DNA of 42,307 nucleotides, from assembly GCA_021298315.1 (NCBI GenBank), contig JAJTFC010000043.1:1-42307 (forward strand). The letters run 5' to 3'. Origin of the DNA: Planctomycetaceae bacterium (GTDB lineage: Bacteria > Planctomycetota > Planctomycetia > Pirellulales > Pirellulaceae). Under the pieces are notes generated by a model. It saw only the letters and a list, made by a program, of their open reading frames with translations. It ran no database searches and was not told the DNA's origin. A program made the translations under genes and the position numbers. Positions 1 through 42,307 of the stretch are shown piece after piece (the stretch's first letter is position 1; each line of letters begins with the position of its first letter).

Positions 1-1027
1 GCCAAACCGACTTGCCAGTCTTGGCCTCGATGCAGGAAAAGTGACTCACTGGACCAGCCGCACCGACATTGTCAAATCCGTACAGATAATCGCCGACAAG
101 AATCGAAGTCTGCCATTCATTTCGCATCACACTCTTTGCATCCAGCGATTTCCAACGCTCTTTGACGCGATAGCCTTCTTTGTCCTTTTGCACATCGAAC
201 AAGACTGAGCCGTGGTTCTCACCTGCCGATACAAACACACCTCCATCGATCGCAACAGGACTGGCCGTGTTGCAACCATAGTCGGTTTCAAACGGATAGC
301 TCCAAAGTGTTTTGCCATTGGCAGGATCGATACCCATGACGGCCGTACCTGTAATGGATACGACTTGCGAGGTTCCTGCGATGTCCATGACTACCGGTGA
401 GGAATAACCTGCATGTCCGGTGCCGGCTTTCCATAGCAGCTTGCCATCGGCGAGAGCAAACGCTGCCAGCGCTGCGTCGGTTGCCCCGGTTTGCACGATG
501 AGACGATCTCCAACGATCAACGGCGAACAAGACATCCCGTACTCGGAAGCCTTGGCCGATAGCTCGTCCATGACGTCTTTGCGCCATCGCGTTTGACCAC
601 TTAAGAGATCCACCGCCAGGAGGATGCCTTCGCCGGAATAAGCATAGATGCTCTGCTGGTCGATCGTGGGTGTGGCTCGAGGCCCATCTCCCATGGGGTT
701 TTTGTAAGCTGGTCCCATTTCGGCTTTCCAAACCAACTTGCCCGTTGCTGCATCCAGAGCAACCAACCACTGTTCTCCATCGGAATTCCAACTTGTCACG
801 GCTCGGTCGCCTTGAACAACCACGGCCGACATGCCGACTCCCCCCGGGACTTTCCAACGGATCTTAGGCCCCGCAGCAGGAAAGGAATCCACAAGGTTTT
901 TTTCCTGAGAAACCCCATTCCTGGTTTTGCCCAAGAACTGAGGCCAGTCTTCAGCTCGAGTGGTTTCGCAACAAATTAGGATTGGCAGCAGGCCGATGGC
1001 CAGTTGCAAAAATAAGTCACGGTTCAT
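1..1027 (-). CDS. Secreted PQQ-type beta-propeller protein, C-terminus cut by window edge
   Basis: The gene reads right to left and runs off the left edge; 342 codons are visible without a stop. The N-terminus (MNRDLFLQLAIGLLPILICC) is a signal peptide, and the mature protein begins near EDWPQFLG, a typical start for planctomycete PQQ-like (BamB/quinoprotein-type) beta-propellers. Blades repeat the pattern 'A-D-G-K-L-W', for example VALDAATGKLVWKAEM and FALADGKLLWKA. Members of this family bind pyrroloquinoline quinone or simply serve as scaffolds; no catalytic residue can be assigned here. The ATG at 1027 is preceded by a GAGAG-like ribosome site. It lies 49 bp after the CxxCH/toroid gene and probably belongs to the same three-gene transcript as that gene and a second propeller. 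Family assignment is secure; function is not. Confidence 0.88.
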   Translation of the reverse strand, partial: MNRDLFLQLAIGLLPILICCETTRAEDWPQFLGKTRNGVSQEKNLVDSFPAAGPKIRWKVPGGVGMSAVVVQGDRAVTSWNSDGEQWLVALDAATGKLVWKAEMGPAYKNPMGDGPRATPTIDQQSIYAYSGEGILLAVDLLSGQTRWRKDVMDELSAKASEYGMSCSPLIVGDRLIVQTGATDAALAAFALADGKLLWKAGTGHAGYSSPVVMDIAGTSQVVSITGTAVMGIDPANGKTLWSYPFETDYGCNTASPVAIDGGVFVSAGENHGSVLFDVQKDKEGYRVKERWKSLDAKSVMRNEWQTSILVGDYLYGFDNVGAAGPVSHFSCIEAKTGKSVW

Positions 1028-1076
1028 CGGGTGCTCTCTTATGGGTTAGGATCCAGGACATGCAGTCATCAGGCCG

Positions 1077-2249
1077 TCATGGGGTTTCGATCGCAGTGAT
1101 TCGATCGAGCTCTCCACATAGCTTAAGTGCTTTCATCGCCTCGACCGTAGCGATGTAGGTCGTGTAATGATAATTACCACGGTAAAGCGAATGCATCCAC
1201 CATCGACCGCTTTGACGCTGCTCTCGTTTTAACCACGAGAGTCCTCGCTCGATGCGCGGATCGGATACCGGCACGTTGCTTTGCCGCATCAATACGATCG
1301 CTAATGCGGTCATGTAGGGATCGCTTTGCGGATTCCCGGCGTCAGGGAGACTCTGGATCAGCGAGAGCACTTTAGGGCTCATCTCAAAGTGCCAATCCTC
1401 CAGCGGTGACATGTCCCGGATACTCCATCCGCCGTCAGAGTGCTGCCGACGGTTCAGCAGCTCCATTGCCGCCTCTTGCTCAGAAGCGCTGACGCATTCG
1501 GGAAGATAGTAACCCAGTTGCAGTTTCAAAACGCGATCGAAGTTGTTCTTTGGAACGGCGGAGGCCAGCCATCGTTTGAGTCTCTCCACGCGAGCAAGCA
1601 GGTTTGGATCCTCGAGTTCTGAGAGCCAACTCGGAGCGACTACAATCGCTCGTGCAGCATGGAGCGACAATTCGAAGTCGGTGGTAATATGAGGTATCTC
1701 GACTTCGCCATGACTGACGAATGCCCCACTTGCTGATTGCCGAGTCAGCATTTCGCGTAAAGAGCGATCGGTTGTCTCTGATAATTTGCCTGTGACGTTT
1801 CGATCCCACTCGGCGAGTCCCAAGCTGCGCCAGACGCTTGAGAAGGCACCCGGATAGTATTTGTGGCCGTTGTGCTCTGCCTGGCGAATCTCCTGGATGT
1901 CGTTGGGCACTTCTTTGGCAAAGCTTTCGAAAACCTCTTGGTTGGGTTTACCGAAATGCGAGTGCCAAGCGGTTGCATCGGCAAGGTAGGGACCGGTCGT
2001 ATGGCAATTCACACAACCTCGACCGCTTGCCCAGCTTGCTGCACCAAGCTCTAGATACTCGGCGGCAACCTTAAGTGATTCGGTCCCGAACGCTTCGACT
2101 CGCGGCTCATCGGCTGTCGGAATGCTGACGCGTTTGTCTCCCAACTCGTATTGATAAGCGAGCTGCGAGGCGCTTTGTCCTAGCCCCAGGTTGGGTATAG
2201 AGCAAGCGAACCAGAAGATGAAAACAAAAGCCAATAACTTGATTTTCAT
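1077..2249 (-). CDS. Exported protein with one CxxCH haem motif and an alpha-toroid (prenyltransferase/squalene-cyclase-like) region
   Basis: The 390-residue product has a signal peptide (residues 1-24, ending LGLGQ). A single cytochrome-c-type motif CVNCH lies at residues 79-83 within GRGCVNCHTTGPYL. The C-terminal two thirds carries helical repeats like those of the prenyltransferase/squalene-oxidase toroid fold, including LLNRRQHSDGGWSI (265-277) and a W/Y-rich repeat at about 336-375. The acid motif of true squalene-hopene cyclases (DXDD) is not seen, so terpene cyclisation is unlikely. The CxxCH suggests covalent haem attachment in the periplasm. The gene sits 40 bp after one beta-propeller gene and 49 bp before another on the same strand, so a redox or scaffolding partnership is possible but inferred. 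Confidence 0.8.
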   Translation of the reverse strand: MKIKLLAFVFIFWFACSIPNLGLGQSASQLAYQYELGDKRVSIPTADEPRVEAFGTESLKVAAEYLELGAASWASGRGCVNCHTTGPYLADATAWHSHFGKPNQEVFESFAKEVPNDIQEIRQAEHNGHKYYPGAFSSVWRSLGLAEWDRNVTGKLSETTDRSLREMLTRQSASGAFVSHGEVEIPHITTDFELSLHAARAIVVAPSWLSELEDPNLLARVERLKRWLASAVPKNNFDRVLKLQLGYYLPECVSASEQEAAMELLNRRQHSDGGWSIRDMSPLEDWHFEMSPKVLSLIQSLPDAGNPQSDPYMTALAIVLMRQSNVPVSDPRIERGLSWLKREQRQSGRWWMHSLYRGNYHYTTYIATVEAMKALKLCGELDRITAIETP

Positions 2250-2289
2250 TGCGATACGATTTTGAGTTATGACTTTGTAACGGTAGCGT

Positions 2290-3573
2290 TTAATCCCCGA
2301 AGCACATCAACTGGGATTCACCACGGATGAGCACACCGTTGCCAAACGGAATGGGAGAGCCGATAACCGGTTGTTCCAGATTGGTTTCCGAGAGGATTTT
2401 GAAACCGTCGGAGTTGATTTGGCCAACGAACACGACACCATCCTCTCGGGGTGCATAGAGTTTATCACCAGCGACCAAGGGGGACGAGTAAAAGTTTGCG
2501 CGACCTTTAGGAAACTCACCTTTCCAAAGCGTCTTGCCACTTGCCGCGTCTAAGCCTTCGACTTGACCTTGATCCCTTACCAAAACCACGTTGCCTCGAT
2601 GCACAGCAGGGGTTGGTACGAAGGTTCCTACATCGTCTCGTTTCCAAGCGTGACTTGTAGCGGTCGTGTCTCCGGTTCCTGCAAGGCGAATCCCATAGAG
2701 CCTTGGGATTCCTCGGTCGTTGCGTCCATAAGCGATCACGGCAGTTGATTGGACGACGACGGGTGTAGCGATCGCTGGCCACAACTGAGCTCCATCGGGA
2801 TTGAAATTCCCGCACGACCAGACCAGCTTGCCATCGGCTGCATCATGGATCGTCACATGCTCGGCTCCCCAGACGAGGATCGATTCTTTGCCTTGATACT
2901 CCATGATTAGTGGAGTGGTATAACCATGATCGCACTCGGTTGGGACTTGGTAGTTCCTAGCTACCTTCCAAGCCACCTGACCGGTTTGTTTGTCAAAGGC
3001 AGCCAGCCACGACTCGCCCTGATGCATTCTGGCCATGATCACGTGCTTATTGGTAAGCACCGGCGAGGTGCCGTGGTCCCAAAAGAGGGTGTCTTTGCCG
3101 TAGGTTTTGACGAGGTTGGTTTGCCAAAGGACTTTGCCTTGAAGATCCAGTGCTGCGAATGTTCCACTTTTGAAGTAGACGTAGATCGCTTTGCCGTCGG
3201 TCACTGGAGATGCATTGCAACCAGATCCATTGCGATGCTTACCGGCGTCTTCTGCCTCGAATGCAGTCGACCAAAGTTGCTTGCCTTTGGCATCGATGCA
3301 AAGAAGTGCGTCCTTGCCGTCTTGGGGGGCCGTGACGTAGATCTTGCCATCGAGATGGATGGGGGTCGAGCAGCCTTTGCCTGGCAAGGGAGCCGACCAT
3401 CGCAGCTTGTCTTTCGTGAGGGTCGACGGGAAGTTACCGGTCTCGACTGCCCCGGAATCCTTTGGCCCACGCCATGAGGTCCAGGAACTGATATCTTCGG
3501 CTTGGGCGATGTTGCTGAGGAAAATGCTTGAGCCCGCCAGCAGTCGTGCCGCGTGTAGGAATGTTTGTTTCAT
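2290..3573 (-). CDS. Secreted PQQ-type beta-propeller protein
   Basis: The ATG at 3573 gives 427 residues starting MKQTFLHAARLLAGSSIFLS, a clear signal peptide cleaved near AQAED. A longer frame upstream to 3669 adds 32 residues that bury the signal peptide, so it was rejected. The mature protein has repeated propeller blades: CIDAKGKQLWSTAF, ALDLQGKVLWQTNL, AFDKQTGQVAWKV, GLDAASGKTLWKGEF. These are the W-ending strands of the PQQ/BamB-like beta-propeller family. It is similar in architecture to the partial gene at the left edge. It is the first gene of the minus-strand trio here. The substrate or partner cannot be told from sequence; a periplasmic or surface location is expected from the signal peptide. 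Confidence 0.88.
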   Translation of the reverse strand: MKQTFLHAARLLAGSSIFLSNIAQAEDISSWTSWRGPKDSGAVETGNFPSTLTKDKLRWSAPLPGKGCSTPIHLDGKIYVTAPQDGKDALLCIDAKGKQLWSTAFEAEDAGKHRNGSGCNASPVTDGKAIYVYFKSGTFAALDLQGKVLWQTNLVKTYGKDTLFWDHGTSPVLTNKHVIMARMHQGESWLAAFDKQTGQVAWKVARNYQVPTECDHGYTTPLIMEYQGKESILVWGAEHVTIHDAADGKLVWSCGNFNPDGAQLWPAIATPVVVQSTAVIAYGRNDRGIPRLYGIRLAGTGDTTATSHAWKRDDVGTFVPTPAVHRGNVVLVRDQGQVEGLDAASGKTLWKGEFPKGRANFYSSPLVAGDKLYAPREDGVVFVGQINSDGFKILSETNLEQPVIGSPIPFGNGVLIRGESQLMCFGD

Positions 3574-3666
3574 GGTGGTGTGGTTGGATTGGAGATAGGT
3601 GGGTCTTTGAAGAAAGGATTTTAATCGAGCGATTGGTAATATTCCAGCAGAGGGGTTTAAGTGATG

Positions 3667-3780
3667 CAACGTTAGAACACGGCTAATTCGAGAGTAGATC
3701 TCTTGATGTTCTGTTCATGATGGAGACGCTTACTCCACTGCTCCCTCGTTTACACTTCGGGTTACTGGTACGAGGGCAAA
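3667..3780. repeat. Intergenic direct repeat, copy A
   Basis: About 114 bp repeated with only a few mismatches exactly 180 bp downstream (copy B). It contains gatggagacgcttactccac and the segment ccctcgtttacacttcgggt followed by tac, which resembles a short motif common between genes in planctomycete genomes (recalled, not searched). Confidence 0.85.
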
Positions 3781-3846
3781 CTGAGGACTTCCTGCGGAAA
3801 GTTTGATTAAGGGCACAGCCCCTGGTAACCCGAACCGTAAGGGAGG

Positions 3847-3960
3847 CAGCGTTAGTACACGGCTGATTCGAGCGTAGATCTCTTGATGTTCCGTTCATGA
3901 TGGAGACGCTTACTCCACTGCTCCCTCGTTTACACTTCGGGTTACTGGTATGAGGGCAAA
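3847..3960. repeat. Intergenic direct repeat, copy B
   Basis: Second copy of the repeat at 3667-3780. Differences are scattered single bases, for example aatt/gatt near 3864 and tacg/tatg near 3950. The copies sit head to tail with a 66-bp spacer, so duplication of a ~180-bp unit followed by divergence of the spacer is a simple explanation. Confidence 0.85.
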
Positions 3961-4055
3961 ATGGTCACCTAACCTTTTCTACCCCAAGAAAGCCCGGTGA
4001 CAACTCGGAGCCGAGCGTATTTCTAAGCGTATCCATCAGCGTTGATGCGTGTTTA

Positions 4056-5618
4056 TCAGTTCCGAGAAGAAATCCAAGTCATCAACATCGGTAGGATGTT
4101 GAACCAAAAGACCATGGCGGCTAATCCCAGATAAAATACCCCGCACAATGCGATTCCCAGCGATTGATACCATCGGGGTCTGATCGGCTCGGGCAATAAC
4201 CGATGGTTGATCCACAGGATCTGAAACGAAGTCACTCCGATAGCCAAGTTATTGAAGTTCGCGATGAAGTCGGTCATGAGCTTGGGCGCATTGCTGAACA
4301 AAAATGTGCATAGAAATGACCATAGAACGTAACTGGCCAAGATACTGTAATAGATCCATTTGACTTGATCACTTCGCCAATGGCCCGTTACCCGAGAACT
4401 GGCACTCCATATCGCATCGGTCCAACGTCTGCTGAAATCGTCCAAGACGGACATCTGACTCGGTAACATCACCATCAAACCAGTGAATAGAGCGGCTATC
4501 CACAGGAGCTTGCCAAGCAAAGGCCCAAACCCACTGTTGCGGATTCCATCCGACGTAACGATCGCTTGGGCGACTTTCATCTGCTCTTCGGTGATGGTCG
4601 ACTGCCCCCCAAACTGCATCGATAGAAGTGCGGGCAAGGCCATTCCTACAAAACAACCCGGTGCCCATACAAAAACTTGGTCCGTCAATATGTACTTCCA
4701 CCATCCCCTCCAGCGGTGCAGATTCTCCTGGCTTATCGAAAACACCTTACCCACATGGCTGAGCGTCACGCTCCGACCACCGACCACACTGGGTATAGCC
4801 CCGACTTGCGATCCCATCCCCCATCCTTTGTCCCGGACAAAATTGGAATAAGTCGAGTTTGCTAATCCCCCACCGCCGGCATACCCAGCAAACGCTCCAA
4901 TCGCAATGATGCTCGCGGTTGATACCAGGGGAAACTCTCCCGTTTGCCACCAATGCGTAAACAGATTCTCTGTGCGCTCGGTTCCATCGGCATTGGCAAC
5001 CGGTACATTCCCAAATTTGACAAATCCACTAAAAACATTCCACCAATTCGAAGTGCTAACGCACGTGACTCCCAACCCAAAACAAAAGCCTAATACGATC
5101 GCAATCTTGGCCGTCATGACCCACTGCAAAATATTGTAGATCTTACCCCCCATGATGATTGGAAATGCGACGGCAAACAGGCATGCATAAGCCAATGGAA
5201 CGACCAACCACTTATCCTCGGCAGTCGGTGGACGATCGAGGATTAGCGACGCGATCATCGCAGCCCCGTGCGTCGAAAGTCCTGGCACTAAAGCCGAGAT
5301 GTTCAGCACCAACATCAGCCCGATCCAAAACAGCGGACTCGGTTTGCAACGCATAAAGCCTGTGAAAACTGGCTCGCCACAATAAAGCGCGTAACGACCG
5401 CACTCCATGTTGTAGAAAACCTGCAGCAGGATCGCCACCGTTGCGATCCACATGAGTCCACCACCATACTTGGCCGTCATCGCAGGGCCAAGCAACCACT
5501 CGCCTCCTCCGATCTGAATCCCCATCATGACAATCCCAGGCCCGATGAAACTAGTCCAATTTCGCCAGCGAAGCGGCTTGGGTTCGGGCAACTCGCCTTG
5601 TGTCCAGGGAGGTATCAT
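4056..5618 (-). CDS. Nramp-like multi-pass membrane transporter with altered metal-site motifs
   Basis: The product is a polytopic inner-membrane protein of 520 residues with about eleven hydrophobic segments. It begins MIPPWTQGELPEPKPLRWRN before the first membrane segment (FIGPGIVMMGIQIGGGEWLL). The layout matches the Nramp/APC-fold group, but the canonical DPGN motif of helix 1 is replaced by IGGGEW, and the MPH motif of helix 6 by a glycine-rich GGGGLANS. It may therefore move something other than Mn or Fe, such as a different cation or a small organic acid. The ATG at 5618 was preferred to an in-frame TTG at 5660; a TAGGAAT ribosome-site-like stretch precedes the ATG. It follows the cyclase-domain gene by 80 bp and is probably the last gene of the operon, so it may import that operon's substrate. 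Confidence 0.82.
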   Translation of the reverse strand: MIPPWTQGELPEPKPLRWRNWTSFIGPGIVMMGIQIGGGEWLLGPAMTAKYGGGLMWIATVAILLQVFYNMECGRYALYCGEPVFTGFMRCKPSPLFWIGLMLVLNISALVPGLSTHGAAMIASLILDRPPTAEDKWLVVPLAYACLFAVAFPIIMGGKIYNILQWVMTAKIAIVLGFCFGLGVTCVSTSNWWNVFSGFVKFGNVPVANADGTERTENLFTHWWQTGEFPLVSTASIIAIGAFAGYAGGGGLANSTYSNFVRDKGWGMGSQVGAIPSVVGGRSVTLSHVGKVFSISQENLHRWRGWWKYILTDQVFVWAPGCFVGMALPALLSMQFGGQSTITEEQMKVAQAIVTSDGIRNSGFGPLLGKLLWIAALFTGLMVMLPSQMSVLDDFSRRWTDAIWSASSRVTGHWRSDQVKWIYYSILASYVLWSFLCTFLFSNAPKLMTDFIANFNNLAIGVTSFQILWINHRLLPEPIRPRWYQSLGIALCGVFYLGLAAMVFWFNILPMLMTWISSRN

Positions 5619-5698
5619 CGATTCGATTCCTAGTTCAAAATCCAGAGCATTGCGGCTCAATAGCCCAGAAAATCAATACAGCAAATTCATAGAGCAAA

Positions 5699-7402
5699 TT
5701 AGTACAGCAAAATCGCCCGACCGGGACCACCGTGGCAATCCTTGATCTTCAGTGCTGCAAACAAAAAGTACCCGCCTTGCTTGGGGATCGATCCGACATT
5801 GCTCAAAAACTCGACACCCACCATCTGCCGACTACCAAGTGCCCAATAGGTCATGAGCGCTCGTTTGGGATCAACGCCTCCTAAGTCCGGAGCATCGGTT
5901 GCCACGCACCGGATCCCTTTTTTACTCAAGTAATCGATCGCATCAGGGCCTGGAGCAGGCCATCCTTCGGTCTTGCGAGAATACGCGTCAGTCCAAAGAC
6001 CGCTGCCGAAGTTTCCTTGCGCATCGGCAGGCATCTTCAAATACCGATCGATCACCCCGGTATGAAAAACAACGACTTGGCCAGCTTGCAAGGGGCCGGT
6101 TTCTTTTTCATAACGCTCGATCGCTGCCGAAGTGATCTCAGGTGAAGCGGGCCATGAGGCTCGGTCGGTGCTTCCCACAAGTGAGCGCACATCGATCACA
6201 CGCACGTCGCCACAGGTCCATTCGATCGGCACTCGCTCGGTTGTCAAATCGCTCTGAGCCCGCTTGCCATACTTCTTTTCGTACTCATCGAGCCACAGTC
6301 GAACCTCGGGGGAATCCTCCCAAGGCGAATCGCTTGGAGCCAATGCATACGATGGTGGCACCAAATGCGTTCCGGCCATCGAATCCATCATGTGTCCATG
6401 ATGGTGCATATCGAGATAATCGCTGTAGAGAAAATCGATCTTGAGATACACCTGTCGATGCTCACCGGTGTTTCGACCTGGATTGGTCATCGGGAACTTG
6501 GGCGTGAGCGTTGGTGAAAGATCGATGGCACGCTTGGACTTGCACGATTCGATGAGTTTTTTGGGCAACTCACCTCCAACAATTGAAAACGCTCGGCCTT
6601 CGCCATAAGGCCCACCTTCGTGCTTGGGCCCTAGGAAACAATAGAACGCTCCGGTCGAAGGCAGTTGGCCGAAGTTGGTAGCACCTTCGGTCCATATCAT
6701 GCCATGCCGCAGGCCCGCATAATGGGTCGGTTCGGCTAGATCCGGCATCGGTCCCATGCTCGCGCTGTCGGTTCCAAGCGCCATAATACCGCGAGCGGCC
6801 AGCGACTCCATCGTCTCAGGATTCGGGTCCGGATAACCGGGTGCCTTTTTATCGACGACATCGTTGATAAAGCGTGAGCCTTCTGGAAACGGTCGATAGT
6901 ATCGATCGGAATAATCGCTACGAAATAAGACGACATCTCCAAAGCGCAGTTTTCGGTGGGCGGCCTCGAAACGATCGATGTAATCGGGGGTGACCAAGGG
7001 GCTTACTCCCTTGGGTGCTTTGTCCAACAGATCGCGGGTATCGACGATGCAGGCTTCCCCTCCGAATTGCCAAGCCTCTGTTTTCTCGGTGGTCGCCAGT
7101 CCCAGTGGTCCAGACTTTTCGCGATTCAACTCCGGACGCGCGACACTGTGCGGAGGGACATCGAGTTGGGTGCCCGTATTTCCATCGACATACAAAGAAT
7201 CGATGTTGTAAGGGCTTGCTGGCCCGACGCTCGACTGATGGACGATCTGAAATTTGGGGAACGGATGGGTCGGCCAGTTGCAAGGATACTCCTTGGCGAC
7301 CAGCAGCGAATGATCGATGAATTTGGAGGGGTCTTGGGATAAGCCGTTTTGGCAAGGCAACGATGCGCAAGCGAGCAAGATTGCAGAAAGAGTCTTTTTC
7401 AT
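5699..7402 (-). CDS. Exported protein with two cyclase (kynurenine-formamidase-like) domains
   Basis: The ATG at 7402 gives 567 residues with a signal peptide (MKKTLSAILLACASLPCQNG). A longer frame to 7534 runs into the kinase gene upstream and was rejected. Two copies of the PF04199-type cyclase/metal-dependent amidohydrolase fold follow each other, at about residues 29-285 and 320-567. The family motif HxGTHxDxPxH is degenerate in both: copy 1 has NTGTQLDVPPH (75-85; first metal histidine is Gln79, Asp81 and His85 kept), copy 2 has MAGTHLVPPS (His346 kept, the aspartate missing). The TD-rich second motifs are TDSASMG (211-217) and TDAPDLGG (502-509). Relatives hydrolyse amides or lactone-like substrates. 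It lies 43 bp after the FGGY kinase in the operon; substrate unknown. Confidence 0.82.
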   Translation of the reverse strand: MKKTLSAILLACASLPCQNGLSQDPSKFIDHSLLVAKEYPCNWPTHPFPKFQIVHQSSVGPASPYNIDSLYVDGNTGTQLDVPPHSVARPELNREKSGPLGLATTEKTEAWQFGGEACIVDTRDLLDKAPKGVSPLVTPDYIDRFEAAHRKLRFGDVVLFRSDYSDRYYRPFPEGSRFINDVVDKKAPGYPDPNPETMESLAARGIMALGTDSASMGPMPDLAEPTHYAGLRHGMIWTEGATNFGQLPSTGAFYCFLGPKHEGGPYGEGRAFSIVGGELPKKLIESCKSKRAIDLSPTLTPKFPMTNPGRNTGEHRQVYLKIDFLYSDYLDMHHHGHMMDSMAGTHLVPPSYALAPSDSPWEDSPEVRLWLDEYEKKYGKRAQSDLTTERVPIEWTCGDVRVIDVRSLVGSTDRASWPASPEITSAAIERYEKETGPLQAGQVVVFHTGVIDRYLKMPADAQGNFGSGLWTDAYSRKTEGWPAPGPDAIDYLSKKGIRCVATDAPDLGGVDPKRALMTYWALGSRQMVGVEFLSNVGSIPKQGGYFLFAALKIKDCHGGPGRAILLY

Positions 7403-7445
7403 ATCGACGGGGCTCCCTGAGAAGAGGATGGATTCTCGTAGTGTA

Positions 7446-8777
7446 CTACGATCCTGGGCGCTGGTGTTGCTGGGCCAATCGCAATAGCCCAAGGAGGGTT
7501 TCTTCGCCGGATCGTTGCACGGTTGGCAACGCAAAGCCGTCTTGGATCAATCGAGCCAAACGGGGTAGACGACAAGGCAATCCTCCGGAGATCAACAGGG
7601 ATTTCCATTGATTTTTGTCCCCAAACCGCTGGGAGGCTTGTACATAGTTCTTGGCCATCGCATTGCAGGCGGCCAGCAGCACATGCCCTACAGAGAGATT
7701 TTCGGTAGTGATATTGCTAAGTGACCCCGAATGACCAAGCGGACTTGCGAAAAAGGAGATATCGGCGACCAAATCGGTCGACGCAACTTGGTCCATCCTC
7801 TGCGACGCGATTTGCCAAGCCCGATCGATTTGCTTACTCGGATCCTCGTCGAGCTGAGTAAAGAGTTCCATCAAGGCGTTGAGCGATCTTCCGGCCGGCA
7901 GATGGGTAATAGTCTTTAGAAAATATTCGCCAAAGTAAGCTCTGGTTTGATAGGGACCCTGATCGAGTCCTTTTGAGAGCAAGCTGACCTGGGATCCTGT
8001 TGAGATATTGATCGATAGCTGACCCTCCTGGAGTCCTGCTCCAAAGAGCGCGCACTGCTGATCACCGTAGGAGCCATGGACTTGGAAAACCCGAGAGCCG
8101 ATCTTCCACTTGGCAACCGCACGGGTATCGCCGATGAGTTCTGGCCACCAAAGATCACCGAGTCCGATTCGCTCCATGGCTCCGTAATGCCAATCCAACT
8201 TGCTTAAGTCCAGCAGTCCGATCGCATGCGTGGTGTGCATCGTCCCGGGTTGCTTAGCAAGATGGCTGATGCAGTAGTCGGCGATCGACAGCGGTAGCAG
8301 GCCATCGCTGAGTTTGCGATGCTCCGAGAGCCAATGCAGCAGGGTCGATGTCGATCCGGGTTGGAGTTCGCGACCTAGACTCGCAAAGAGAGCATCCGGC
8401 CAATCCAATCGGATCGTTTCCATCGAGGAGCGTAAACCACCGGTTGACTTGAGCGTTCGTTGATCGCGCCACGAGAGGTAGTTCGATTTGGCTCTGCCCC
8501 GTTCGTCCGATAGGATCAGTCCGCCCATCTGGCCACAAATCCATACCGAACAACTGTGCGTCAGAGGCTCAGCCAATTCGGTAATGACCTCCAAGACCGC
8601 ATTGACGATCGCTTTGGGATCGATCTCGATGTGACCTGCTGGCAAGTGGTCGATAGGATCTGGAAAGTTACGTGAGCAAACCGAAACCAGCTCGCCGGAC
8701 TCTAGATCCAAGACAGCACCTTTGATCGATGAGCTACCGATGTCCAAGGCGATGGTATTTAGGCTGGGTCGAATCAT
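7446..8777 (-). CDS. FGGY-family carbohydrate kinase
   Basis: The 443-residue protein shows the ATPase fold of sugar kinases. The N-terminal phosphate loop is IALDIGSSSIKG (9-20). A mid-domain ICGQMGGLILSDERG stretch is followed by the segment NYLSWRDQRT typical of FGGY kinases. The second phosphate region is NISTGSQVS, preceded by GSYGDQQCALFGAG. The family phosphorylates sugars or polyols (xylulose, ribulose, glycerol, sedoheptulose); the exact sugar cannot be read from sequence, though the GDQQ...STGSQ pattern is reminiscent of sedoheptulokinase-like members. It starts 4 bp after the FAH-family gene stop and precedes the cyclase gene by 43 bp, which supports co-transcription. Length is within the family's usual range, slightly short. 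Confidence 0.88.
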   Translation of the reverse strand: MIRPSLNTIALDIGSSSIKGAVLDLESGELVSVCSRNFPDPIDHLPAGHIEIDPKAIVNAVLEVITELAEPLTHSCSVWICGQMGGLILSDERGRAKSNYLSWRDQRTLKSTGGLRSSMETIRLDWPDALFASLGRELQPGSTSTLLHWLSEHRKLSDGLLPLSIADYCISHLAKQPGTMHTTHAIGLLDLSKLDWHYGAMERIGLGDLWWPELIGDTRAVAKWKIGSRVFQVHGSYGDQQCALFGAGLQEGQLSINISTGSQVSLLSKGLDQGPYQTRAYFGEYFLKTITHLPAGRSLNALMELFTQLDEDPSKQIDRAWQIASQRMDQVASTDLVADISFFASPLGHSGSLSNITTENLSVGHVLLAACNAMAKNYVQASQRFGDKNQWKSLLISGGLPCRLPRLARLIQDGFALPTVQRSGEETLLGLLRLAQQHQRPGS

Positions 8778-8781
8778 CGTA

Positions 8782-9591
8782 TCAACCGATCGATTCGTCG
8801 ACGACAGGATTCGTCAGCGACCCGATCTTTTCGATTTCGATCGTCACAGTATCGCCATCTTTGAGATAGACCGGTGGCTTGCGTGCCCCGCCTACGCCAT
8901 GAGGCGTACCGGTAAGGATCACGGTGCCGGGCGCCAGTCGCGTCGAACCACTTAAGAATTCGATCAACGTCGGCACATCAAAGATCATGTCGTTGGTGTT
9001 CCAGTCCTGCATGACCTGACCATTAAGAATGGTTTTGATCGACAATGCGTTCGGATTGGGAATTTCGTCGGGAGTCACTAAAACCGGCCCGAGGGGGCAG
9101 AAGGTGCTGAAGGTCTTTCCACGGCACCATTGGCTACCACCGTATTTCATTTGCCAATCGCGAGCGCTGACATCGTTGGCGCAGGTGTAACCCAGGACGT
9201 AATCCAACGCGTTGGCTTTCGATACGTTGTAGCAGGGTTTGCCGATCACCACAGCAAGTTCGCATTCGTAGTCGACCGACTGGCTAGCGAGTTTACGCGG
9301 CAAAACAATCGGGTCGCCGGGGTTGCTCAGCGCACCGCTGTTTTTCATAAACAGCACGGGGAACTCCGGGATCGCTTGACCTCCTTCGGCCGCATGCTTG
9401 CGATAGTTCAGTCCGATGCACAGGATATCGCGAGGCTCGATCGGAGAGAGCAACTTGGTAACTTGGGCCGGCTCTTGCGTCTGAGTCCATTTCCCAAGCG
9501 GGTTGCCATCGATACGGAGTTGGCTGCCATCGGCTTGAACGCTGGCGAAGTGGATTTCAGAACGGGAGTCTTGGTAGCGAATGATTTTCAT
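8782..9591 (-). CDS. Fumarylacetoacetate hydrolase (FAH) family protein
   Basis: The product has 269 residues from the ATG at 9591 (MKIIRYQD, the normal family start). An in-frame GTG at 9606 adds five residues and has a nearer GGAG, so it is an alternative. The FAH C-terminal domain is clear: the GLNYRKHAAE signature (60-69), metal ligands Glu109 and Glu111 (DYECELAVVIGK) and Asp140 (ANDVSARDWQ), the RGKTFSTFCPLGP loop (158-169), and ILTGTPHGVGGARKPP near the C-terminus. Relatives act as ureidoglycolate lyase-like enzymes, 2-hydroxyhepta-2,4-diene-1,7-dioate isomerases, or 2,4-diketo-3-deoxy-sugar-acid hydrolases. Neighbouring aldolase, dehydrogenase and sugar-kinase genes favour the sugar-acid role, but this is inference. 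It follows the Ldh-type gene by 30 bp. Confidence 0.92.
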   Translation of the reverse strand: MKIIRYQDSRSEIHFASVQADGSQLRIDGNPLGKWTQTQEPAQVTKLLSPIEPRDILCIGLNYRKHAAEGGQAIPEFPVLFMKNSGALSNPGDPIVLPRKLASQSVDYECELAVVIGKPCYNVSKANALDYVLGYTCANDVSARDWQMKYGGSQWCRGKTFSTFCPLGPVLVTPDEIPNPNALSIKTILNGQVMQDWNTNDMIFDVPTLIEFLSGSTRLAPGTVILTGTPHGVGGARKPPVYLKDGDTVTIEIEKIGSLTNPVVDESIG

Positions 9592-9621
9592 TTGAACAAA
9601 CGACACTCCATGGGAGGAATA

Positions 9622-10686
9622 TTAAAAAAGCCAATTTGCCTGAACTTCGGTAGCTTGGGCGACGAGTTTGAGTTTTTCAAGCACATCGATCGGAAGGGGA
9701 ATCCCAGAGGATTTTGCTTGATGATATCGAGACCATTCTCGCTCGCCAGGTAGCAACACTCCCGAGGAGCCTTCGGCTTTGGGCGCATGATGGATCTGGT
9801 CGATCAGGTCTTGGAGCTGGGTATCAAAACGCTTGGGATCGGTGATGACTGAAACATCGATCGCAGTGAACGACGCGGTGTGATTCGATGGCTTGGAGGG
9901 GTCGTCAAAGAGCCAACTGCCAACGTTCCAGGTGTGATTGCCGCCTGGTAAGATCGCCGAGAGGATCTCGCACCATAGTCCGATGCCATACCCTTTGTGA
10001 CCGGCCATGGGTGCCAAGGAGGCTTGGGCAGGATAGAGCGATCCATCGGTGGTCGGTTTACCGTCAGGGCCGATGAGCCAAGTCTCTGGGATCGGCTCAC
10101 CACGTTGGCAAGCCGCGTAGACTTTGCCACCGGCAGTGGCTGCAGTGGCCATGTCCAAGAAGATCGGATCGGCACCAAGGCGAGGGATCCCATAAGCGAT
10201 CGGGTTGCTACCCAGGACAGCTTTGCAGGAACCCGGTGCGGCTACCGATGGTATGTCGTTGCCGGTAACCATCGTGATACAGCCTTGGCGAGCTCCCATC
10301 GATGCATAGTACCCGATGGCTCCGACATGGGCTGTGTGCTTGAGTCCAACATACGCGATCCCGGTTTGCTTGGCTTTTTCAACCGCAAGCTTCATCGCTC
10401 CGTGGCAACCGATCATCCCGAGGGCCGATTGGCCATCGATGATTCCCCAAGCTGGACCTTGTCGCTCGACGGTCGGTACAGCGCGAGGATCGTATCCGCC
10501 CGCTTGAAGTTTTTTGATGTATCCGATCAGGAGTTTCGTACCGTGGGTATAGACTCCCATCGCATCGGTTGTCACGAGTGTATCGGCGACGATGCCCGCT
10601 TGCTCGTTGGGCATGCCAGTGCTTTGGAGTGCTTGGGTGACAAAGTCTTCGAGAGCATCTAGCGGTACGTTCTGAGAATGCGTCAT
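9622..10686 (-). CDS. Malate/L-lactate dehydrogenase-type (Ldh2/MDH2) oxidoreductase
   Basis: The 354-residue protein belongs to the NAD(P)-dependent Ldh2 family, which is unrelated to classical lactate dehydrogenase. Its members oxidise or reduce 2-hydroxy/2-keto acids such as ureidoglycolate, diketogulonate, sulfolactate or piperideine-2-carboxylate. Diagnostic segments are VYTHGTKLL (catalytic His48), VGLKHTAHVGAIGYYA (nucleotide site), VLGSNPIAYGIPR, and PMAGHKGYGIGL. The ATG overlaps the stop of the DHDPS-like gene as ATGA, a strong sign of translational coupling. Substrate cannot be assigned, but pairing with a DHDPS-like aldolase and an FAH enzyme is common in catabolism of sugar acids or hydroxy-amino acids. 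Length is typical of the family. Confidence 0.92.
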   Translation of the reverse strand: MTHSQNVPLDALEDFVTQALQSTGMPNEQAGIVADTLVTTDAMGVYTHGTKLLIGYIKKLQAGGYDPRAVPTVERQGPAWGIIDGQSALGMIGCHGAMKLAVEKAKQTGIAYVGLKHTAHVGAIGYYASMGARQGCITMVTGNDIPSVAAPGSCKAVLGSNPIAYGIPRLGADPIFLDMATAATAGGKVYAACQRGEPIPETWLIGPDGKPTTDGSLYPAQASLAPMAGHKGYGIGLWCEILSAILPGGNHTWNVGSWLFDDPSKPSNHTASFTAIDVSVITDPKRFDTQLQDLIDQIHHAPKAEGSSGVLLPGEREWSRYHQAKSSGIPLPIDVLEKLKLVAQATEVQANWLF

Positions 10687-11606
10687 GACTTGACCGTATA
10701 CCCCAGGTCTCGCAGAAGTTTCGCGAGGGTTCCTCGAAGCGACTCAGGGAGCGGTGCGATCGGTGGTTCGGGATCGCCGACGGGAGGGCCGATCATGTTC
10801 AAAGCGGCTTTCATGGTCGAGAACCAGTGGGCACCTTCGCCGCGTGAATGGTAGGCTTGGAACTGCAATCGCATCAGGGGAGCGAGTTTGGTCCAGAGCA
10901 AGCGGGCTCGGTCGAGGTTCTTTTCCACGGCGATAGCGACATAGAGTTCTTTGGCGGCGCGGGGCACGGTGCTTGGGATCCCAGAGATCCAGCCATGAGC
11001 GCCATGGCAGAGGCCTTCGAAGGCCACTGTGTCGATGCCTGCGTAGATATGCAACTGTGAGTCGGTGGCTTGGAGTATCTCGCAGATACGATCTGGCTCA
11101 GGGTTGGACATTTTGATTCCGCCGATGGCCTTCTCTTCATAGAGTTTGAGCAAATGATCGGTCTTCAGATCCACAGCCGTCAGCGGGATATTGTGATACA
11201 GAACGATCGGGATCGAGACCGACTCGGCGATTCGTCGGTAATGATCCATGACTTGCGACGGAGTGGGAGCCATGTAGTAGGGTGGGACGATCAGGAGCGA
11301 ATCGGCACCATGCGACTGGGCGAATTGGGAAAGTTCGATCGTGCGGCGAGTCGAATAATCGTGGGTTCCGGCGACGACATGGACCCGTCCTGCGATTTTT
11401 TCCAGGGCGGTTGCGAGTACCTTTTTGCGATCTTCGCATTCCATCGCGACAAATTCGCCTGAGCTACCTAGAGGTGAGATCGCATCGACCCCTTCGGCGA
11501 TCAACCAATCCAGGTGCGGCCCTAGACGCGTCAGTTCGAGGGCACCTTGCGAACCAAACGGGGTGATCGACGAAGCGCACACACCATGAAAAAGAGGCTT
11601 AGGCAT
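10683..11606 (-). CDS. Dihydrodipicolinate synthase/N-acetylneuraminate lyase family aldolase
   Basis: The product is a 307-residue (beta/alpha)8 class I aldolase-type enzyme. It has the GSSGE pyruvate-carboxylate loop (47-51, in SPLGSSGEF), Tyr137 (VLYHNIP) and the Schiff-base lysine Lys165 (GGIKMSN). The family adds or removes pyruvate-like units; members include DapA, NanA, KDG aldolase and the 5-keto-4-deoxyglucarate and hydroxyproline-pathway enzymes. A catabolic member is likelier than lysine biosynthesis because of the neighbours. The ATG at 11606 is preceded by an AGAGAGAAC ribosome site. It is the first gene of the six-gene minus-strand operon and overlaps the Ldh-type gene by 4 bp. 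Confidence 0.92.
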   Translation of the reverse strand: MPKPLFHGVCASSITPFGSQGALELTRLGPHLDWLIAEGVDAISPLGSSGEFVAMECEDRKKVLATALEKIAGRVHVVAGTHDYSTRRTIELSQFAQSHGADSLLIVPPYYMAPTPSQVMDHYRRIAESVSIPIVLYHNIPLTAVDLKTDHLLKLYEEKAIGGIKMSNPEPDRICEILQATDSQLHIYAGIDTVAFEGLCHGAHGWISGIPSTVPRAAKELYVAIAVEKNLDRARLLWTKLAPLMRLQFQAYHSRGEGAHWFSTMKAALNMIGPPVGDPEPPIAPLPESLRGTLAKLLRDLGYTVKS

Positions 11607-11652
11607 AGAGTTCTCTCTTAGCGAACATTTGCTAATTCGATGACTTTTTTCT

Positions 11653-11667
11653 CTGACACTGCGTCAG
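11653..11667. promoter_or_regulatory. Small palindrome upstream of the aldolase operon, possible operator
   Basis: CTGAC-N5-GTCAG lies about 47 bp before the aldolase ATG in the only sizeable gap upstream of the operon. A TGAC/GTCA dyad of this size could bind a dimeric regulator, but no regulator gene is adjacent and a 5-bp arm can arise by chance. A possible -10 (TAGAAT, minus strand) lies just upstream with no good -35. Confidence 0.25.
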
Positions 11668-11787
11668 TAGCGTAAAGGTCTTCTTAACTTATTCTAGCAG
11701 TTTAGCTCAGTCCGACAGGGAGCAAATAGCCCACAGGGGCCTTGGTGTTATTTGGATGTTTCTCAAAAGAACACCGAAAGCCACCGA

Positions 11788-12756
11788 CTAAGTCGGGCTA
11801 GGCAAGCCATTGACGATGTGAACCAGTGGCAGATTGCGGATGGCATTGGCCGCGTGCAGAGCAGCCGACTGGCGAAGCTTTCGAACGGCTTTGGGGCTAG
11901 CCGATGCGATGTGCGAAGCTGCGATGACGTTGGGCATCGATCGCAAGGGGCTATCGATGGGGATCGGCTCAGGGTCGCAAACATCGATCGCAGCACCGCT
12001 GAAGTGGCCGCTTTGAAGTGCCTCGATCATCGCAACGGTGTCGATCAAATCCCCTCTTGCAAGATTGACGACGAGCGATCCGGGTTTCATCGTCGCGATC
12101 GATTCGCGATTCAGGAGTTTTTTGGTTTGCGGGGTCGATGGGCAATGGAGTGTAACGATATCGCAAGATGCGAGAAGCTCTGCAAGGGAAACTCCGCGAG
12201 CCCCATAAGTCTCGAGTTGTGCTGGATCAACCAGTGGATCATAAACGAGGATTTGGGGTTTGAAGGCTTTGAGTCGCAATGCGACTTCGCGACCGATACG
12301 TCCGAATCCCACGACACCGACAGTTTGGTCTTTGAGTGTCCGCATGTGGGACAGATCGGTTGCCAAACCCCATTTGCCTTGACCGATTGCGATGGTGTTT
12401 GGAACAACTTGGCGGGTCATGCCAAGGATAAATGCGAGGGTATGATCGGCGACTTCATCGATGCAATAATCGGGCACATTGCATACGGGAATGCCTTTTC
12501 GCTTGGCTGCTTGGAGATCGACGTTATCGACGCCGATCCCGTAGCGAACGATGACTTTGGCGCGTTGCATCGAGTCGATCACCTCAGCATTCACCGGCGC
12601 GAATTGCGTGATGACGGCGTCGGCGTTTTGAACCAACTCGATGAGTGCTTCGGGAGTTTTGCACTGCCCATCAATGACCTGTGCGATCGGATCGAGAATG
12701 GACTTCTCGATCTCTAGGTTTGCAAAGGTGTAGTCAGTGATCGCTACGGTTGGCAT
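11788..12756 (-). CDS. D-2-hydroxyacid dehydrogenase (D-3-phosphoglycerate dehydrogenase-like)
   Basis: The 322-residue protein has the two-domain fold of NAD-dependent D-isomer hydroxyacid dehydrogenases. The Rossmann motif is VGVVGFGRIG (Gly150, Gly152, Gly155). The catalytic triad is Arg234 (NLARGDL), Glu263 (DPEPIP) and His282 (ASHIASAS). The substrate-binding segment VRYGIGVDNVD (70-80) is well kept. The protein lacks the C-terminal ACT/ASB extension of long SerA enzymes, so it resembles the short 'C-terminal binding protein/hydroxyacid dehydrogenase' branch. It is separated from the aldolase operon by 181 bp, so may have its own control, but shares strand and general theme (2-keto/2-hydroxy acids). 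Only 13 bp separates it from the broken NRDE gene upstream. Confidence 0.92.
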   Translation of the reverse strand: MPTVAITDYTFANLEIEKSILDPIAQVIDGQCKTPEALIELVQNADAVITQFAPVNAEVIDSMQRAKVIVRYGIGVDNVDLQAAKRKGIPVCNVPDYCIDEVADHTLAFILGMTRQVVPNTIAIGQGKWGLATDLSHMRTLKDQTVGVVGFGRIGREVALRLKAFKPQILVYDPLVDPAQLETYGARGVSLAELLASCDIVTLHCPSTPQTKKLLNRESIATMKPGSLVVNLARGDLIDTVAMIEALQSGHFSGAAIDVCDPEPIPIDSPLRSMPNVIAASHIASASPKAVRKLRQSAALHAANAIRNLPLVHIVNGLPSPT

Positions 12757-12769
12757 GGCATCGTCTCAA

Positions 12770-13497
12770 TCAATCGACTTCGGCAGCTTCGGCGAGATCG
12801 GCATCCGCATCGGCCATTTCGACGGCTGCAGCGGCTTTGGATCGGGACTCACGAAGACCTCGGCTGAGAATATCCCGCAGAAGTGGCGAATAGTCCTCGA
12901 AGCGAGCTTCGCTGGCAGGACCGTCGGAGTATTGGAAAATCGCGTCGCGGGGTTTAGGCCCAAGTGCGATTAGGGTACTCGAGACGGTTCCGTAGTCACC
13001 ACCTTGGATCACCATACTGGCGCGAGCCAGTGGATTGGGGGTCCTGGCGAAAACCTTGCTTGCCACAGCTAAGAACTTCACAGGGGAGTCGAGATTTTGT
13101 AGCGTCAGCAAACGGCCAGCGAGTTGGACTCGCTCGTCGCGAGGATCGTTGAGATTTCGCCCTCCGATGATGCTCAGACCGGGTTGCAAATCGACAACTT
13201 CATAACGGCTAGGCGACTGGTAGGAGCCTTCAACACTTCTTTGACGAGCAATCCTCGGGAGCGATTCGAACCGAGGGGTTCGAAAACCCTGCGGTTGCAG
13301 ATCCCGACGAAAACTCCATGTTGATTGACTCCCAACCAAGTTCCGCCACTTCGTTGATCGAGGGGGCACAGAACGCGCGGTTTGCCAGATTGGATGCTCG
13401 GCGAATGACTTCGCCGATCGTAAAACTCCTCGCGGTTGGTGGCCACAAGGATCGGAGTCTCTGGAACCACGCGATATTGAATGGCGATCAAGCACAT
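12770..13497 (-). pseudogene. NRDE/TANGO2-family gene interrupted by a single frameshift
   Basis: The start at 13497 encodes a typical NRDE-domain N-terminus: MCLIAIQYRVVPETP, then the NRDE-like tetrad as NREEFYDRR, and GGTWLGVNQHGVF. In that frame translation stops at 13174 after about 107 residues. The remainder of the protein continues in a second frame down to 12770 (SRYEVVDLQPGLSIIGGRNL, then SSTLIALGP and FQYSDGPA). The two halves join cleanly around 13200-13240 if one base is restored, so either a base was lost in evolution or it is an assembly error. No slippery heptamer suited to programmed -1 frameshifting is seen at the junction. TANGO2-like proteins have been linked to haem trafficking and Golgi organisation in eukaryotes; bacterial roles are unclear. 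Confidence 0.8.
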
Positions 13498-13807
13498 CGC
13501 AACATCAGCACTTTCTATGGCTGGAGTGTGGGGAACGAGCCACGGCGCAATGGCCAGGATTCACGCGTACAAAGCGTGGTAGCAGGCCCGCAGTAGCCGT
13601 AGAATCTAACTTCCCCACCCAGGCGTAGTCACCCCCCAAAACGGAGGAATCGTCAAAATTGTTGAAATCTTGTCAAAATCCTTCCCACTCCCCGCAACCT
13701 ACGCAGCTTATAGAATCTCCACTAAAACCGATACCCAGTCGGATGTTGGTTGTTATACTCTGGCCTCTGAAAGCCCGTTTCCCCCACGACTCGCGTTTCC
13801 TGTTGGT
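13498..13807. other. Divergent promoter region between the NRDE gene and fabH-like gene
   Basis: About 310 bp separates the two divergent genes. No gene is seen. An in-frame TTG at 13670 extends the plus-strand reading frame but gives a 46-residue leader unlike KAS III enzymes. TATACT at 13755-13760 could be a -10 element for the plus-strand gene, but no good -35 accompanies it. Confidence 0.45.
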
Positions 13808-14851
13808 ATGATCAATACTTCGTTAGTCCCGAGTGGACGCAGTCGGCTCGGCAAATCGATTCCTGTCGTGATTGCATCGACCGGGATGTACGTGCCAGAG
13901 CGTGTCGTGAGCAATGAAGAGCTCTCTTCATTGGGTTGCGATAGCCAGTGGATCATTCAACGCACAGGCATTCGCGAGCGACGTTTTGCAAGGGACGATC
14001 AAGCCTCAAGCGACCTTGGATATCTTGCCGCTTTGGATTGCTTGAGCCGCGCTAAGGTCGATCCATCGCAGGTCGATTTGGTTTTGGTTGCAACGATCAC
14101 ACAAGACCACATGACGCCATCGACAGCGTGTATTTTGCAGCGCAAACTCGGATGCATCGCTCCGGCCTTTGACCTCAATGCAGCTTGCTCTGGATTCATG
14201 TATGGGCTTATCGTCGGTTCTCAGTTTGTGGCTAACGGATTAGCCCGAAACGCTCTGATTGTCGGTTGCGAAGTCATGAGTCGGACGGTCGATCCGAAAG
14301 ACAAAAAGACCTATCCGCTCTTTGGCGATGGTGCTGGCGCTGCGTTGCTCCAACCTCTCGAGGCCAGGCAAAGCGACAATCCGATAAGTGCATCTGGGAT
14401 TCTTGCCTTTACTCTGGGAGCCGAAGGGTCACCCGAAGCTTTGTGCACCCCCGGGGGAGGGTCTCGTGAGCCACTGACTCCTGAGGGGTTGGCTCAAGGC
14501 CGTCAGTACATGCAAATGGACGGCAAAAGTGTCTTTAAGTGGGCGGTTCGGTGCGTGGTCGACAGCACCAAAGATGTACTTGCAAACTCTGGATACACTT
14601 TGGACGACATCGATCTGATGGTCATGCACCAAGCCAACACCCGGATCATCGACGCAGTGCTCGATGATCTGCAGATCCCCGCCGAAAAGGTTCTGGTCAA
14701 TTTGGATCGTTACGGAAATACTTCGGCAGCCAGTATCCCACTTGCTCTTCATGAGGCGAACCTGCAAGGACGATTGCAAAGGGGTAAATTGATTTTGCTA
14801 TGCGGGTTCGGTGCCGGTTTGACTTGGGGCACCGCACTGATTCGCTACTAA
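13808..14851 (+). CDS. fabH: 3-oxoacyl-[acyl-carrier-protein] synthase III (FabH-type)
   Basis: The ATG at 13808 gives 347 residues. The thiolase-fold enzyme condenses acetyl-CoA (or a short branched acyl-CoA) with malonyl-ACP to start fatty-acid synthesis. The catalytic triad is complete: Cys127 in FDLNAACSGFMYGL, His274 in VMHQANTRI, Asn304 in YGNTSAAS. The CoA-binding arginine region QRTGIRERR (51-59) and the C-terminal GFGAGLTWG loop are present. The ORF can be extended upstream to a TTG at 13670, but the extra 46 residues match nothing in the family. Planctomycetes often carry several FabH-like paralogues, so it could also serve secondary metabolism. The gene is followed by a beta-propeller gene 46 bp downstream. 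Confidence 0.93.
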   Translation: MINTSLVPSGRSRLGKSIPVVIASTGMYVPERVVSNEELSSLGCDSQWIIQRTGIRERRFARDDQASSDLGYLAALDCLSRAKVDPSQVDLVLVATITQDHMTPSTACILQRKLGCIAPAFDLNAACSGFMYGLIVGSQFVANGLARNALIVGCEVMSRTVDPKDKKTYPLFGDGAGAALLQPLEARQSDNPISASGILAFTLGAEGSPEALCTPGGGSREPLTPEGLAQGRQYMQMDGKSVFKWAVRCVVDSTKDVLANSGYTLDDIDLMVMHQANTRIIDAVLDDLQIPAEKVLVNLDRYGNTSAASIPLALHEANLQGRLQRGKLILLCGFGAGLTWGTALIRY

Positions 14852-14897
14852 AGATCCACTGACGAAGATCCTTTTAGAAATCGGAGGGTTCGGCCCG

Positions 14898-16169
14898 ATG
14901 TCGATTCGAAACGTTGATCCTGCGGACCTTGTTTGCCGCATAAGCTTGTTCGCATGGGCCTTTGTGTCATGGCCTGTATTGTTTTCCAGTGCCGACTGGC
15001 CTGGCTTGCTAGGTCCTAAGCGGGATGGTTTTGCATCGAGCAGCCCTGTGCTCTCGGACCATTCGAAGAGTTCACCGAAGTTACTCTGGGAGATCGATGC
15101 TGGGCAAGGTTATGCGGGAGCAGCGATTCAGCAAGACCGCGTCGTGATGTTCTTTCGCGAAGGTGCAAACGATGTGATCCAAGCCGTTTCGCTCGGGCAA
15201 GGTGAGCCGATTTGGAAGACGACCTTTCCGGCGACGTATCGACAAGGAATCGATTCGGACACCGGTCCTCGTTGCGTACCTCAGATTGCTGACGGAAAAG
15301 TCTTTGCGCACTGTGCATCCGGCACACTTCACTGTGTTGAGTTGGCCAGTGGCAAGAAACTCTGGTCTCGCGAACTCCGCAAGGAATATGGAGCTGAGGA
15401 TGGTTACTTTGGAGCAGGAAGCACCCCTCTGGTTTTTGATAACTCGGTGATCGTCAATGTGGGTGGTCGCAAGAAAGGGGGTGTGGTTGCCGTGTCGCTT
15501 GCCGATGGCAAGACTCTATGGCAAGCCACCGATGCTGACTCGAGTTACGCTTCGCCAATCCTCTGGAACCAGCAGATTGTTGTTCCGACCCGTTTGGAAA
15601 CCTATGGTCTTAAGCCCACCGATGGATCTGTCTTGTGGAAGTTCCCGTTTGGCCAACGTGGACCGACGGTCAATGCGGCCACGCCGGTTGTAACCCAAGA
15701 GAACAATTTGTTTTTGACTTCGAGCTATGGCATAGGCTTTGTGATCGCAAAGCAAGATGGCCAGAAGGTCGAGATCCTTCAAAAGGGGGACGCCATTTCC
15801 AGTCAATACGCCACGCCGATCGCTGTTGGCGAGAGCATCTATGGATCCGATGGGCGCGAAGATGGTGGATACACGAGCTTCCAGTGCATCGACAGCAAGA
15901 CAGGCAAGTCGGTTTGGAGCGAGCCGGGCTTACCGATTTGCCATGTGATAGGACTCCCAGGGCAAGCAGGTGCGAATTTGCTTTTGGTCGGGATCAACGG
16001 GAAGTTGGTGTTGATCCCCGCCTCGCGTGAGGGTTTCAAGCCCATTTGGACGACCCAATTGCCTTTGTTAGAAGGAAAATACAGGGCTTTGCCCGCATTG
16101 AGCAAAAATTTGCTTGTGGTTCGAACCTCCGGCGGTTCCAATGCTAAATGGCGTTGTTTTGAACTGTAA
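14898..16169 (+). CDS. PQQ-like beta-propeller protein, exported
   Basis: The 423-residue product has a hydrophobic N-terminal stretch (about residues 12-31, CRISLFAWAFVSWPVLFSSA) that looks like a signal peptide or anchor; the mature part starts near ADWPGLLGPKRDGF, the planctomycete propeller start. Blade motifs include CVELASGKKLWSREL, AVSLADGKTLWQATD, LKPTDGSVLWKFPF and CIDSKTGKSVWSEPG. The ATG at 14898 has GGAGG 11 bp upstream. Function within the PQQ/BamB-like superfamily is not readable. It lies between fabH and the HtrA-like gene (18 bp to the latter), and may be co-transcribed with the protease. Confidence 0.87.
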   Translation: MSIRNVDPADLVCRISLFAWAFVSWPVLFSSADWPGLLGPKRDGFASSSPVLSDHSKSSPKLLWEIDAGQGYAGAAIQQDRVVMFFREGANDVIQAVSLGQGEPIWKTTFPATYRQGIDSDTGPRCVPQIADGKVFAHCASGTLHCVELASGKKLWSRELRKEYGAEDGYFGAGSTPLVFDNSVIVNVGGRKKGGVVAVSLADGKTLWQATDADSSYASPILWNQQIVVPTRLETYGLKPTDGSVLWKFPFGQRGPTVNAATPVVTQENNLFLTSSYGIGFVIAKQDGQKVEILQKGDAISSQYATPIAVGESIYGSDGREDGGYTSFQCIDSKTGKSVWSEPGLPICHVIGLPGQAGANLLLVGINGKLVLIPASREGFKPIWTTQLPLLEGKYRALPALSKNLLVVRTSGGSNAKWRCFEL

Positions 16170-16187
16170 TCTTGTCAGGCAAGCGTT

Positions 16188-17450
16188 GTGTCGACGGCGA
16201 TGAGCGAAACGAATCCCAACGAACCGAGCAACCATCCGTCGATGCCGCACATGGTTGGCTCGTCGCTGCTGAGCCTACTGATCGTGCTGGTGCTTTTGAC
16301 GGTTCTCAGATACCTATTGCCACCGATGCTCGAGTCATCCAGATACTCATGGCACCGTGGTCAACTGAGGGCCGAATACGAACAGTCTGGCCAAAATCTC
16401 CAACAGATTTCCTGGGAAGGGCTTTCCCAAATCTCTCGCTTGGTCACCAAGCGGGTTCAGCCGAGCGTTGTACACATTACGGTTTCGAATCAGCAGCCTT
16501 TGGATTCGATGTTGAGTCGCAAACCTAAGAACTTGATCCCAAAGGCAGGTCCCAATCGCGAGACGCGCGCCGGTGGGGATAACGGGATCGATAGCTTTGG
16601 AGCCACTGGCCAAGGCAGTGGGGTTATTGTTAGCAGTGATGGTTACATCCTCACGAATCACCACGTTCTAAGTGGCGGTGTCGAAATCACCGTTTATCTA
16701 GCAGATCAACGCATGCTCGCAGCAGAGATTGTCGGTGTCGACAAAACAACCGACTTGGCACTTTTGAAAATCGATGCCCAAGACCTTATGCCGATCGATT
16801 GGGGCAATAGCGATACAGTCGAAATCGGCTCGCCGGTTTGGGCGGTGGGAAGTCCATTTGGACTTACAGGATCTGTTTCGTTTGGGATCCTAAGCGGTAA
16901 GCATCGCGTCGATCTAAACGCCAACCCGCAGTATCGAAGTTCCCGAGAGAGGATATCGTCGCGTTACGCAGATCTCATGCAAAGCGATGTTGCGGTAAAC
17001 CCGGGTAACAGTGGAGGTCCATTGGTCAATGGCCGAGGCGAAATCATCGGCATCAACACCGCCATCGTTGGCGAATCTTATCGCGGCGTGAGTTTTTCGA
17101 TCCCATCGAACGTTGCCAAAGAAGTGCTCGATGAGCTCATCGAGCACGGACGGGTTCGACGCGGTTGGTTAGGAGTTGAACTTGTACCAGAAATTCTCTC
17201 AGATACCGCATTGGAAACACCTGCTGTTGTCGTTCGCGCAGTGGTTCCTGATTCCCCTGCAGCCCAAGCAGGCTTGGCACCCGGCGACCGGGTGATCAAG
17301 CTCAACGAGATCGAAGTGGTTTCTGTAGAACAAGCGATCGATACAATTCGCGACACATCGGCAGGAGAATCGATCCGAGTCCATTTGCAACGCGACGGTC
17401 AATCGATCGTCGTACAAGCCACCCTAGGAGAACTAAATTTCGCACCATGA
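16188..17450 (+). CDS. HtrA/DegP-family serine protease with one PDZ domain, membrane-anchored
   Basis: The 420-residue product has a single N-terminal transmembrane helix (about 25-44), then a trypsin-like domain with triad His159 (LTNHHV), Asp189 (KTTDLALL) and Ser275 (NPGNSGGPLV). One PDZ domain follows at about 325-415 (RRGWLGVEL, SPAAQAGLAPGD). This is the DegS/HtrA arrangement: an envelope quality-control or signalling protease facing the periplasm. A GTG at 16188 with AGG 8 bp upstream was used as start; the ATG at 16200 is four codons later and equally acceptable. The stop overlaps the start of the ThuA-like gene as ATGA. Confidence 0.93.
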   Translation: MSTAMSETNPNEPSNHPSMPHMVGSSLLSLLIVLVLLTVLRYLLPPMLESSRYSWHRGQLRAEYEQSGQNLQQISWEGLSQISRLVTKRVQPSVVHITVSNQQPLDSMLSRKPKNLIPKAGPNRETRAGGDNGIDSFGATGQGSGVIVSSDGYILTNHHVLSGGVEITVYLADQRMLAAEIVGVDKTTDLALLKIDAQDLMPIDWGNSDTVEIGSPVWAVGSPFGLTGSVSFGILSGKHRVDLNANPQYRSSRERISSRYADLMQSDVAVNPGNSGGPLVNGRGEIIGINTAIVGESYRGVSFSIPSNVAKEVLDELIEHGRVRRGWLGVELVPEILSDTALETPAVVVRAVVPDSPAAQAGLAPGDRVIKLNEIEVVSVEQAIDTIRDTSAGESIRVHLQRDGQSIVVQATLGELNFAP

Positions 17451-18214
17451 ACTTTCTCAATTTTCTCTCTATGCTATTATTCGCAAAAAGCATGTTCCCT
17501 GTCTTGTGCCTTCTGACTTTGCTTGCCGCAGCTCATGGTGCCGAGCCGATTAAGGTCTTGGTCGTCACGGGAGGTTGTTGTCATGACTATGACTACCAGA
17601 CCAAGGCCATGCAGCTTGCTGCCAAAAAGCAAGGCGTTGACATCGACTGGACAGTCGTCTTTGAAGGGGGCAAGGGAACCCAGGCGAAGATCGACTTGTA
17701 CAACAAGGCCGATTGGGCCAAAGGTTTTGATGTGGTCGTCCACAACGAATGCTTTGCCGACACCGATGATCCCGAATACATTCGCAAGATCACTCAGCCC
17801 CATCGCCAGGGGGTCAATGCGGTGGTCGTTCACTGCGCTATGCACACTTATCGGTCGGCCAAGATCGATGATTGGCGTGAATTCTTAGGGGTCACATCCC
17901 GCAAACACGAGCATCAAAGTCGTTATCCCGTCGAAGTCCTCGACAGGGAGAATCCGATTACCAAAGCAATACCCGCCGATTACAAGACACCGATGGATGA
18001 GTTGTATATCGTCGAGAAGATCTGGCCAAACACCAAAGTACTCGCGACGACCAAGAGTGAAAAAACGGGTGAGGTTCAGCCTGTGTTTTGGACCAACCAG
18101 TTCGGAAAAGCAAGGGTTTTTGGAACGACCTATGGCCATTCCAACGATACCTTTACCGATGATGTCTTCTTGACGACCCTGGTTCGAGGCATCGTTTGGG
18201 CCGCTGGCCGTTAA
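17447..18214 (+). CDS. ThuA-like domain protein, exported
   Basis: The 255-residue product belongs to the ThuA (trehalose-utilisation-like, class I glutamine-amidotransferase-fold) group, which is greatly expanded in planctomycetes. Recognisable segments are IKVLVVTGGCCHDYDYQTKA, GFDVVVHNECFADTDDP, VNAVVVHCAMHTYR, PVFWTNQFGKARVFGTTYGH and DDVFLTTLVRGIVWAAG. The start is ambiguous: the ATG at 17447 overlaps the protease stop, but in-frame ATGs at 17471 and 17492 also precede a signal peptide (MFPVLCLLTLLAAAHGAE), and the last gives the most typical one. ThuA biochemistry is poorly known; relatives are linked to sugar metabolism. The overlap suggests translational coupling to the HtrA-like gene. 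Confidence 0.87.
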   Translation: MNFLNFLSMLLFAKSMFPVLCLLTLLAAAHGAEPIKVLVVTGGCCHDYDYQTKAMQLAAKKQGVDIDWTVVFEGGKGTQAKIDLYNKADWAKGFDVVVHNECFADTDDPEYIRKITQPHRQGVNAVVVHCAMHTYRSAKIDDWREFLGVTSRKHEHQSRYPVEVLDRENPITKAIPADYKTPMDELYIVEKIWPNTKVLATTKSEKTGEVQPVFWTNQFGKARVFGTTYGHSNDTFTDDVFLTTLVRGIVWAAGR

Positions 18215-18324
18215 GTTCATCCTAGAAGGTTCGTTGCGCATTGCATGTCGAACCTGAAACAGTTATTCTCCAATTAAAGATTATCGAGTTATTGAAACCG
18301 TAAACACACAACAGGAATCTAATC

Positions 18325-20373
18325 TTGAACGCATCTTCGAGCTCACTAAGCGATCTAGCCGTCAACACCATCCGAACCTTGAGCATGGATGGAGTCCAAG
18401 CCGCCAATAGCGGACACCCAGGAACTCCAATGGCTCTTGCACCGGTGACCTATCAAATATGGGCACACAATCTTAAGTACGATCCAAGCAACCCCAATTG
18501 GCACAACCGCGACCGCTTCGTCCTGTCCTGCGGACATGCTTCGATGCTCCTTTATTCCATGATCCACCTAGCGGGCATCCGGCATGTCGATAAGCAAGGT
18601 AAGGTCACTGACCGAGAATCGCTTGGTATCGAGGACCTTAAGAAGTTCCGTCAGTTGCATAGCCCATGTGCGGGGCACCCGGAATTTGGCTATGCCACTG
18701 GAATCGAGACGACCACCGGACCGCTTGGTCAAGGCGTTGGGAACTCGGTCGGGATGGCGATCGCGTCGAAGTTTCTAGGGGCCAAATACAATCGACCTGG
18801 GTTCACACTCTTTGACTTTGATGTTTACACCCTTTGCAGCGATGGCGACTTGATGGAAGGCATATCCAGCGAAGCGGCATCGATTGCTGGCCACCTGAAG
18901 CTCTCGAACCTCTGCTGGATCTACGATGACAATGGAATCACCATCGAAGGCCACACGGATCTAGCCTTCAGCGAAAACATGGCCATGAAATTCAAGGGGC
19001 TCGGTTGGCATACGATCCATGTCAAAGACGCAAACGATCGCGGTGCACTGCAAGCTGCGTTCGATGAGTTCAAGGCGACCGATGATCGGCCAACGCTCAT
19101 CGTCGTCAACTCGATCATCGGATTCGGATCACCCAACAAAGCCAATAGCCACGGAGCCCACGGAGCACCGCTCGGTGAAGAAGAGTGCAAGCTGACCAAG
19201 AAATGCTATGGTTGGCCAGAGAATGAAAAATTCTTGGTTCCACCCGAGGTTCGCCAACACTTTGCACAAACCATGGGAGCCAGAGGTAGCAAAGCGAGTT
19301 CCGATTGGAACGCTCTGTTTGCAGACTATACCAAGAAGTATCCGACGGAAGCTGCAGAGGTTCAATCGATCCTCGATGGCACACTCCCAGCGGATTGGGA
19401 CAAGGGGCTCAAGCCCTTTGCGGCCGATGCCAAGGGGATGGCCACTCGCGTTTCGAGCGGTAAGGTTCTCAATATGCTCTCGCCCCATATCCCACAACTC
19501 ATCGGCGGATCGGCCGACTTGGCACCTTCGACCATGACGCTCATCGATGGCGAGAAGGACTTTTTGCCCAGCAATTATTCGGGTCGCAACATGCACTTTG
19601 GCATCCGTGAGCATGGGATGGCCTCGGCCCTTAATGGCATGAGCCTGTGCGGCTTGCGTCCTTACGGTGCGACCTTCTTTGTGTTTACCGACTACATGCG
19701 ACCATCGATGCGGCTCAGCAGTATCATGCATCAGCCTGTGCTGTACGTCGTGACGCACGATTCGATCGGGCTAGGAGAAGACGGTCCGACACACCAACCG
19801 ATCGAGCACCTAGCGGCCTGCCGATCCATTCCAGGCTTGTACGTGTTTCGACCAGGCGATGCCAACGAAGTCCTTCACTGTTACCGAGCCGCATTGCAAC
19901 TAAGCAAGCATCCAAGCGCGATGGTTTTGTCCAGGCAAAACGTCCCGACGATGGATTCTACCAAGGTTGCAAGCGCAGCAGGTGCGGAGAAAGGTGGATA
20001 TGTCGTAAGCGATTGCCAAGGTACCCCGAAAGCGATTTTGATTGGTACAGGAACCGAACTGATGCTTTGCATCAAGGCCCAGGAGCAGCTCGCTAGCCAG
20101 GGTATTGCGGTACGAGTCGTGAGCATGCCTTGTTGCGAGTTGTTCGACGAGCAACCCAAGTCGTATCGAGATGAAGTCTTACCTCCGAGCGTAACGACCA
20201 GGCTTGCTTGCGAAGCCGGCTTGCGATTGGGTTGGGACAAGTACATCGGACTCGATGGTTTGTTTGTGGGCATGACCGGCTTCGGAGCTTCGGGCCCCGC
20301 TGACCAGCTTTACAAACACTTCAAGATCACCTCCGATCAGATCGTGCTGTTGATTCAAAACGCACTTTCTTAA
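18325..20373 (+). CDS. tkt: Transketolase
   Basis: The 682-residue cytoplasmic enzyme transfers two-carbon ketol units in the pentose-phosphate pathway using thiamine diphosphate. The family order is complete: IRTLSMDGVQAANSGHPGTP (17-36), LSCGHASMLLYS, TGPLGQGVGNSVGMA (131-145), the ThDP motif CSDGDLMEGISSEA (171-184) followed by WIYDDNGITIEG, then the pyrimidine-binding half with NMHFGIREHGMASALNGM and HDSIGLGEDGPTHQPIEHL. The start is TTG at 18325, chosen because AGGA lies 8 bp upstream and the reading frame gives a normal family N-terminus. No upstream ATG fits. Most of the gene has typical family length. Confidence 0.96.
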   Translation: MNASSSSLSDLAVNTIRTLSMDGVQAANSGHPGTPMALAPVTYQIWAHNLKYDPSNPNWHNRDRFVLSCGHASMLLYSMIHLAGIRHVDKQGKVTDRESLGIEDLKKFRQLHSPCAGHPEFGYATGIETTTGPLGQGVGNSVGMAIASKFLGAKYNRPGFTLFDFDVYTLCSDGDLMEGISSEAASIAGHLKLSNLCWIYDDNGITIEGHTDLAFSENMAMKFKGLGWHTIHVKDANDRGALQAAFDEFKATDDRPTLIVVNSIIGFGSPNKANSHGAHGAPLGEEECKLTKKCYGWPENEKFLVPPEVRQHFAQTMGARGSKASSDWNALFADYTKKYPTEAAEVQSILDGTLPADWDKGLKPFAADAKGMATRVSSGKVLNMLSPHIPQLIGGSADLAPSTMTLIDGEKDFLPSNYSGRNMHFGIREHGMASALNGMSLCGLRPYGATFFVFTDYMRPSMRLSSIMHQPVLYVVTHDSIGLGEDGPTHQPIEHLAACRSIPGLYVFRPGDANEVLHCYRAALQLSKHPSAMVLSRQNVPTMDSTKVASAAGAEKGGYVVSDCQGTPKAILIGTGTELMLCIKAQEQLASQGIAVRVVSMPCCELFDEQPKSYRDEVLPPSVTTRLACEAGLRLGWDKYIGLDGLFVGMTGFGASGPADQLYKHFKITSDQIVLLIQNALS

Positions 20374-20404
20374 GCGATCTTGTTTTTAGGATCATCGTAT
20401 CGGT

Positions 20405-21007
20405 ATGCCGGAATCCATCCTTGAAGTCGCCAAGCGCGCCGATCAGTTCTTCAAGGAAGTATCACCCATCCATGAAACGATGCATAGACTGTCTCGCATC
20501 TTGGACGAAATGCAAATCCCTTTTGCGATCGCCGGCGCGATGGCTGCCAACGCCCACGGTCACAAAAGAACGACGGCGAATGTAGATATCTTGATTCGCC
20601 GAGAGGACTTGTTGCGATTCAAAGCCCAGCATTTCGGTCGTGGATGGATGGATAAGTTTGAAGGATCGAAGAATTTCAAGGATACGATCACTTCGGTCAA
20701 TGTCGACACGTTGATTGTCGGTGATTATCCAGGCGATGGCTTACCTAAACCGGTAGCCTTTCCTGCACCCGAAGACGTCTCGTTTCGAAACGAAGATGGG
20801 ATTCCGTTCCTGAGGCTAGAGTCGCTTCTGGAACTCAAGATCTCCTGCGGCATGACCGTTTCCCATCGACCCAGAGACTTCGATGATGTCATACAACTTA
20901 TCCGGGTCAATCGCTTGCCGTTGGAATTTGCCCAGAAGCTCAATCCCTTTGTGGTTAGCAAGTACCAAGAGTTATGGCAAGCCGCCCAGGTCAGCGACGA
21001 CTACTGA
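20405..21007 (+). CDS. Nucleotidyltransferase-fold protein (MNT/AbiEii-like)
   Basis: The 200-residue protein has a helical N-terminus followed by a minimal nucleotidyltransferase-like core: IPFAIAGAMAANAHG (39-53) and RTTANVDILIRRED, where the usual metal-binding DxD is reduced to NVDI. A second acidic strand SVNVDTLIVGDYPGD and FLRLESLLELKISCG, a segment seen in the AbiEii/DUF6036-type families, follow. Such proteins are found as housekeeping-like orphans or as toxins paired with small antitoxins; no partner is seen here. It starts 31 bp after transketolase and may be read from the same transcript. Activity is uncertain because the DxD motif is weak. Confidence 0.7.
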   Translation: MPESILEVAKRADQFFKEVSPIHETMHRLSRILDEMQIPFAIAGAMAANAHGHKRTTANVDILIRREDLLRFKAQHFGRGWMDKFEGSKNFKDTITSVNVDTLIVGDYPGDGLPKPVAFPAPEDVSFRNEDGIPFLRLESLLELKISCGMTVSHRPRDFDDVIQLIRVNRLPLEFAQKLNPFVVSKYQELWQAAQVSDDY

Positions 21008-21067
21008 TACTTCAGATGCTCAAGTAAAACGAGCCGCTGAATTGTCCTTCGTTGATCGCCCAGTGTG

Positions 21068-22090
21068 CTATTTGGTCTTGGTACCCCAGGCTTGAGGGCG
21101 GACGACATCTTTAACCAACCCTAGTTTTTCAAATGCTCGAATCGTGATCCAACTGACATCAAACTCCCACCACTTATGCCCGTGTGCGGCGGCCCGCTGG
21201 TCGGCATGATGGTTGTTGTGCCAGCCTTCGCCGTTGGCGATTAGACCAATGAGCCAGTTGTTGCGGCTGTTGTCTTTGGTCTCATAATTTCTGTATCCCC
21301 AAATATGGGTGACTGAATTGACACTCCATGTGATATGCCAATTCAACACCGTTCGGACAAAGACACCCCAAACCAGCAGGCTTGATCCGAACTGGATTCC
21401 ACCCCAAAGATTACCTGAGGTGAACCAGCCGATGGCAAAACCGATGATCGGATAGAGAATCGCGACGGCCAAGTAGACCTTAAGCCAATTCCAGTTCCGC
21501 TCGAGCTTCATGTAGAAAGGATCTTTTAAGAGGTCCCGAGTGAATTTTTGGTAATCCTTGACGTTGGTGAAATCCCGATTCTCAACCATCAACCAACCGA
21601 AGTGTCCCCAGAAAAAAGTGACTAGAGGGCTGTGCGGATCAGGTTGATGGTCGGAGTGCTGATGATGGATCCGATGCATTGCGACCCAACATGCAGGGGT
21701 GTCTTGCATGGTGCACACGCCAAGGAGAGCCAACGTGTGTTCGAACCACTTCGGGGCGTTCATCCCTCGGTGGGTTAGCAACCGGTGATAGCCGATATTG
21801 ATCCCCAAAGTTCCAAATACATACAGACCCAGGATACTCAGTGCGACGCCGGTCCAACTAAAGAACCAAGGGATAAAAGCCAAACATGCAAGCAAATGAA
21901 TCAGAGGGATCGAGATCGCATAACGCCAACGGATCTGGACCGGCTTGACGGCTGTCTCAGGTCGCGGAAGTACTTGACTAGGATCCGCAGGAAGAACCTT
22001 TGGCGCTTTCGGAGAATCCGTCTGCTTCGGCTTGGATTCATGTCCGAGGGTTTGTGCTGGCGGGCTATCGGGAATAAGGTCGATTGACAT
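21068..22090 (-). CDS. Acyl-CoA/fatty-acid desaturase
   Basis: The 340-residue integral-membrane di-iron desaturase has all three histidine boxes of the delta-9 acyl-CoA desaturase family: HRLLTH (102-107), HRIHH (139-143) and HNNHH (291-295, in GEGWHNNHHAD). Four hydrophobic segments lie at about 58-97 and 204-250. The N-terminal 50 residues are proline-rich and poorly structured. It inserts a cis double bond into saturated acyl chains and so tunes membrane fluidity. The gene is convergent with the nucleotidyltransferase-like gene (60 bp between stops), and a long spacer lies upstream. Confidence 0.94.
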   Translation of the reverse strand: MSIDLIPDSPPAQTLGHESKPKQTDSPKAPKVLPADPSQVLPRPETAVKPVQIRWRYAISIPLIHLLACLAFIPWFFSWTGVALSILGLYVFGTLGINIGYHRLLTHRGMNAPKWFEHTLALLGVCTMQDTPACWVAMHRIHHQHSDHQPDPHSPLVTFFWGHFGWLMVENRDFTNVKDYQKFTRDLLKDPFYMKLERNWNWLKVYLAVAILYPIIGFAIGWFTSGNLWGGIQFGSSLLVWGVFVRTVLNWHITWSVNSVTHIWGYRNYETKDNSRNNWLIGLIANGEGWHNNHHADQRAAAHGHKWWEFDVSWITIRAFEKLGLVKDVVRPQAWGTKTK

Positions 22091-22397
22091 GGGGATTGCA
22101 AACTTCGGTTCGCGAAAGCCGCTTAAGCGGGTACGTTACGGTTCTGACAAACAAGTATTATCCCTTATGGATGCCAGTGAGTCGACTTAAAAAAACCCAA
22201 TAATCGAGTCTGGCGTGTGCGGTTTTTGTGGGCGGGACGCTCTACCAACGCTAAAACCCAACGATTTTCACATTTTTTTGTCGGTGATTGGATGGCGATC
22301 TGCTCACGGACCCTCGAGCGACCCGTTGCTCTCGTTCAAGTCAGGTCAAAAAGCGATTACTGAACGTGGCCTGTCTGCTTTGAAGGATAATGGCTCG

Positions 22398-22412
22398 GAT
22401 CCCTCCGGGATC
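22398..22412. repeat. Short palindrome GATCCC-TCC-GGGATC
   Basis: Six-base arms around a three-base loop. It resembles dispersed planctomycete intergenic palindromes, recalled from experience and not searched. Confidence 0.45.
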
Positions 22413-22472
22413 GCCAGTGCGGCTTGGGGAGAGAGACTTGGTTAGATGTTGCTCAAGCGTTCTTAGTCTTTA

Positions 22473-22502
22473 CGTAGAACGGGCTCAGAGGCCCGTTCTA
22501 CG
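22473..22502. repeat. Strong 12-bp-stem palindrome
   Basis: CGTAGAACGGGC-TCAGAG-GCCCGTTCTACG forms a perfect 12-bp stem with a 6-base loop. It starts 43 bp beyond the HNH gene stop, where a terminator could sit, but no T-run follows on the minus strand, so a dispersed repeat is the better label. It may still stop or stabilise the HNH transcript. Confidence 0.7.
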
Positions 22503-22516
22503 GTACATCGTCCGTA

Positions 22517-22537
22517 GCATGGATCTGCGATCCGTGC
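22517..22537. repeat. Palindrome next to the 22473-22502 hairpin
   Basis: GCATGGATC-TGC-GATCCGTGC gives a 9-bp stem with one wobble pair. It sits 14 bp from the larger palindrome and may form one composite repeat with it. Confidence 0.55.
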
Positions 22538-22544
22538 GTGGTGT

Positions 22545-23168
22545 TTAACCGTCCACCTCTTCGATGCTTACGAGCCAATAGGCTTCGCTGATGAACTTCG
22601 ACCAACTCTCGACGCGATTCATGCGGTCTGCATAAATCGGCTTCCAAGCCGGACGTACCGGTTGCTTGGCAAGCTGCATGCAAGCTTGGATCGGCGTTCG
22701 GTCGGCCTTCTTGGAATTGCAGTCGATACAAGCCAACACGCAATTGGTCCAAGTCGACTGTCCACCCTGTGCCCGCGGGACAACGTGGTCGATCGTGAGC
22801 TCTTCGCTGCCGGGCTTCTTACCGCAATACTGACAAGTCATCTTGTCACGCTTGAACACGTTTCTGCGATTGAAGGTAACCGTTTGCGTCGGCATCGCAT
22901 CGAAGCGACTCAGCGCGATCACTTCTGGAATACGAATCCGCTGCCGTACCGCTTGGATGAACGGTTCGGCCCGATCCGGCACGAGTTGACTCCAGTCGCT
23001 CCAGTCATAGAGTTGGAAGTCCACCGGGTCGACAATCTTGGCCGACTCGTTCCAAAGCATCACAAGCGACCGCGCGACGGTCGCAACGTTGATCGGTTGC
23101 CAGTTGCGGTTTAATACCAACACCGGCTTGTGAATGGAAGTTGTCTGTCGAATAGTCGCGGTGGTCAT
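22545..23168 (-). CDS. HNH endonuclease family protein
   Basis: The 207-residue product carries a zinc-ribbon HNH domain: CxxC at Cys112/Cys115 (MTCQYCGKKPG), the core TIDHVVPRAQGG with His128, Asn142 (WTNCVLAC) and a second CxxC at Cys147/Cys150. The N-terminal half (KPVLVLNRNWQPINVATVARS) is the conserved extension of a widespread stand-alone group. A longer frame to 23234 has a poor start; two adjacent ATGs at 23171 and 23168 follow AGGAG, and the second has the better spacing. These stand-alone HNH proteins are common chromosomal genes, probably DNA-processing, and not necessarily part of a defence system. It is divergent from the kinase gene by 283 bp. Confidence 0.9.
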   Translation of the reverse strand: MTTATIRQTTSIHKPVLVLNRNWQPINVATVARSLVMLWNESAKIVDPVDFQLYDWSDWSQLVPDRAEPFIQAVRQRIRIPEVIALSRFDAMPTQTVTFNRRNVFKRDKMTCQYCGKKPGSEELTIDHVVPRAQGGQSTWTNCVLACIDCNSKKADRTPIQACMQLAKQPVRPAWKPIYADRMNRVESWSKFISEAYWLVSIEEVDG

Positions 23169-23451
23169 CATCGCTCCTGCTTTCGCTAAGCCTGCTTTGA
23201 CGATTGAAATACGAACCCACAAAGGGACTAGCAAGCTAGACCCCTAGGCCTTGGGATGGTTCGCTCCATAGGGCCATATATCGAGCTTTAAGGGTGATAT
23301 TTTGGCTCTTAGGGGTTTGCTTTTAGCCACCATTTCAGTATCCCTGCCTAATTGTTCAAAAAAATCAAATGACGACTGATGACCAAAGCGTTAGACTTAT
23401 GGGTTGTTTCTTGCCTGAAGGCACCTCCACCCCCGAACTGCAAAGCAGTCC

Positions 23452-26400
23452 ATGAGCATCGACAAGACCCGAGATTTACCGGAACCTGAACCAGGACAAG
23501 AATTGGATGTCCAATCGTTCGAGACCGAGCCTGCAGGGGATAGCGGAAACCAGACGAACGAACCGAGCGATTCGACGAATGTTCTAACCAGCCCAATGAA
23601 AGGCCCATCCCAGGAGCCGCCCGAGGAATCACGATTACGGAAGACCATAGGGGCATTCGAAGTCGTCGGGCTTCTAGGCAAGGGAGGCTGCGGGGAAGTC
23701 TATCGGGCTTACGACAGAAAGCTGGAACGCGAAGTCGCCATCAAATTGGTTCTCTCGAAATTTCAGGGAGATGCACTTAAACATTTATTGTCCGAAGCGA
23801 AAACCGTAGCGTCGCTCGACAGCAATCCCCATATCGTTCCAATTTATCACTACGATGTGTTGCATGAACCGGGGGAACCTCACCCGATTCCCTACATTGT
23901 ATCTAAACTGATTGATGGGTCGGATTTTAGAAAGCGACTGGTAAACAGCCGTCCGACGACAAGACAAACACTAACGATCATCAGAGATATCGCCGAGGCT
24001 TTGCATTTTGCGCACAGTAAGGGGCTGATTCACCGGGACATCAAACCAGAGAATATCCTTCTGGACAAAAAAGATCATGCGTATCTGGCAGACTTTGGAA
24101 TCGCCAAAAAAGAATCGGATCATTCCGACCGAAGCACTGCAGGAACCATTAGGTATATGAGTCCCGAGCAAGCCCGTGGAGAAGGACACTTGCTAACCTT
24201 TCAAAGTGACATCTATAGCCTAGGAATGGTCTTGTACGAAGCACTTAGTTGCTATCCGCATCGAGAAAGGGGGATTGGCCCCTTGCTCAAGTGCGTTTGT
24301 AAGGGGCAAGTCGAATCGCCTCGAGTATTCAATCCTGCAGTGACCATCGAGCAGGAACGGGTTTGCATGAAGGCACTTGCTCCAAGAGCATCGGATCGTT
24401 TCGCCACTGCCAAGGAATTCGCTGACGAATTGCAATGGTTGCTCGATCATCAGTTCGGTTCAATAGTCAATCGCAACAAAGATTCCGACGTGCCCGTGGT
24501 GCCCAAGGGTCTTCGATCTTTTGATGCAAACGACTCAGACTTTTTTCTGCGATTGCTCCCGGGACCCTACGATCGCGATGGCGTTCCTGAATCCCTCCGA
24601 TTTTGGAAGAATCGGATCGAAAGCAGCGAAAGCACATTTCGTGTAGGTTTGGTCTATGGTCCCTCCGGATGCGGTAAATCCTCGCAGATGAAGGCGGGAT
24701 TGCTGCCACGGCTTTGGGAAAAGTCGCTCGTAGTTTACATCGAGGCAACTCCAGATGAAACCGAAAGTCGATTGGAGCAAGGCGTAAAGAATCGGATCCC
24801 CAAAGCCCACGGAGAAACTCTTTCAGAGTTGATCAGCAATGTGCGCAAGGATCGCTTGGCCGGCATCAATGGAAAATTGGTATTGGTAATCGACCAGTTT
24901 GAGCAGTGGCTTGTAGCAAGAGACCAGTACGAGACCGAGGAGTTGACCGATGCGCTGCGTCAGTGCGACGGCGAGAGCGTCCAAGCTATTTTGATGGTCC
25001 GCGATGACATTTGGCTTGCAGGGAGCCGTTTTCTAAAGTGCTTAGACATTCCGATCGTCGAGCGGGAAAACAGCGCGCTGGTTGACTTGTTTGAAATCGA
25101 CCACGCCGAGAAAGTTCTCGGGCTCTTTGGTCAAGCTTACGGTAGACTCGACCAAGACCCAACGCAATGGAGTCAAGCTAACCGAGAATTCATTCGAAAC
25201 ACGGTGGATGGTTTAGCGAGAAATCGCAAGATCATTTCGGTGCGATTGGCCTTATTTGCCGAAATGATGAAAGGCCGTCAATGGGTGCCCGAAAGCTTGG
25301 ACGCTGTCGGCGGAACCGATGGGGTAGGAATCACGTTCCTCGAAGAAACGTTCAATTCTCCAACCGCACCGGCTGTCTATCGAGGGCATGCTGCGGCGGT
25401 TCAAGGTCTACTGGGGGCGTTATTGCCTGATCCCGGAGTAGAGATCAAGGGTATCAAGAAGAGCTACACCTCTCTTGCACAGGCAAGTGGTTATGCTGAT
25501 CAACCAGGTGCATTCAGCGAGTTGGTGACAATTCTTCATCGCGATTTGAAAATCATCACCGCCGTTTCAGAGGAAAAGGCCGAGCTCCCGGGTCAAGAGC
25601 TAGGCTCATTACCCTTGGGCACCGGCGCAGGTGAGCGTAGTTATCAACTCACTCACGATTACCTAGTCAGGCCGCTGCGAGAGTGGCTTACTCGCAAACA
25701 AAAGGAAACTCGCCAAGGACGAGCGGAACTGATGTTGCAGGAGAGGGTTGCTATTTGGAGGGACAAAAAGGAAAACAAGCAGTTGCCTTCGTTGCCAGAG
25801 ACTCTGAGTATTTATTACTACACTCGACCCAGTTCTTGGGATACCGACGAGCGAGCCATGATGGGCAAATCGCTTCGTGTCCACGCATCGATATGGGGAG
25901 GCGCGCTTGCTGCGATCCTAGTGACACTTGGAAGTGTTCTATTTTACACCCTTAACGAAAAATCAGGTCAGCTAGTAGACAACCTCGTTGACAGTGGACA
26001 GGGTGCCTCGATCGCGTTTAACATCCGTGATCTTCGCGGTTACCCAAAGTGGTTGGTGCATCGGCACCTGAAAAGGAAGGCCGACGAATTAAAGTCAAAG
26101 CCGAACGACGACCAAAAGAGTTTAGCCCTCAGAATCGCAATGGATTTCTTCGGTCTTTCCAATAGCTTGAACGATCCTTCTGAAAAACTCGTCGACTTGC
26201 TCAATCAAACAAAATCCTCCGACAACGATCATTCAACAGAAGAGGCAAAAGCGTCATTTAAGCTACTGCGCAACGATTCGCTGAACGTCATCTTAGCGAT
26301 CCACAATCAACCCGAGCAGTTGAAAGAAGCATTCGAAAAGCTTAAGCCAAACGCCATCAATACCGATGCCCAAAGGTATATCCGTTGGCGTAAGCAGGCT

Positions 26401-27735
26401 CGTATAGCCATCGCCTCATTGATCCTTGGCAATAGCCAATTCGCCAAAGAACTTTGCGATACGAAACAAAGCGATCTTGGCCCCAGAAGCACTTTCATCG
26501 ATGAGTTCAAAAACTGGCAGTTCGAAAGAATTGCGACTGACTTTCAGGTTGAGCAACTGATGGTTGGTTACGGTACCCAATTAACCAGCCTTGAAACGCT
26601 TATTTCCGTGCTCGGTCAGGATAAATCAGACAATTCAATCGATCTGATGAGTGCGATCTGTCTCGGACTCGGCGGAATCGATAAGGAACTCTTTCCTGCA
26701 GACCTCAGCTTTCTCAACCCCATCAGGAACAAACTCTATAAAGAGCACCGAAGCGCATTGATTCACAGCTCTTGTCAATGGCTTCTCGATACGTGGAGTA
26801 TCCAACCAGCCAGTGAGCAGGCATCGAGTGAGCAGGCATCGAGCAACGCAACTCCACCCCAGGACGCTCAGTGGGATGATTCTCTCGGTATGGTCTTCTT
26901 GAGATTTGAATTCCCCGAGATGGATAAAAGAATCCACCGCGAGATGTGGATAGGAGCTACCGAAATAGGACATCAGATCTTTGAAGAGTACCTCGATGAC
27001 CTCATTTCCGATAAACAACAGATTTTTCAGCGAAATCCGAGGTATCTGCCGATCGAAAAGTGCAAGCAATGGTTGCTAAAAAAACCCAACCCAATACCTA
27101 TGAGCAGAAAGCCAGTACCAAAGTTGCCTTGGGGGAATGCAACCTATTACGACTCGCTACGCTTTTGCAATTGGCTCAGTCTCATGTACAAGCTGGATCC
27201 ATGCTACGAGTTCATCGAGGAAAACACCGATGCGGAGGATCCAGATGGCCAATTCGAAGAGTGGAAAGAAATCCAGTTCAATGAGGATGCAAACGGTTTT
27301 AGGTTGCTTCGTAAATCGGAATGGGAAGTGATTTGCAAAGGAACAACAAATACTCGATTCCCAATGGGGAGCTTTATGGCGAAAGACGAGATCCTCGAAC
27401 AGTACATCTACTGCACGGAGCGATACCGTCGAGAGGAACCTGGGAGAATTGGACAGACGCGACCAAATCAATTTGGGTTCTTTAATTTGCTCGGGAACAC
27501 GGCCGAATGGATCGTGTCTGATCAACAAACTCAGGAGACACTTAGTCCTTTCAGCGGGTCGCTCATCGGCGGAAGCTTTGGAGACAGGATCGACAGCTTA
27601 GTAGCCAAATTCGATCCTGCGAATGGCCAATGGAGCCCATGGGAAATTTCGTCATCGTCGCTGTGGGGTCAAGGAATCAACAATAAGACGCGAGGGCTTC
27701 GCATCGCGGTTCCAAAAATCCCCTCGAAAAAGTAG
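23452..27735 (+). CDS. Membrane-anchored Ser/Thr kinase - nSTAND ATPase - SUMF1-like fusion protein
   Basis: The 1427-residue product has four parts. Residues 66-335 are a PknB-type kinase: glycine loop GKGGCGEVY (76-84), Lys98 (VAIK), catalytic HRDIKPEN (Asp196), DFG 214-216 and MSPEQ. Residues about 370-745 are an nSTAND NTPase: Walker A GPSGCGKS (403-410), Walker B LVIDQFEQ (Asp481), and the closing motif QLTHDYLVRPLREWL. A single transmembrane helix lies at about 813-835. The remaining ~590 residues, predicted outside, hold a helical region and from about 1140 a SUMF1/FGE-like domain (DSLGMVFLRFE, FGFFNLLGNTAEWI, GGSFGD). The FGE catalytic cysteines are not seen. A two-copy 15-bp tandem repeat (26812-26841) encodes the linker SEQASSEQASS. 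It probably senses an outside signal and relays it inward or the reverse. It heads the three-gene cluster with the caspase-like gene. Confidence 0.9.
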   Translation: MSIDKTRDLPEPEPGQELDVQSFETEPAGDSGNQTNEPSDSTNVLTSPMKGPSQEPPEESRLRKTIGAFEVVGLLGKGGCGEVYRAYDRKLEREVAIKLVLSKFQGDALKHLLSEAKTVASLDSNPHIVPIYHYDVLHEPGEPHPIPYIVSKLIDGSDFRKRLVNSRPTTRQTLTIIRDIAEALHFAHSKGLIHRDIKPENILLDKKDHAYLADFGIAKKESDHSDRSTAGTIRYMSPEQARGEGHLLTFQSDIYSLGMVLYEALSCYPHRERGIGPLLKCVCKGQVESPRVFNPAVTIEQERVCMKALAPRASDRFATAKEFADELQWLLDHQFGSIVNRNKDSDVPVVPKGLRSFDANDSDFFLRLLPGPYDRDGVPESLRFWKNRIESSESTFRVGLVYGPSGCGKSSQMKAGLLPRLWEKSLVVYIEATPDETESRLEQGVKNRIPKAHGETLSELISNVRKDRLAGINGKLVLVIDQFEQWLVARDQYETEELTDALRQCDGESVQAILMVRDDIWLAGSRFLKCLDIPIVERENSALVDLFEIDHAEKVLGLFGQAYGRLDQDPTQWSQANREFIRNTVDGLARNRKIISVRLALFAEMMKGRQWVPESLDAVGGTDGVGITFLEETFNSPTAPAVYRGHAAAVQGLLGALLPDPGVEIKGIKKSYTSLAQASGYADQPGAFSELVTILHRDLKIITAVSEEKAELPGQELGSLPLGTGAGERSYQLTHDYLVRPLREWLTRKQKETRQGRAELMLQERVAIWRDKKENKQLPSLPETLSIYYYTRPSSWDTDERAMMGKSLRVHASIWGGALAAILVTLGSVLFYTLNEKSGQLVDNLVDSGQGASIAFNIRDLRGYPKWLVHRHLKRKADELKSKPNDDQKSLALRIAMDFFGLSNSLNDPSEKLVDLLNQTKSSDNDHSTEEAKASFKLLRNDSLNVILAIHNQPEQLKEAFEKLKPNAINTDAQRYIRWRKQARIAIASLILGNSQFAKELCDTKQSDLGPRSTFIDEFKNWQFERIATDFQVEQLMVGYGTQLTSLETLISVLGQDKSDNSIDLMSAICLGLGGIDKELFPADLSFLNPIRNKLYKEHRSALIHSSCQWLLDTWSIQPASEQASSEQASSNATPPQDAQWDDSLGMVFLRFEFPEMDKRIHREMWIGATEIGHQIFEEYLDDLISDKQQIFQRNPRYLPIEKCKQWLLKKPNPIPMSRKPVPKLPWGNATYYDSLRFCNWLSLMYKLDPCYEFIEENTDAEDPDGQFEEWKEIQFNEDANGFRLLRKSEWEVICKGTTNTRFPMGSFMAKDEILEQYIYCTERYRREEPGRIGQTRPNQFGFFNLLGNTAEWIVSDQQTQETLSPFSGSLIGGSFGDRIDSLVAKFDPANGQWSPWEISSSSLWGQGINNKTRGLRIAVPKIPSKK

Positions 27736-27774
27736 ATCCAATAGGCTAATAGAGACAAATTTGAAGGATGGTCA

Positions 27775-27804
27775 TTGACGCTTTTGTCGGTCGCTGGGGA
27801 TAAT
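27775..27804 (+). promoter_or_regulatory. Sigma-70-like promoter before the 27855 gene
   Basis: TTGACG (27775-27780) and GATAAT (27799-27804) are separated by 18 bp, each differing from consensus by one base. It sits about 50 bp before the ATG of the unrecognised exported protein, so that gene and the caspase-like gene can be expressed apart from the kinase gene. Confidence 0.6.
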
Positions 27805-27854
27805 GACGCGTCTGTCAGATTACTAGATGCCCCTATGTTACTCGGAATATCGAA

Positions 27855-29072
27855 ATGATGCAGTATCGACTTGGCTGGGTGTTGTCCTATGCTCTTGTAA
27901 CAATCCTGGCTCTACTGTTCTCCAATCTCTCGCCAGTCCTTAGTCAAGATGGGTTACTCGAAGACACCGCCAGGCAAGCCAGTCGGCAATTTGCTCAAAA
28001 ACTCACTACGGCAATCGATCAACTCGCCAAAGGACAGGGAGCTGAGATCGGGAAAGTAGATATCAAGGTGCAGGGCCGTCCGGCAACAGCACATCTGCAG
28101 CATGGGATTATCCAATCCTCGATTGAAAACTATCTTAATGAACAAAACCGTTTCCTGAAGGGCTCCGATGAAATTGCTGAGATTAGTTTTACGTACAGCC
28201 CATCGAATGGCAAACAACCATCTACCTTGACCATCGAATTGATTCAGTTGGTCAATACAACCACCAATGCAAAAAGAGGTATACCTCAGGAACGTTGCAA
28301 AGAAACGCAGCCCGTTATGGACGTTTCCGGAGCCCAACTCGCTATCAATTCTTTTGGAAACACCAGCGAGAATCTCGAGTCTTTCTTTGGCAACAGGAAT
28401 AACCTCAAGGTTGTTGAGCAACTTACCAAGCCGCCATCGAAGAAATTGCGTGCGGAGTGGAAAGACGAATATCTTTTCGCCAAAGACCCAAGAAATGAAA
28501 CCCTGGATCAGAAGTTCGGATTCCGACTTGAGTACGAATCAGGAGAGTTCATCGTTCCCGAAAACCAGGATGGTATACCCGTTCATTTTATAGACGCAAA
28601 TAGGCCTTTTCTCGTTGGTATCAAAAATAACACCGCTAGCGATTTCGCGTTTGAAGTGCTCATCGATGGCTACCCATTCTTGATCAATCGAAAGCCAAAA
28701 GAACATAAGGTGCATCCTTATTTCGTATTCGGTAAGGAGCAGAAACATAGCATAGGTTGGATTGTCTTCGATCCTGACAAGGATAAAAAATACATCGAAC
28801 GATTTCTTACCCTCCAAGATCGCCCGTCCTCTTCAAGCCAAGACGAAGGAACGATTGTAGCAAGAAGCAATATGGACACCTCGATGGCTGGATCTGTCAC
28901 GGTGTGTATCTACAGAGTCGAAAAGCAAACGCCCAAGGGGAATGCGAAGATATGGCTTGGAAAGCCAACTGGACGCAAGTTTGATCCCATAGACGATCTC
29001 CAAGCTGTCGGGTACCCGAAGGAGCCCATCAGCCAAATCGTGCTCAAGTACGAAAAGAAAAAACAGAAGTAA
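27855..29072 (+). CDS. Exported protein of unknown function
   Basis: I do not recognise the family. The 405-residue product has a signal peptide (VLSYALVTILALLFSNLSPV, cleaved near LSQDG), a helical first third (residues about 35-100, QASRQFAQKLTTAIDQLA), and a beta-rich C-terminal half. The latter contains DANRPFLVGIKNNTASDF followed by FEVLIDGYPF, HSIGWIVFDPDKDKKYIERF and SVTVCIYRVEK. That layout faintly recalls DUF4384-like domains, which often accompany caspase-like proteases, but I cannot confirm it. It starts with two ATGs (27855, 27858). It has its own promoter-like sequence and sits 32 bp before the caspase-like gene, so it is probably co-expressed with it and may be a partner or target. 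Confidence 0.75.
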   Translation: MMQYRLGWVLSYALVTILALLFSNLSPVLSQDGLLEDTARQASRQFAQKLTTAIDQLAKGQGAEIGKVDIKVQGRPATAHLQHGIIQSSIENYLNEQNRFLKGSDEIAEISFTYSPSNGKQPSTLTIELIQLVNTTTNAKRGIPQERCKETQPVMDVSGAQLAINSFGNTSENLESFFGNRNNLKVVEQLTKPPSKKLRAEWKDEYLFAKDPRNETLDQKFGFRLEYESGEFIVPENQDGIPVHFIDANRPFLVGIKNNTASDFAFEVLIDGYPFLINRKPKEHKVHPYFVFGKEQKHSIGWIVFDPDKDKKYIERFLTLQDRPSSSSQDEGTIVARSNMDTSMAGSVTVCIYRVEKQTPKGNAKIWLGKPTGRKFDPIDDLQAVGYPKEPISQIVLKYEKKKQK

Positions 29073-29104
29073 AATGGGAATCAAACTTACTTGGAGATCA
29101 TTTG

Positions 29105-30964
29105 ATGTTTGGTTTCTTGTCTAAGGTCAATTTCGCCAAATGGATTCATCTTATCTTGATTCCAATTTGGATCGAATTTTCGACCACAAAGTGCGATGCT
29201 CAACCAAATGTTGGTCGACGAACGGCACTCCTAATCGCTTGTCAGGATTATCAGCCTCAGTTGGAACAGGTTGGGCAGAAGAAACTCGACTCCCCTCGCA
29301 AGGACATGGCTCTTCTTGAGAGGGAATTGAAGCACCTGAATTATCAAGTCCGACGAATCGAAGGCGATTCGACCGCTGCCTTGAGCAAAAGCCAGATTGT
29401 CGATCAGATAGAGAAGTTCATCGGCGACATTCAAATCCAGGACGACGTCCTTATTTATCTTTCGGGTCACGGCGTTCAACTCTACAGTGATCGAAACGAC
29501 GGGTTGTACTTCGTGCCCGAGCAAGCAAGTCTTGAAGATGTATCAGGCCTCGAAGATCCTGGTGATGGGTTCTACATCGATAACGGTTTGATATCGATTG
29601 CATGGATTGCAGACCTTCTTGACAATCGCCAAGCCAACAATCGCGTGATGATCCTCGATTGCTGTCGAAGTAAGGCCAAGCAGGAAAACAAGATCGGAAA
29701 GAAGAAACCCAGAACCTCCCCAGCCAAGAGAGTCAATATTGTTTATGCAGCCTCTGAGGGGCAAGCTGCTTTTGAATCTGCAGATGTTGATTTAAATATC
29801 TTGGATATCGATGGCTTTGAGCGCAAACAGGTGCGCAGTAAATTCACAGCGAATTTGATCAAATACCTGCGGGGGGAATACAGCCAAGACAGCTATAAGA
29901 CCGACGCGTCTGGAAACCGAATCCTCGAGCTTGATGATGCTCTGAACCAAATCGGGAACAACCTTAGTGATCAAGCCCCAATTTCGGCTGGCAACACTAA
30001 ACAATTCACACTAGGTACACCGCCACCTTACACATGGGATATACAGCAATACACCGCTAATCTACAACCGCGTGAAAAAGTTTCGCTAGGAGCACTCGAA
30101 CCTTTGGAGTTCCTCCTGGTCAACCCCATGGGTATAGAGAACAAAAAGCTGCAGTTTTCAGACAATAAAAAGTACGAAAGGACCTCGAACCCAGTCAATT
30201 GCGACCTGCAAATGCCATTCTATTTGTCTGTTACAGAAGCCTCTTGCCAGAATTGGATCGATTGTCTTGAGGATCCAATCGCTATTACATATCTAAACTC
30301 CATCCAAGCGCCCTCGAATCTTCGAACAGATCTCCTTAATCGATTCAAAAAACCATCGCAAGACCTTAACTTGCCGGCCCCATGCACTTGGCCCGAGGCG
30401 ATTTTGCTATGCCAGTTGATGACGAAAAAGGTAGATCGAAACACGGAAGGTTTCTACAAAATCTGCCGTCTTGAATTTTCAAAAAATCCACCACGAATCA
30501 CAGGAATCGAGTACGAGTTCCGACCAGATGCCTTTGGGTTTCGACTTCCTGCAGAAGCCCAGTGGCACTGGGCAGTTTTTCAAGACAAAGACCCCCTCGA
30601 AATCATCAAAGCAGCAGGAGGTAGAGTCAGGGCACTTCAAAATGGCGTAGAGATTCCAACTGTATCTGTCGGCTTAAACGATCCTAGTGAGCAATTGACT
30701 TCCGGTTTCCGCTATGCGTTAGGCAATATGGCCGAGTGGCTTGCTGACGATTGGATCCGCACCGATTCCATTAGAGTCGTAAAGCCTATTCACAGTCCAA
30801 GTAACTGTGGTCAGCAGAAGAAACTAGGTGACAAGTTACTCAAGGGCGGAGGTGTTTTGGACAACATCACCGACCAAAGACGTCAAAGCAAACCTGGCGT
30901 ACTCGACAAAGATCATGGCCTGAGGGTTTTGTACCAACCATCCCCTCAGAAATCGAAACTCTGA
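29105..30964 (+). CDS. Exported caspase-like (C14) protease with C-terminal SUMF1-like domain
   Basis: The ATG at 29105 has GGAG 8 bp upstream and gives 619 residues; a TTG one codon earlier is less likely. A signal peptide (KWIHLILIPIWIEFSTTKC) precedes a caspase p20-like domain: RRTALLIACQDYQ, catalytic His122 in IYLSGHGVQ, and Cys187 in MILDCCRS (DxC arrangement). The caspase core ends by about residue 310. The C-terminal ~270 residues show SUMF1/FGE-like features: PFYLSVTEASCQNWIDCL, FGFRLPAEAQWHWAV, RYALGNMAEWLADDW and LKGGGV. The FGE cysteine pair is not visible near its C-terminus. An exported caspase-like enzyme is unusual; most bacterial ones are cytoplasmic. It probably works with the kinase-STAND-SUMF1 protein upstream, which has the same C-terminal domain type. 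It converges on the next gene with a 9-bp gap. Confidence 0.88.
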   Translation: MFGFLSKVNFAKWIHLILIPIWIEFSTTKCDAQPNVGRRTALLIACQDYQPQLEQVGQKKLDSPRKDMALLERELKHLNYQVRRIEGDSTAALSKSQIVDQIEKFIGDIQIQDDVLIYLSGHGVQLYSDRNDGLYFVPEQASLEDVSGLEDPGDGFYIDNGLISIAWIADLLDNRQANNRVMILDCCRSKAKQENKIGKKKPRTSPAKRVNIVYAASEGQAAFESADVDLNILDIDGFERKQVRSKFTANLIKYLRGEYSQDSYKTDASGNRILELDDALNQIGNNLSDQAPISAGNTKQFTLGTPPPYTWDIQQYTANLQPREKVSLGALEPLEFLLVNPMGIENKKLQFSDNKKYERTSNPVNCDLQMPFYLSVTEASCQNWIDCLEDPIAITYLNSIQAPSNLRTDLLNRFKKPSQDLNLPAPCTWPEAILLCQLMTKKVDRNTEGFYKICRLEFSKNPPRITGIEYEFRPDAFGFRLPAEAQWHWAVFQDKDPLEIIKAAGGRVRALQNGVEIPTVSVGLNDPSEQLTSGFRYALGNMAEWLADDWIRTDSIRVVKPIHSPSNCGQQKKLGDKLLKGGGVLDNITDQRRQSKPGVLDKDHGLRVLYQPSPQKSKL

Positions 30965-30973
30965 GCTCTGGAA

Positions 30974-31537
30974 TCAGCGCTGTTTTGGGTTGCAGTCTCC
31001 GGGCCGACGATTCCCCAGGGTGCAACTGGGGGTCCAACAAGGCTTCAAAGCAAACTTGGCCGGCAACAGCAATGCGGTGCTGTAAAAGTGTCCAATCGAT
31101 CCGATCGTGGCAACCGTGCAATTAGGATACTTAGCGTATCTCTCTAAATTCGGTTGTTCGAAGTACAATGGCTTATGACAAAATGCAGGCGATTGCCAGC
31201 AGTAGCCAGTTGGATCCCAATTCTCTGCACCATAGGAAAGATCCTCTCCTTTGGTTCGCACCGCATTGAGCATCTCTGTTTGACCTTCTAAATACTTCGG
31301 CGATTTTACGTTCTTTAAACTCTCGGCCGTATATAGTTTTGAAAATAGTTCTCCGGTCTCAATGGACTCGCCAAGCGGCTTGAATTTGTAGAACTTAGCG
31401 TTTGATGACTTGTCGGTAGACTCTGTTTGTTGAGTGTCTTGAGCCGTGGGCGCAGGATCCTGCGATTTGCATACAGCCGTGAAGAAAATCGAATTCACTG
31501 CGCAAGCGATGCTCAACCAACCTATGGCGTTTCTCAT
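30974..31537 (-). CDS. Small exported cysteine-containing protein of unknown function
   Basis: The 187-residue product has a signal peptide (about 1-25, AIGWLSIACAVNSIFFTAVC) and a Q/T/S-rich linker (28-46). The C-terminal half has a conserved-looking core: ENWDPTGYCWQSPAFCHKPL, YFEQPNLERY, then a cysteine-bearing tail (KPCWTPSCTLGN, PGDCNPKQR). I recall similar CHKPLYFEE-NLERY proteins in other planctomycetes but know no function. It lies 23 bp after the TolC-like gene and reads the same way, so it is likely co-transcribed and may belong to the same envelope machinery. Confidence 0.72.
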   Translation of the reverse strand: MRNAIGWLSIACAVNSIFFTAVCKSQDPAPTAQDTQQTESTDKSSNAKFYKFKPLGESIETGELFSKLYTAESLKNVKSPKYLEGQTEMLNAVRTKGEDLSYGAENWDPTGYCWQSPAFCHKPLYFEQPNLERYAKYPNCTVATIGSIGHFYSTALLLPAKFALKPCWTPSCTLGNRRPGDCNPKQR

Positions 31538-31560
31538 TTTTGGGATCCTTGAACTAACGG

Positions 31561-33522
31561 TTACTTGGCAATGGGTTTTCCAATGACCGAATGCTGTGCA
31601 TTGTGAGTCGCACTCGAGGACTGCATCGCAACCCGCTGAACAGCATCGGAAATCGCATCTTGGGATGTCGCCGCTTCATTGATGTACACATTGCAATACT
31701 GCAATAGCGACCCCTTCTCAAGATTGACATTCCGGATCGAAAGCACATACTCGATCTCAGCTTGGTGATACCGGATCGTTGCATCGAGCAGTCTTCGTTG
31801 GGTTTCCAAAACCACATCCAACGCAGTCTCGGATTGCTCTTCGTTGAGTTTTTTCTGCAAGGCATCAAGCTGAGTCTCGATTTGTTCGCGCCGCTGCTTC
31901 TGCAAGTCAACCAACTCATAAGCTCTCTTGGTCTCATTGACTGCATTGCTTATGCCTAAATGAACGCCTCGTTCTTGCTCTCGGAGAATGTCCACTTCTT
32001 TGGCTAGAGCCAGTTGGGAATATCTAACGGCGGAATTGCCACGGCGGAATCCGACCGGAGCAAGGTACTCGATTCCAACCTGCCACTCTGGGAAATCCCC
32101 ATTGAACATGCTGCTAACGGCTGAGTCAGGGCCGGTTAACTGGCCAAAACCGGGCAAATTGTTTTTGCTTCCACCCATACCCCTTAGGCGGAACGTATTG
32201 ACCAAATCCAATTGGGGTTTCAGGAAGTTCCTATGTCCTATGAGTTCCAACTCACGCTGTTTGATCACCCAGCGCTGTCGACGTAACTCTTCGCGGCCAT
32301 TGAGTGCTTCCTGCACTAAGAACTGATAATCGTAGTCAACCTTGGCCACAGTAGGTTTATCGATAGGTCGCACCAGCTTTCCGTCGTTGATAGGCAGTCC
32401 CATGAGCAAGCGTAGCTTGCGTTCACAGACGCGAACCCCACCGTTGCCTCGAAAGGCTCCACCGGTAGTGCCGTTGTAAGTCCTTGTACCGTCGATAGGT
32501 CGCCCGTTGAGGGACTCGACAATGTCGGCTTGAAACCGGATCACCTGCTCTGTCGCCTGGGCTCGATCCGCTTTCTGTACTTCTCTTAATCCAATGCTGT
32601 TTGCGTACTCGGCGGCGATATCTCGAACCATGATTCGGGCTTCAAGATCGCGATAAGCGTAGTAGAGATCCCAGTAGGCGTTCTCAACTTCCGCCACATA
32701 GTCTCGGACGGATCGCTCAAAATCAACCAAGGCGATGTCGGTTCGAACTCTTGCCAAAAGTACGCCATTGAGTTGACCGGGGATCGCATTGGGTCCCGCG
32801 ATCATATTGTATTGACTACCGGCCCCTTGGAGTAATGGTTGTCGAATCTGTGCTTCGACGTAATTTTCCCAGGAATAAGGGAGGAATGAGTTGGTGACCT
32901 GGTTATTGCGATCGTAGATCGAAATATTTCTAAGGCTAAACAGGCCACCTGTAGCCGAACGCTTGGATACACCAAACTGCGTATTGCTCAGATCCTGCTG
33001 GAGAAAACCACCCTGACCATAGAACTGATTGTTGAACTTGCGATCATTTTTATCATACATCGACGAAGCGAACGCATTCGCGTCGAAGGCACTCAGGGCC
33101 GCTTCCTCGCCAAATCTTGGATCGGTGAAAGTCAACGCAGGATCTGCATTCGCACCCGACAATCCAGGATATCGAAGAACACTTACCCCTAAATCTCTCA
33201 TGATCGTCGAAGACGATAACGCTTGAGCAATGCATTCCTGGAGAGAGTACTTCAGTACATGCTCATCGGTCAACTTCCCGTCATCGATCAAAGTATCGAG
33301 ATCTCGCGGGGAGTGCGCCTCGGCATAGGGGTTCAGTTTGCAATCAATAGCAGGCTCGGTGGGCCTTATTTGCGTCATATGCTGATGATAGACTGCCGGA
33401 TCGCCCGAGAGCTTCAGTTTGACAGGCTTCGTTTTACTTACATGACAACCAGTCGCTGGCACAACTCCGATCGCTAAACTGGCGATCACAAGTCGAACTA
33501 GGTTTCGTTTTTGACTTGACAT
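31561..33522 (-). CDS. TolC-family outer-membrane efflux/secretion protein, probable lipoprotein
   Basis: The protein has about 653 residues from the ATG at 33522 (in-frame ATGs at 33552 and 33615 are alternatives). The chosen start gives MSSQKRNLVRLVIASLAIG with a possible lipobox ending ATGC. The long helical body has two outer-membrane efflux repeats typical of TolC: SLQECIAQALSSS, QIRQPLLQGAG, FERSVRDYVAEVENAYWDLY, then QVGIEYLAPVGFRRGN, SNAVNETKRAYELVDLQKQR and LLDATIRYHQAEIEYVLSIRN. Trimers of such proteins form the outer-membrane tunnel for type I secretion or RND efflux. It is transcribed away from two HlyD-like genes and the M50 fusion across a 475-bp region, so they probably form one machine. 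It exceeds the usual ~450-500 residues because of an N-terminal extension. Confidence 0.9.
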   Translation of the reverse strand: MSSQKRNLVRLVIASLAIGVVPATGCHVSKTKPVKLKLSGDPAVYHQHMTQIRPTEPAIDCKLNPYAEAHSPRDLDTLIDDGKLTDEHVLKYSLQECIAQALSSSTIMRDLGVSVLRYPGLSGANADPALTFTDPRFGEEAALSAFDANAFASSMYDKNDRKFNNQFYGQGGFLQQDLSNTQFGVSKRSATGGLFSLRNISIYDRNNQVTNSFLPYSWENYVEAQIRQPLLQGAGSQYNMIAGPNAIPGQLNGVLLARVRTDIALVDFERSVRDYVAEVENAYWDLYYAYRDLEARIMVRDIAAEYANSIGLREVQKADRAQATEQVIRFQADIVESLNGRPIDGTRTYNGTTGGAFRGNGGVRVCERKLRLLMGLPINDGKLVRPIDKPTVAKVDYDYQFLVQEALNGREELRRQRWVIKQRELELIGHRNFLKPQLDLVNTFRLRGMGGSKNNLPGFGQLTGPDSAVSSMFNGDFPEWQVGIEYLAPVGFRRGNSAVRYSQLALAKEVDILREQERGVHLGISNAVNETKRAYELVDLQKQRREQIETQLDALQKKLNEEQSETALDVVLETQRRLLDATIRYHQAEIEYVLSIRNVNLEKGSLLQYCNVYINEAATSQDAISDAVQRVAMQSSSATHNAQHSVIGKPIAK

Positions 33523-33997
33523 CCGTGACTCGGCAATCGAAGACGTTCTCATCGTTGGTATCCTTACCGTCGATTGGTCGCTCGTACTATTCGGTGTGAA
33601 CCATGCACTCGGCATAATCCCACCATTTGTTATCGGATCAATGGTTAGTTTCTGTACATCTTTCGCGCAATAAATTTTTAATCATCAAACCCAATTCTGT
33701 TTGAATCTTCGCGTGGACACCACGTTCAGTCCTGAGGATCACAGAAACCCAGAAAAAACCGCCAAATTGAACGAGTTTCTGACCTGTCGTGTTTTGCCTC
33801 AAAACACAATGGGAGGATTAGCTAGATTCTAATGAATAAAGCAAATGCACCAATTCTAAGCTCTAATCTGGGTTCTTCGCGAGAGTCATCGAATATGAGC
33901 TCACTGGATTGCCGATTATTAACCCCATGAAAATCGTTTTGTCGGTTTTTCCTTCCAAGTCCCCGATGATCGCGATCACCATCGCACGCCTCCAAGG
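33523..33997. other. Divergent control region of the export locus
   Basis: The 475-bp gap (or about 380 bp if the TolC gene starts at 33615) holds the promoters of the TolC and HlyD-like transcripts. It is AT-rich around 33665-33690. A perfect short inverted repeat GTGTTTTG-CCT-CAAAACAC lies at 33789-33807. No gene was found. No promoter pair is clear enough to call. Confidence 0.5.
33789..33807. promoter_or_regulatory. Inverted repeat, possible operator
   Basis: GTGTTTTG-CCT-CAAAACAC, 8-bp perfect arms with a 3-bp centre, in the control region between the divergent TolC-like and HlyD-like genes. It is too near to neither start to act as a terminator. It could bind a dimeric regulator, but no regulator gene is adjacent. 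Confidence 0.35.
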
Positions 33998-35422
33998 ATG
34001 ATTTCAAATCTATCGATCGAGCAAATCGATGCACTACTACCTAGGGTAGAGCTACTGGTCGAGCAACTGTCTCGGGCCGATTCCGACCGAATCGCTAACC
34101 AAATCCTGGTCGATGGGCTCAGTGACCTGCTTGATGCCCATCGAGTATCACTGCTGGTTTCCCATCCGGCTATCGAACCGCCATGGACACTCGAGGCTGT
34201 CAGTGCATGCCCAAGGATTGACCGAAATTCCGAAGCAGCTCTTCAGATTAGCAATCTGGCCAATCGCTTGCTTGTAGTCTCGAAGGATGAATCGAAGACC
34301 AATCTACAATCTCCCAAGGCCTTTGACGATTCGGCCAAAGCGATTGTATGGCACTTGCCCAGTAGTCCGCAGCAAACGTCGATTCCCGAGGCCTTGTTGC
34401 TCGAATGGATCGACCCCAGCCAGCATAACTTTGCACCCGCAAGGCTCAAGTATGTGGCGGGCCCAATCGCCCAAGCTTGGCGGATGAGATCCGAGCGAAT
34501 GGCTCCAAAGAAGGGCCAAAGTAAAATTCTGGCTAATCTCACTAAGAGACGCTGGCTCTTTCGTTCCCTGGCATTCTGTGCATTCGGGCTGCTTGCCAGC
34601 TTGCCAATAGACTTCTATATCACTGCCGATGGTTACCTCGAGCCTAAGGGCCGCCACTCCATCTATGCCCCTTGCGATGGTTACCTGGATTTCATTTCGG
34701 TTCGCGATGGCTCCGAATTGACGCAAGGTCAAACGATTGGAAAAATGCAATCCCCCGAACTTGATCTGCGAATCGAAGATGTCTTAGGGCAAATTCGAAG
34801 CAATTCCGAGAAGAGAAACGGGTTCAAGGTTGCTTTGAATCAAATCATCGTTGGCTCAAAAACGGCCTCGGTCGAACAGAATCGAATTTCGTCTGAAATT
34901 CTCCTCGCCGATCTTCACGAAGAGAATCTCAAATCCAAACTTGCGTTCCTGCGCAAGGAAGAGTCCAAATTGCAACTTCTTTCACCGATTCAGGGTACAG
35001 TAAGCGCTAACTCTTTTCTCGAGGGATTGCAAAGTAGACCACTACGGCGTGGGGATCCTCTTTTTGATGTGTTGGATGTCAACGGCCCCTGGCATGTTGT
35101 CTTACGTATCAGCGATGCCGATTCCCTTTTGGTAAAAAATGCTGTAAGCAACGGTACCAAAACGGTTCGAGCCAGTTTCGAAAGCCTACCAAACCGCGTC
35201 TTTAAAATCGATTTGGAACGTTGCAACGATATCATCGAGAACCCCGACAACCTCACCCCTTTCGTCCGAGCCTACGCAAACTTTTCGCAATCCGACGCCG
35301 AATTGTTCTTCGTAAATGCGAAAACGAAGGTATTGATTCCGATGGGAAAAAGACCTGCTTGGTACGTCTGGCTAAGACCGATTTGGGAAACGATGCAAAA
35401 ATACACTCTGCTTTGGAAGTGA
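33998..35422 (+). CDS. HlyD-like adaptor with N-terminal GAF-like region
   Basis: The 474-residue product begins with a soluble alpha/beta region (1-165; IDALLPRVELLVEQLS, LDAHRVSLLVSHPA) that resembles a GAF-type sensor domain, followed by one transmembrane helix (about 187-206). The periplasmic part has two lipoyl-like half-motifs, HSIYAPCDGYLDFISVRDGS and LLSPIQGTVSAN, separated by a short helical hairpin (about 252-325), then a beta-barrel-like stretch (WHVVLRISDADS). This is the membrane-fusion protein layout that bridges inner-membrane pump and TolC. The ATG at 33998 has a poor ribosome site. It is the first gene of a tight trio: 15 bp to the next HlyD-like gene. Confidence 0.85.
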   Translation: MISNLSIEQIDALLPRVELLVEQLSRADSDRIANQILVDGLSDLLDAHRVSLLVSHPAIEPPWTLEAVSACPRIDRNSEAALQISNLANRLLVVSKDESKTNLQSPKAFDDSAKAIVWHLPSSPQQTSIPEALLLEWIDPSQHNFAPARLKYVAGPIAQAWRMRSERMAPKKGQSKILANLTKRRWLFRSLAFCAFGLLASLPIDFYITADGYLEPKGRHSIYAPCDGYLDFISVRDGSELTQGQTIGKMQSPELDLRIEDVLGQIRSNSEKRNGFKVALNQIIVGSKTASVEQNRISSEILLADLHEENLKSKLAFLRKEESKLQLLSPIQGTVSANSFLEGLQSRPLRRGDPLFDVLDVNGPWHVVLRISDADSLLVKNAVSNGTKTVRASFESLPNRVFKIDLERCNDIIENPDNLTPFVRAYANFSQSDAELFFVNAKTKVLIPMGKRPAWYVWLRPIWETMQKYTLLWK

Positions 35423-35437
35423 GATTTCCTTACTATC

Positions 35438-36328
35438 ATGAAACCGCAATCCCATCACAGGTTACCTTGCAACTGTTTGCTAACTGCAATCGTATGGACA
35501 ATCGCTCCGTGGGGTTCCCATGCACAGGAATCCATCGAGTTGCAGTCGCCGATCCTCAAAACGATTCAAGTCGCTGCCATTGCTGCGGAGGTCCAAGGGG
35601 CCCTCAAAGAAGTCCATGTCGAGGAGGGGTCAAGAGTTTCTTCTGGCGATATTCTTGCTAGAATCCATGACACAAGTTCTCGTTTGATGCTCCGCAAGGC
35701 TGAGGTCGCAGTCTCGCAAGCCAAGCAGAAAAAAACCAGCGAAATCGACATCAGTCTCGCGGAGAAAAGCATCGCAGTAGCAGAAGCAGAACTCAATCAT
35801 GCTCTCAATGCGAACAAGGAACTTGAAGGCGTATACGCAGCCAAAGAGGTGCGGCGATTAAAATTAGTCTACGAGAGGAATCTGCTTGAGCTTCAGAGAG
35901 CAAAATTCACCAGGGATCTATTGGACTTTGAAATCGAATCGACACAGCTCGAAGTGGATTCCCTTAAAGAATCTATTCGTAAACACCAGGTAACCTCACC
36001 CATCCAGGGTGTAGTCGTTTCCGTGGAACGGAAAGTTGGAGAGTGGGTTAATCCAGGTACCACGGTTGTACAAATCGTCGAAATCGGACGGCTGAGAATC
36101 GAAGGATTTCTTCCTGCTTCGTTAGCAAAGCAAGAACTCATCGGTCACCAAGCAACGGTGGTTGTCGATCTTGGAGATGGAGACTCTTTGACTCGTACGG
36201 CGAAAGTAACCTTCGTCGACTTTGAGACAAACCCGCTGAATAATCAAGTCCGCGTCTACCTGACGGTCTCAAACCAAGACGGAAGGCTTCGACCCGGGCT
36301 AACCCCAAATGTCTCGATAAGCAAGTAG
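35438..36328 (+). CDS. HlyD-type periplasmic adaptor protein
   Basis: The 296-residue product has a signal peptide (LLTAIVWTIAPWGSHAQ) rather than a membrane anchor. It has the classic membrane-fusion order: lipoyl half 1 IAAEVQGALKEVHVEEGSRV (48-67), a coiled-coil hairpin (about 80-185, SRLMLRKAEVAVSQAKQK and LLELQRAKFTRDLLDFEIE), lipoyl half 2 VTSPIQGVVVSVERKVGEWV, and a beta-barrel ending RPGLTPNVSISK. It should dock between TolC and an inner-membrane component. It starts 15 bp after the GAF/HlyD gene and ends 3 bp before the M50 fusion gene, so the three are surely co-transcribed. No RND or ABC partner is encoded nearby. Confidence 0.92.
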   Translation: MKPQSHHRLPCNCLLTAIVWTIAPWGSHAQESIELQSPILKTIQVAAIAAEVQGALKEVHVEEGSRVSSGDILARIHDTSSRLMLRKAEVAVSQAKQKKTSEIDISLAEKSIAVAEAELNHALNANKELEGVYAAKEVRRLKLVYERNLLELQRAKFTRDLLDFEIESTQLEVDSLKESIRKHQVTSPIQGVVVSVERKVGEWVNPGTTVVQIVEIGRLRIEGFLPASLAKQELIGHQATVVVDLGDGDSLTRTAKVTFVDFETNPLNNQVRVYLTVSNQDGRLRPGLTPNVSISK

Positions 36329-36331
36329 CCT

Positions 36332-38494
36332 ATGCTTCGCACCGATCTGGAGTGGATTGAGCAACGAAACGCTTCGGGGTGGATTGTTCGAGATCCACTC
36401 TCCGAGAGCTTCTATTACCTCAGCGCAGCAGAGTATATCGCTGCGAAAAGCCTCGACAAGAAAATGAATCCAGCCGATCTGGCTGTCCTCTTAAGAGATC
36501 GATTCTCCATCAGTAACCCTATGGAATGGTTACGAGTCTTGGTCATCAAATTGCACCGAGCCCATCTGGCAAAACCAAGGCTTGATTCTCAGATCAATTC
36601 GCTCGGAGAACTAAATAAACCCACTCACCACTGGTTGACAAGAACACTACTGAATCCCTTCTCGATAAAGATTCCGGCCTTTAGGCCTCGGGAAAAAATG
36701 CCCTGGGCAAAGGTCCTCTCGGGAATCTTTTTTACCAAGCCGTCTGTGATGGCCTTCCTGATGCTTTGGCTAGCTCTCTTGGTGCTGGTGGTTCAGTCCT
36801 GGATTCGAGACCCACACGCCATGATCCAGTCGATTCGAATCCTTCAAGCGGGAGGATGGTTTTGGATTCTCCTGACTTTTGGCTGCATGAAATCATTTCA
36901 CGAACTGGGACATTTTCTTGCATGCCATTACTTTGGCGCAAGGTGTAAGGAAGTTGGAATCATGCTGCTGTTCTTTACGCCATGCTTGTATTGCAACGTC
37001 ACCGACTCCTGGAAATTGCCCTCTAAGTGGCAACGCATCGCCATCAGCCTTGCCGGTATCTACTTCGAATTGATCATTTCTATCCTTGCTGCACTGTGCT
37101 GGCTGAATCTCAGTACGGGATTTGGCAAATCCCTTGCGGGGTTAATACTCATTGCATGCACACTCAACACCATCATCGTGAATGGTAACCCTTTGCTACG
37201 ATACGATGGATACTATGTTTTAAGCGACCTTTGGGAAGTTCCAAACCTCTCATCGCAAAGCTCTACAGCTCTTTGGGACTACTGGATTTGGTTCCTGGGT
37301 GGCCGTGGAATATCTGTCGGTAACTACTACACTTCGAAAACCCATTGGCTTGCTGCCTATGGTCTACTGGCAAGTGTTTATCGATTCTCGGTGTCAGTAA
37401 CCATCCTTTGGTTTGGGTGGTTTCTTCTCAAGCCATTTGGACTGGGTTTTCTAGTCATCACGGCTGCTACTGCGTTAGGAATTGGCTTGGCATACCAAAC
37501 AAAACAGTTGATCACCTGGATGCTGCTGGAATTCTTCACTGCAAAACCGATTCGAGCGGCTCGATTGTTGATTGCCGTAGGATTATTCCTAGGACTTATC
37601 ATCGGCGGGTTCCTCCTTCCCCTGCCCGATTTATCTCTCCAGAGAGGATTTTTTGTCCACAGGCAATCTCAAACGCTCTACGCTCCAGAGAATTCTTGGA
37701 TTAGGCAATTTCCTCGATCCCATGAGGAGATTCCAATCGGACATGCCGTCGTTGAACTGGATTCCCCGGAAGTGAAACTACAGCATTTGGAATTGCAACA
37801 CAAAATCGATGAGCTCAAGTTTGCACTTGAATTGTTTCGCAAGATTGCCGCTAACGATAAAAACCTCGCTCAAGAAATCCTACTCAAAGAGTCTCAACTC
37901 AAGGAGCTTGAGTCTCAAGCATCGATAGTCCAGCAGCGAGACCAAGCAATGCAGATGATTGCTACCCAGCCGGGTTGTTTCATCGCTAATACATCTGGTC
38001 AAATCATGTCCCTAACTTCACCAATCCATCGGTTTCAGGACTCCAATCAAACCACCGAGGCTCGTATCGGAAAACCGATCCAACGAGGTGACATCCTCGG
38101 TTGGTATGTAACGCACGAAGATGCCTTGCTCGTAGAGGCCTATGTGCCAGAAGAATTAACTCAAAGACTGCATGTGGGCTCAATTGCAGCATGCAAGCCC
38201 GACTGCGATCCAGACGAGACATACTATGCTAAAGTCGATTCGATCAATCCCGTAGCTACCTTCGACTTACCCGAGCCTCTTCGTGGAGATTCCTGGATTC
38301 TGGGCCTTCAGGATCCCTCGGGACAATGGAAACCCATCCAACCGCTGTGCCGCGTAACCCTCAATTTAGATTGCTCACTGAGTGGGTCGATTAGGGGAAA
38401 TCTAGCGACAATTCACTTTCACACGCCACCCCGCTCCATCGCATCTCGAATCCAGGAATACCTCTGGAAAAACTTCCGCTGGAACCTGAACTAA
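36332..38494 (+). CDS. PqqD-like / M50 membrane metalloprotease-like / HlyD fusion protein
   Basis: The 720-residue protein has three parts. Residues 1-95 resemble the PqqD winged-helix peptide-binding fold (GWIVRDPLSESFYYLSAAEY). Residues about 140-450 are a multi-pass M50 (site-2-protease-type) domain with HELGH at 190-194 and the downstream ligand motif NGNPLLRYDGYY (Asp292). The C-terminal ~230 residues are HlyD-like, with a coiled-coil hairpin (about 485-540), a half-lipoyl segment (QRGDILGWYVTHEDA) and a barrel. It could be a protease that trims exported peptides, or the inner-membrane platform of the export machine in place of an ABC transporter. The zinc-site residues look intact. It is the third gene of the trio and is followed by the giant surface protein. 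Confidence 0.88.
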   Translation: MLRTDLEWIEQRNASGWIVRDPLSESFYYLSAAEYIAAKSLDKKMNPADLAVLLRDRFSISNPMEWLRVLVIKLHRAHLAKPRLDSQINSLGELNKPTHHWLTRTLLNPFSIKIPAFRPREKMPWAKVLSGIFFTKPSVMAFLMLWLALLVLVVQSWIRDPHAMIQSIRILQAGGWFWILLTFGCMKSFHELGHFLACHYFGARCKEVGIMLLFFTPCLYCNVTDSWKLPSKWQRIAISLAGIYFELIISILAALCWLNLSTGFGKSLAGLILIACTLNTIIVNGNPLLRYDGYYVLSDLWEVPNLSSQSSTALWDYWIWFLGGRGISVGNYYTSKTHWLAAYGLLASVYRFSVSVTILWFGWFLLKPFGLGFLVITAATALGIGLAYQTKQLITWMLLEFFTAKPIRAARLLIAVGLFLGLIIGGFLLPLPDLSLQRGFFVHRQSQTLYAPENSWIRQFPRSHEEIPIGHAVVELDSPEVKLQHLELQHKIDELKFALELFRKIAANDKNLAQEILLKESQLKELESQASIVQQRDQAMQMIATQPGCFIANTSGQIMSLTSPIHRFQDSNQTTEARIGKPIQRGDILGWYVTHEDALLVEAYVPEELTQRLHVGSIAACKPDCDPDETYYAKVDSINPVATFDLPEPLRGDSWILGLQDPSGQWKPIQPLCRVTLNLDCSLSGSIRGNLATIHFHTPPRSIASRIQEYLWKNFRWNLN

Positions 38495-38725
38495 TTGAGC
38501 AGACGAATGCTCGAAGGCCTGCACACCGAACACGAAAAAGAGGCGATTTTTGTGGGATTGTATCGAAATTAACATCTGCGACTCGATTTTTACACAGTCT
38601 CATTCATACTGGATTAGCCAAATTAAGGCTCGTAACCCCTCAGTGCCGTTTTCCCATGTGTCCGCTCTATTTCCGATGAAATTGAATCCAACGCCCCTAT
38701 ATCCTGCACAGGAATCCGTTTGATC
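38495..38725. other. Spacer upstream of the giant surface protein
   Basis: The 231-bp gap after the M50 fusion gene holds no gene. It has AGGA (38710-38713) 12 bp before the ATG. The gap is much larger than the 3-15 bp gaps in the trio, so the surface protein may have its own promoter, but no clear -35/-10 pair was seen. Confidence 0.4.
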
Positions 38726-41700
38726 ATGCGAAAAATTATCCGAAGCCTTGCTCGCCGCTGGAATCAACTCTGGAAGCAATTCGTCGCCCGAATGCAGCGC
38801 AAAGCCATGCTCTTGGACTTGCGGCAAAGCTTCATGGCGTTGGAAACTCGTCAAGTTTTGGCGGGAGCTAGTTTTAATCCGGGCCTAGGCGTTCTGAGCA
38901 TGCAACTCCAGAACGGTGAGACTGCTACATTGTCTCAAAACCTTGATCAATTCGTTCTGGATCTTCCAGACGCAGAACCGGATGTAGTTGGTAATATTGC
39001 TGACTTGGTTCGCATCGAAGCAAAAGGAATCGGTCCGGGCAACAACGGTACGTTTCTCTGGGGCGGTGTCACTAACAACGACTTTACCGCAGCGAACGTG
39101 ATTACTCTTTCTGTCCAAGATATCCTCTCGACAGATGTCAATGTCCAGTCCCAAGGAATCATCATCCAAGGCGATTCCTCTGCGTCCAACTTCTCTATGG
39201 TCAATTCCGGATCGATCCAACTGACCAATGAAGCCACAAGCCCTTTTACTTTTGGTGAATCGCTCACTCTAATCACCACCAACGACGCATCTGGTATCCG
39301 TATCGACGGTAACTTGCAAGCAGCTAACAACACCCTGAATCCAGACGTCATTATCCGTACAGAGGGTATAGATGCAGCGATTTTTATCGATGGCAATATC
39401 TCTCTTGCGGGAGACCCAGGAGCAGGACCAAACAGTACACTTACCATCGAAACATTCGGTACCGGAGGATCGTCAGATGTTGGTATCTCGTTCGTCTCGT
39501 CGCAAATATCCACAACCGATGACGCAACCGACATTGCATTGCGATCCTTGGGTGGCAACATCGATATGGACAACGCCTCTCGAATCGATGCGATGGCAGG
39601 TTCGATCGAGTTGACTGCAAACTCGTCTGTGAAGTTTACCGGATTGAACTCAAGCAATACGGATCCGAATGCGATCCAGGTCACGTCTCAAACAAGTGAA
39701 CTGATCGATGCGAACGCTCTTAGCACCGACGCAAATGCTTCGCTCGGCGGTATTTTTCTCCGCGCTGCAAACGGCATAGGCAACACTGATACACTGGAAG
39801 TCAGAGTTGGTACACTGTCGGCAATCAATTCCACCTCCGGGAAGATCTCGATTTTCAACCAATCTGTTTCCACAGACAACGATCTGATTCTAGACTTGGT
39901 CGAGAATGCAAATCGAGATATCGAAATCTTCAACGAATCGGCTGGTATTCAACAAACATCTTCCGGTCATATTATTGGCAATCAAGTCACGTTGATTGCT
40001 GATGCAGGCGTATTCGACTTGGTGAATCTGGATACCCCATTGCGATCGAGCTTCAACCGATCGATCTCGCTCACCAATTCGACCAATGCAGTATCCTCTC
40101 TAATTGGGCTTGCTACCGGAGAAATCCTGCTAACAACCCAAAATGACCTGAACGTGATCGCTTTAAGGGCTCAAGAATCTATCGCTTCACCCGGCGGTTT
40201 TGAATTCCAATCCACTGCCGGCATCAACCAAATCATCATCCAGTCGCTCAGTGCGAATATCACCCAAGGAAACTTGCCCAGCAACCAAATCGCAACGCAC
40301 CGATTTTCGGCTATTGCCAACAACGGCTCTGTAACCCTGGACAACACCAACAACAACGCTCTAAGCGTATCAGGATCAGCCCAAAATAATTTCCTCTACA
40401 CCGATGCCAACAGCTTCGAAGTTCAAGGGATCACTGCCAGCAACGACGTGACGATCAGTGCCCTGAATGGATCGATCACCCAAGCTACCGGCGCGGCCAA
40501 CGCCATCCGCAGCAGTCGCACCAATGCCACTGCCAACAACGGCTCTGTCACCCTGGACAACACCAACAACAACGCACTAAACGTATCAGGCTCAGCCCAA
40601 AATAATTTTCTCTACACCGATGCCAATAGCTTCGAAGTTCAAGGGATCACTGCCGGCAACGACGTGACGATCAGTGCCCTGAATGGATCGATCACCCAAG
40701 CTACCGGCGCTGCCAACGCCATCCGCAGCGGTCGTACCAATGCCACTGCCAACAACGGCTCTGTCACCCTGGACAACACCAACAACAACGCACTAAACGT
40801 ATCAGGCTCAGCCCAAAATAATTTTCTTTACACCGATGCCAACAGCTTCGAAGTCCAAGGGATCACCGCCGGCAACGACGTGACGATCAGTGCCCAGGAT
40901 GGATCGATCACCCAAGCTGCAGGCGCTGTCAATGCCATCCGCAGCGGTCGTACCAATGCCACTGCCAACAACGGCTCTGTCACCCTGGACAACACCAACA
41001 ACAACGCACTAACCGTATCAGGTACAGCCCAAAATAATTTCCTCTACACCGATGCCAACAGCTTCGAAGTCCAAGGGATCACCGCCAGCAACGACGTGAC
41101 GATCAGTGCCCAGGATGGATCGATCACCCAAGCTGCAGGCGATTCCAACGCCATCCGCAGCAGTCGCACCAATGCCACTGCCAACAACGGCTCTGTGACC
41201 CTGGACAACACCAACAACAATGCTTTAGCCGTATCAGGCTCAGCCCAAAATAATTTCATCTACATCGATGCCAATAGCTTCGAAGTCCAAGGGATTACTT
41301 CCGGCGGTGATGTTGTACTTACTACTGTCGCGGGGGGAATCACTCAGGCTTCAAGCTCAACGGCTGGAATCAAAGCGGATAAACTGACTCTTCGAATCGA
41401 TGCAACAACCACTCCGAATGCGAACCAAATAACGGTCGATGGATGGGGAAGGAACAATGCAACTTTGAACTCTGTGGTCAATGATGTCAATAAACTCGAT
41501 GCGATCTCATCGGGATCAATACGTTTTGTCAACAATGGTTCACTTCAGGTTGGAACAATCGTAGCGCTCAGTAAGGATTTCGTCACAGGTTCGACGAACA
41601 CAGTTGCCACAATTGCGAACGAAGTTTCCTTGGATTCACGCCAAGGAGGTATTTCCCAGATCTATTCTCCAGTTACACCGCAGTACAACCCGTTTCAAGC

Positions 41701-42307
41701 GCATTCGTTACGGGCTGTCGTTGCTACTTATGCGTTCTTTCCAGACATCGATGTGGTACGTCTGAAAATCTCGCCTCTAAGCGACAATGTTTTAAAGAAC
41801 TCGAACCTTCCATCGGTTCTTGGTGATGTCTTCAACGACGGTTCCACACTGAGCCAAGTGTACAATGCGGCGAATGCGTCGGCCTCCAAGTTCCTGGACA
41901 CCTTGGCGACAAACAATCCAAGGTTTGTGGTTACTCAGGAGCTCCGAGACATTTACTCACTTACCAAATACAACAATAATTTCGCTGTGCTCGTATTGAA
42001 TCGAGGCGATTTGATCGTCGATGGGATCCATGCCTTTGAAGGTAAGGTGTCTAGCGCTCAGGGCGATAGCATCACCGCGCCGAATTTCTTGGTCGCAACT
42101 GTCGAGTCTACAGCATCAGCAGTCAAGGGAGCTTCCGCTGGAGATTTGATTATACCTGCCAATTCTAAGATCGAAGGATTGTCATTGGGTACTGAGACTC
42201 CCGTAGTTGTTGGCCAAGACAGTGGCTTGGTGATTCTCGCAGGGCGAGATTTGATTTTCGGCACGGCGCCGTCACTGACAAGTGGGCAAATTGGAACAAC
42301 ACCACTA
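38726..42307 (+). CDS. Giant secreted repeat protein (LEPR-XLL-type N-terminus), C-terminus beyond window
   Basis: The frame is open from the ATG at 38726 to the right edge, 1194 codons with no stop. The N-terminus is basic (MRKIIRSLARRWNQLWKQF) followed by the LETRQVLAG motif at residues 39-47, the planctomycete LExRxLLAG export signal found on very large surface proteins. The rest is Asn/Thr/Ser/Gly-rich, without cysteines in the parts read, and built of short beta-strand repeats such as SVTLDNTNNNAL and DVTISALNGSITQA, as in filamentous-haemagglutinin-like beta-helices. It includes a 72-residue tandem repeat at 40328-41300. It probably is an adhesin or matrix protein exported by the adjacent TolC/HlyD/M50 machinery; that link is inferred from position only. 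Confidence 0.88.
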   Translation, partial: MRKIIRSLARRWNQLWKQFVARMQRKAMLLDLRQSFMALETRQVLAGASFNPGLGVLSMQLQNGETATLSQNLDQFVLDLPDAEPDVVGNIADLVRIEAKGIGPGNNGTFLWGGVTNNDFTAANVITLSVQDILSTDVNVQSQGIIIQGDSSASNFSMVNSGSIQLTNEATSPFTFGESLTLITTNDASGIRIDGNLQAANNTLNPDVIIRTEGIDAAIFIDGNISLAGDPGAGPNSTLTIETFGTGGSSDVGISFVSSQISTTDDATDIALRSLGGNIDMDNASRIDAMAGSIELTANSSVKFTGLNSSNTDPNAIQVTSQTSELIDANALSTDANASLGGIFLRAANGIGNTDTLEVRVGTLSAINSTSGKISIFNQSVSTDNDLILDLVENANRDIEIFNESAGIQQTSSGHIIGNQVTLIADAGVFDLVNLDTPLRSSFNRSISLTNSTNAVSSLIGLATGEILLTTQNDLNVIALRAQESIASPGGFEFQSTAGINQIIIQSLSANITQGNLPSNQIATHRFSAIANNGSVTLDNTNNNALSVSGSAQNNFLYTDANSFEVQGITASNDVTISALNGSITQATGAANAIRSSRTNATANNGSVTLDNTNNNALNVSGSAQNNFLYTDANSFEVQGITAGNDVTISALNGSITQATGAANAIRSGRTNATANNGSVTLDNTNNNALNVSGSAQNNFLYTDANSFEVQGITAGNDVTISAQDGSITQAAGAVNAIRSGRTNATANNGSVTLDNTNNNALTVSGTAQNNFLYTDANSFEVQGITASNDVTISAQDGSITQAAGDSNAIRSSRTNATANNGSVTLDNTNNNALAVSGSAQNNFIYIDANSFEVQGITSGGDVVLTTVAGGITQASSSTAGIKADKLTLRIDATTTPNANQITVDGWGRNNATLNSVVNDVNKLDAISSGSIRFVNNGSLQVGTIVALSKDFVTGSTNTVATIANEVSLDSRQGGISQIYSPVTPQYNPFQAHSLRAVVATYAFFPDIDVVRLKISPLSDNVLKNSNLPSVLGDVFNDGSTLSQVYNAANASASKFLDTLATNNPRFVVTQELRDIYSLTKYNNNFAVLVLNRGDLIVDGIHAFEGKVSSAQGDSITAPNFLVATVESTASAVKGASAGDLIIPANSKIEGLSLGTETPVVVGQDSGLVILAGRDLIFGTAPSLTSGQIGTTPL
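40328..41300 (+). repeat. 216-bp tandem repeat, 4.5 copies, within the giant surface protein
   Basis: Copies start at 40328, 40544, 40760, 40976 and 41192 (last one about half length). Each unit is exactly 216 bp, or 72 codons, in frame with the gene, beginning SVTLDNTNNNAL and ending NATANNG. Differences between copies are few single bases (for example gcc/ggc, aac/agc, gcc-ctg/gcc-cag), so the array is recent or kept uniform by recombination. A weaker preceding copy may lie before 40328. Confidence 0.93.

Follow-up and report, generated by a model that had tools for sequence, protein, structure and literature searches.

A divergent caspase cassette with a kinase-STAND gene upstream in a planctomycete genome

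We analysed a 42,307-nt stretch of DNA (the window) from Planctomycetaceae bacterium (assembly GCA_021298315.1, contig JAJTFC010000043.1, positions 1-42,307), which carries three adjacent genes, K, M and C. Sequence comparison identifies M and C as a diverged version of a cassette that recurs in planctomycetes. The commonest order of this putative cassette is a cytochrome-c-like gene (CYT), M and a caspase with FGE, WD40 or another partner domain, all apparently exported. The window is a variant in which K takes the place of CYT upstream of M, and K is an unusual addition. A description of the cassette was not found in the open-licence literature searched.

Gene content and predicted topology

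The initial annotation of this DNA had described a three-gene cluster, and our results agree: all three ORFs and their domains are present on the + strand, M and C look exported and K membrane-spanning (Table 1). Export and membrane topology are predicted here from hydropathy.

Table 1. Features of the locus, with positions in the window.
Feature	Position	Strand	Evidence
K: Ser/Thr kinase, nSTAND1 NTPase, one predicted transmembrane helix, FGE/SUMF1-like domain; 1427 aa	23452..27735	+	Pfam, hydropathy, motifs
Predicted transmembrane helix of K, about residues 809-839	25876..25968	+	Hydropathy only
FGE-like domain of K, residues 1153-1366, predicted outside the cytoplasm	26908..27549	+	Pfam FGE-sulfatase
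M: apparently exported, 405 aa, divergent member of an unnamed caspase-linked family	27855..29072	+	Family HMM, shuffles, conserved positions
GGAG, possible ribosome-binding site of C, in the M-C gap	29093..29096	+	Sequence read
C: apparently exported caspase with weak C-terminal FGE-like domain; 620 aa	29102..30964	+	Pfam Peptidase_C14 and FGE-sulfatase; SGHG and DCC

Pfam matched K to Pkinase (residues 69-268, 4.5e-38), nSTAND1 (353-521, 1.5e-15) and FGE-sulfatase (1153-1366, 7.8e-10), and the protein contains the kinase and NTPase motifs VAIK, HRDIKPEN, DFG, Walker A and Walker B. The only 19-residue windows of K with a mean hydropathy above 1.5 start at residues 808-818 (Kyte-Doolittle mean of 1.92 at residue 813). 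In 42 of 51 K-family proteins a hydrophobic stretch (mean of at least 1.6) occupies a comparable position, and its location between nSTAND and FGE, in K as in these proteins, argues on hydropathy for an FGE domain outside the cell. Lysine and arginine are more numerous before than after the predicted helix in 34 proteins and equally numerous in 7. Relatives of the part of K from residue 336 onward were found in 56 of 198 sampled genomes, its own genome counted. The kinase domain of K was the lowest-scoring of 54, and the best 25 of 35 kinase defence families of PADLOC (e.g., PD-T4-6) match K only within residues 55-350, mostly in the kinase domain.

In C, Pfam identified a caspase domain (residues 39-265, 9.4e-16) and a weak FGE-like domain (362-609, 3.2e-5, 24.2 bits relative to a cut-off of 23.3), the latter being the lowest-scoring of 32. 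C carries the SGHG and DCC of the presumed His/Cys dyad and, by hydropathy, has a signal-like N-terminus. The caspase_w_EACC1 model scored 56.7 relative to a cut-off of 140, and a PDB sequence search with C returned nothing. Because C is divergent, it retrieved a match in just one of 296 other genomes at E 1e-10 when used as a caspase query. Its TTG start codon is immediately followed by an ATG at 29105, which may be the true start.

M and C are separated by 29 nt and K and M by 119 nt, so that co-transcription of K with M is unsupported. A promoter-like site lies in the K-M gap (27775-27804); the region contains four such sites versus 8.4 in shuffled sequences. Pfam gave unremarkable identities to the surrounding genes that were checked: transketolase, trypsin-PDZ, desaturase and efflux proteins.

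It had been proposed that K and C share their FGE/SUMF1 domain in a special way and might recognise the same ligand through it. Our analysis did not bear this out. A tree built from 87 FGE domains did not group those of K and C as sisters, although both have the longest branches and attach at open nodes, which leaves their placement uncertain. Neither domain was among the other's 14 best BLAST lines. With no sign of a close relationship between the two, the proposal of a common ligand is weakened. FGE/SUMF1 enzymes carry their catalytic cysteines in a motif near the C-terminus. This motif was not found in either protein: K has no cysteine in its last 97 residues, and C has one in its last 90, outside the motif. 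Diversification of these domains by a DGR is also unsupported, as the genome (about 90% complete) holds no second copy of either FGE end that could serve as a template and no repeats of 30 or more lie near these ends.

The M family and its neighbourhoods

M had no match in Pfam, NCBIfam or PADLOC (the best Pfam E-value, 0.066, is at chance level), and the single match of a PDB sequence search was likewise at chance level. Used as a lone query, M retrieved none of 59 relatives besides its own genome and nothing in the genome contigs searched. The family was reached only through L039, a neighbour locus in the same genome that carries its other M gene with CYT beside it; BLASTP between the two M proteins gave an E-value of just 0.092. 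An HMM of 52 relatives, built without the M of the window, scored it at 19.4 bits (E 1.3e-4 among 4711 ORFs), versus at most 4.7 bits for 1000 shuffled versions. M also keeps the most conserved positions of the family (N, IDG and G-W) as N258, D271-G272 and G301-W302. M belongs to this unnamed family as a highly diverged member, and it is the lowest-scoring of 95 family matches. The family occurs in 41 of 297 sampled genomes of the same class and in 47 of 241 of the same family, and its named carriers include Singulisphaera acidiphila DSM 18658, Aquisphaera insulae JC669 and Limnoglobus roseus PX52.

Structure prediction for M together with six relatives gave a poor model (pLDDT 37), and the S. 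acidiphila relative was modelled better (72.7). Foldseek searches with the latter yielded only weak matches, all with E above 0.001: an LptE chain came first (E 0.009, probability 0.84), and MSP domains of MOSPD2, PelC (E 0.04, probability 0.99), PqiC and CsgG chains were further matches.

We then compared gene neighbourhoods in 73 stretches fetched for an M gene, which contain 92 M genes. A caspase adjoins or is fused to M in 50 of the 92 cases (directly downstream on the same strand in 39, adjacent in another arrangement in 9 and fused in 2), lies further off in 22 and is missing from the stretch in 20. A caspase occurs anywhere in 57 of the 73 M-selected stretches versus none of 59 selected for K; related stretches are counted apart here, and the p-value of the comparison therefore serves as no more than a guide. 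CYT occurs in 59 versus 1 of these stretches. CYT lies directly upstream of 50 of the 92 M genes and downstream of 4; one more has it on both sides and is counted among the 50. A kinase lies directly upstream of six M genes, and all six kinases also match the CYT profile as kinase-CYT fusions, five with two copies of CxxCH and one with none. The window itself contains no CYT match. Tandem copies occur in L170 and L173, and partners in relatives are a caspase with FGE or WD40 or, in its stead, a CHAT protease. No open-licence literature linking PSCyt1 with caspase was found.

By one loose measure, a hydrophobic N-terminal stretch is present in 84 of 89 M proteins, compared with 2 of 54 K proteins as a control and 237 of 660 other ORFs above 350 aa; in the M of the window it is the sole hydrophobic stretch. 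An exported caspase had been taken as a peculiarity of this locus. It proved common, since such a stretch precedes the caspase domain in 70 of 74 caspases of the fetched stretches (within the first 45 residues in 56). Simple patterns among caspase ORFs (GHG in 61 of 82, D-x-C in 57 of 82) suggest that some of these caspases are possibly inactive.

The initial annotation had further treated K and the caspase as a conserved pair, naming homologues of K without a caspase neighbour as the observation that would speak against it. This is what we found: all 62 K-family genes in the 59 K-selected stretches lack a caspase in their stretch, and the stretch around a K paralogue of the same genome, at C147, holds neither a caspase nor M. 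What recurs instead is M with a caspase. K-type genes were found in none of the 73 M-selected stretches, and K adjoins M at two loci in all, the window and L061. The latter belongs to a genome of another family and has K directly upstream of M on the same strand; its contig ends 345 nt past M, and no caspase start is visible in those 345 nt. The nearest relative of its M (63%) lies within a CYT-M-M-caspase row in genome G226.

Proposed role and alternatives

In our main reading, held tentatively and at somewhat less than even confidence, the locus encodes an envelope-facing caspase module with M as the constant partner and K as a kinase-STAND receptor that passes its state to the cytoplasm. 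M would hold or restrain the caspase in the periplasm or on the outward side of the cytoplasmic membrane. A change at that location (ligand binding, damage or a cut made by the caspase) would be felt by the outer FGE-like domain of K, after which its nSTAND would oligomerise and the kinase would phosphorylate cytoplasmic targets. The module might thus couple envelope protease activity to a cytoplasmic response in stress, defence or self-killing. The outside-in direction of signalling is the least certain step. The link of M with caspases and CYT, the hydrophobic N-termini of M and the caspases, the predicted helix in most K proteins, the K-M order in L061 and the six kinase-CYT fusions upstream of M speak for this reading; the rarity of the K-M pair, the gap between the two genes, the 20 M genes without a caspase, the lack of CYT in the window and the poor structure model of its M speak against it. 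The unusual divergence of M, of the kinase of K and of the FGE domain of C could reflect relaxed constraint.

It is also conceivable, if rather doubtful, that K is an unrelated neighbour with its own promoter, placed there by rearrangement, and that only M and C work together. The caspase-free stretches of the 62 K-family genes elsewhere, the C147 paralogue and the K-M gap all fit this explanation. However, the same-strand K-M order recurs in L061, kinases fill the same place as CYT fusions at six M loci, and with three K-family and two M-family places seen in the genome, a rough estimate puts chance adjacency in the same direction far below 1 in 100.

In planctomycetes, cytochrome (PSCyt) proteins serve as partners of exported enzymes with degradative functions. 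The M-caspase(-CYT) unit might accordingly be a housekeeping or nutritional envelope protease, serving for example the turnover of exported proteins, with no role in conflict or death and with K tuning its expression. The ordinary surroundings of the locus and the possibly inactive caspases are consistent with such a role, but the patchy presence of the M family, the tandem copies and the varied protease partners resemble, by analogy, a sensory or conflict system more closely, and we consider the explanation fairly unlikely.

We regard as improbable that the locus is a cytoplasmic-type NTPase-FGS conflict system of the kind in PMC8195603, in which K would act as sensor-effector with an FGE domain diversified by a DGR, and the caspase as second effector. 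The kinase-nSTAND1-FGS order matches the systems in the available text of that paper, and the genome encodes two reverse transcriptase domains on other contigs. Nevertheless, a membrane helix is predicted between nSTAND and FGE, the caspase and M look exported, no template copy or repeats were found in the genome (about 90% complete), and other K genes have no caspase beside them. Finally, M is the most divergent of its family matches and both FGE domains form the longest branches of their tree, as would be expected if M, K and C were functionless and drifting, but all three reading frames are long and open, and the presence of kinase, NTPase and protease motifs and of signal-like N-termini makes such decay very improbable.

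A bolder reading, which we consider quite a long shot, is that planctomycetes possess an extracytoplasmic caspase signalling cassette that combines the action of a c-type-cytochrome-like protein, M as constant adaptor and a caspase, the last often bearing WD40 or lectin-like domains. Such a cassette would, in its components, parallel the animal apoptosome in the periplasm. Here, a membrane kinase-STAND receptor would replace the cytochrome, so that a STAND protein would read the same caspase switch. The available portions of the conflict-system papers cited here place the activity of caspases from bacterial conflict systems in the cell interior or near the cell membrane. A caspase cassette that recurs, looks exported, has a constant partner family to itself and is sometimes tied to kinases or STAND kinases offers a concrete handle on the role of exported caspases in a phylum with unusual cell biology. 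It is testable in cultured bacteria, because S. acidiphila, A. insulae and L. roseus carry the M family.

Comparison with known systems

The assignment of K to a protein type of conflict systems held up. Indeed, nSTAND1-FGS proteins with an N-terminal S/T/Y kinase appear among the conflict systems in the available text of Kaur et al. 2021 (PMC8195603). K combines a STAND NTPase and a C-terminal FGS of C-type-lectin fold in one protein, with its N-terminal kinase domain in the place that an effector or an EAD takes in those systems. The FGS there senses invaders inside the cell, whereas the predicted membrane helix would put the FGE domain of K outside; an apparently exported M-caspase pair also follows downstream of K; DGRs are frequent but not obligatory in those systems, whereas no DGR template was found here. 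Searches by these terms found no open-licence literature on nSTAND1, FGE-sulfatase and protein kinase together. The DGR 6 targets of Thiohalocapsa (Dore et al. 2024, PMC10907252) similarly have nSTAND1 with a C-terminal FGE sensor and a peptidase nearby. As far as the accessible text of that paper goes, they differ by an EAD8 adaptor and a DGR, neither of which was found in the window; Pfam reported no EAD adaptor in K, M or C at E 1.

On the caspase side, the two-gene EACC1-caspase system (Kaur et al. 2020, PMC7159879) likewise has a constant 5' gene followed by a caspase with variable partner domains, and is membrane-linked. In the parts of that paper available, EACC1 has a single conserved central helix, whereas M has a signal-like N-terminus, where its hydrophobic stretch lies, and about 370 further residues; caspase C, moreover, itself looks exported. 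M had no EACC1 match in Pfam or NCBIfam, sets that may hold no EACC1 model. C has the architecture of the metacaspase-FGE-sulfatase proteins of Asplund-Samuelsson et al. 2012 (PMC3501461), whose available text counts FGE-sulfatase in 33 sequences, notes N-terminal helices that are maybe signal peptides, and holds no mention that we found of M- or CYT-like partners. A further parallel is the CYT-M-caspase cassette of Planctomycetia as defined here, for example L039 in the same genome: the window differs from it by the lack of CYT, by K in its place and by a far diverged M, but presents M and caspase-FGE in the same order.

The locus and its three proteins

The window, from contig C12 in a draft genome assembly (5.35 Mb, 205 contigs, approximately 90% complete), carries three long genes, K, M and C, encoding proteins of 1427, 405 and 620 residues. 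The initial annotation had described a kinase-nSTAND protein with a membrane helix and a SUMF1-like domain, followed by an exported protein and an exported caspase with its own SUMF1-like domain, and Pfam and hydropathy bear out this make-up. K combines protein kinase, nSTAND1 and FGE-sulfatase (SUMF1-like; FGE) domains, with intact kinase and Walker motifs and a single strongly hydrophobic stretch near residue 813. C retains SGHG and DCC, the motifs of the presumed caspase dyad, and ends in a weak FGE-like domain; M matched no Pfam family. The N-termini of M and C are hydrophobic and signal-like, the topology of all three proteins being predicted from hydropathy alone. K and M are separated by a gap of 119 nt and may or may not be co-transcribed. 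The checked neighbours of the locus are ordinary (fatty acid desaturase, HNH protein, outer membrane efflux protein, HlyD-like protein, transketolase, trypsin-PDZ protease and others by Pfam). The genes at 31561-38494 possibly constitute a secretion set, and other contigs of the genome encode two reverse transcriptase domains.

Coordinates of the features discussed in the text
Stretch	Positions	Strand	Feature
Window	14898-16169		PQQ/BamB-like propeller protein, beside the protease
Window	16188-17450		Trypsin-like protease with PDZ domain
Window	23452-27735	same as M, C	K
Window	27855-29072	same as K, C	M
Window	29102-30964	same as K, M	C
Window	31561-33615	opposite to the next two	Outer membrane efflux protein
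Window	33998-35422		HlyD-like protein
Window	36332-38494		M50 peptidase-like protein, 720 residues
L039 (G000:C168, own genome)	1577-9391		CYT-M-caspase-FGE set and second caspase (880 residues, two FGE stretches)
L061 (G200:C30)	1823-15461		Three tandem K genes (kinase-nSTAND-FGE), then M
L178	2393-8832		Kinase, M and CHAT-TPR protease
L181	9238-11265		Single ORF with caspase and M matches
L194	2150-4216		Single ORF with caspase and M matches
G000:C122 (own genome)	53209-53838		Reverse transcriptase domain
G000:C162 (own genome)	23719-24303		Reverse transcriptase domain

Active FGE enzymes carry a motif with cysteines expected near the C-terminus. K lacks cysteine throughout its last 97 residues and C has a single one in its last 90, so neither domain looks like that of an active FGE enzyme. 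The idea that these two domains are partners or near relatives went unsupported: K-type and caspase-type domains were separable by one change in a tree built from 87 FGE domains (support 55/96), the window's two domains were not sisters, and their best BLAST lines differed (mostly other K domains for K, mixed and weak for C). Their places are unsettled because their branches are the longest in the tree (3.7 and 4.77 vs a median of 0.69) and the forks are open and weakly supported. Divergence extends beyond the outer parts of K and C: among 54 scores each, K's kinase domain ranked lowest and its nSTAND domain eighth lowest; with one of two profiles, C's caspase ranked fourth lowest among 32.

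Recurrence of M with caspases

Of 198 genomes sampled from the class Planctomycetia, 56 contained relatives of K (residue 336 onwards; E 1e-15; own genome counted). From 95 listed rows, 59 stretches were fetched, about 30 rows, nearly all lower-ranked, being omitted; these contained 62 kinase-nSTAND genes, and our own profile detected an FGE domain in 54. None of the 59 stretches encoded a caspase anywhere, which contradicts the proposal that K and a caspase form a conserved cluster. One stretch, L061, held an M gene, and K's own-genome paralogue (contig C147) had neither caspase nor M as a neighbour.

M-caspase, not K-caspase, is what recurs. Contig C168 accounts for two of the three caspase matches in the window's genome, and a 375-residue protein adjoining one of these two (stretch L039) aligns end to end with the window M at 24% identity (E 0.092 by BLASTP alone). 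Used as a query, this protein had relatives in 41 of the 297 class genomes searched, and a 53-member profile matched in 47 of the 241 genomes from the window's family (E 1e-3), the own-genome match being by construction since the profile includes both proteins. At the sequence level the window M belongs to this M family: against a 52-member profile built without it, it scored 19.4 bits (E 1.3e-4 among 4711 ORFs; the last match reported up to E 10), and 1000 shuffled versions reached 4.7 bits at best. It retains the most conserved positions of the family (N258, D271-G272 and G301-W302) and has the lowest score among 95 family hits.

We then considered 73 stretches chosen for an M gene, 48 from the class search (covering all rows except C168 and G200:C30) and 25 from part of the family-search places. 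Counting fragments, they hold 92 M genes. A caspase lies directly downstream on the same strand in 39 cases, adjoins in another arrangement in 9, is fused to M in 2, lies further off in 22 and is absent in 20. Overall, 57 of the 73 M stretches hold a caspase vs 0/59 for K, counts that are not independent events, related genomes and repeated clusters each being counted. The partner domains of the caspase vary and can be FGE or WD40 repeats (L250, L189). In L166, Pfam detects WD40 repeats in the large protein encoded downstream of M, and our own profile detects a caspase there, for which Pfam gives no match at E 0.001; in L178, a CHAT-TPR protease (Pfam) takes the caspase place. Single ORFs match both caspase and M in L181 and L194.

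By a loose measure, an N-terminal hydrophobic stretch was present in 84/89 M proteins, 2/54 K proteins and 237/660 other ORFs longer than 350 aa (55, 0 and 131 by a stricter one). Such a stretch precedes the caspase domain in 70 of 74 caspases (48 by the stricter measure). Structure prediction of the window M was poor (pLDDT 37); a relative from Singulisphaera acidiphila was modelled from seven sequences (pLDDT 72.7, pTM 0.75). With this model Foldseek gave no match at E <=0.001, and its weak matches to LptE, MSP-type beta sandwiches and the PelC, PqiC and CsgG lipoproteins are at most a hint that M may be an envelope assembly-type protein.

Genes upstream of M

CYT, a protein that has a planctomycete cytochrome c (PSCyt1) domain and is approximately 590 residues long, is encoded in 59 of 73 M stretches vs 1 of 59 K stretches. 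Of the 92 M genes, 55 have it as an immediate same-strand neighbour; it lies directly upstream of 50, one of which has another downstream, and only downstream of 4, and one ORF has coinciding CYT and M matches. Two CxxCH motifs occur in 53 of 64 CYT proteins and none in 4. The order CYT-M-caspase on one strand, intervening genes allowed, is found in 32/73 M stretches, and as judged from gene order this cassette recurs. One such set lies on contig C168 of the window's own genome, where neighbouring ORFs resemble insertion-sequence genes; the window itself gave no CYT match.

In nine genes a kinase domain is joined to CYT via a predicted membrane helix; six are directly upstream of M, and CxxCH is absent from three of the nine and single in one. 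In L160, L161, L165, L166 and L167, fusions with two CxxCH motifs stand directly upstream of M, the heme-type domain being the predicted outer part of a membrane kinase.

Judging by gene order, K occupies the place usual for CYT or kinase-CYT. No K-type gene was found in the 73 M-selected stretches, and K-M order recurs once, in L061, whose contig ends 345 nt past M with no caspase start visible in that stretch. In a related genome, a CYT-M-M-caspase row includes the nearest relative of the L061 M (63%). K may therefore have moved into the CYT place on two occasions, or part of the story may be hidden by the end of the contig.

A putative envelope-facing module and known systems

The best-supported reading is that M and C form an envelope-facing caspase module in which M would be the constant partner and the upstream part variable. 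At the window locus this upstream part would be K, a membrane kinase-STAND protein that would signal the state outside to the cytoplasm. The export, binding, signalling direction and biological role of the module are what we infer. Searches of the open-licence literature yielded no description of M or of CYT-M-caspase. Kinase-nSTAND1-FGS proteins, whose make-up K shares (PMC8195603), and caspase-FGE proteins, whose make-up C shares (PMC3501461), are already known, as is a caspase system of two genes in which the 5' part is constant (PMC7159879).
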